DNA of 35,224 bases from NCBI GenBank assembly GCA_913050055.1, contig CAJXAT010000014.1:1-35224 (forward strand), given 5' to 3'. Numbering within the stretch: position 1 is the stretch's first letter; the number at the start of each line of letters is the position of its first letter. Below, in pieces: positions 1 to 35,224 of the stretch. The notes beneath the pieces are model-generated. The model was not told where the DNA came from, did no database searches, and saw nothing but the letters and a program-made list of their open reading frames with translations. The translations under genes and the position numbers were made by a program. The DNA comes from an uncultured Flammeovirgaceae bacterium (lineage in GTDB: Bacteria > Bacteroidota > Bacteroidia > Cytophagales > Cyclobacteriaceae).

Positions 1-27
1 CAGTGTGAGGCAAAAATTCAGGTTTAG

Positions 28-831
28 TCAACGCTTTTTTGCTATTGCCACCAACAAAACCATGTATGGCAGATGAAAATGGAGGCTTTGCTGTTTGTTG
101 CTGTGGTTTTCGATGTGGCTGCTGCGCTGTTTAGGCACGAATGGTTTTTTCCCCGGTGGTAGTGGCCTTCCCCAAATATCTAGCCCCTTTGCAGCCATTT
201 CCTGGATTTCATCCGCTTCCTGTTTGAGCAGACGTGCCTTCTCGGCGTCCTTGATGGCCTGTTTTGCTCGCACTTGCTCCGCTAAGTCCGCTTGCAACTT
301 TAAACGCGCTAATTCTTTCGCGCTTCTTTCCTTCTCGCTTGGCCCGTACATTTCTGATAGTGCTCCCATAAACTGTCTGCTGGACTTGATGGGGGAGCCC
401 ATGTTTTCCTGTTGTTCTGCACCGCCATTGCCTCTGCGAGCGTCAGCGCGCGAGTGAACGGCAGCGTTTCTGGGGGCTCGGGAGGGGCTTCCCTTTGCCT
501 GGCTTCTGGCGCTCATCTGGGACCTGTTGACATCGATGCCTTTCAATGGTCTGCCCCACATATCTAATCCTTGCGCTTCTAATTTTCTCAACTCGGAATC
601 TTCTCTCTGTTTCCGTTCCCACTCGGCCTTGTCTTTCTTCGCCTGGCGTTCGTTTACCTGCTCTTGCAATCCCGCAATTAGTGCGTCCCTCTTTGCCTGC
701 TTCGCCGCGGCATCCTTCTCCGATAGTTTGAAAAGAAATGCCATGATCCACTTATATTTCTGGTGCAATCTGTTCCTTGTAAATAGTGTATTCTTTTGTC
801 GTGCGTAAAATCTAGACAATCTAAATAACAA
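28..831 (-). CDS. Repetitive charged coiled-coil protein, eukaryote-like
   Basis: The longest frame begins at a TTG (831); a better start is the ATG at 744-742, giving 238 residues beginning MAFLFKLSEKD. The protein is dominated by Ala/Glu/Lys/Arg-rich coiled coil. It holds two related units, each a charged helix followed by a nearly identical motif, GLDMWGRPL and GLDIWGRPL, separated by a Ser/Arg/Gly-rich linker. Such alternation of coiled coil with short Trp/Pro motifs resembles cytoskeletal or ciliary proteins of protists and algae (CSPP-like) rather than a bacterial enzyme; I recognise no catalytic domain. Base composition differs sharply from the rest of the window (37 of 60 bases are G or C in 481-540). 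It may be host or algal DNA joined at a contig end, or a transferred gene. No bacterial operon partner is visible. Confidence 0.5.
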   Translation of the reverse strand: MLFRLSRFYARQKNTLFTRNRLHQKYKWIMAFLFKLSEKDAAAKQAKRDALIAGLQEQVNERQAKKDKAEWERKQREDSELRKLEAQGLDMWGRPLKGIDVNRSQMSARSQAKGSPSRAPRNAAVHSRADARRGNGGAEQQENMGSPIKSSRQFMGALSEMYGPSEKERSAKELARLKLQADLAEQVRAKQAIKDAEKARLLKQEADEIQEMAAKGLDIWGRPLPPGKKPFVPKQRSSHIENHSNKQQSLHFHLPYMVLLVAIAKKR

Positions 832-1041
832 ATAATAAATTTTTATTTCGTGGTTAGTTTTTTTGGAGGGCAGTAGGTTTTAGAGCCATCCTAAGGTTCT
901 ATTCGATCAGCGTAATGTTTGGAATTTCCAATTCTATTATCCTCAGTAACAATTCCTATAATACGACCATGAGTCAAAATTCAAATTAGTTGAAGGTTAT
1001 TAAGGCTTATTGGTTAATTTTAACGTTTTAATGTAGTAGGC

Positions 1042-1632
1042 ATGATCATAATAGATAAAACCGTAATTTCTTCAGATATTTATCAAGAACAGTTCATCTG
1101 TGACTTAGACAAATGTAAAGGAGCTTGTTGTGTAGAAGGAGATCTTGGAGCTCCTTTGGGACTAGATGAGCTACCGCTGATTGAAGGTGCTGTCAAAGAA
1201 GCAAAAACTTATTTATCCCAAGAATCGAAAGAAATATTAGATAAAGAAGGCGCCTATATCTTAGATGAAGAGGGGGATTTCTCCACGACCACCCTGAAGG
1301 GTAAAGAGTGTAGTTTTGCCTTTTATGATCAGGAGAAAACTTTAAAATGTAGTCTTGAACAGGCATGGATTGATGGTAAATCAAACTTTCGAAAGCCCAT
1401 AAGTTGCCATTTATATCCTATAAGGATTGCCCAATTGGAAGAATATGAAACCCTCAATTATGATCGATGGAGTATTTGTGAATGCGCTAGGATCTTAGGT
1501 AAAAACAAAGGCGTAGCGATTTATAAATTTTTAAAGGAACCACTCATTAGAAAATATGGCGAGAATTGGTATCAAAAGTTGTGTAATGAAATCGAGTTTG
1601 TCAAGTCGGATACGCCCAAGGCATCAAAATAA
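1042..1632 (+). CDS. DUF3109 family cysteine-rich protein
   Basis: This 196-residue protein matches the Bacteroidota DUF3109 family in length and in its cysteine layout: Cys20, Cys25, Cys29 and Cys30 in a CDLDKCKGACC block, Cys90, Cys103, Cys122 in ISCHLYPIRI, and Cys146/Cys148 in ICECAR. The pattern resembles the YkgJ-type metal or iron-sulfur cluster proteins, so metal binding is likely, but the biochemical role of the family is unknown. It has no signal peptide or membrane segment and should be cytoplasmic. The ATG is the first codon of the conserved N terminus (MIIIDKTVIS); the upstream region has no strong Shine-Dalgarno site, as usual in this phylum. It stands alone on the plus strand. 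Confidence 0.85.
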   Translation: MIIIDKTVISSDIYQEQFICDLDKCKGACCVEGDLGAPLGLDELPLIEGAVKEAKTYLSQESKEILDKEGAYILDEEGDFSTTTLKGKECSFAFYDQEKTLKCSLEQAWIDGKSNFRKPISCHLYPIRIAQLEEYETLNYDRWSICECARILGKNKGVAIYKFLKEPLIRKYGENWYQKLCNEIEFVKSDTPKASK

Positions 1633-1983
1633 AGAGAGGTGAAAGGAGCTCAAGGAATAAGATACGATCAAATAGTAAACTTCCTGGGGGCCAAATTAAA
1701 CCCTAGCCACGGGCAAACAGCTCTATTTATAGATCACCACAGCGACGTTCTTTCTGATTCATCAGAGAATAAAAAGGTGAAATTAGTGTCTTTGGTGGCT
1801 GAATTTCTGTGATTCATCCACAAAATAGATATTATTAGTGGGTTATTAGTTTAAGAGATTAAACTTTCTTTATTTTCTAAATAGAATGGTGATTATATGC
1901 CTATTCGACATCTCTTGTAGTACAGCGATTACTTGCAGAATCCTATAACCATTAGATTCAGAACAATTTATTATGGTCATTGG
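1633..1983. other. Intergenic stretch with a possible short ORF
   Basis: About 350 bases between the DUF3109 gene and the convergent homoserine kinase gene. The frame of the DUF3109 gene stays open after its TAA, from a GTG at 1639 to a TGA near 1812 (about 57 codons). It is not recognised and may be chance. No terminator hairpin or RNA gene was seen. Confidence 0.3.
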
Positions 1984-2925
1984 TTAAGTTAATTTCAGCT
2001 TAAAAAAATCGCAGGGTTGATTACGTGCGTCATTTGTCAGAGACTGTAAGGCTTTGTAATGATCGTTTAGATTTAATTCTGGATGGATAAAATTGAAATT
2101 CTTGTGTCTCCAAAATGACATGGAAGCGCCGGCATAGGCAGTGAAGGCACCCAGCCCCTTTTGTTCAATTGCATTTAAGGTGACTTGTTTTGAATAACCT
2201 CTTAAAAAACCTTGTACTTTATCGGCGTTGAGGCGACCTTCTTCGGAGCAAAGCCCAATAATAGCCATTCCGACATCAAATATGCGATAATAATGAGCAG
2301 CTTCCTCGAAATCCATTAGGGTCACCTTCTGTTCGTCTGGGCTAATAAGTACATTGTCACAGAACAGATCACTATGTATGAAAGCCCGTGGAAGTTCATC
2401 AGATAAGTGAGGTACTAACTCTGAGACGATGTTTGTAAGCCAAGTTCCAAAAGGATCTTTTGGCGCATAATCATTTAATAGATCAAAATGCTCTTTTCCA
2501 AAGTTGAGATCATTTGGCAGATAATCAGGGGGAGGTATTCGATGAAGTTTACCTACCTGAAATCCTGCTAACTCGATCAAAGGCAGTGTTAAATAGGGCT
2601 TGATTCCTCCGGAGATTAATCTTTTGATCATGATAGGCTTTTGGCGCCAAAGCGTGATCAGCATCCCGCTTTTGGCAGAGACTATTTTTGAGGTCTCAAA
2701 ACGATTATTTTCTAGGTATTGAAGGAGTTGACTTAGGGCCAGAACCTCTTCCCAAGTTTTTTGCTCAAAGAGACTGATGACGTAGTTCTCCTCCTTGAGA
2801 GTGACTTGGTAATTGGTATTTTCAATACCCCCACTTAATACGCTAAAGGAATCAAAGGGTACCAATCCATAGGGTGTCAAAATATCGAAAAGGTCTGGAG
2901 TAGTTAGCGCTGTATAAGGGTCCAT
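1984..2925 (-). CDS. thrB: Homoserine kinase type II (aminoglycoside phosphotransferase-like)
   Basis: This 313-residue protein has the protein-kinase-like phosphotransferase fold of COG2334. Visible landmarks are a glycine-rich nucleotide loop near residues 31-40 (SGGIENTNYQ), the Brenner motif HSDLFCDN at 184-191 that supplies the catalytic Asp, and the metal-binding DFE at 205-207. Proteins of this family phosphorylate homoserine, choline or related alcohols. The homoserine assignment rests mainly on the neighbour: threonine synthase lies 13 bases upstream on the same strand, and the product of homoserine kinase is its substrate. It appears to be the last gene of a three-gene transcript. 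The ATG at 2925 begins the conserved N terminus. No classical GHMP-type thrB is present in the window. Confidence 0.82.
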   Translation of the reverse strand: MDPYTALTTPDLFDILTPYGLVPFDSFSVLSGGIENTNYQVTLKEENYVISLFEQKTWEEVLALSQLLQYLENNRFETSKIVSAKSGMLITLWRQKPIMIKRLISGGIKPYLTLPLIELAGFQVGKLHRIPPPDYLPNDLNFGKEHFDLLNDYAPKDPFGTWLTNIVSELVPHLSDELPRAFIHSDLFCDNVLISPDEQKVTLMDFEEAAHYYRIFDVGMAIIGLCSEEGRLNADKVQGFLRGYSKQVTLNAIEQKGLGAFTAYAGASMSFWRHKNFNFIHPELNLNDHYKALQSLTNDARNQPCDFFKLKLT

Positions 2926-2938
2926 TTTTTGAAAAAAG

Positions 2939-4390
2939 TTAAGCAGGGTGATGTAAATCCCAATGGGTATTCATGGTTTCTTTTAAGGCGCTATGTAAGT
3001 GAGAATAGTGACAGGTATAATTTTTTTTGCATTTTACTTTTGCTTTCTCAATAGAGGGATGCATAGCGGCTTGGGGCATTTGATCAGCACCCAATAAACG
3101 TTCCAATGTCTCATGAAACTTGGCAGGATGGGCGGTAGCGAGACAAATCAATGGATGCCCGCCCAATTGTGCTTTTAATTGATCTGCTGCGGCTACCGCC
3201 ACTGCTCCATGTGGATCCAATAAATAATGTTCCTCTTTGAAGACATTTTTAATGGTTTTTAATGTCTGCTCATGGGAGATGCTTTTGGATAAAAACCCTT
3301 TTTGGTATTCGGCCATCGTTTCTGCATCAAAAATGACCTGTCCTGTTCGCTCAAAGGTTTCCATCCATTCCTTAATTTTTGTCGTATCACCCTCCACATT
3401 AAAATACAAAAAACGCCAAAAATTGATGGGAACCAATATATCTATAGCAGATGAAACGGTTTCGTGAATGGGTTGCTTTGAAAACACACCTTGTGTAAAA
3501 ATTCGGTTTAGGCAGGCGTTTTGATTGTTCGCCACTACCAAATAATGAATCGGCAATCCCATCTTTCTAGCTAATCCTCCTGCACATAAATTACCAAAGC
3601 CACCAGAAGGTACGGCCATGTTTACGGGAGCGCCAACTTCTTTCGCAATGCGCAGGTACCCATAGAAATAATGAACGGTCTGCATCATGATCCGTCCCCA
3701 GTTAAGGGAGTTTACACTAGACAGTTTAAGTTTATTTTTAAAAGCATCATCAGCATAAAGTTGGCTAATGACGACATCAAGATCATCACCCCCCTCCGGA
3801 CAATTAAAAACGCCCACGGGATGTACATTGGCATGGGGTTGGGTGGTCATTTGTCTTTCTTGTGCCTCAGTAATCAGTCCCTTCGGATACAAAATCCAAG
3901 CATCTAAATTCGATTTTCCAGCAACAAAATGCGTAGCGGCAGGGCCCGTATCTCCTGTGGTTGCTACGATCACTGAGAGATGTTCTTTTTTTCTTTTGAG
4001 AAAGAAATTGACCAAATTAACAATAAAAGACATGCCTACGTCCTTAAATGAAAGGGTAGGACCATAAAACAATTCCATGATGTAGGTTTCATCTCGAGTT
4101 TCTAACTGATGAAAGGGAATGACTTCTTTGGTTTCAAAAGTGTCATAGCATTCATCTAGTAGCAGGCGCAGCCCACTGGCGGAGACAATGCTACGATCGA
4201 TAAATAATGATAATACTTCGAATGCCAGTGCTTTGTAGCTCAGTGATTTCCATTTAATTAAATCAGAATGCGTCACTTTTGGTAAATATTCGGGCACATA
4301 TAATCCCCCATCCAATGCGTAACCATCCAAAATAGCTTTTTCAAAGTCGACGGTAGGGCCACCTCCTTTGTTACTTTTATAATTGAGCAT
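2939..4390 (-). CDS. thrC: Threonine synthase
   Basis: A 483-residue PLP enzyme of the long threonine synthase class (thrC/Thr4 type). It converts O-phosphohomoserine to threonine and phosphate, the last step of threonine synthesis, in the cytoplasm. The PLP lysine is Lys116 in PTLSFKDVGM, the phosphate-binding turn is ATTGDTG at 143-149, and the conserved SSVNSLNWGRIMMQ segment lies near the middle. The N terminus (YKSNKGG) and length are normal for the family, so it looks intact. The ATG at 4390 overlaps the end of the upstream cyclodeaminase-family gene by 14 bases, which suggests translational coupling, and the homoserine kinase gene follows after 13 bases. Confidence 0.95.
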   Translation of the reverse strand: MLNYKSNKGGGPTVDFEKAILDGYALDGGLYVPEYLPKVTHSDLIKWKSLSYKALAFEVLSLFIDRSIVSASGLRLLLDECYDTFETKEVIPFHQLETRDETYIMELFYGPTLSFKDVGMSFIVNLVNFFLKRKKEHLSVIVATTGDTGPAATHFVAGKSNLDAWILYPKGLITEAQERQMTTQPHANVHPVGVFNCPEGGDDLDVVISQLYADDAFKNKLKLSSVNSLNWGRIMMQTVHYFYGYLRIAKEVGAPVNMAVPSGGFGNLCAGGLARKMGLPIHYLVVANNQNACLNRIFTQGVFSKQPIHETVSSAIDILVPINFWRFLYFNVEGDTTKIKEWMETFERTGQVIFDAETMAEYQKGFLSKSISHEQTLKTIKNVFKEEHYLLDPHGAVAVAAADQLKAQLGGHPLICLATAHPAKFHETLERLLGADQMPQAAMHPSIEKAKVKCKKNYTCHYSHLHSALKETMNTHWDLHHPA

Positions 4391-5345
4391 CTTCCTGGGT
4401 CAATAGATGTTGCAAATAAACTGATTTGGCAATCATGATGTCTTGTACTGCGACACCTGTTAAATCTACTATTGTTATTTGATGATCATTTTTACGTTGT
4501 AATTTCGGGTCTTGGATAGCAGCACCCAATTCGTATACGTCATCAGTTTGGATAAATCCCCCTCTGGTCGCTTGATAAATCTCCCCCCTACTTTTGCTTT
4601 GGGGCAGGCTATCGGCAATGATCAGATCGGCTTTTTTTAGTAGGTCTCCTGATAATTCTTGCTTGGCAGCGGTATCGGATCCTACGGCTGTAATGTGGGT
4701 ACCTGATTGAATGTCATAGGCATGTAATAGCGCATTTTCTGAAGGAGTGGTGGTAACTATTAGTTGACAATGTTGCGCTACTTGTGAGGGAGAATTTGCT
4801 GCCTGTATATTCCAATTTGAACCTAAGTCGTTCCTTAATTTTTCAGCATGGCGTTCATTTCGACCCCACAACCATACGTTACGGCAGGTTAAGATTTTTT
4901 GAAGATATTGTAGTTGAAATTTACCTTGAACCCCTGTACCTATGATACCAATGGCTCTCACATTTTTTGGAGCAAAATATTGTGCTGCCAGCGCTCCCGC
5001 GGCGGCCGTACGAATATCCGTGAGATAACCGTCATCCAATAACAAAGCAGCCAGCTGCCCTGTTTGCTGTTTAAATAATAGCATTAAACCTTGGCCTGAG
5101 GCGATGCCTAATTCTGGATTTTCATAGAAACCTGAGGCGATCTTAATGACGTAATAATCATCATCAAGGATATAGCCATATTTTATATGAACATCGCCTG
5201 GTGGATTATTGAAAAGGAGTTCTCCAACTGGTGGCACTACACTTTGACCATTACTATAGGCCTTAAAGCCTATTTCCATCGCATGGTTTATGTCAACTTC
5301 CTTGAGCAGAGATTTGATTTCATCGATTTTGAGAATTGTAGACAT
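4377..5345 (-). CDS. Ornithine cyclodeaminase / mu-crystallin family dehydrogenase
   Basis: A 322-residue NAD(P)-binding protein of the ornithine cyclodeaminase, mu-crystallin and alanine dehydrogenase family. Counted from the ATG at 5345, Lys55 and Lys68 lie in the substrate-binding half, Arg112 is in TDIRTAAAGA, and the Rossmann motif GTGVQG is at 136-141. Family members deaminate ornithine to proline, or reduce imines and ketimines; the sequence alone does not fix the substrate. It is the first gene of a tight operon with threonine synthase and homoserine kinase, so a role in threonine or 2-oxobutyrate-related amino acid metabolism is possible but unproven. A longer frame starts at TTG 5363, but the ATG matches the family N terminus and is preceded by an ACGGAA stretch that may act as a ribosome-binding site. 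Confidence 0.85.
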   Translation of the reverse strand: MSTILKIDEIKSLLKEVDINHAMEIGFKAYSNGQSVVPPVGELLFNNPPGDVHIKYGYILDDDYYVIKIASGFYENPELGIASGQGLMLLFKQQTGQLAALLLDDGYLTDIRTAAAGALAAQYFAPKNVRAIGIIGTGVQGKFQLQYLQKILTCRNVWLWGRNERHAEKLRNDLGSNWNIQAANSPSQVAQHCQLIVTTTPSENALLHAYDIQSGTHITAVGSDTAAKQELSGDLLKKADLIIADSLPQSKSRGEIYQATRGGFIQTDDVYELGAAIQDPKLQRKNDHQITIVDLTGVAVQDIMIAKSVYLQHLLTQEDAQL

Positions 5346-5376
5346 GAGTTTCCGTTGGTTCAAACTTAGGAATTTT

Positions 5377-5389
5377 GCTGTTAAACAGC
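5377..5389. promoter_or_regulatory. Short palindrome upstream of the cyclodeaminase-thrCB operon
   Basis: GCTGTT-A-AACAGC is a perfect 6-bp inverted repeat with one central base, 32 bases upstream of the ATG at 5345. It could be an operator or a small hairpin in the leader. No function can be assigned from sequence alone. Confidence 0.3.
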
Positions 5390-5461
5390 TAATGCTGGCG
5401 CCTTATTAATTCATTAATTTTAAGTGGCGGAAAAAAACTACATGAAAAAGAAAAGACCTGG

Positions 5462-6907
5462 CTAGTTGGGGATCCCGTTGAGATACATCTCAAACATGAA
5501 AGGATTTTTAAGGGGCTCATCGATGACTGGATGAGGAGAGAAAGGGGCGATTCTACCCAGTCCGTATCTACCCGTGATTTCATCAATAGCGATGCTTAAC
5601 AATAATTCATCATCCGCTCCAAGGGGCCTCATGAATTCTAAATAATCAGTTTCTTTGGCTTCAATATCGGGTAAAAATCCTGTAGAATAATCACTAAAAT
5701 CTAATGAATTAGCCAATTTGCTTATGATGGGTTGGAGCGCATAGGTGTGATTGTGATTGAGATTACCGTCTTTTTCTGTAAAATCTGTTTGCGGAGAGTC
5801 ATATAAAGTTCTTGATCCTTCATTTTTACCCACCGTTTGATCTCCAATGATTCGGACTTCCATATAAGGCAATAGTCCAGCTATGAGGAGTTCGCTTGCA
5901 GATGCAGATCGATTACTGACTAGGATATAAATTCGTTCAATATTCAACTCATTCAATGTACGGTTTGAGACGCTCTCATATTCAGCATCTAATACGTCCA
6001 AATCATCCACAAAAAAAAGGGTGCGGGTATTAACTCCGTGCTTTTCATTATATAATATCTTACCAAAAATATCTGCCCGAGTTGCTTTACCGTAAATCAT
6101 ACTGGCCAAATGCATGGTGGTATAAATAGATCCTCCACCGTTATATCTCAAATCTAAAACTAATTCTGTAACATTTTCATTTTTGAACAGCCCGAAGGCA
6201 TCATTAAGTTGCTCATGAAAAGTATGTCTAAAGCCATTGTACATGAGATAGCCAATTTTGTATCCTTCAATTTCTAAAACTTTTTCGAGAAAGACGGGAT
6301 TTTCAGTCAATTGTCGCGCAACAAAAGAGGTTGTCGTGCGGGTAGGTATGAGCATATTATTTTCAATTTTAGCGATGTCGAGAATATAGCTTTCTTGATT
6401 TTGCAATAATTCCTGATAATTGTTCATGGTCATGGGGCTACCATTGATGCCATAAAATAATTCACCACGTATTAAGTCTACCTCAGAGGCAGGTGAATCG
6501 GGCAACACATACCTAACATAGCCAATGACACTATCTCCCAACCATCTTACCAGACCATATTTGAAGCCGAAATCGGTGGTTATGCCTGCAAAATATTCGT
6601 CTTGTGCATTGTAATCATCGGTGATCCATGAAAATCGATCATCAGCATATCTCAAGGATTCAAATAAGAGATTGGGATCATCGAATTGATTCAAAAAAGT
6701 ATTTCTTTCGCTAATCGAGGCAAATTGCTCATCTTTTAAGTCATCCACGTCTTCTTGCCAATAATACCAAGAATTCATGGCTCCCCAAAGGAAAACGTTG
6801 ACTTCATTTTCGGCGGCAATGCCTGGGTAATCATCTTTATTGCAACTCGTGAAAATAGACAAAGATGTGAGGATAAAAAGTATCGATATTAAATTCAAAT
6901 AGCGCAT
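5462..6907 (-). CDS. S41 family peptidase, lipoprotein
   Basis: A 481-residue exported protease of the C-terminal processing peptidase (CtpA/Prc/tricorn-core) family. The N terminus is a lipoprotein signal peptide with a lipobox ending at Cys22 (SIFTSC), so the protein should be anchored to a membrane facing the periplasm or the surface. A degenerate PDZ-like region lies around residues 125-185. The catalytic serine is in SASASEL (334-340) and the likely catalytic lysine is Lys361 in VGKNEGS. DLRYNGGGS at 252-260 is a conserved structural motif of the S41 core. Substrates are unknown; Bacteroidota carry many paralogues of this type. The ATG at 6907 starts the signal peptide. It appears complete and separately transcribed. 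Confidence 0.88.
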   Translation of the reverse strand: MRYLNLISILFILTSLSIFTSCNKDDYPGIAAENEVNVFLWGAMNSWYYWQEDVDDLKDEQFASISERNTFLNQFDDPNLLFESLRYADDRFSWITDDYNAQDEYFAGITTDFGFKYGLVRWLGDSVIGYVRYVLPDSPASEVDLIRGELFYGINGSPMTMNNYQELLQNQESYILDIAKIENNMLIPTRTTTSFVARQLTENPVFLEKVLEIEGYKIGYLMYNGFRHTFHEQLNDAFGLFKNENVTELVLDLRYNGGGSIYTTMHLASMIYGKATRADIFGKILYNEKHGVNTRTLFFVDDLDVLDAEYESVSNRTLNELNIERIYILVSNRSASASELLIAGLLPYMEVRIIGDQTVGKNEGSRTLYDSPQTDFTEKDGNLNHNHTYALQPIISKLANSLDFSDYSTGFLPDIEAKETDYLEFMRPLGADDELLLSIAIDEITGRYGLGRIAPFSPHPVIDEPLKNPFMFEMYLNGIPN

Positions 6908-6992
6908 AGGGATTCTTTTATTGATAACCTTAGGTCTGAAAACGAATTCTTCCTCGCTTATTATATGTTCTTTAATTTTTAGGGCTAATATA

Positions 6993-8012
6993 TCAAGAAA
7001 TGAGGGTTTTTTGCCATTTCCATGCCGATTTCATCATATCATCTAAATTGAGTTGAGCCTTCCAGTTCAGTTCATGATTGGCCCGTGTCGTATCAGCATA
7101 GATCTTTACGATGTCTCCAGCTCTCCGATCCACTATTTCATGAGGTACTTTGGTATGATTGATCCTTTCAAATGCTTGAATGACTTCAAGTACAGAGCTC
7201 CCTTTGCCCGTTCCGATGTTGAAATATTCATAGGATTTTTTTTGTTCATGGTTTAGCATACGTTCAATCGCTCGGACATGTGCTTTGGCAAGGTCTACCA
7301 CATGAATGTAATCTCGTATGGCCGTTCCGTCGGATGTATTATAGTCATTTCCATATACTTTCAATTTGGATCGTAGGCCAGCTGCCGTCTGGGTAATAAA
7401 AGGAACCAAATTGGCTGGAATTCCAATAGGCAATTCACCGATCAAGGCAGAAGGGTGTGCCCCTACAGGATTGAAATATCTTAATGACAAGACTTGGAGT
7501 TGCCCATTAGTTCGGGTCGTATGATTGAGAATATCTTCTCCTATTTGTTTGGTGTGCCCATAGGGTGATTCGGCTGAGGCAAATGGAGTATCCTCAGTTA
7601 CTGGAAGCCGTGAAGGTTGACCATAAACGGTACAGCTAGAGGAAAAAACAAGATTTGAAACTTTATATAATTCCATTAATTTCAATAAATTAAGCATGGA
7701 ATTTAAGTTTACATCATAATATAAAAGGGGTTTTTCTACGGATTCTCTGACTGCTTTTTTCGCAGCAAAATGAATAATGCCATCGAATTTATTGTCCTTG
7801 AAGAGTTTTTTCAAGGAGGGAGAATTCCTCAAATCAAACTGATAAAATTCAGGTTTTATACCTGTTATTTTTTTGATACTCTCAATGGTGCGATACTCAG
7901 AATTAGACAAATCATCCACGATAATAACCTCATAACCTTGATGGATGAGTTCAACAGCCGTGTGTGATCCTATATATCCAGTACCTCCGGTTAATAATAT
8001 TTTTTTAGCCAT
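6993..8012 (-). CDS. galE: UDP-glucose 4-epimerase
   Basis: A 339-residue extended short-chain dehydrogenase. It interconverts UDP-glucose and UDP-galactose (often also the N-acetyl forms) using tightly bound NAD. The NAD-binding motif TGGTGYIGSHT is at residues 8-18, the catalytic serine/threonine region SSSCTVYG is at 124-131, and the Tyr-x3-Lys pair is Tyr151 and Lys155. Length and C terminus are normal. The product feeds lipopolysaccharide, capsule or exopolysaccharide synthesis, although no glycosyltransferases are nearby. The ATG at 8012 precedes the standard KKILLTGG start. Confidence 0.95.
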   Translation of the reverse strand: MAKKILLTGGTGYIGSHTAVELIHQGYEVIIVDDLSNSEYRTIESIKKITGIKPEFYQFDLRNSPSLKKLFKDNKFDGIIHFAAKKAVRESVEKPLLYYDVNLNSMLNLLKLMELYKVSNLVFSSSCTVYGQPSRLPVTEDTPFASAESPYGHTKQIGEDILNHTTRTNGQLQVLSLRYFNPVGAHPSALIGELPIGIPANLVPFITQTAAGLRSKLKVYGNDYNTSDGTAIRDYIHVVDLAKAHVRAIERMLNHEQKKSYEYFNIGTGKGSSVLEVIQAFERINHTKVPHEIVDRRAGDIVKIYADTTRANHELNWKAQLNLDDMMKSAWKWQKTLIS

Positions 8013-8236
8013 AATGCCTATGTAAAATACAAGGTTAAGGTAACGAACTTAATTTTTTTTTAAAATAGCTTAATATAATTCCAATTGTATTCATCATTTT
8101 TTTAGAATATGGGGTAAGACTCAACGGCTTGAAATAATGAAAAAAGTAAGGGAGAGTCAACAAAAAAATAGTGGGACGACACTAAAAATCTCTTTATAAT
8201 TTTTATTTTTCGGATGGAATAGGCCATGTTTACGGA

Positions 8237-8467
8237 ATGTTTTCATTTCTAACCAAGGAAAATTTAGCGCTATCATTGATGTTGGCATTTGTTTGTGCAA
8301 ATGTGATGAGTCATACTATTGATATTTCACCAGTATATAGCAAGGTTGCTTTTTTCTTGCTTTTCTTTTTTTGGCTCGGAATTTTATCGAAATTGAGTAA
8401 AAGTAGCTGGATAAAGAGACTTAGAAATAAACCAAAAATAAAAAACACAAGTTCTGAATTTGATTGA
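8237..8467 (+). CDS. Small two-segment membrane protein, hypothetical
   Basis: A 76-residue frame with two hydrophobic segments (about residues 8-26 and 34-52) and a basic C-terminal tail rich in Lys and Arg, so the tail should face the cytoplasm. No family is recognised. An ACGGA stretch precedes the ATG closely. It stands between two divergent genes, with no operon partner. It could be a real small membrane protein or a remnant, because gene debris is common in this window. Confidence 0.45.
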   Translation: MFSFLTKENLALSLMLAFVCANVMSHTIDISPVYSKVAFFLLFFFWLGILSKLSKSSWIKRLRNKPKIKNTSSEFD

Positions 8468-8943
8468 TCATTTCTAAAAGATTTATCACCTGATAATATT
8501 CCGTTTTTACCAAAGTCAGTAATTGAGTAGGAGACTTGTGATAATTGTTCTCATAGTGATTCTTGTGAAATAATATTTTTCAAGTAAACTTACTCATATA
8601 TGACAAGGATAATGTTTTTGTACTGGTCTCTTGCTCCTGGAGATTTTGTTGACCTAACGATTGTACTTCATGGCTAGGTTCATAGACTCAGAAACGAATA
8701 CTTTTATCCTATAATCCTTAATTTCACTGGTTGCAAAGAGAAGGTCTTTAAACTAAATGGCAATTTTTCTATAATATTCCATGAAACAGCGTAGTCTTTT
8801 CATCCCTTCTAATATTCCAGCAAAAGCGAGTTGAGTTCCCTCAGGTCTAACAGATGTTCAGATAAATGTCATGCTATATTAAAATTATTGCTGAAATTGC
8901 TGTTATGAATCATTTCTTATCCAAGAATTGTTGTTCTTGAAAT
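8468..8943. other. Intergenic stretch, possible decayed minus-strand coding sequence
   Basis: About 475 bases without an intact gene. On the minus strand a frame with only isolated stops spans roughly 8600-8850; it includes a stretch reading PEGTQLAFAGILEGM. This could be a decayed gene, but I cannot name a family. No RNA gene or terminator was recognised. Confidence 0.25.
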
Positions 8944-9558
8944 ATGGATAAAATTATCAATCTCTCGGCCTTGATTATGGGTGCGGGACTCTCTTCTCGC
9001 CTTCAAGGGGCCAATAAATTACTTTTGGATTGGCAAGGGAAGCCGATTCTTCTACATACCATTTCAAATGTTTTAGCGGCAGGATTTCATGAGGTCTTGG
9101 TGGTGTTAGGGAATGATGAGGATGAATTCACATCCGCATTGCAAGGCTTTGGTAATGAAATTAAAATAATCACTAATTCAAATTATAAAAAAGGATTGAC
9201 CAGTTCTATCCAACAAGGAGTTGATGCCGCGGATGATCAGACCCATGGTTTTATTATTTGTTTAGGTGACATGTTTGGTATCAAAGGTTTTGATTACGCA
9301 GAATTAGCCCAATATCATTTGTTAAATACTCATGAAGATGAACTCATAACCTTGCCTAAAGTAGGTGATAAAATAGGTAATCCTGTTATTTTTTCACAAT
9401 CTTTTAGATTTCGAATTATGCATCACGATGATCCTGAGGGTTGTAAATTGATTGTGAAGACTGCGAGGCATTCGGTTCAATATTTTAAATCTAATAGACT
9501 TCAATTTTTGCAAGATATAGATACTTGGGATGATTATCATCGTCTCAGTGAGCGCTGA
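8944..9558 (+). CDS. MobA-like nucleotidyltransferase (MocA/CoxI type)
   Basis: A 204-residue nucleotidyltransferase of the MobA-like NTP transferase family. The nucleotide-binding loop is MGAGLSSRLQGANKLLL (residues 12-28), close to the family consensus AAGxSSRxGxxKxLL. GDMFGI near residue 108 carries the metal-binding Asp, and IGNPVIF followed by a DPEG segment matches the molybdenum cofactor cytidylyl- or guanylyltransferase subgroup. The expected reaction is attachment of CMP or GMP to molybdopterin for a xanthine-dehydrogenase-type or related enzyme. No molybdoenzyme or xdhC gene is nearby, so the specific substrate is inferred. The ATG is the first in-frame start. The gene appears intact. 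Confidence 0.8.
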   Translation: MDKIINLSALIMGAGLSSRLQGANKLLLDWQGKPILLHTISNVLAAGFHEVLVVLGNDEDEFTSALQGFGNEIKIITNSNYKKGLTSSIQQGVDAADDQTHGFIICLGDMFGIKGFDYAELAQYHLLNTHEDELITLPKVGDKIGNPVIFSQSFRFRIMHHDDPEGCKLIVKTARHSVQYFKSNRLQFLQDIDTWDDYHRLSER

Positions 9559-9917
9559 CTAATCAATAAAATAAAATACTGAGTTTCGAAATAAATTTTC
9601 CTGTCAGTTACTTAAATGTGACTGTGTGCCTCAGCTTTTAAGTCGACTCCTAAATTACAATTAGGATCTTGTCCTCTGAATTATACGCCTTACTTGTCTT
9701 CCTTTTTAGTTCACTTATTAATGAACTTGCATTTCTCTTCTTTCCCATTGTAGTTAAATTTAAGTGTTTAATCTGTTTAAAACACTCTCTTATAATTTAA
9801 CCCTTATTAGTTCACTTTTTGCTGATGGTATATAGGAGTCGAATTGGAAATACTTTTTATTTAGTCTTAGGGTTTCTTTTTTATTAGCATAATCAACTTA
9901 TTTTTACATTCTGTTTT
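9559..9917. other. Intergenic leader of the tRNA gene
   Basis: About 360 AT-rich bases. No coding frame is evident. A poor Bacteroidota-type promoter can be drawn (TTTC at 9873-9876 and TATTTTTA at 9899-9906) just in front of the tRNA; the match is weak and the spacing long. Confidence 0.3.
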
Positions 9918-10003
9918 GCGCACGTGGCGGAACTGGTAGACGTGCTAGGTTGAGGGCCTAGTGGCTAATTGTGGCCGTGGAGGTTCGATTCCTCTCGTGC
10001 GCA
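9918..10003 (+). tRNA. tRNA-Leu (anticodon GAG)
   Basis: An 86-base class II tRNA with a long variable arm. The acceptor stem is GCGCACG (9918-9924) paired with CGTGCGC (9996-10002), with A10003 as the discriminator. The anticodon stem is CTAGG/CCTAG (9945-9949 and 9957-9961), and loop TTGAGGG places GAG at 9952-9954, reading CUC and CUU leucine codons. The T arm carries GGTTCGATTCC. CCA is not encoded, so a CCA-adding enzyme is needed. Confidence 0.97.
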
Positions 10004-10008
10004 CATCC

Positions 10009-10046
10009 AAGGCTTTGGAAAGCAGCTGATTTTCCAAAGCCTTTTT
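10009..10046 (+). terminator. Rho-independent terminator after tRNA-Leu
   Basis: AAGGCTTTGGAAA (10009-10021) pairs perfectly with TTTCCAAAGCCTT (10031-10043) over 13 bp around a nine-base loop, followed by a T run. It lies five bases after the tRNA and ends just before the aminopeptidase gene. Confidence 0.88.
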
Positions 10047-10058
10047 AAATTTTAGAAT

Positions 10059-11111
10059 ATGAAAATGAATATACCCCTTTTAAAAAATCTCTGCGAAACC
10101 CCCGGAACTTCCGGTTTTGAGTCTCAAATAAGAGATGTTATTGAAAAAGAGATTGCGCCTTATTGCGATGAGATTTCCATTGATAATATGGGTAATTTAA
10201 TTACATTGGTCAAAGCCAAAAAAGTAGTATCTCCGCCAAGAATTATGCTAGCTGCCCATATGGATGAAATTGGCTTTATGGTGACACAAATTGATGATAA
10301 TGGCTTTATTCGATTTCATACATTGGGAGGATTTGATCCAAAAACCCTTACAGCTCAACGCGTGGTTATTCATGGTCAGAAGGCAATCATTGGTGTTATG
10401 GGTTCAAAGCCGATTCATTTAATGAAGCTTGAAGAACGAAACAAGGGGGTACAAATAGAAGATTTCTTTATTGACACAGGGATGTCTGGAAAAGAAGTAA
10501 AAAAAATTATAGCCATAGGTGATCCGATCACTAGAGAAAGAGAGTTGATTGAAATGGGTAATTGTATCAATTGTAAATCCCTAGACAACAGGATATCAGT
10601 TTATGTATTGATAGAGGTACTTAAGCAGTTAAAGAATCCTCAAATAGATGTTTATGCTGTATTTACGGTGCAAGAGGAGGTAGGTTTGCGGGGTGCCCAA
10701 GTGGCATCGCATCACATTGATCCAGATTATGGATTGTCCATAGATACGACTATTGCATTTGATTTACCCGGGGCACAAGCCCATGAGCAAATAACATCAC
10801 TGGGGAATGGACCTGCTATTAAAATTATGGATGCTTCCACTATATGTGACCCTAGAATGGTGAAGTATTTGAAACAAACGGCTACAGATGCTGAAATAAC
10901 ATGGCAACCAGAGGTACTTACGGTAGGAGGAACTGACACTGCGGGATTACAAAGAACTGGTAAACACGGAGCCGTTGCAGGTGCCGTTTCTATTCCTACG
11001 CGTCATTTGCATCAAGTTATTGAAATGGTACATCAGGAGGATGTTCTAAATGCCATTTTGTTAATCAATCAATTTATTGAAAAAATAACAACTTTTAATT
11101 GGGAGCGATAA
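10059..11111 (+). CDS. M42 family metallopeptidase (glutamyl aminopeptidase / FrvX type)
   Basis: A 350-residue dinuclear-metal aminopeptidase of family M42, which forms large tetrahedral assemblies that trim peptides in the cytoplasm. Metal and catalytic residues are visible: His67 and Asp69 in AAHMDEIG, Asp176 in KSLDNR, Glu206-Glu207 in VQEEVGLRGA, Asp229, and a C-terminal His in TRHLHQV near 318. Length is normal for the family. Two ATG codons are possible (10059 and 10065); they differ by two residues. The gene starts just after the tRNA terminator, so its promoter must lie within or close to that hairpin, unless some transcripts read through from the tRNA gene. Confidence 0.92.
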   Translation: MKMNIPLLKNLCETPGTSGFESQIRDVIEKEIAPYCDEISIDNMGNLITLVKAKKVVSPPRIMLAAHMDEIGFMVTQIDDNGFIRFHTLGGFDPKTLTAQRVVIHGQKAIIGVMGSKPIHLMKLEERNKGVQIEDFFIDTGMSGKEVKKIIAIGDPITRERELIEMGNCINCKSLDNRISVYVLIEVLKQLKNPQIDVYAVFTVQEEVGLRGAQVASHHIDPDYGLSIDTTIAFDLPGAQAHEQITSLGNGPAIKIMDASTICDPRMVKYLKQTATDAEITWQPEVLTVGGTDTAGLQRTGKHGAVAGAVSIPTRHLHQVIEMVHQEDVLNAILLINQFIEKITTFNWER

Positions 11112-11145
11112 ACAATAGCTCCTTTTGATTCAAATAGAAATGGTA

Positions 11146-11772
11146 TTAAGAATCAAAATCATATTTAAGTAGATTTTCATCTTCTTTATTTTTTTTGATC
11201 ATTTTCGACTTCATCAAATTCTTTTCATGTTGATAGCTATGGGTTATTTTTTCTGTTTGCGCCAATAACAATGCGGATAAAATAAAGACGATATGAATGA
11301 TGATTTCAATAACAATTTCTTCACTGCTCACTTTAGTTGCCGCCTCTCTGTAATCAACAAAGGTTTTTAAGAGCTGAACGCCCGTTATAGATGCGAGGGA
11401 GGTAGCTAACTTTATTTTCAACTGACCTGCATCCAAATTATTTAGCCACAAGGGTTTATCTTCATGTAAATCGAGATCCATCCGGCTTGTAAATATCGAA
11501 TATCCACCAATGGTTACAATGACCAAAAGGTTCATTACCATTGAAATATCCACAAGGTTCAAAACACTCAACATCATCTCAGTTTCTTCCCACGGACCCG
11601 ACTTTGAACCAACCGGTTGATTGAGGAGCCTTGTGAACATATTGAAGAGTTCATGAAAAAAGACATAGAGATAAATGAAGGAACCAAAAATCAATCCGCC
11701 GTACATAGGGGCCTGCACCCAACGGCTCCAAAACATAAAGCCTTCAAATAAGTTTTCTAATTTCTTTGACAT
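11146..11772 (-). CDS. UPF0114 family membrane protein
   Basis: A 208-residue inner-membrane protein matching UPF0114 (YqhA-like). Family landmarks are the N-terminal SRWVQAPMYGGL, the central LNLVDISMVMNLLVIV helix, SGY-like GGYSIFTSRMD, and the WLNNLDAGQLKIKLATSL segment. About four membrane-spanning helices can be drawn (residues 20-40, 68-92, 120-140, 152-172), followed by a basic cytoplasmic tail. The function of the family is not established. The gene is convergent with the aminopeptidase gene, 34 bases away. The ATG at 11772 starts the family-conserved N terminus. Confidence 0.88.
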   Translation of the reverse strand: MSKKLENLFEGFMFWSRWVQAPMYGGLIFGSFIYLYVFFHELFNMFTRLLNQPVGSKSGPWEETEMMLSVLNLVDISMVMNLLVIVTIGGYSIFTSRMDLDLHEDKPLWLNNLDAGQLKIKLATSLASITGVQLLKTFVDYREAATKVSSEEIVIEIIIHIVFILSALLLAQTEKITHSYQHEKNLMKSKMIKKNKEDENLLKYDFDS

Positions 11773-11955
11773 AAATACGAATGATGCACTAAAATTTGTG
11801 GAAAGATAGGCAAATTATTTTTTTAATGATTTCAGTTTATCACATTAATTAGCAGGAATAATTAGGATCATTTTGAAAAGAGTATTTTACTATATTTGGT
11901 AGGGGTATTTCGTTTATAAAAATAAAAAAATAAGCCAACTTAAAAGGATCAATAG

Positions 11956-11986
11956 TTTGCGTTGATGTGAGATTTAGATATTTTTG
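11956..11986 (+). promoter_or_regulatory. Bacteroidota-type sigma-A promoter of tRNA-Leu (CAA)
   Basis: TTTG at 11956-11959 and TATTTTTG at 11979-11986 are separated by 19 bases, an exact fit to the phylum's -33/-7 consensus TTTG-N19-21-TAnnTTTG. Transcription would begin about 11993, six bases before the mature tRNA end. A second TATATTTG at 11891-11898 lacks a well-spaced -33 box. Confidence 0.7.
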
Positions 11987-11998
11987 TGATCACTAAAT

Positions 11999-12080
11999 GC
12001 CAAAGTGGCGGAACTGGTAGACGCGCACGACTCAAAATCGTGTTCTTTCGGGAGTGAGGGTTCGATTCCCTCCTTTGGTA
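11999..12080 (+). tRNA. tRNA-Leu (anticodon CAA)
   Basis: An 82-base class II tRNA. Acceptor GCCAAAG (11999-12005) pairs with CTTTGGT (12073-12079) with a G-U at the end, and A12080 is the discriminator. The anticodon stem is CACGA/TCGTG (12026-12030 and 12038-12042); loop CTCAAAA places CAA at 12033-12035, reading UUG. A long variable arm with a TTCG loop is present. CCA is not encoded. Confidence 0.97.
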
Positions 12081-12258
12081 CTTAAATTTATTTGATTTTT
12101 GCCTCAGAAAAATTCTCATTTCATCAATAATCTATAGTTATATTTTTTTACAGATCAGTTTGAAACAACGATGTTAGCTTTATGGAAATGGCAATGTAAT
12201 ATGGATCAATTTTGTATCTTCAATGCTTTAGCCGATCACTTACCTGTTCCTAGTATTT

Positions 12259-12539
12259 TTATATCAAAGAATACGCTCGAGGCTTTTCTGTAAACAAAAC
12301 TTTCACCTTGGTCCAAGTGGTTTTAAAAAACAAAAACGCTTTGTATTTATTTAAATGGTCTGCTGATAGCCAATGGCTGTGCGTATAGAAAACATTGAAT
12401 TGATCTTGATTTCTGTATAAATGAATAGATTCACAACCTTTAAAGTCAGAAATTTTACCTTTGATATTTTTAAATAATTTCTAAAACACTAAGACTTTTT
12501 CTTCTTGAAATTCATACGGACAATTCTCAATAGCGTCAT
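12259..12539 (-). pseudogene. Broken antibiotic-biosynthesis-monooxygenase-like gene
   Basis: The ATG at 12539 overlaps the TGA of the SAM hydrolase gene (ATGA), so the ancestor was translationally coupled to it. The first frame reads MTLLRIVRMNFKK and then stops. After a frameshift in an A/G-rich run (about 12490-12505) the next frame continues with LFKNIKGKISDFKGCESI, then LYRNQDQFNVFYTHSHW and a terminal FTEKPRAYSLI. These match the N terminus, the FPGC-like core, the FFTYSYW-like strand and the LFSEKPEAW-like end of the small dimeric alpha/beta-barrel ABM (quinol monooxygenase-like) proteins of Bacteroidota. An amber codon at 12483-12481 also interrupts the frame. Two independent lesions make it a pseudogene. 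Confidence 0.8.
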
Positions 12540-13312
12540 TGAACATTGAAATTTATATAAACAGAAGCATCCATTCGGATACCTAATAGTTCTGAGGCTC
12601 GCCCCATATTAATGCCAATTTGTAAGACCTTTTCTGAATTAAAAAACACAAAACACTCACCAGGCTCGACTGCATCATAGCCTTCATGCAATCGATCAAA
12701 AATCTCTCTACCTATTTGTATTTGGAAGGTGACCTGTCCGTTAATTTTCTGGATTTCAAGATAATCAGTATGCTTAATATTAGTAATTAAATTGCCATAG
12801 TGATCTATATGAATGACATGTCCAACCATACCCTTTTTTGTAATTTTAGCGGTTCGATCAATCAGTTGCCGGTGATCAGTTATGATCTGACCAATGTGAT
12901 CAAGACCACGTCCCATGACCAGATCGTTGACGGCTTGACCAACTATTTTTAGATAAGTAGTTCCTGTATTAATAGGGCAAATTTCAACGACGAGGGAGGG
13001 GTTTTCAGTGCTTATAATACTGAAAATACCAGAATCTGTACCGATGAAGTGGTGGCCTTCCAAAGTGAGTCCAATCCATCGATTTTTCTGGCTTCTCGAA
13101 GAATTCATAGTAATGAGATGAACGGTACCCTTGGGAAATTTTTTGAAAGCATTGCGCAATACGTAACCTCCATGAGCGATATCTGATAATTTAATTTCAT
13201 GGCTGATATCAACGATGGTTAATTCGGGGTTGAGGCTTAGCAGCGTTCCTTTGGTAGCGGCTACATAATGGTCTTCTAATCCATAATCAGACATAAAAGT
13301 GATTAGGGCCAT
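12536..13312 (-). CDS. SAM hydrolase / SAM hydroxide adenosyltransferase (DUF62) family
   Basis: A 258-residue protein of the DUF62 family, whose members hydrolyse S-adenosylmethionine to adenosine and methionine; the fluorinase and chlorinase are relatives. It begins with the characteristic ALITFMSDYGLEDHYVAATKG, has GHHFIGTDSGIFS in the middle and HIDHYGNLITNI at the start of the C-terminal barrel. The canonical VDPGVGTxR loop, which carries the catalytic Asp and Arg in archaeal enzymes, is replaced here by MNSSRS; other Bacteroidota members also lack the canonical loop, to my recollection, so the activity is not certain. The ATG at 13312 is nearly back-to-back with the phoH frame. A broken monooxygenase-like gene follows with an ATGA overlap. 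Confidence 0.83.
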   Translation of the reverse strand: MALITFMSDYGLEDHYVAATKGTLLSLNPELTIVDISHEIKLSDIAHGGYVLRNAFKKFPKGTVHLITMNSSRSQKNRWIGLTLEGHHFIGTDSGIFSIISTENPSLVVEICPINTGTTYLKIVGQAVNDLVMGRGLDHIGQIITDHRQLIDRTAKITKKGMVGHVIHIDHYGNLITNIKHTDYLEIQKINGQVTFQIQIGREIFDRLHEGYDAVEPGECFVFFNSEKVLQIGINMGRASELLGIRMDASVYINFNVQ

Positions 13313-13395
13313 GTTTGAAAAGAATATTTGTTTTATTTGTTATTGAAAACGCAATAGCAAAAATAGGCAAAGACAATTTTAAAAAGACACTTCAC

Positions 13396-14340
13396 TTGCT
13401 CGAAAAAATATTTACACTAGAAAACATACCCTTGGTTGATTTTCTTGGAATAGAAAACGCCAATATAAATGAGATCATGTCGGCCTTTCCGGATACTAAA
13501 ATAATCTCAAGGGGCAATGAGATCACTATTCAAGGTGCTGCTCCTCAATTGGTCAAGATCAATGAAATTTTGAACTCATTGATTCTTCATTATCACAAAT
13601 ACGGGAATCTTACGCGGGATCAGGTCATTTCATATTTGGTAGATGAAAATCATCTAAATGAGGGTGATGATTTGGCAGAAATTTTGGTTTATGGTACCAA
13701 AGGGATTAAAATAAGTGCAAAGACCCCAAATCAAAAAAAACTAGTAACGGCCGTAAAGAAAAATGATTTGGTCTTCGCCTTAGGACCAGCAGGAACTGGA
13801 AAGACTTATATATCTGTAGCTTTGGCTGTGAAGGCATTAAAAAATAAAGAAATAGCCAAAATAATTATTACCCGACCAGCGGTAGAGGCAGGAGAAAGTC
13901 TGGGATTTCTTCCAGGAGATTTGAAGGATAAAATAGATCCTTATTTAAGACCTATTTACGATGCATTAAGCGATATGGTTCCGCCAGAGAAGTTGAAATT
14001 TTATCAGGAAAACAATATTATTGAGATAGCCCCATTGGCTTATATGAGGGGCAGAACGCTCAATAATGCCTTTATTTTGCTGGATGAAGCTCAAAATGCG
14101 ACACAAAATCAGATCAAAATGTTTCTCACACGTATGGGCCCTAGTTCAAAGGTAATTGTGACGGGCGATAAGTCTCAAATTGATTTACTGCCAAGGCAAA
14201 AATCAGGATTGCTAGAGGTGTTAGAAGTACTTAAGGAGACCAAAAATATTGGATTTGTACACCTTGACGAGCGAGATGTACTTAGACACCGCCTGATCAA
14301 AAGTATTATCAAAGCCTACCAAAAACATTATGAATCATAA
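13396..14340 (+). CDS. phoH: PhoH family ATPase
   Basis: A cytoplasmic P-loop ATPase of the PhoH family, probably acting in RNA metabolism. The open frame extends back to a TTG at 13315, but the family N terminus corresponds to the TTG at 13396, which gives MLEKIFTLENI and 314 residues, the usual length; the upstream 27 codons are unlike the family. Walker A is GPAGTGKT at 130-137 (from 13396), ITRPAVEAGESLGFLPGD follows, and Walker B is FILLDEAQNA near 226-235. GDKSQIDLP-like VTGDKSQIDLLP completes the signature. It is divergent from the SAM hydrolase gene. A broken GNAT gene begins ten bases before its stop, so the two were once coupled. Confidence 0.88.
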   Translation: MLEKIFTLENIPLVDFLGIENANINEIMSAFPDTKIISRGNEITIQGAAPQLVKINEILNSLILHYHKYGNLTRDQVISYLVDENHLNEGDDLAEILVYGTKGIKISAKTPNQKKLVTAVKKNDLVFALGPAGTGKTYISVALAVKALKNKEIAKIIITRPAVEAGESLGFLPGDLKDKIDPYLRPIYDALSDMVPPEKLKFYQENNIIEIAPLAYMRGRTLNNAFILLDEAQNATQNQIKMFLTRMGPSSKVIVTGDKSQIDLLPRQKSGLLEVLEVLKETKNIGFVHLDERDVLRHRLIKSIIKAYQKHYES

Positions 14341-14772
14341 GGTTGTAGCCGCAAATTTAGCTGTATTATTACATAAATCTATGAAATTAGACAACGTGTT
14401 TTCGTAAATGAACAAGGTGTTCCAGAGGCTATTGTACATTAAGATGCGGAAAGTTTGGCTCATTGTTTTGTTGCGGTAGATGAAGAGGGCAATGCCTTGG
14501 GTACCGCACGTTGGAGGAAAACCTCTCAAGGCGTGAAGCTCGAAAGGTTCGCAGTATTACCATTTTATAGAAGTAAAGGTTTAGGTGCAGATTTGTTAAA
14601 ATCCACTTTGGTAGATATTAAAAGTAAATTCGGATCGGGAGTACTCGTGTATTTAAACGCGCGATCGGAAGCTATAAATCTTTATGCCCACCAAGGATTT
14701 TTACCGATAGGACCGACATTTATTGAGACAGACATTATGCATCAAGGCATGTCTCAAAAACTTAAGCACTAA
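14330..14772 (+). pseudogene. Broken GNAT N-acetyltransferase gene
   Basis: The ATG at 14330 overlaps the end of phoH. The recognisable frame reads IYEIRQRVFVNEQGVPEAIV, then a TAA at 14440-14442, then DAESLAHCFVAVDEEGNALG, and onward through the acetyl-CoA-binding region (RFAVLPFYRSKGLG) to INLYAHQGF near the end. This is the normal order of the ElaA/YjcF-like GNAT acetyltransferases (RxxVFVxEQGVPE start). A second in-frame TAA is at 14374-14376, and the first codons are in another frame. With three lesions no full enzyme can be made; a fragment from TTG 14455 would lack the first third. Substrate of the ancestor is unknown. Confidence 0.85.
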
Positions 14773-14855
14773 AAGTGTCACTTCATTACATTATTTAATT
14801 AAAATAATACGACTTTTTCATTAATGAGTTATATTGTTGAAAACGGTATAACTGA

Positions 14856-16948
14856 ATGTATCTATGGAATAACTATCCTTTTTTGCGCTATTTATTGAGT
14901 TTAATCCTCGGCATATGGATCTATGATTTTCATTTAGAAATTGCATCTTATTCTACCATTTCAATATTTAGTGGGCTAGCGATTCTTTACCTCTGGCTTT
15001 TTGTGAGGAAGTATTCCTTATTTCTCAGTGGGATTACTGGTTTGTAAATGATTTATTTGATTGGATATGGCATGGCCTATTACAACGATAAGCGTAAAGA
15101 TTTGGACCATTTGAGTCATGTGGATATTCAGCAAATAAGTTCTTTTTCAGATTGGATTATAAAGGATCCTATTAAGCAAGAGAAATATGTCAGATATACC
15201 TTTCGAATAGATTCGGTGCTCCTAGGCGATCGGTCAATTAAAAGGGAGGGGAAGATTCAACTTCATGTACGGAAAGAAATACATAATACGGTCAGGTCTT
15301 ATGATTCTTATTTCTATGTATCTGGAAGTCTATTCCCCATCAGATCCTCTAAAAATCCTATGGCTTTTGATTATGCTCAATAATTAAACCGCAAACATAT
15401 TTATCATCAGTCTTATGTGCGAGATGATGACATTATGTGTATTGGTAGCTCTTCGCGTTTTAGTATCCGTGCTTTGGCATTTGAAATGAGGCATAAGGCA
15501 AAAGCCTTATTTCAAAATCAAATTAAGGATGCTCAGTCAAGGGTTGTAGTAGTTGCCTTCGTACTTGGGATTAAGGATTATTTAGACCAAGAACTAAAGT
15601 CAGCTTATGCTACTTCAGGGACTATGTACGTCTTAGCTTTATCAGGATTACACATGGGTATTATTTTTCTGATTTTAGGTTTTTTTTGAAACCCTTAAGA
15701 AATATATATTTAGGTCGCTATTACTATGGTATAGGGATCATCTTGGGACTCTGGCTTTATTCTTTTATAACTGGTCTCGTTCCCTCAGTAATTCGTGCGG
15801 CTACCATGTTTTCTATCGTGAGTTTGAGTGAAATGAATCATCGGAATTCTAATATTTATAATTCAATCGCACTGACCGCATTCGTATTGCCTTTGATTGA
15901 TTCAAATATGATTTATGACGTTAGCTTTCAACTTTCATTTATTGCTGTCACAGGGATTGTTATTTTTTTTCCTCTGTTCTATAGCTGTTGGGAGATAAAA
16001 ATCCAGTGGGAGATTATTTTTGGGCACTTATGTGCACTTCTTTGGAAGCGTAAATAGCTATCCTTCCTATTGCGATGTATTATTTTCATCAGCTTCCAAC
16101 ATATTTTTTATCATCCAATTTATGGGTATTACCCGCTACTTTTTGCATTCTTATTTTGGCAGTTGTATTGTTGGTAATCTCTTTATTTTTTGATCTAATC
16201 CATTTATATATGGGCTGGGCACTTTAAAATTTGATAAGTGTTATGAATGCCTATGTCATGTAGATTGAGCGGCTACCACACACTAAGATATCGGACTTGT
16301 ATCTTCATTCTAGTGAAGTTATAGTTATGTATTTGATACAGATATTGCTACTAGTTGCTTTTAGGAAAAAATCATTTGTACGGTTAGTATCTGGACTGCT
16401 ACTCATTATTTTTTGGCAAATAATTAATTTATTTACCCATATTAATGCTAATGAACGAAAAATGCTCGTGATCTATGATATGCAAGACCAAATGAATATC
16501 GATGTGATTGAGGGTTATTCTGCTCGTTTAATGATTGATCGGTACAAACCCAAATTTTCTGAACGCTTGAAATGAAGTAAAAATTCATTTTGTGGATTTT
16601 TAGGACTTCCGAGTGCTTTCAGTGATCTGACTGAGTTGTTTAGGACTGAAGAACTGAAACACTTTGGTCCCTTTCATCTGCTATTATGGCAAGGGCATAA
16701 AATTATATTTATAAATAATAATAATCAGCAGGGGAGTTTGTGGAAACGTTAAGTGTAGATTATGTCGTCATTATTGAGGAGTTAACCTTAGATTTTGACT
16801 ATTTATTGAGGTATTTAAAGACTGGGGACTTAGTCATTGGTTCTCATTGTTCTCACTATTATGCTGACAAAATCAGTACTTGGGCTCATGAAATAAACGT
16901 ACTTGTACATATTATAAAAAAGATGGTTATTGGATGTTAGATTTGTAG
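14856..16948 (+). pseudogene. comEC: Broken comEC (DNA-uptake channel) gene
   Basis: Joining the pieces gives a protein of about 697 residues, the usual size of Bacteroidota ComEC/Rec2, the inner-membrane channel for DNA uptake. Recognisable parts are the N-terminal WNNYPFLRYLLSLILGI, the OB-fold region with NPMAFDYAQ...HIYHQSYV, the LALSGLHMGIIFLI and VIRAATMFSIV competence-domain motifs, SFQLSFIAV, IAMYYFHQLPTYFL, IERLP, and a C-terminal LSVDYVVI then KKDGYWMLDL. In-frame stops are at 15045 (TAA), 15381 (TAA), 16051 (TAA), 16225 (TAA), 16261 (TAG) and 16573 (TGA). Frameshifts lie at the T8 run 15680-15687, between about 16000 and 16050, near 16738, and in the A run near 16915. The gene is dead by many independent events, so sequencing error cannot explain it. 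Confidence 0.93.
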
Positions 16949-17022
16949 TCACAGGAGCTGATATTATTGTTTTATATTTTTACAAAGCACTGATAAGATG
17001 AATGTGTTTAATGTAAATAAGT

Positions 17023-18759
17023 TTGACTGATCCGAAAGAGATATTGCGTAATCATTGGGGGTTTGAGCATTTTAGAGAATCTCAACTAGAAATCATAGAG
17101 TCCGTCCTAAAAGGTCAAAATACCCTTGCTTTATTGCCTACTGGAGGAGGAAAGTCAATTTGCTTTCAAATTCCTGGGTTGTTACTTGACGGCCTTACCC
17201 TAGTCGTCACTCCCTTGATCGCTTTGATGATTGATCAGGTGAATGAATTGAAAAAGAGAAACATAAAGGCCTTAGCTATTCATGGGGGCTTGTCTTCAAG
17301 AGAAATTGACATTCTTTTGGATAACTGCATTTACGGAGGTATTAAATTTCTTTACCTCTCTCCTGAAAGATTGGTTTCAGAGCTTTTTTTAGCCAGATTA
17401 GAAAAAATGGTCATTGCTTTGTTCGTCATCGATGAGGCCCATTGTATCTCTCAATGGGGCCATGATTTCAGACCTTATTATTTAAAAATCAAAGATTTTA
17501 CGGAATTGTTTCCAATGAAGAGGTTGATTGCTTTAACGGCTTCTGCCACTGAAGAGGTAAAAAAAGACATTATCAAGCAGCTGGACTTAGCGAATCCTAA
17601 AGTCTTTCAGAATACTTACGCACGCGATAATCTTTCCTATGTTGTCTTTAAAGGAAAAAATAAATTTCAAAAGGTATATGATATTCTCAATAAAGTTGCG
17701 GGATCTTCTATCGTATATGTGGGAAGTCGAAAGAGAGCTGAGCAGGTTTCCAGAGACTTAAATCAAAAGGGTATTTCTGCTCAATTTTATCATGCGGGCT
17801 TATCTTATGATGAACGAAATCAAAGACAAGCCGATTGGATACAATCAAAATTAAGAGTAATGGTAGCGACCAATGCGTTTGGTATGGGCATAAATAAACC
17901 CGATGTGCGCACGGTATTACATTTGGATTTGCCCCAAACATTGGAGGCCTATTATCAAGAGGCAGGAAGAGCGGGTCGAGATGGCTTGAAGGCTTATGCA
18001 GCACTTCTTTTCCATGATCAAGATATCGTTGAGACGGAGCAGTACATCTCTCGGGCAGCAGTAGATATTAAATTTGTCAAGCGTGTCTATCAAGCCCTAT
18101 CAAATAGGTATAAGATGGCGATTGGTAGTGGGGCAGGCTTGAGTTTTGATTTTGTCTTTATTGATTTCATTAATGATTTTGATTTACCTGCTTACCCAAC
18201 GGTATTTGCCCTCAAGAAGCTGGAAAACGCTGGCGTCATTGAGTTGACAGAAAATATTTTTCAAAAGTCCAAGATTTCCATGCTGATGCAACGAGAGGTG
18301 CTTTATCAGTTTCAGGTAGCTCATGCCTCACTTGATCCTTTGATCAAAGTACTTTTTAGGTTGTATGGGGGTGAGCTTTATACGAGCTATATGATGGTCA
18401 ATGAGGCAGACATCGCAGGCGTTTTAAAAATCAACTTAAAAAAAGCAAAAGAGCAGTTGAACCTGCTGCATGATTATCAAGTCATAGACTATCGAATGAC
18501 GACCTTCAAGCCACAAATTGAATTTATAGAGGGAAGATTGGATCTAGGATCCTTGCCTATCCAATCAGTTGATTTACAGAAAAGAAATGAGCAGATAGAG
18601 AATAAATTTCACCGGGTGCTTCATTATGTGAATACAAATCATATCTGTAGAACCAGAATGCTACAAGATTATTTTGGTGAGCAGACCGATTTGGACTGTG
18701 GCATCTGTGATTATTGTATTTCCAGAAAAAAAGTCTCGGTAGATTTGAATCCTCTTTAG
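17023..18759 (+). CDS. recQ: RecQ family DNA helicase, C-terminally shortened by an in-frame amber codon
   Basis: A 3'-5' superfamily 2 DNA helicase for recombination and fork repair. The start is a TTG; an in-frame TAA nine bases upstream excludes anything longer. Walker A is PTGGGKS (39-45), DEAH is at 137-140, the aromatic-rich loop AHCISQWGHDF follows, QEAGRAGRDG marks motif VI, and the zinc-binding cysteines are 542, 559, 562 and 565. The frame ends at TAG 18757-18759 after 578 residues. Reading on in the same frame gives 51 further codons (starting IIRSIPSQGIDLDALSTIFK) to a TAA at 18913-18915, making about 630 residues, the normal length of short Bacteroidota RecQ. The last part of the wing or C-terminal helix is thus lost unless the amber is read through. 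The helicase core is intact, so some activity may remain. Confidence 0.9.
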   Translation: MTDPKEILRNHWGFEHFRESQLEIIESVLKGQNTLALLPTGGGKSICFQIPGLLLDGLTLVVTPLIALMIDQVNELKKRNIKALAIHGGLSSREIDILLDNCIYGGIKFLYLSPERLVSELFLARLEKMVIALFVIDEAHCISQWGHDFRPYYLKIKDFTELFPMKRLIALTASATEEVKKDIIKQLDLANPKVFQNTYARDNLSYVVFKGKNKFQKVYDILNKVAGSSIVYVGSRKRAEQVSRDLNQKGISAQFYHAGLSYDERNQRQADWIQSKLRVMVATNAFGMGINKPDVRTVLHLDLPQTLEAYYQEAGRAGRDGLKAYAALLFHDQDIVETEQYISRAAVDIKFVKRVYQALSNRYKMAIGSGAGLSFDFVFIDFINDFDLPAYPTVFALKKLENAGVIELTENIFQKSKISMLMQREVLYQFQVAHASLDPLIKVLFRLYGGELYTSYMMVNEADIAGVLKINLKKAKEQLNLLHDYQVIDYRMTTFKPQIEFIEGRLDLGSLPIQSVDLQKRNEQIENKFHRVLHYVNTNHICRTRMLQDYFGEQTDLDCGICDYCISRKKVSVDLNPL

Positions 18760-18915
18760 ATCATTCGATCCATACCTTCTCAAGGAATAGATTTAGATGC
18801 ATTATCCACTATTTTCAAACTTTATGACCAAGAGGATTTCATCACTGTATTGCACAAGTTTATTGATGAAAATAAGATTTATTTTGAAAGTGGTGCGGTT
18901 ATTAAAAAACGATAA
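18760..18915 (+). pseudogene. recQ: Orphaned C-terminal tail of recQ
   Basis: This is 51 codons in frame with recQ after its amber stop, ending in TAA. The translation resembles the usual RecQ tail, with a predicted pair of helices (LDALSTIFKLYDQEDFITVL and a terminal HKFIDENKIYFE segment). It has no ATG or GTG start of its own in a sensible position, so it is read as the severed end of recQ. Confidence 0.75.
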
Positions 18916-18942
18916 TCTAGAGGTAAAAATTATCAAGCGTCA

Positions 18943-20130
18943 TCAATCTTCTAAAATAGCCACGCCCGGCAATGTTTTCCCCTCCATATATTCCAATAAA
19001 GCCCCTCCACCCGTTGAAACATAGGATACTTTATCACCATAGCCTAGATTATTAATGGCGGCTGCAGAATCCCCCCCTCCGATGAGGGAAAAACCACCAT
19101 TTTGAGTGGCGGTCACCACAGCTTCTGCGATGGCTTCAGTACCTACAGCAAAATTTTGAAATTCAAAAACCCCCATAGGACCATTCCAAAGAATTGTTTT
19201 TGAGTTTTTAATTACGTTTTCAAACGCATTAATGCTTTGAGGGCCGATATCCAGACCCTCCCAATCGTCAGGAATTTCTCCTGAGTTGACGATCTGACGA
19301 TTAGCATCATTACTGAAATCATCAGCAATGACATTATCAAGAGGAAGGTAGATTTTTACGCCTTTGGCTTTGGCTTTTTCAATCAGTTCAAGAGTCAATG
19401 CCATACGGTTGTTTTCACATAGAGATTTACCAATGGCTCCACCTTGTGCTTTTGTAAAGGTATATGACATGCCACCACCAATGATGAGATGATCTACTTT
19501 ATCCAGAAGCTTTTCAATAATCATGATTTTATCTGAAATTTTAGCACCACCCATAATGGCCGTAAAAGGGCGGTGGGGATCTTCAAGTACCTTCTTGGCA
19601 TTAGCCAATTCATTCCCCATGATATATCCAGCACACTTATCTTCAAAAAATTGGGCAACAATGGTTGTAGAGGCATGCGCACGATGTGCCGTTCCAAAAG
19701 CGTCATTCACATAAATGTCACCTAGTTTTGCCAGTTTGGAGGCAAAATCTTCATCACCTTTGGTCTCTTCTGGGTAGAATCTGACATTTTCGAGGAGCAT
19801 TACTTCTCTTGTTCCCAGTGTCTGTGATAGCTCTAAGGCTGATACTCCAATGCAGTCGCTGGCAAACTTTACCTCAGTACCCAGTTTTTCTTGAAGATTA
19901 GGGATGATGTGCTTTAGAGAATATTGGTCCTCTGGACCTTTTTTTGGTCGACCTAAATGGCTCATTAGGATAACAGAACCTCCTTCGTTTATGATTTTTT
20001 TAATGGTGGGGATGGTAGCAATAATCCGAGTTTCATCAGTGACGATTAGTTCGTTATTCAACGGGACATTAAAATCAACCCTTAATAAGGCCTTTCGATT
20101 TCTGAAATTAAAATCATCTATATTTTTCAT
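18943..20130 (-). CDS. pgk: Phosphoglycerate kinase
   Basis: A 395-residue glycolytic enzyme that transfers phosphate between 1,3-bisphosphoglycerate and ADP. The start used is the ATG at 20130 (MKNIDDFNF), the standard Bacteroidota N terminus; a GTG eight codons further upstream is less likely. The substrate loop RVDFNVPLN, SHLGRPKG-like MSHLGRPKKGPE, the catalytic FRxHxx-equivalent FGTAHRAHAS, GPMGVFE and the C-terminal GGGDSAAA and STGGGALLEY are all present. The gene appears intact. It converges on recQ with only 27 bases between the end of the RecQ tail and its stop, and no hairpin is visible there. Confidence 0.97.
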   Translation of the reverse strand: MKNIDDFNFRNRKALLRVDFNVPLNNELIVTDETRIIATIPTIKKIINEGGSVILMSHLGRPKKGPEDQYSLKHIIPNLQEKLGTEVKFASDCIGVSALELSQTLGTREVMLLENVRFYPEETKGDEDFASKLAKLGDIYVNDAFGTAHRAHASTTIVAQFFEDKCAGYIMGNELANAKKVLEDPHRPFTAIMGGAKISDKIMIIEKLLDKVDHLIIGGGMSYTFTKAQGGAIGKSLCENNRMALTLELIEKAKAKGVKIYLPLDNVIADDFSNDANRQIVNSGEIPDDWEGLDIGPQSINAFENVIKNSKTILWNGPMGVFEFQNFAVGTEAIAEAVVTATQNGGFSLIGGGDSAAAINNLGYGDKVSYVSTGGGALLEYMEGKTLPGVAILED

Positions 20131-20194
20131 ATCGACTGAATATTTTTCGAACACAAATTTGTATCTAATTTCTTCAAATTAAAATTAATTATTG

Positions 20195-21142
20195 CTAAAT
20201 AAAGGAAGCACGCTTTAAACGATCATTTATGGCTCTTCCAATGCCCTTTTGAGGTGCATACTCACCTAAAATTAGGTCGATATCTTCAGTGTCTAAGGTT
20301 CTCAAGGCACTGAAAAGATTTTCGGCAGCTTCATGCACATCTCCATCGGGAGATAAAGCAATGCTTTTATTGGGATGCGGATAGATTTTGGAAAAAGAGA
20401 GAATACCGGTTTTCATATCTGAATACTTTAAAAGAAGTAACTCTAAATCACCTATAATGATCTTTTTTCTGGGGGCATAATGGCTGTCGAGCTGCCCGGG
20501 CGCATCAGGATAACTTTTTGTATGGGGCAGTACGTTTACTTCGCCAAACGTTCTAAGCATTTCTATATCTATTCCTCCCAGTCGATGTACGTAAATGACC
20601 TCTTCTTCAATCGATACAATGGTAGACTCCAAACCGATATGGGCCGGACCCCCGTCAAGAATATAGGGGATTTTAGCCCCTAACTGTTGGTCTACATGCG
20701 CGGCAGTAGTAGGGGAAACATAGCCAAATGGATTAGCACTTGGCGCAGCCAACGGGAATCGGATTTGTTTTAATAAATTGAGCGACATAGGGTGATTAGG
20801 GACTCTAATGGCCATTTTATCTAAACCTGAGGTGAGGATATCAGGAACGTATTCTCGTTTGGGTAATAGCAAAGTCAAAGGACCTGGCCAAAATTGCTCT
20901 GCTAACTTATGGGCGAGTGCGGGAAAGTTATGGACCAGTGCGGAGGCATCAGCGATATTGGTTACATGGGTGATGAGCGGATCAAAACTTGGGCGGTCCT
21001 TTGCTGTATATATTTTTGCTATCGCGAGGGGCTCCAGTGCATTACCCGCCAAGCCATATACCGTTTCTGTTGGAATGGCTACCAGTTCGTTATTTTCTAG
21101 TAGTCGGGATGCTTTCGAGATTTGAGTACCAATTTCAGCCAT
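20195..21142 (-). CDS. tsaC: Threonylcarbamoyl-AMP synthase, long Sua5 type
   Basis: A 315-residue enzyme that makes threonylcarbamoyl-AMP from threonine, bicarbonate and ATP, the first step of t6A37 tRNA modification. The YrdC domain (about 1-205) has the PTETVYGLAG motif near 21-30, KDRPSFDPL, and SANPFGYVSPT. The C-terminal Sua5 domain follows a linker with APGQLDSHYAP, equivalent to the SPGMKYSHYAP gate loop. The length is that of Sua5 proteins rather than short TsaC. The ATG at 21142 begins the family N terminus. It lies upstream of pgk on the same strand with a 64-base gap, and may share a transcript. Confidence 0.92.
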   Translation of the reverse strand: MAEIGTQISKASRLLENNELVAIPTETVYGLAGNALEPLAIAKIYTAKDRPSFDPLITHVTNIADASALVHNFPALAHKLAEQFWPGPLTLLLPKREYVPDILTSGLDKMAIRVPNHPMSLNLLKQIRFPLAAPSANPFGYVSPTTAAHVDQQLGAKIPYILDGGPAHIGLESTIVSIEEEVIYVHRLGGIDIEMLRTFGEVNVLPHTKSYPDAPGQLDSHYAPRKKIIIGDLELLLLKYSDMKTGILSFSKIYPHPNKSIALSPDGDVHEAAENLFSALRTLDTEDIDLILGEYAPQKGIGRAINDRLKRASFI

Positions 21143-21195
21143 TGATTTTAGTAGAATCTAATATTTCTGATATATTTACATTGAGATAAGGAAAC

Positions 21196-21363
21196 ATGGA
21201 TCAAAGGAAGAAAAATTTAATCAGACTGACTTCAATATTGTTGGTCTTGGTAGTTGTTTTGGAAAAATTGGAGGTCATTCACTTAGATATTTTTTCTAGT
21301 AATGGTGCCTTTTGGAACTTGATTTCCGCACATGCGATGGTATTCATTACCTTAAAGAAATAG
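21196..21363 (+). CDS. Short hydrophobic protein, hypothetical
   Basis: A 55-residue frame with a well-placed AAGGA ribosome-binding site before the ATG. It has a basic N terminus (MDQRKKNLIR), one strongly hydrophobic segment (residues 11-25), and a second weaker one near residues 40-52. It sits divergently from tsaC. No family is recognised, but the clear ribosome-binding site and membrane-like composition favour a real gene. Confidence 0.5.
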   Translation: MDQRKKNLIRLTSILLVLVVVLEKLEVIHLDIFSSNGAFWNLISAHAMVFITLKK

Positions 21364-21364
21364 G

Positions 21365-21748
21365 TTACTCAATCAATACGATGACTTTGTTTATTTTATT
21401 TTTTTGAAGTGATTCGGTCAGAGCTGCGAGTTCGTTATTTTTTTTCAACTCATTTTGGGCGTCTATGAAATAAGGGATAGGTTGTAACCTTCGAAAAGTA
21501 ACCCTTCCTTTTTTGTCAGTTTCCTCTTTGTCAAAGGCATTTTTTTGAAATCGATAGTTTTCTTCTGTGGTATAAAGCACTACTTCAGCACTAGAAACAG
21601 GATGTTCGAAGGCATCTATCACTTGTATTTTTAATGCAGTGGGCAGCTGTGTTTTGGTCCAAGATGTATGACTGATCAAAAAGTAGATCATCAAAAAGTA
21701 ACTTATTCTCAATAGGTTGATATTTTTTTTGTTTTGGCTATTCAACAC
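21365..21748 (-). CDS. Secreted protein with a carboxypeptidase-regulatory-like beta domain
   Basis: A 127-residue exported protein. The N terminus is a long signal sequence with a hydrophobic stretch (about residues 15-28). From about residue 38 to the end it reads as one transthyretin-like / CarboxypepD_reg beta-sandwich: LKIQVIDAFEHPVSSAEVVLY, TDKKGRVTFRRL, PYFIDAQ and a final INKVIVLIE strand. Such domains bind or brace extracellular structures. It follows the giant type IX substrate by six bases, so the two are almost certainly cotranscribed; it may be an accessory or surface partner. No catalytic residue pattern is visible. Its stop lies two bases from the convergent small ORF. Confidence 0.7.
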   Translation of the reverse strand: MLNSQNKKNINLLRISYFLMIYFLISHTSWTKTQLPTALKIQVIDAFEHPVSSAEVVLYTTEENYRFQKNAFDKEETDKKGRVTFRRLQPIPYFIDAQNELKKNNELAALTESLQKNKINKVIVLIE

Positions 21749-21754
21749 ATTTTT

Positions 21755-24700
21755 TCATTTAATCAAAGAGATGGATCCATATTGAGTTTGAATTCCTAAA
21801 TCTGGTTTTTCTATATGGGTGTATTTAATTACATAGGCATAGGTGGCTGGACCTATGATTTGGCCATTATAGGTACCGTCCCAACTGAAATTTTTATCAT
21901 TTGAGTAATAGATTTGCTCTCCCCATCGTGTATAGATAAATATTTCAAATTGATCGACAAATAAATTGGGGTAGACAAAAAAGTTTTCATTCTGGCTGTT
22001 ACCATTCGGACTGAATGCATTTGGCGCAAATATTTCAGTTTGACAGTCATTTATTCCTGCAATCAGTGGGGTAATTAGAACGGTATCGGACTGAATACAG
22101 GGTCCGCTATCACCGATTTCTTCTACGGTTACATAATAAAACCCTGAGTCTAGTTCTGGTGTAATGCTGAGTGGAACATAAAGATTATTTTTGGCATATA
22201 CTGTATCATAACCAAGATCGCTGATATATATATTTACCGCTGAGGGAAGGGCTACTCCCGAAACCGTCAAACTCAAATTCGCATCGATATCACAATCAGG
22301 TAGATTATTTGCTGATAATGAGAAGGGAGCATCATCTTCAATAATAACTGGATTTTCCAAAATACAGCTAGAGACTAAGTCTGTGATTTTATAATTATAA
22401 ACTCCAACAGACAGTCCACCAGAGACCGATAAGGTATCGGGGCCATCAATAGATCCAAAAGTATTGATATTTATACCACTGAAATCGTATCTGTAACTTC
22501 CTTCAGATGAAACGTATAAAGAGAGTAGTGCATCATCAGTACCGCAATTAGAGGGTGGAGTATAGATTGGATTGAGCTCTGGGGCTGCTTTTATAGATAT
22601 TAAGACGGTATCTGTATTACTGCAACCGCCAAAAGCATCATCCTCTTTGGCAAAAATAATATATTCAAAAACACCTGAAATTTCTGTGGATATAGACTGC
22701 GTACTGGTCGTATCGAGGATTGCGCCATCGATGGTCCATTGTTGGGTATTTAAGTCACTTATATAGCTGTTTAAATCGGGTGCTGAATCAAATTGACAAT
22801 ACTGTTGATCAATACCTAAGTCAAGGTCAGGACGCCCATCCCCAACAAATATTTCTACCGTATCCGAGGAACAACCATCATCATTTATAATGGCCAAGTA
22901 GAGGGTAGTGGGATCGAAAATTTCAATGATTCTAGACGTATCTCCAGTTGACCAATAATAATTGTAATCACTGCGATCCTCATCCCATGCGGCAAGTTCC
23001 AAAAATTCTTCACATATGGAGGCATTTTCGGTAATATCAGGATTCACAGGAAGACTATAAACCTCCAAGGTATCTGTGATCAGGCTGTCATAGCCACATC
23101 GATTGGTAATATTTAAAGTGAAATATTGAAAACCAGTAGCACCATATTCATATTCTGTAGTTTGCTCGTTCGTAGCATATAAAGTATCAGTTTGAGATAA
23201 TGAATCATAAAAAACCCAAAAATATTCATCTAAAATAGAACTACCGGATGCATAAAACTCCGTACTAAGTCCAAAACAGGCATTGACATAGGAAGCATCG
23301 GGGTTTTGAAGCGATGATCCTGAATTTTGGACAAAACTAGGTAGACCCTTTCTGCTGGTATGTCCTGACAAATCAAAACCTGTAGCATTGAAATTTGCTG
23401 CCGCACCTTCCAGTGAAGGATTAGAAATGGTACCCACCGCGAGCCCTTGATCAATGGCCAGATAAATGATACCATTGGGTCCACGCTGTAGCGCACCGTA
23501 GATACCTTCCGAGCTATAATCATCATATTTACTTGATGTGATGTGAGTTATTTCATCTTCAGTACCTAAGCTATCAAGATTAAACTGAATCAATTCACTT
23601 GCTGAGGTGGTATAAATCTTAGAACCATCACTAGAAAAAGCCACACCATAGAGGTCGTCTGTTGCTGCAGTTTCGATTTGTCTGAAATTTTTAAAATTTC
23701 CTATTTGGTTATCAAAATCAAATATTTCAAGGGTATTGGGACCTGGAACGGTATTAGCAAACAATTGCGTACCATTGCCAAAGGTCATGTATCCAGAGGC
23801 ATTTATAGGCATTTGCTTTTCTAAGACACTGCCGATTGGAGTGTATACGGTAGCCCCGATGCCTGTATCATCGATGAGATTGGCTCGGAAAGAATTATTA
23901 CCGAATTCATGCGTGATCAACCAGGCATTTAAAAAAAAACCTGAAGAAGTGATTTTTTCAATACTTTGGTCAAATAGTGGTAAATTGCTTAAAACAACGG
24001 CACCTCGGGCCGAATCTTTTTTCATATCTACAATAGCATAAGTCATTGGGAAATGGGTGCCATCCGCATCTACTTCTCCAGCAGTGAATACATAGAACAT
24101 GGTAATATCATCCATAAAAGGAATAATCAAAGCACCTTGGCTACTTGTACTATCTCCTGAGAGACTTTGGATGCTATCAGATAGGAAAGGCATGACTTGG
24201 TGCGCTTTATTCCAAATAGTTTTCCCATTTGTATAAAACATTAAATTCCCATCCGCATCATCAATGGTCGTACAAGACTCCAATGAGTTCATTTGATTTT
24301 CATCATCGATCGGTAGGGGGCCAGAGGTGAATTCAATACCTGCGGTCTCTCCGAAATACCATTTATTTTGAATTTGACGTTGCGAACCATATTCCGTGAC
24401 TGAGGATTCCGCATATTTAGTACAACCTGAGGCACCAGTTATTTCTACCCAATAAATACCTGCGGTATCAATATCGATGGTACTCGTGGTTTCACCTGTA
24501 TTCCATTGATATGAAATACCATCTTCTGTCTTAGGATCAAGAGTAAGAATTTCATTATCACAAATGGTAGTATCAGCGATCAGATTGACTTCCATTTCTT
24601 CTGCAATGATGTTAATGGACTTAGTGATGCTTTGTATTTTACCGTTAAGCTCTACATAAAGGGTGACATTATATGAACTCGCAGATTCGTAGGCATGAAT

Positions 24701-26065
24701 GGGAGCGATGCTGTTGATTCCATTTCCATCTCCAAAATCCCATACATATTTATTAGCGGGCGGATCAACCAAAGGGAAAAATTTAGTAGATAGATCTTGA
24801 CAACTATCCAAATAAATAAAATCTAAAGAGGTGAATTCCTCAAAAGTACCCGGAGCAAATGATGGGAACTGCGTACTTTGAAAATCGGTCGTTAAAAAAT
24901 CATTTTCGTATACAATCAAGTCATGACTACTATCAATATTTTTAATTTGCTTCACTAAATAAGGACTTGCTTCCTCTTCTTGGACGAGGTGATAAAGATT
25001 ACCATCAATGGCCCTTTTAAGACCATAACTTCGGTAAATGGGTTCTGATAGAATCGATTGGATGAGACTTGAGCTATCAATTAAATCAAACTGATAGAGA
25101 TCGCCAGAGATCTTATCTAACGCACCATAACGTGAAAGATATAATTTATGACCATCATTTGACCAGTCAACATCATAAATACCCTGATTTGCATCATCCG
25201 GAAAACCCGTATTTAAGATTTGACTGTTAAAGGTCAATACTCCGGAAGTATCATTAAAGTTCATCAGCATTACGTTTCTTAAGCCTGTTTTAGGTGCTAT
25301 AGCAAGAATAGAAGAATCAGGATTCATTGACATATTGGCGGCTTCAAATTCCCTAATGTCAGTAGTAAAAGGATAAAGAATACTGATAGGCTCCTGATCA
25401 ACTCCATCATTGGTAATTTTATACACGTAAAAAGTATAGGTACCTCTATTTTGGGCGATTAACCAGCTGAGGCTTGGATTGGTGATACTTTGTACTACCG
25501 TCATACCTTCCGCAGGACTGAAAAGGCCTACTGAATTATTATTTGATACGACTTCACCTAAGGGGGCATCAAGACTCCCATTACCGGGAGCACTTAGATC
25601 TACGATACTATATTGCAATTCATCTTTTGCGGATAGTTTGCTTGCGTTGGTGAAAACAATATATCTATCTGCATCATCTGGTGAGGGACAGGCCAAGGCG
25701 GTTTGATTGACTGACGCATCACCGTTTAAATCAACAGCGCCCGACATAATTTCTCCGGAGCCATCGTAAATTCGAACACCATCGGTGTATAACATTAAAT
25801 TTCCTGTTAATGAATGATTAATTACTGCTGGACCCCCAGATCCAAAATTTGGATTCATACGATTCTCCTGGTATACGAGAAGCCCATTTTTATCAAATTG
25901 CAAGTTGGCAGTAGAACTGCCAAAAAACCATTGCGTCTCATTTAATAATTGCGCATTTGAAGCCACCGAAAAAACCAGAAGATAGGTATAAATGAAACCT
26001 TTCCGATAAAAAGTGATAAGGTTTGCGAAGGATTTAATAGTTAAGTGGTTCAACTGTGGATTCAA
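21755..26065 (-). CDS. Giant secreted protein, PKD domain and type B (CHU_C) sorting domain
   Basis: A 1,436-residue surface or secreted protein. A signal peptide runs to about residue 39 (VFSVASNAQ). Two related beta-propeller-like modules each open with a WFFG/WYFG motif (TQWFFGSSTANLQF near 45 and NKWYFGETAGIEF near 570), followed by LMLYTDG or LMFYTNG repeats. Between them is a PKD domain (YVWDFGDGNG near 445) and an Ig-like segment with YQWNTGETTSTIDI; a second SNxW-type unit (YYWSTGDTSRIIEI) occurs further on. The C-terminal about 90 residues form a gliding-motility-associated domain (FAPNAFSPNG, IYTRWGEQIYYS, WDGTYNG), a type IX secretion signal of type B. The only starts are TTG codons (26065 or 26053); no ATG precedes the signal peptide. 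The ligand is unknown; adhesion is a reasonable guess. Confidence 0.85.
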   Translation of the reverse strand: MNPQLNHLTIKSFANLITFYRKGFIYTYLLVFSVASNAQLLNETQWFFGSSTANLQFDKNGLLVYQENRMNPNFGSGGPAVINHSLTGNLMLYTDGVRIYDGSGEIMSGAVDLNGDASVNQTALACPSPDDADRYIVFTNASKLSAKDELQYSIVDLSAPGNGSLDAPLGEVVSNNNSVGLFSPAEGMTVVQSITNPSLSWLIAQNRGTYTFYVYKITNDGVDQEPISILYPFTTDIREFEAANMSMNPDSSILAIAPKTGLRNVMLMNFNDTSGVLTFNSQILNTGFPDDANQGIYDVDWSNDGHKLYLSRYGALDKISGDLYQFDLIDSSSLIQSILSEPIYRSYGLKRAIDGNLYHLVQEEEASPYLVKQIKNIDSSHDLIVYENDFLTTDFQSTQFPSFAPGTFEEFTSLDFIYLDSCQDLSTKFFPLVDPPANKYVWDFGDGNGINSIAPIHAYESASSYNVTLYVELNGKIQSITKSINIIAEEMEVNLIADTTICDNEILTLDPKTEDGISYQWNTGETTSTIDIDTAGIYWVEITGASGCTKYAESSVTEYGSQRQIQNKWYFGETAGIEFTSGPLPIDDENQMNSLESCTTIDDADGNLMFYTNGKTIWNKAHQVMPFLSDSIQSLSGDSTSSQGALIIPFMDDITMFYVFTAGEVDADGTHFPMTYAIVDMKKDSARGAVVLSNLPLFDQSIEKITSSGFFLNAWLITHEFGNNSFRANLIDDTGIGATVYTPIGSVLEKQMPINASGYMTFGNGTQLFANTVPGPNTLEIFDFDNQIGNFKNFRQIETAATDDLYGVAFSSDGSKIYTTSASELIQFNLDSLGTEDEITHITSSKYDDYSSEGIYGALQRGPNGIIYLAIDQGLAVGTISNPSLEGAAANFNATGFDLSGHTSRKGLPSFVQNSGSSLQNPDASYVNACFGLSTEFYASGSSILDEYFWVFYDSLSQTDTLYATNEQTTEYEYGATGFQYFTLNITNRCGYDSLITDTLEVYSLPVNPDITENASICEEFLELAAWDEDRSDYNYYWSTGDTSRIIEIFDPTTLYLAIINDDGCSSDTVEIFVGDGRPDLDLGIDQQYCQFDSAPDLNSYISDLNTQQWTIDGAILDTTSTQSISTEISGVFEYIIFAKEDDAFGGCSNTDTVLISIKAAPELNPIYTPPSNCGTDDALLSLYVSSEGSYRYDFSGININTFGSIDGPDTLSVSGGLSVGVYNYKITDLVSSCILENPVIIEDDAPFSLSANNLPDCDIDANLSLTVSGVALPSAVNIYISDLGYDTVYAKNNLYVPLSITPELDSGFYYVTVEEIGDSGPCIQSDTVLITPLIAGINDCQTEIFAPNAFSPNGNSQNENFFVYPNLFVDQFEIFIYTRWGEQIYYSNDKNFSWDGTYNGQIIGPATYAYVIKYTHIEKPDLGIQTQYGSISLIK

Positions 26066-26620
26066 ATCTTTGAATTTACCGCAAAATACTGTGGTTTATT
26101 TAACGTTGCATCAGTGGGCCAAAATATAATGTCAAATTTATACTTTACAAGCTTACGAGCATAAATAATTGCCTTTTAGAGCAAATATAAGCAGTTTTTT
26201 GTACAAAAAAAAGTGTAGGTAACAAATCAGTAATTGAAATTTTGGAAACAAATTCGACTACCAAAATCTCCTCCATTTAGTGCCATTTCTAGTACTATAA
26301 TATGTCATTATTTTCCCTCTTTTCTCTAGACCTCCTCCTCATAGATTTGATGCTTGAAAGCAAAGGTACTAATCTTCATTTTTCAAAAAAAAGATCAATG
26401 TACAACCTTGATTAGCAGTTGTAAATTGTAGGAGTTTGAGGCTTATTTTGAGGTGTTAGAAAGGGAGGTATTTGATGCAGCGTTAAGGTGAGAAATTCTT
26501 GATTTTAAATAAGGATATAACGTAATGTCCATCGTTTTAATTCGACAGCAAGTTTGTCAAGAGTTTGAATAATTTTTTTATCTAACTCTTGGGGTATGAT
26601 ATCTCAGGAGTTTTTTATAT
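26066..26620. other. Intergenic stretch with a dispersed repeat remnant
   Basis: About 555 bases between divergent genes. It presumably contains the promoter of the giant secreted protein. At 26423-26514 it holds a copy of a short coding-like repeat described separately. The rest shows no gene or RNA. Confidence 0.5.
26423..26514 (+). repeat. Dispersed coding-like repeat, copy 1
   Basis: This stretch reads EFEAYFEVLEREVFDAALR and then a stop. It matches copy 2 on the opposite strand near 33.2 kb at both the DNA and peptide levels (EFEA-FEVLERE-F). Both copies contain stops and continue past the stop into a similar CTTGATTT(T/G)AAATAAGG stretch. It is probably debris of one formerly repeated gene or element of unknown identity. 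Confidence 0.55.
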
Positions 26621-27157
26621 TTGTTTATTAAAATTTTTATCAACTTAAAAAATCACAATTTGAAATATTTAACACACACTCTTCCATGGATTTATTCTAT
26701 CTTATCTTATTTCTTTTTTGGAGGAATGATTTTTACGATGATGACACAATATCCTAATTGGGATTACAATTTGCCCGAATCAATGGTAATAAGAAATTCA
26801 TTCTATGCCGAGACAGACCCTGGAACTTTTTTCCAATTCTTTGGTCCGATTATCAATTTTGTATTTCTTGGAATGATTATTTTAATATGGCAAATAAAAA
26901 AAGTTAGGAATTTATTTTTAATTCAATTTGTAACATTTTTATTGATCGGAATTGGAACTGGGGTACTAATTTATCCCATACTTGACGAACTTGCCATTAA
27001 TACAATACCGCTCGAACAGATTCATAATCTTTTGCAAAAATTTAAATTACTTGACTCAATCCGAGCATTTATAGCTATAATCTCTGTTGTTCTTTTAACA
27101 TTTTCGATGATAGAGTTTAATAAAAGCATTTATTCTAAAGAGTTAAATACTAAATAA
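26621..27157 (+). CDS. Four-helix membrane protein, DUF1772-like
   Basis: A 178-residue integral membrane protein with four hydrophobic segments (about 24-44, 75-93, 101-121 and 150-168). The first loop is rich in aromatic and polar residues (MTQYPNWDYNLPESM). The arrangement, including that loop and the long second loop, resembles the DUF1772 / anthrone-oxygenase-like small membrane proteins, but this is a weak comparison. The start is a TTG supported by AGGAG ten bases upstream; an internal TTG near 26660 could also serve. The function is unknown. It is monocistronic and has no lesions. Confidence 0.6.
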   Translation: MFIKIFINLKNHNLKYLTHTLPWIYSILSYFFFGGMIFTMMTQYPNWDYNLPESMVIRNSFYAETDPGTFFQFFGPIINFVFLGMIILIWQIKKVRNLFLIQFVTFLLIGIGTGVLIYPILDELAINTIPLEQIHNLLQKFKLLDSIRAFIAIISVVLLTFSMIEFNKSIYSKELNTK

Positions 27158-27227
27158 TAAAAGCTTATTATTGAAATTTAAGGGATTCCCAATTAAACTC
27201 CTAGGATGTGATGACTCTAAGAGTTTT

Positions 27228-27414
27228 TTATGACCCATAGGCTTCACACTCAGGATCATCAATGTCGCAGCTCCCTCCTGCTTCCTCCAGCTTGAGTTTG
27301 TGTATTTGATACTTGAGATCCATATCAGCAAACATATTTCCAGTTAGCTGTGCCTGTAGATCGGCTATCTTTTCACTAATGCAGCTTTTTGATTTTGTCG
27401 TAGCTCAGATCCAT
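27228..27414 (-). pseudogene. Frameshifted small protein with a Cys-containing tail
   Basis: From an ATG at 27414 the frame gives MDLSYDKIKKL and then meets a stop. One frame over, the sequence continues ISEKIADLQAQLTGNMFADM, then DLKYQIHKLKLEEAGGSCDI and ends ECEAYGS before a TAA at 27230-27228. The composite of about 62 residues has a helical coiled core and a short acidic Cys-bearing tail, as in a small Bacteroidota family of unknown function with CxxCGS-like ends. One single-base indel near 27385 explains the break. There is no alternative start in the second frame. Confidence 0.6.
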
Positions 27415-27613
27415 GACACAAAATTAATTATGATTTGACCAATACCTTCAGATGGAAAGTATTCACTAAGGTTAGTTTACGCTCGTTTCGAATAACGAAA
27501 TAAATAAACTAGTCTTTGGAATTGATTAAGACAACTTTTTTATTAGAATTGGTGTTTAAACTTAATCATGATTAACAAAAAAATTAACGATGAATAAATA
27601 TGAATAAAATTAA

Positions 27614-28003
27614 ATGAAAATTATACTGATCAGTCTAACAATCATGCTAACTTCAACCCTTTGTTATGGGCAAGACTCCTCTGATGTGTTTAGAGCTCAG
27701 CGTATCAAAAATGATTTAAATTTTCAGAAACCATATCGAATTTTAAAGACGACATTCAAAAATTTAGATGAATTTCAAAATTATTATCCTGGAACTGAGA
27801 TTACCCTAGAAAAGCTGTTAAGATTTCATTTGTATACAGAAATTCACATTAATCAAGAGGAAAATAAATTGATCTCAATGGATCAAACTGAATTTCAGCT
27901 AAAAAAAATGAATTCGGCAGAAGCAATAACGAAAGAAACTGTAGAGCTCATTAGCAATATGTACTTTGGTTCAAATGAGATGAAAGAATTATCGAAAAAG
28001 TAA
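27614..28003 (+). CDS. Secreted hypothetical protein
   Basis: A 129-residue protein with a clear signal peptide (MKIILISLTIMLTSTLCYGQ, cleavage near residue 19-20). The mature part is hydrophilic and rich in Lys, Glu and Asn, with no cysteine pairs and no recognised domain. It is preceded by a run of A/T-rich bases and no strong ribosome-binding site. The frame is open and codon use is like its neighbours, so it is probably a real gene, exported to the periplasm. Confidence 0.6.
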   Translation: MKIILISLTIMLTSTLCYGQDSSDVFRAQRIKNDLNFQKPYRILKTTFKNLDEFQNYYPGTEITLEKLLRFHLYTEIHINQEENKLISMDQTEFQLKKMNSAEAITKETVELISNMYFGSNEMKELSKK

Positions 28004-28325
28004 ATACTAATGCCAACAATTTTTTTTCTTAAAATCGTTCCTCCTAACATAATCTTTGGCATCTTTATAGAAGGGGGATGAAGCCTTATCTATAAGGCTC
28101 ATATAAGCCTTTATAAAGCATTCTCTTTCCCGCTTAATAAGAAAATTCTACACTGACGTTTCTTCACAATAGCTTTAAATCTTGTCTGTGGGGTGCTTAA
28201 ATCGGGGATGTATACAGCCGTTTTAAAGGAGATTAATAGTACTTGCGAGATTTCTCTAAAGAGGTGATATTAGAGGATTTTGGTATGATAATGGCCATAC
28301 TATAGGTGCATCAAACCTTAAGAAA
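28004..28325. other. Intergenic stretch with a short hairpin
   Basis: About 320 bases. AGCCTTAT-CT-ATAAGGCT at 28082-28099 is an 8-bp inverted repeat, followed by a partial third copy (ATAAGCCTTTAT). It lacks a T run, so it is not a standard terminator. No coding frame is evident. Confidence 0.35.
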
Positions 28326-28805
28326 ATGAATAAAGGCAAAAAATTTCACTAAATTCTAGGCCTTATATTACTCATTACAATTGCCGCATTTAATCAGAGA
28401 AATGAAACTCCTCTGCGATTTGAATTTAATTCCTTCACGGTTGTAGAGTCAATTATTCCTAACGGAATAGGAAAATCAAGAATTATCAACTCATTAGAGC
28501 TGCGTGATCACAAAGAATACACCAGTATCAAATCGCCAGGGTTAAAGTCAAGAAATAAATCAGATCGCCAGGAAATTCGAGCTAATGAGTACGAAGAAAC
28601 CAAACTGTTGAACTTTTTTAATGTTGTTGGTATCAGATTTCAAAATATTGCTGCCAATGATGCTTTAATTAACGACAAGGTCAGTACCATGCTTAACGAC
28701 GGTTGGGAATTAGCCAACATTGTTGTAGGAGTGGAATCCGTGGGTAGCAAAGATGATAAAAATGGTATTTTCACCACCCGATTTTATTTCAAGTGCAGCA
28801 TTTAA
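28326..28805 (+). pseudogene. Secreted protein gene with one early TAA
   Basis: From the ATG at 28326 the frame reads MNKGKKFH, a TAA at 28350-28352, and then continues without interruption for 150 codons: a signal-peptide core (ILGLILLITIAAF), then FEFNSFTVVESIIPNGIGKS, a middle section with TKLLNFFNVVGIRFQNIAAN, and NDGWELANIVVGVESVG near the end, finishing FTTRFYFKCSI. The pattern (VVESVxPxGxGxSR ... GWEL) resembles a small family of exported Cytophagales proteins of unknown function. It is one substitution away from an intact 159-codon gene. A second fragment of similar type lies near 30.3 kb. Confidence 0.7.
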
Positions 28806-29056
28806 CATCTTTTTTTTGGTAAAGTGCCTACAAACTTTGCTTGTTAAGAAAGTGATTCACCATAACCCTGTTGAGTTAAAAAATGCAGTTATGACCATTT
28901 CTTGGAATGATGAGATGATGATCCATTTGAATTAAAGATGAAGAACATCTAAACCTTTAAAACTGCATTTAAGTTCTTTCCAATACTTACTAAAGCATTA
29001 AAGCTTAGATAATTAATTATAAATTTCTTATTTTAGGGTACCTATATAATACCATA

Positions 29057-29338
29057 ATGAAAAACAATCAAAAAAATATTGCCTTCATCACCTTGATGAT
29101 AAGTTTGATATGGACTGTGTCGTGTAATGGAAATAACAATGACATGAGCTGTGTTTGTTACATTTATGAAAATGGTTCACAAACTGGTATAGATGAAACT
29201 GGATTAGATAATGGTGCCTTCACTTCTGATATTAAATTCAGAAAAGGATGTGAGGCAAAGTCTTTATTCATTGATGATGATAATTATTCTAGCTGTCAGA
29301 TCGTTCCTTTGTCAGGTGGAAGTGGGATCACAAATTAA
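29057..29338 (+). CDS. Small Cys-containing lipoprotein, hypothetical
   Basis: A 93-residue lipoprotein. The signal peptide ends in the lipobox WTVSC at Cys23. The mature part has four further cysteines (in MSCVCYIY, GCEAK and SSCQI), which suggests two disulfide bonds in the periplasm or on the surface. It has no recognised domain. The ATG is preceded by an AT-rich leader (TATAATACC). It appears intact. Confidence 0.6.
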   Translation: MKNNQKNIAFITLMISLIWTVSCNGNNNDMSCVCYIYENGSQTGIDETGLDNGAFTSDIKFRKGCEAKSLFIDDDNYSSCQIVPLSGGSGITN

Positions 29339-29533
29339 TCCGACCAATAGGAAACAATAAATTGATTTTTTTAGCTTTGTGGAAAACTATGATCATTGGC
29401 TTTGGGGTGAAAATACATTATGCGACAACCCATATCTCTCTTTTAGAGAATTAAAACTAAGGATAGAGTGATTGAAAAACTGATGAAATTTATTGAAACA
29501 TTTATTGGAAGAATGGTGGCCTAAAATGATAAG

Positions 29534-30217
29534 GTGAACAAAAATATTTCGAAATATATAATTGAATTCGTTGTTATCGTACTCAGTATAAGTATTTCTT
29601 TTTTTCTTGAAAACAAAAGGATCGATAACGAAACAAAAAATAGAGGAAAACTTATCAAGATTAATTTAAAAAATGAGTTAAACAACGCAAATGCATATCT
29701 GCAATCTAGGGATAAAGCTTACTCGGTGGATTTAGATTTCTTAAATGCATTACTTGACAAAGAAGTTGATTTAGATAGTTTACATAGTTTAGGATTAGAT
29801 GGTGCTGGATATTATAATTCTATTTGTTTTTGGAGGAATTTTAATCCCCCAAGGGCAATTTACTCTTCATTAGTTAGCGATGGAGAAATAAATCTAATAG
29901 CAGGAATAGAAATAAAAGAATTACTATATCGAATTTATGTACTAAGTCCGGAATATCTTAATGTACACATTGAAGGTGATAACAGAGCCGCTATAGAAAT
30001 TGAATCCTATTTAATTTATAATTATCCAAGTTTTTTTAACAAAGGATTGGTGACAAATGACAATATTATAATCTTAAAAGAATTAAGAAGGATTGTATTT
30101 AATGATAACACTTTGATGGCTTTACTGAAAAGAAAGCAGTTAAGAATGGACAGTAAATTAAGTGTTTTTAGGAATCATTTATCATTGAGAGAATCAATAG
30201 CAGAGAAATGGAATTAA
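29534..30217 (+). CDS. Single-pass membrane-anchored protein, DUF6090-like topology
   Basis: A 227-residue protein with one N-terminal hydrophobic helix (residues 8-25) followed by a long charged, largely helical domain. The layout (short basic start, hydrophobic segment, then ENKR and helices) is like that of DUF6090-type Bacteroidota proteins, but the match is only topological. The start is a GTG. The same frame is open upstream of a TAA at 29522-29524, reading MKFIETFIGRMVA, so the N terminus may have been shortened by a nonsense mutation. No function is known. Confidence 0.5.
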   Translation: MNKNISKYIIEFVVIVLSISISFFLENKRIDNETKNRGKLIKINLKNELNNANAYLQSRDKAYSVDLDFLNALLDKEVDLDSLHSLGLDGAGYYNSICFWRNFNPPRAIYSSLVSDGEINLIAGIEIKELLYRIYVLSPEYLNVHIEGDNRAAIEIESYLIYNYPSFFNKGLVTNDNIIILKELRRIVFNDNTLMALLKRKQLRMDSKLSVFRNHLSLRESIAEKWN

Positions 30218-30344
30218 TGGTATTGCCGATGTTCAATTCCTATACGGCGAAAGACCTGATGAGGATAAAGTGAACACCATTCTCACTAAGGGCTGGAATT
30301 ACCTTGCCCTTGAAGAGTGGAAATTGAATGAAGATTTAGATTGA
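30213..30344 (+). pseudogene. Fragment of a GW-motif secreted protein
   Basis: A frame of about 44 codons ends at TGA 30342-30344 and reads ADVQFLYGERPDEDKVNTIL then TKGWNYLALEEWKLNEDLD. The VNxILxxGWxxL pattern is like the end of the interrupted gene at 28326 (STMLNDGWEL). It overlaps the end of the preceding gene in another frame and has no start of its own, so it is read as the 3' end of a lost gene. Confidence 0.4.
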
Positions 30345-30348
30345 AATT

Positions 30349-30648
30349 ATGAAAATAAAAATCACAGGTATTATTACTGTCGTTGGTGGACTTATGGTAG
30401 TCGTATGGAGTTCATTTGTCATCATCGACAATAAGTATATACACAATATCAATGCCGTTTTTACTCTATTGATAATTTTATCGATATGTGCCATGCTCTA
30501 TGTCTACTGGACAAAATTTGGAGCCCTTGGTCAAACAATGGATAGAATACAGAGACAAAACAAACTAATCCAATCCCAAATAGAATTTGAAAAGATTAAA
30601 AAAGATATAGAGCAAAAAAAATTAAAGAAAAGATCGTATGAGGATTGA
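30349..30648 (+). CDS. Small membrane protein with a C-terminal coiled coil
   Basis: A 99-residue protein with two membrane-spanning segments (about 7-26 and 36-54) and a charged, heptad-like C-terminal helix from about residue 60 (QTMDRIQRQNKLIQSQIEF) that should lie in the cytoplasm. It has no recognised family. The ATG follows the preceding fragment by four bases. It appears intact, one of several small membrane proteins in this region. Confidence 0.55.
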   Translation: MKIKITGIITVVGGLMVVVWSSFVIIDNKYIHNINAVFTLLIILSICAMLYVYWTKFGALGQTMDRIQRQNKLIQSQIEFEKIKKDIEQKKLKKRSYED

Positions 30649-30649
30649 T

Positions 30650-30725
30650 TTAAACGTCGTTCTGAGCAAGGAGCTTGAGAATATTCACTAGGTTGTTGTC
30701 ATAATCTAATTTTAATATCCATAAA
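30650..30725 (-). pseudogene. C-terminal fragment paralogous to the 85-residue protein at 32.0 kb
   Basis: On the minus strand the last 25 codons before a TAA at 30652-30650 read WILKLDYDNNLVNILKLLAQ and end NDV. The intact gene at 31979-32236 ends LVDTLKKLAENDV. The two tails align over about 20 residues, so this is a remnant of a second copy. Upstream the frame is closed by stops. Confidence 0.5.
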
Positions 30726-30944
30726 AGTTATCTATTCAGAACCTGGGGTGTAATTATCATATTGAGCAAGTATGAATTATGGGAAACCCTCTTTATATCA
30801 CGGGGTGGGTAATGAATATAAAATCTAAGTGGGTTTTCAACTCCTATCTATCACCTAATAAAGTAACCCGAACTTTGCGCCAAGCGGTCAATCGTCATAA
30901 TAACTCCATAGTCTTGTCACTATAGCGACGTATATTTAGACATG

Positions 30945-30955
30945 GCTACAACCCA
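30945..30955 (+). repeat. 11-base direct repeat, left copy
   Basis: GCTACAACCCA, repeated exactly at 31701-31711, with partial similarity extending about 15 bases to its left. The two copies bracket the decayed gene on the minus strand. Confidence 0.4.
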
Positions 30956-30965
30956 AGTATCACTA

Positions 30966-31497
30966 TTACAAACCATACAAACCAGATATCAGTATTACTA
31001 AAATTAAAAAAATAGCCCATCTAACTGCATTTATGATTAATAGGGCTTTAGATATACGTGCAACTCGCTTATACCCCACAAAAGCCAATATTGGAGATAT
31101 TATTAAACTAATACTTGGTATAAAAAGTGTTAACGCACTAGCGATGGTCTGATAACTCCTTTTACCTTCTTTTGAAGTTTCTTTCTGAGCTTCTTCTTTT
31201 TCTTGTAAGGGAACAACAAGACCACTTTCTAGTATGCTTGTATCGAATTTAATATCACCTAGTCGAGTTATTTTTTTATTTAGTTTATTGTTTCATCTTG
31301 TGTCTTTCCTGGACATATTTATCTAATTCCTTGTAAGTACTCAACTTAGAATGAATAAAATCCTCTGATGCTACAGCAACGGATTTTAAAGAAGCGTTCT
31401 GAATAATTTTAGATTTATTCTGAATAGATGATTTGGGAGCACTTGTTCTGGAGAAGCCAAAACTTTTAGATTTTTCTCTCCTAATGAGGGGTATTTC
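30966..31497 (-). pseudogene. Decayed membrane protein gene
   Basis: The downstream part reads KLNKKITRLGDIKFDTSILE, then SGLVVPLQEKEEA, and two hydrophobic helices (ASALTLFIPSISLIISPILA and AIFLILVILISGLYGL) up to a TAA at 30968-30966. The upstream part, in another frame, reads SVAVASEDFIHSKLSTYKEL followed by DKYVQERHKMKQ, then stops near 31288. The two parts join across one frameshift into a protein with a Ser/Lys-rich N-terminal half and two C-terminal helices. No start can be found upstream of 31497. The family is not named with confidence. An 11-base direct repeat lies on each side (30945 and 31701). Confidence 0.55.
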
Positions 31498-31700
31498 CTT
31501 ATGGTATTAAATTTCTAGGCTGTAGCAAAATCAAATTTTGAAGTCGTACAACTATTTTAAAGTAGGAGTATAAAAAGTGAAAGGGTAATTTTGGATATGG
31601 TAAGTTTATCTATGGTAATTTAAGCCATAAAAATTATGTATTAATTGCAAATAGCTGTTTGCTTTTTCTCCTGATAGATAGAGGAGTACAAATAAGGATA

Positions 31701-31711
31701 GCTACAACCCA
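31701..31711 (+). repeat. 11-base direct repeat, right copy
   Basis: The second exact copy of GCTACAACCCA. It could be a target-site or recombination scar, or a coincidence in AT-rich DNA. No transposase is present between the two copies. Confidence 0.4.
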
Positions 31712-31766
31712 TAGTCTCAACGCTGTAAGTTTTTGGATCATTAATTAGAATGATTAGTTTAGCCCC

Positions 31767-31963
31767 ATGGCAAAAGTTAAAAAGTACTTAAGTAGTTTTT
31801 CTACCACCCTAGTCTTTATCGGGTTACCATTGTTAGGTCATCACAATTTTTTTGGAAGGAAGCCCCAAATGCTTGGGATTATGGCTTTGCAATATTTATA
31901 CACCTTACTTTTGTTTTAATTTTGGTCAATGACATCATTGCATTTAGTAAGGGGATAAAGTAA
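31767..31963 (+). pseudogene. Frameshifted two-helix small membrane protein, paralogue A
   Basis: The ATG frame reads MAKVKKYLSSFSTTLVFIGL then PLLGHHNFF. At a T7 run (31857-31863) the frame slips; one base over it continues WKEAPNAWDYGFAIFIHLTF then VLILVNDIIAFSKGIK and a TAA at 31961-31963. Adding one T restores a 65-residue protein with two membrane helices and a central xxWDYGxAI motif. Paralogue B on the opposite strand (34089-34310) shares LPLL, WDYG-AI and ILV-DI. The lesion could be a sequencing slip, but the partner copy is broken differently. Confidence 0.65.
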
Positions 31964-31978
31964 TTAGAAGAAGATTAA

Positions 31979-32236
31979 TTAAACATCATTCTCAGCCAAC
32001 TTCTTCAGAGTATCGACTAAATTATAGAAATCCGCTTTCTTGTCGTACTTAATTCTCTTTTGAACATATGATTCAATTTCAAGCATCAATGCTCTATGCC
32101 CCTTAAATGACTTATCCAAATCATGCTTTCTCCTAAATTCTTCAATAACAAAGTCATCGAAGAACTGGCAATAGTGGTTAAAAAGCTTTGATTCTCCACT
32201 TTGCTTAAACTCAATAGTGTTGTTGAATTGATTCAT
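31979..32236 (-). CDS. Small soluble hypothetical protein
   Basis: An 85-residue protein, hydrophilic and largely helical, with no signal peptide. It has charged helices (for example RRKHDLDKSFKGHRALMLEI) and ends in LKKLAENDV. The C terminus is matched by the fragment at 30650-30725, so the family has at least two copies here. The ATG at 32236 has no obvious ribosome-binding site. The function is unknown. Confidence 0.55.
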   Translation of the reverse strand: MNQFNNTIEFKQSGESKLFNHYCQFFDDFVIEEFRRKHDLDKSFKGHRALMLEIESYVQKRIKYDKKADFYNLVDTLKKLAENDV

Positions 32237-32511
32237 AATTATTTCAATTATAGATTATCCTCGGACATCATTCAAACCCTAGGGTATTTATTACCTTCAA
32301 CAAATAAAAATTTACAAAAAATTTAAAAAAGTAGAATTATTTTAAATAGATGACAATAGATATGGTCCTCCTAAATAGCACAGGAGCACCATTATCTAAA
32401 TTCTAATTACAAGGTTTTTCTAATGAGTTCCTCGTTATCATAAAAAGCTTTGATTCGCTTTCATATTTGACTTTATTTTGAGATGTGATTCTTTCCATGT
32501 ATTAAACTTCG

Positions 32512-32976
32512 CTATCTTCTAACATATCCTCCGCTTGAGGATCTGTATTCTATTTGAAAACCATTATCAATAGCGAATTTCCGGAAGTCATCAGATGCAT
32601 TGCCGATAGTAATAAATGATTCTATTTCAAAGAGCTCAAAAAATTTCTCAAAGTTAAGTCCATTCACAAAATCTTTACCGTGCTGAATCCCATCTTTACT
32701 ATTGTTGTAGCGTTCAATTAACGTGACCTTTTCTCCATCTTCTGAAATAAAATAGTCATAAACTGTGGAAGGTTCCCTCTCAACGATAAAGTCTGCTAAA
32801 TATTGAGTGAATTTTTCAACTTCTACTTTAGATTGACCTATTACCTTTAGTTCTAAAACAAATGTGATTTCTTGTGATTCTGAGTTATTTAGAACCTTAA
32901 GTTCTCTGGTTTGTTCATTGTTTACGCAACTTGCAGTAAAACATAAGACTCCCAAAAAATAGATAAATGTTTTCAT
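32512..32976 (-). CDS. Lipoprotein with an antibiotic-biosynthesis-monooxygenase-like domain
   Basis: A 154-residue protein with a lipoprotein signal peptide (lipobox CFTASC, Cys17). The mature part follows the ABM / quinol-monooxygenase-like ferredoxin fold: a first strand ITFVLELKV near 37-45, a helix EVEKFTQYLADFIVE, a strand with STVYDYFISEDGEKVTLIER, a helix HGKDFVNGLNFEKFFELFEI and a terminal ESFITIGNASDDFRKFA. Such domains normally form cytoplasmic dimers, so a lipid-anchored form is unusual. Whether it has catalytic activity cannot be judged. The ATG at 32976 starts the signal peptide and the gene looks intact. A broken cytoplasmic relative lies at 12.3 kb. Confidence 0.65.
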   Translation of the reverse strand: MKTFIYFLGVLCFTASCVNNEQTRELKVLNNSESQEITFVLELKVIGQSKVEVEKFTQYLADFIVEREPSTVYDYFISEDGEKVTLIERYNNSKDGIQHGKDFVNGLNFEKFFELFEIESFITIGNASDDFRKFAIDNGFQIEYRSSSGGYVRR

Positions 32977-33341
32977 AATGAGTAAATTTAAATTACTATT
33001 TACTCATTAAATTATTATTTCTAAACGACAAATAATCAAGATACCCTAAGGATCAGATTTTAGAATACAAATTCAAAAAGCTTTTGATAAAAAACTTATT
33101 ATTGAAGTAATATTGGATATTAATTTAACCCTTATTTCAAATCAAGGATCACACTCACCCCAACACCTCATGAAATGCTTCCCGTTCTAGCACCTCAAAT
33201 TAGGCTTCAAACTCCTCCAACTTTTCTACTGATTTTTGAAAAGTAAAAAAAAGCACTTAGATCAACTTTTAAGGGTCATTAAAAGTAATTAAGATTTTTG
33301 ATCAATAATAAAGGCATAATAAATTTTATATATTTAAGGGT
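32977..33341. other. Intergenic stretch with a dispersed repeat remnant
   Basis: About 365 bases between divergent reading directions. It holds the second copy of the dispersed coding-like repeat (33129-33240, minus strand). Nothing else was recognised. Confidence 0.45.
33129..33240 (-). repeat. Dispersed coding-like repeat, copy 2
   Basis: On the minus strand this reads FQKSVEKLEEFEA, a TAA, then FEVLEREAFHEVLG and a TGA. It aligns with copy 1 at 26423-26514 (EFEAYFEVLEREVFDAAL), and the flanking DNA after the stop is also similar (CTTGATTTGAAATAAGG against CTTGATTTTAAATAAGG). It is the longer of the two copies. Confidence 0.55.
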
Positions 33342-33997
33342 ATGAGAAAACTATTCATTCTTTTATTATTAATTCCATTATTTTCTGTTCGCCAGAATAG
33401 CCCTCAAATATCAAAAGATATAATCTATTACGGAAAGGATTTTTTTGGATTAGAAGGGGCTGTTATTCCAGATTCTCTTAAAAGAATCGCTATGATAGAT
33501 TACCTTTTTAATATAAAAATATAGTTCGAGATTTGTTGTGGGATTTGTCAAAAGCTTCAGCAGGAATGTATGTTCGGTTTTTTTTAATTCAAAAAGTATT
33601 AGTGTAAAATGGACACTTTTAAATGAATTATATGGCTGAAACTGGCATTAAAGGTGTTGACTTATATTTTAAAAATAAAGACAACTGGTAATACCTAAAT
33701 ACAGGCCGTCCAGAGGGTATTAAAAACGAGTCCTCTTTGATAGATAATATGTCTATCGAAATGTGGGAGTTTAAGATATTTTTACCCCTTTATGATGGCA
33801 TTTCAAATATTGAAGTGGGAATTGATTCAAAGAGTATTATTGAAAAACCTATACGAAATGGTAACAAACCAATAATTTTTTACGGAACAAGATCACGCAA
33901 GGGATTGTGCTTCTCGTGCAGGAATGGTATATATCAATGTTATTTCAAGGAAATTGAATTTTGTTGTATAAACTTTGTGAATCAAAAATTTTTTTGA
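33342..33997 (+). pseudogene. Decayed SGNH/GDSL-type hydrolase, N-terminal two thirds
   Basis: The fragments, in order across frames, are a signal peptide (MRKLFILLLLIPLF), a KDIIYYGKDFFGLEG start, then LLWDLSKASAGMYVRFF, NSKSISVKWTLLNELY in another frame, then MAETGIKGVDLYFKNKDNW, a TAA, and NTGRPEGIKNESSLIDNMSI through FLPLYDGISNIEVGIDS to NKPIIFYGT. This is the N-terminal beta-rich domain and GTSITQGG-like start of the SGNH esterase domain of a Bacteroidota secreted hydrolase family. Past the YGT block the frame changes again (CASRAGMVYINVISRKLN) and the rest of the catalytic domain is missing. At least four frameshifts and two stops occur, plus 3' loss. Confidence 0.75.
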
Positions 33998-34088
33998 GGT
34001 TTGAGCAATACCTTAAAAGTTTTATCCCAATTTGAAAAGTTCTTTATTCAAGGTCGTTGCCAAAATAAGATCGACGTTCTTTATGTAC

Positions 34089-34310
34089 TCATATGTTCTT
34101 CTTGGCTATTTTTCTTCTGTAACCGACTATGTCAGTGACTAATATCAGAGCAAGAGCAACAAAATTTATTATTGCAATACCATAATCCCAATCATCTGGG
34201 TAATCTGTATGCAAGAAATCTTGAACTACTAATAGTGGCAGTCAACAAAACATTAGGGTACTGGAAAAATTACCGAACAACCAAGCAAATGCTTTTTTCA
34301 AACTTGCCAT
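34089..34310 (-). pseudogene. Small two-helix membrane protein with an in-frame TGA, paralogue B
   Basis: The ATG at 34310 opens MASLKKAFAWLFGNFSSTLM and FC, a TGA follows at 34244-34242, and the same frame goes on LPLLVVQDFLHTDYPDDWDY then GIAIINFVALALILVTDIVG to RRKIAKKNI and a TGA at 34091-34089. It would give about 73 residues with two membrane helices. The alignment to paralogue A (31767-31963) covers the whole length: LPLL, WDYG-AI and LILV-DI are shared. It is one substitution from an intact gene. Confidence 0.65.
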
Positions 34311-35079
34311 GAGGCTAAAGTAAGTATTCTGATTAAAAATCCAAAGACCTGTAGCGTTAAGAGTATGGGGTTATATGACATCTGACGGCTCGGCTCGATC
34401 TGCGGATTGCAAAAAATTTAGGGGGTGTCTCCGATTTAGTGGTTTCAAATAGGATTTTTCCACCTATTTGTTACTTTAGTTCTATAATATAGGCTTAAAT
34501 AGACCCTGGAGCATATAGTAATTATACAAAGGAGATAATTTACAAAACTTTCAAAGTTAGATCCAGGAATATAAAAAAGTCAATACCTGCATTTTTGCAA
34601 TACTTTAAAAACCATAGCACCTGGTCCCCACTCATGTTACTATCCAATTATTAACCTACCTAATCATTACTTATAATATTGAATCATCCAGATACCCAAC
34701 CAAAAAAAGATGAGAAAATGCAAGTACGAAAAGTGTAGAAAAATCAGAAGAGCAACTCGCATCTCCACCCATCCGAAATCAATACAACCACGACTATAAT
34801 TTTATCTTTTCTAATCGACTCCAGGATTGGATTTATTCTCCAAAAAGAATCTACGAGGATAGGAGAAGAAAGAAGAGAAAAAAATTAGGGAGAGTGGTTA
34901 AGGAGGAGGTTGGGTTACCTCTAAAAATGTTACTTATCTGTTACTCAATTTTTTTTAAGTTAAAAACCCTATTATTCAGCATATAAAGGGGTTTTTTGGT
35001 TACTGTAATTTAACAAGAAAAAGTACAAATTCTCTGTACTTGTATATCAGTGAATTCAACTGGGCATGTGTTTGCCAAT
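34311..35079. other. Intergenic stretch, mostly unrecognised
   Basis: About 770 bases without a supported gene. A short basic ORF begins at the ATG near 34710 (MRKCKYEKCRKIRRATR, about 28 codons). A longer open frame without a start overlaps it to about 34983 and is rich in Arg and Lys. Around 34963-34998 a CCCT...AGGGG pairing followed by T6 might be a terminator. AAGTACA (35021-35027) and TGTACTT (35035-35041) form a 7-bp hairpin. None of these is firmly supported. Confidence 0.3.
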
Positions 35080-35224
35080 ATGAAGTTGAAAGGGGTCGCG
35101 CTTCTATTAATGCTCCTGATTTTGAGACATTTGGGTAATAAATGACCAATCATCTTCTTCTTTTGATAGAAGACTTGACCACTTTAGGATCAATATTTTA
35201 ATACCCATAACTGCTCATCGAATT
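35080..35224 (+). pseudogene. Possible start of a secreted protein, interrupted, cut by the window edge
   Basis: An ATG opens a signal-peptide-like stretch (MKLKGVALLLMLLILRHLGN) that stops after 21 codons. One frame over, the sequence stays open to the last base (VINDQSSSSFDRRLDHFRIN). This may be a frameshifted exported protein that continues beyond the window, or a chance reading. No family is recognised. Confidence 0.25.

Follow-up and report, generated by a model that had tools for sequence, protein, structure and literature searches.

Selection for natural transformation has very probably lapsed repeatedly within a free-living marine genus of the Cyclobacteriaceae, with loss extending across the pathway; we put the probability of this reading at roughly 0.8. 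The window, by which we mean the whole 35,224 nt contig analysed, belongs to a metagenome bin (G000) in which comEC, dprA, comM and comF are spread over four contigs and each of them is disabled by lesions. ComEC is the inner-membrane DNA channel, DprA loads RecA on incoming single strands, ComM acts in branch migration and ComF is also a competence protein. The strongest signal is specific to a pathway, and the window serves as a correction, since its local cluster of broken genes had hinted at general decay.

The initial annotation of the region at 12,259–18,915 (Table 1) counted four of its six genes as inactivated and saw relaxed selection on DNA uptake and on recombination, as in a host-restricted lineage. 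The ABM-like, GNAT and comEC genes are indeed broken and the SAM hydrolase gene and phoH are open as described; recQ is truncated and not clearly inactivated.

Table 1. Features of the region, with positions in the window and the evidence for each.
Feature	Positions	Strand	Evidence or remark
ABM-like gene remnant, interrupted	12259..12540	-	name as in the initial annotation
SAM hydroxide adenosyltransferase (SAM hydrolase) gene, intact	12536..13312	-	PF01887 + PF20257
phoH, intact	13315..14340	+	PF02562, E = 1e-91
GNAT acetyltransferase pseudogene	14330..14772	+	PF13673 + PF13508
comEC pseudogene (DUF4131 + Competence domain)	14856..16948	+	PF13567 + PF03772 pieces; 6 stops, 4 frameshifts
recQ, C terminus truncated, helicase and zinc-binding parts present	17023..18759	+	DEAD, Helicase_C, RecQ_Zn_bind
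Former recQ tail, ~52 codons, now outside the recQ translation	18760..18915	+	readable in frame to 18915

In the locus comparison, the open stretch of the ABM-like gene is 73 codons in G000 vs 104–105 in G008 and G002; among the other five genomes read, the gene is shortened in G003 and G004 and unrecognisable at full length in G001, G005 and G009. The SAM hydrolase gene is intact in all eight compared genomes holding the locus, with dN/dS of 0.12–0.18 for pairs of G000, G003 and G004, and phoH is matched in nine of ten genus genomes. The start of the GNAT gene overlaps the phoH stop, and its frameshift and stop in G000 both fall within the N-terminal third; in relatives it is open (146–147 codons) in 8/8 whose locus was read. 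Even the open G002–G008 pair gives a GNAT dN/dS of 0.92, so this ratio is uninformative for GNAT. The GNAT and ABM-like losses are probably unrelated, ordinary losses nearby. Clustering of broken genes in the region means little, as the related losses sit on other contigs. A plasmid search with the region gave no match.

The six stops of the G000 comEC lie in the ancestral frame, as judged against G008 (699 codons) and G002 (698 codons), where the gene is open at the same place between GNAT and recQ. It is broken in G003, G004 and G007 and deleted in place in G001, G005 and G009, the last two sharing one deletion although their genomes differ by about 10% in DNA. Lesions common to G000, G003 and G004 were sought by alignment and none was found, so shared ancestral comEC lesions in these three were rejected; ten lesions in a single gene, none in common with the broken G003 and G004 copies, exceed what chance would give. 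On the pattern of lesions, comEC appears to have been lost at least four separate times, or five if G007 is counted. Outside the genus 146 of 151 Cyclobacteriaceae genomes have comEC matches. Within G000, an 84.9% complete bin, a search for a second comEC returned nothing beyond the copy in the window except one match under the cutoff.

Pairwise dN/dS was calculated for comEC and its window neighbours. For comEC it is 0.47–0.59 in the dead pairs (G000/G003/G004) vs 0.22 in the open G002–G008 pair; the flanking genes other than GNAT give 0.09–0.25 in the same dead pairs. The phoH ratio also climbs, from 0.03 (G002–G008) to 0.22–0.25 (G000/G003/G004 pairs). Because flanking genes rise in the same pairs, the comEC increase is in itself no proof of relaxation.

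The competence genes dprA, comM and comF of G000 are not intact either, and the relaxed selection on DNA uptake that had been proposed from the window is well supported. Its dprA has four stops and four frameshifts; across the genus this gene is open in G004 and G008, broken in G007 and deleted in place in G001, G003, G006 and G009, and matches are present in 149/151 family genomes outside the genus. One stop and three frameshifting indels interrupt comM, with the net break near codon 271 (two of the indels are close together and the frame is restored after them); comM is open in G004, G006 and G008, broken in G003 and deleted in place in G001 and G005. The comF gene carries two stops and one frameshift, and is open in G002, G007 and G008 and broken in G003 and G006. 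All four genes are open in G008. Where relatives have broken copies, the lesions mostly differ, and the deletions fall between neighbours that are conserved. A comM-like fragment of 103 codons at the end of contig C20 of G000 was considered as a second intact comM and rejected; its protein identity to the genus copies is only ~58–62%, which marks it as foreign or misassembled.

Frequencies refer to nine genus genomes including G000, with the intact reference G008 excluded; named relatives are labelled UBA4465. By hand, 26 copies of the four competence genes could be assessed, of which 20 are broken or deleted and six are open. A single automatic rule scores competence copies as broken or deleted in place in 18/24 cases vs 31/232 for copies of neighbouring genes; in a count leaving deletions out, 12 of 193 neighbour copies are broken. 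Most of the genomes are metagenome bins, and several loci are missing from the assemblies: dprA and comM of G002, dprA and comF of G005, comEC of G006, comM and comF of G009, and comF of G001 and G004, while in G007 comM is divided between contig ends. The competence set of G002 may therefore be complete as well, its dprA and comM loci being absent from the assembly. The lesion rows of G007 are rough, owing to low identity (54–76%). Isolated frameshifts also affect housekeeping genes of G003, mnmG for example, so that single indels in this genome may be errors. Loss is not confined to competence genes: next to comM, a 284-codon gene has disappeared from 6/7 genomes assessed, and next to dprA an S41 peptidase gene is broken in G004 and absent from G000, G001, G003 and G006.

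For general recombination the earlier proposal of relaxed selection is not supported. The helicase and zinc-binding parts of the G000 recQ all precede its single TAG (18,757–18,759), and the recQ body has dN/dS of 0.125–0.21 in G000/G003/G004 pairs vs 0.08 for G002–G008, indicating purifying selection; recQ as an inactivated gene was rejected on these grounds. Two RecQ paralogues (751 and 713 codons), RecG (697 codons) and Mfd are open in G000. The window recQ is probably a helicase still in use minus a dispensable tail. That tail lies within the open frame in G002, G004 and G008, and the same short piece has been lost through at least four different lesions (G000, G003, G001 and G005/G009), only in genomes with a dead comEC. 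It is truncated in five of seven dead-comEC genomes and in neither of the two with open comEC, numbers too few to test, so the correlation between the two losses is suggestive only. Outside the genus recQ was seen at 4 of 20 comEC loci, where flanks were short and the rest uncountable.

That stops and frameshifts reflect assembly or sequencing error is highly improbable. The bins are fragmented, G003 has its housekeeping frameshifts and contig C20 ends in a foreign-looking comM fragment, but ten lesions fall in one 2.1 kb gene whose upstream neighbour phoH is intact and whose downstream neighbour recQ has a long open frame, and other assemblies, G009 included, have in-place deletions. G009 is titled Marinoscillum sp. 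isolate AG-461-K05, a name in the style used for single-cell genomes; the record titles of near relatives presumably point to marine surveys. General decay of a host-restricted lineage, in which non-essential genes erode and competence genes are merely among them, we consider rather improbable. Genus genomes span 1.8–3.2 Mb vs 2.9–9.4 Mb for the other family genomes listed, and a modest erosion does reach other genes: in addition to the neighbour copies counted above, a sample of 94 other genes contains ~5 that are clearly broken in G000 when compared with G004 (an EamA transporter and an inositol monophosphatase among them) and 4 in the reverse direction. Yet breakage under one rule is concentrated in the competence copies, and G082, at 2.9 Mb, still has comEC and dprA frames of full length. 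A study of a North Sea spring bloom lists UBA4465 with its free-living MAGs (PMC10877868), genus-level evidence that extends to the G000 bin through an inferred link to UBA4465. Given this report and the ~5 genes in 94, the host-restricted decay suggested initially is not supported. Competence genes lost while most neighbours stay intact point to repeated loss of one ability and not to host-bound genome decay.

A single ancestral inactivation, with for example an uptake component or regulator lost further upstream and the visible lesions as later noise, is unlikely. It would account for lesions that coincide (one comF stop and one comM frameshift in G000 and G003; one comF stop in G003 and G006), and failure of a step further upstream would fit the loss of several genes that are not linked; however, G008 is nested in the genus with all four genes open, G002 has comEC and comF open, and the dead-comEC dN/dS, well below 1, fits constraint for some of the period after the species diverged. 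Doubtful, though credible enough to keep in view, is that selection against uptake actively removed the genes, either because incoming DNA was harmful or because mobile elements favoured non-transformable hosts. Repeated loss of one pathway is the pattern such selection would give, conflict with mobile elements has been proposed for Legionella and Acinetobacter (PMC11472951), and a foreign comEC is reported to impair viability in Piscirickettsia (PMC12955456). Against this, the lesions are stops, small indels and deletions, and alignment of the broken copies from G000, G003, G004 and G006 revealed no large insertion. Under repeated lapse of selection for transformation, the reading we prefer, cells would have ceased to gain from DNA uptake, or begun to suffer harm by it; once one component failed, selection on the remaining ones would lapse, and these would decay by point lesions and later by deletion.

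Why bacteria retain or give up transformation is a long-standing question, and a single genus in which four unlinked genes occur intact, partly decayed and cleanly deleted makes timing, order and consequences of loss measurable. Genes intact in G008 and decaying alongside comEC, dprA, comM and comF are candidate Cytophagales uptake parts; the S41 peptidase gene and the 284-codon gene can be viewed in this way. More tentatively, the genomes might capture a planktonic genus midway through abandoning transformation, with four to five comEC losses, at least one loser lineage (G005/G009) that has since speciated and a recQ tail that may be a module specific to transformation. Among the titles and abstract openings listed from open-licence literature, none dealt with loss of competence in Cyclobacteriaceae or UBA4465.

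As a kind of event the loss of competence is known already; what is notable is how densely such losses occur within one planktonic genus. In Riemerella anatipestifer, also of the Bacteroidota, comEC, dprA, comF and recA are reported as essential for transformation (PMC8459023), and the first three are broken in G000; that study is experimental and concerns functional genes. Endosymbionts and intracellular pathogens resemble the present case in whole-gene ComEC loss and reduced genomes, Blattabacterium being the Bacteroidetes example given (PMC6299819), but the present genus is planktonic and its genomes are not extremely reduced. In Piscirickettsia salmonis comEC is likewise dead in all genomes inspected in that study; this species is described there as a fish pathogen in which transposable elements interrupt comEC and the other transformation genes are intact (PMC12955456), while in the present genus dprA, comM and comF decay too and no inserted elements were seen. 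In the Pasteurellaceae competence is also ancestral and several species of the family have defective competence genes, but their defects are reported as of recent origin, in three of eight species, and the authors suggest that the losers are perhaps evolutionary dead ends (PMC1626085). In the present genus loss of the four genes extends to most members that could be assessed, and a single comEC deletion is common to G005 and G009; if these two did speciate after that loss, this would argue against competence loss as a dead end.

G000 is the metagenome bin (2.77 Mb, 209 contigs, 84.9% complete) whose contig C14 is the window. Its comEC is a pseudogene, as the initial annotation had held: measured against G008 (699 codons) and G002 (698 codons), where the gene is open, it carries six stops and four frameshifts. 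The remaining competence genes, to which that annotation had also pointed, are all broken: four stops plus four frameshifts interrupt dprA (contig C88), and two stops plus one frameshift interrupt comF (contig C91). In comM (contig C2) three frameshifting indels accompany a single stop; two of the indels are close neighbours and leave the frame restored behind them, which makes one net break. The assembly puts the four genes on separate contigs, so that, to judge by it, they are linked by function rather than by position. A terminal comM-like fragment on contig C20 was rejected as the genus comM; with ~58-62% protein identity to the genus copies it is foreign or misassembled.

Coordinates of the features discussed
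Feature	Sequence	Position
Site of extra DNA in relatives	window	9663-9832
comEC pseudogene	window	14856-16948
recQ	window	17023-18915
Right part, low G+C	window	26600-35224
284-codon gene adjoining comM	L137 (G008)	10997-11851
S41-family peptidase gene adjoining dprA	L133 (G008)	7810-9312
recG	L195 (G004)	~12796-14885
comM-like fragment	L143 (G000, contig C20)	last 300 bases

The comparison set comprises G000 and nine other genomes of its genus (G001-G009), which we infer to be the one named UBA4465; the relatives' genome names are presumably those of marine surveys. All four genes are known to be open in G008 only, and G002 is open at both genes assessable there (comEC and comF). G004 has lost comEC and kept dprA and comM, whereas G006 has lost dprA and comF and kept comM; the losses therefore followed more than one order. 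The broken comEC of G007 shows one frameshift and one stop ahead of the contig end.

State of the competence genes in the genus
Gene	Open	Broken	Deleted in place	Outside the reading
comEC	G002, G008	G000, G003, G004, G007	G001, G005, G009	G006
dprA	G004, G008	G000, G007	G001, G003, G006, G009	G002, G005
comM	G004, G006, G008	G000, G003	G001, G005	G002, G009, G007 (split across contig ends)
comF	G002, G007, G008	G000, G003, G006		G001, G004, G005, G009 (full match absent; site off contig or not located)

Aligned comEC copies of G000, G003 and G004 have no disabling lesion in common. G005 and G009 share one deletion and a similar remnant, and the deletion of G001 has different breakpoints. A tree built from 17 flanking genes (9-17 per genome, root set by us on G007) has the form (G007,(G002,((G001,(G005,G009)),(G008,(G004,(G000,(G003,G006))))))), the placement of G002 having 56% support only, and requires at least four losses of comEC, or five with G007 counted. 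Lesions common to two genomes in comF and comM count against full independence of the losses: a comF stop at codon 139 is found in both G000 and G003, G006 shares with G003 a comF stop at codon 169, and G000 and G003 have in common a frameshift close to codon 169 of comM, although comM is open in G006, the sister of G003.

For comEC, dN/dS is 0.22 in the open pair G002-G008 and 0.59 (G000-G004), 0.50 (G000-G003) and 0.47 (G003-G004) in the dead pairs. Values below 1 are compatible with constraint over some of the period since the species diverged. Genes flanking comEC, GNAT excepted, give 0.09-0.25 in the G000, G003 and G004 pairs; these too are raised in the closer pairs (phoH from 0.03, the recQ body from 0.08), so that comEC is set apart by the level of dN/dS and not by its rise.

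The hand count, with G008 excluded, covers 26 competence copies: six open, and 20 broken or deleted, of which 11 are broken in place. A first count of neighbouring genes found 12 broken and 181 intact; it omits deletions and includes mnmG of G000, a case at a contig end. The second count applied one automatic rule, included in-place deletions and took the dprA surroundings from G004; absent, partial and contig-edge copies without both flanks (156 + 8 neighbour, 12 competence) were left out. By this rule 31 of 232 neighbours are broken or deleted (201 intact, 9 broken, 22 deleted), and 18 of 24 competence copies (6 intact, 9 broken, 9 deleted). Of the 22 deletions among neighbours, six concern the 284-codon gene adjoining comM, which G008 and G007 have and which has been lost in place from the six others assessed. 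Another six are two pieces of the S41-family peptidase gene adjoining dprA, which G008 has intact and G004 broken; at the sites read in G000, G001, G003 and G006 it is missing.

Across sampled contig stretches compared with G004, 87 of 98 assessed orthologs are intact in G000. The other 11 are GNAT, comEC, recQ and comM, two genes with a stop near an end only and five clear breaks (5/94 apart from the four named genes). The reverse comparison finds 85 of 94 genes intact in G004; five of the remaining nine have a stop near an end only and four are clear breaks, including recG, which seems split by a single frameshift that may be a sequencing error (recG of G000 is open, 697 codons). Of the 151 family genomes outside the genus, 146 have a comEC match (all but G023, G077, G127, G153 and G181) and 149 a dprA match (all but G031 and G120), some dprA matches being partial or under the family cut-off. 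Among the comEC matches listed for these genomes, a list that stops short of the weakest ones, none has an internal stop. G023 and G153 belong to genus g15, where two of three sampled members are without a comEC match.

Elsewhere in the window, the calls of a broken GNAT gene and a broken ABM-like gene and of an intact SAM hydrolase gene and phoH were borne out: GNAT is broken in G000 alone (146-147 codons open at the other eight loci read), and the ABM-like gene is cut in G000, with five relatives having it in a shorter form or not recognisably at all. The initial annotation also took recQ to be inactivated by its amber codon, which we do not follow. The amber falls 52 codons short of the ancestral end, downstream of the DEAD, Helicase_C and zinc-binding parts; the body has a dN/dS of 0.125-0.21 (pairs among G000, G003 and G004), and G000 has open frames for two more RecQ proteins (751 and 713 codons). 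In the tail, of only ~51 codons, the same genomes give 0.42-0.59. At least four different lesions in the genus (G000, G003, G001, G005/G009), sitting just past the zinc-binding cysteines, have removed the final 50-60 codons, and long frames of 632-637 codons occur in G002, G004, G007 and G008. This repeated tail loss is a second parallel in the genus, so far without explanation. G002, G003 and G004 carry ~1.9-2 kb extra at 9663-9832, with response-regulator genes inside that are absent from the window; one is also in G008 and one is broken in G003. To the right (26600-35224) the window is lower in G+C (0.30-0.32) and has few long open frames; most of the relatives' stretches read for the comparison stop near 26 kb.

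In Riemerella, also of the Bacteroidota, transformation needs ComEC, DprA and ComF (PMC8459023), and a role of ComM in exchange in diderms is described in part of PMC11472951; loss of all four genes should thus end transformation. A passage of PMC10877868, on a North Sea spring bloom, counts the Cyclobacteriaceae clade UBA4465 among the free-living MAGs whose SusC-like expression was high, and an entry in PMC7597016 places it in both ocean and plume. Most likely, DNA uptake would have ceased to pay for cells in the plankton; one component of the uptake pathway would then have failed, and the others would have decayed with no selection keeping them.

Loss of competence through gene decay is already known: earlier papers report competence defects in three species of Pasteurellaceae (PMC1626085), a comEC broken by a transposon in Piscirickettsia (PMC12955456) and the absence of comEC from endosymbionts (PMC6299819). 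The present case is unusual in how many separate losses a single free-living genus shows, in that four unlinked genes are affected, and in having a comEC-less lineage that diversified, G005 and G009 being ~90% identical in DNA.
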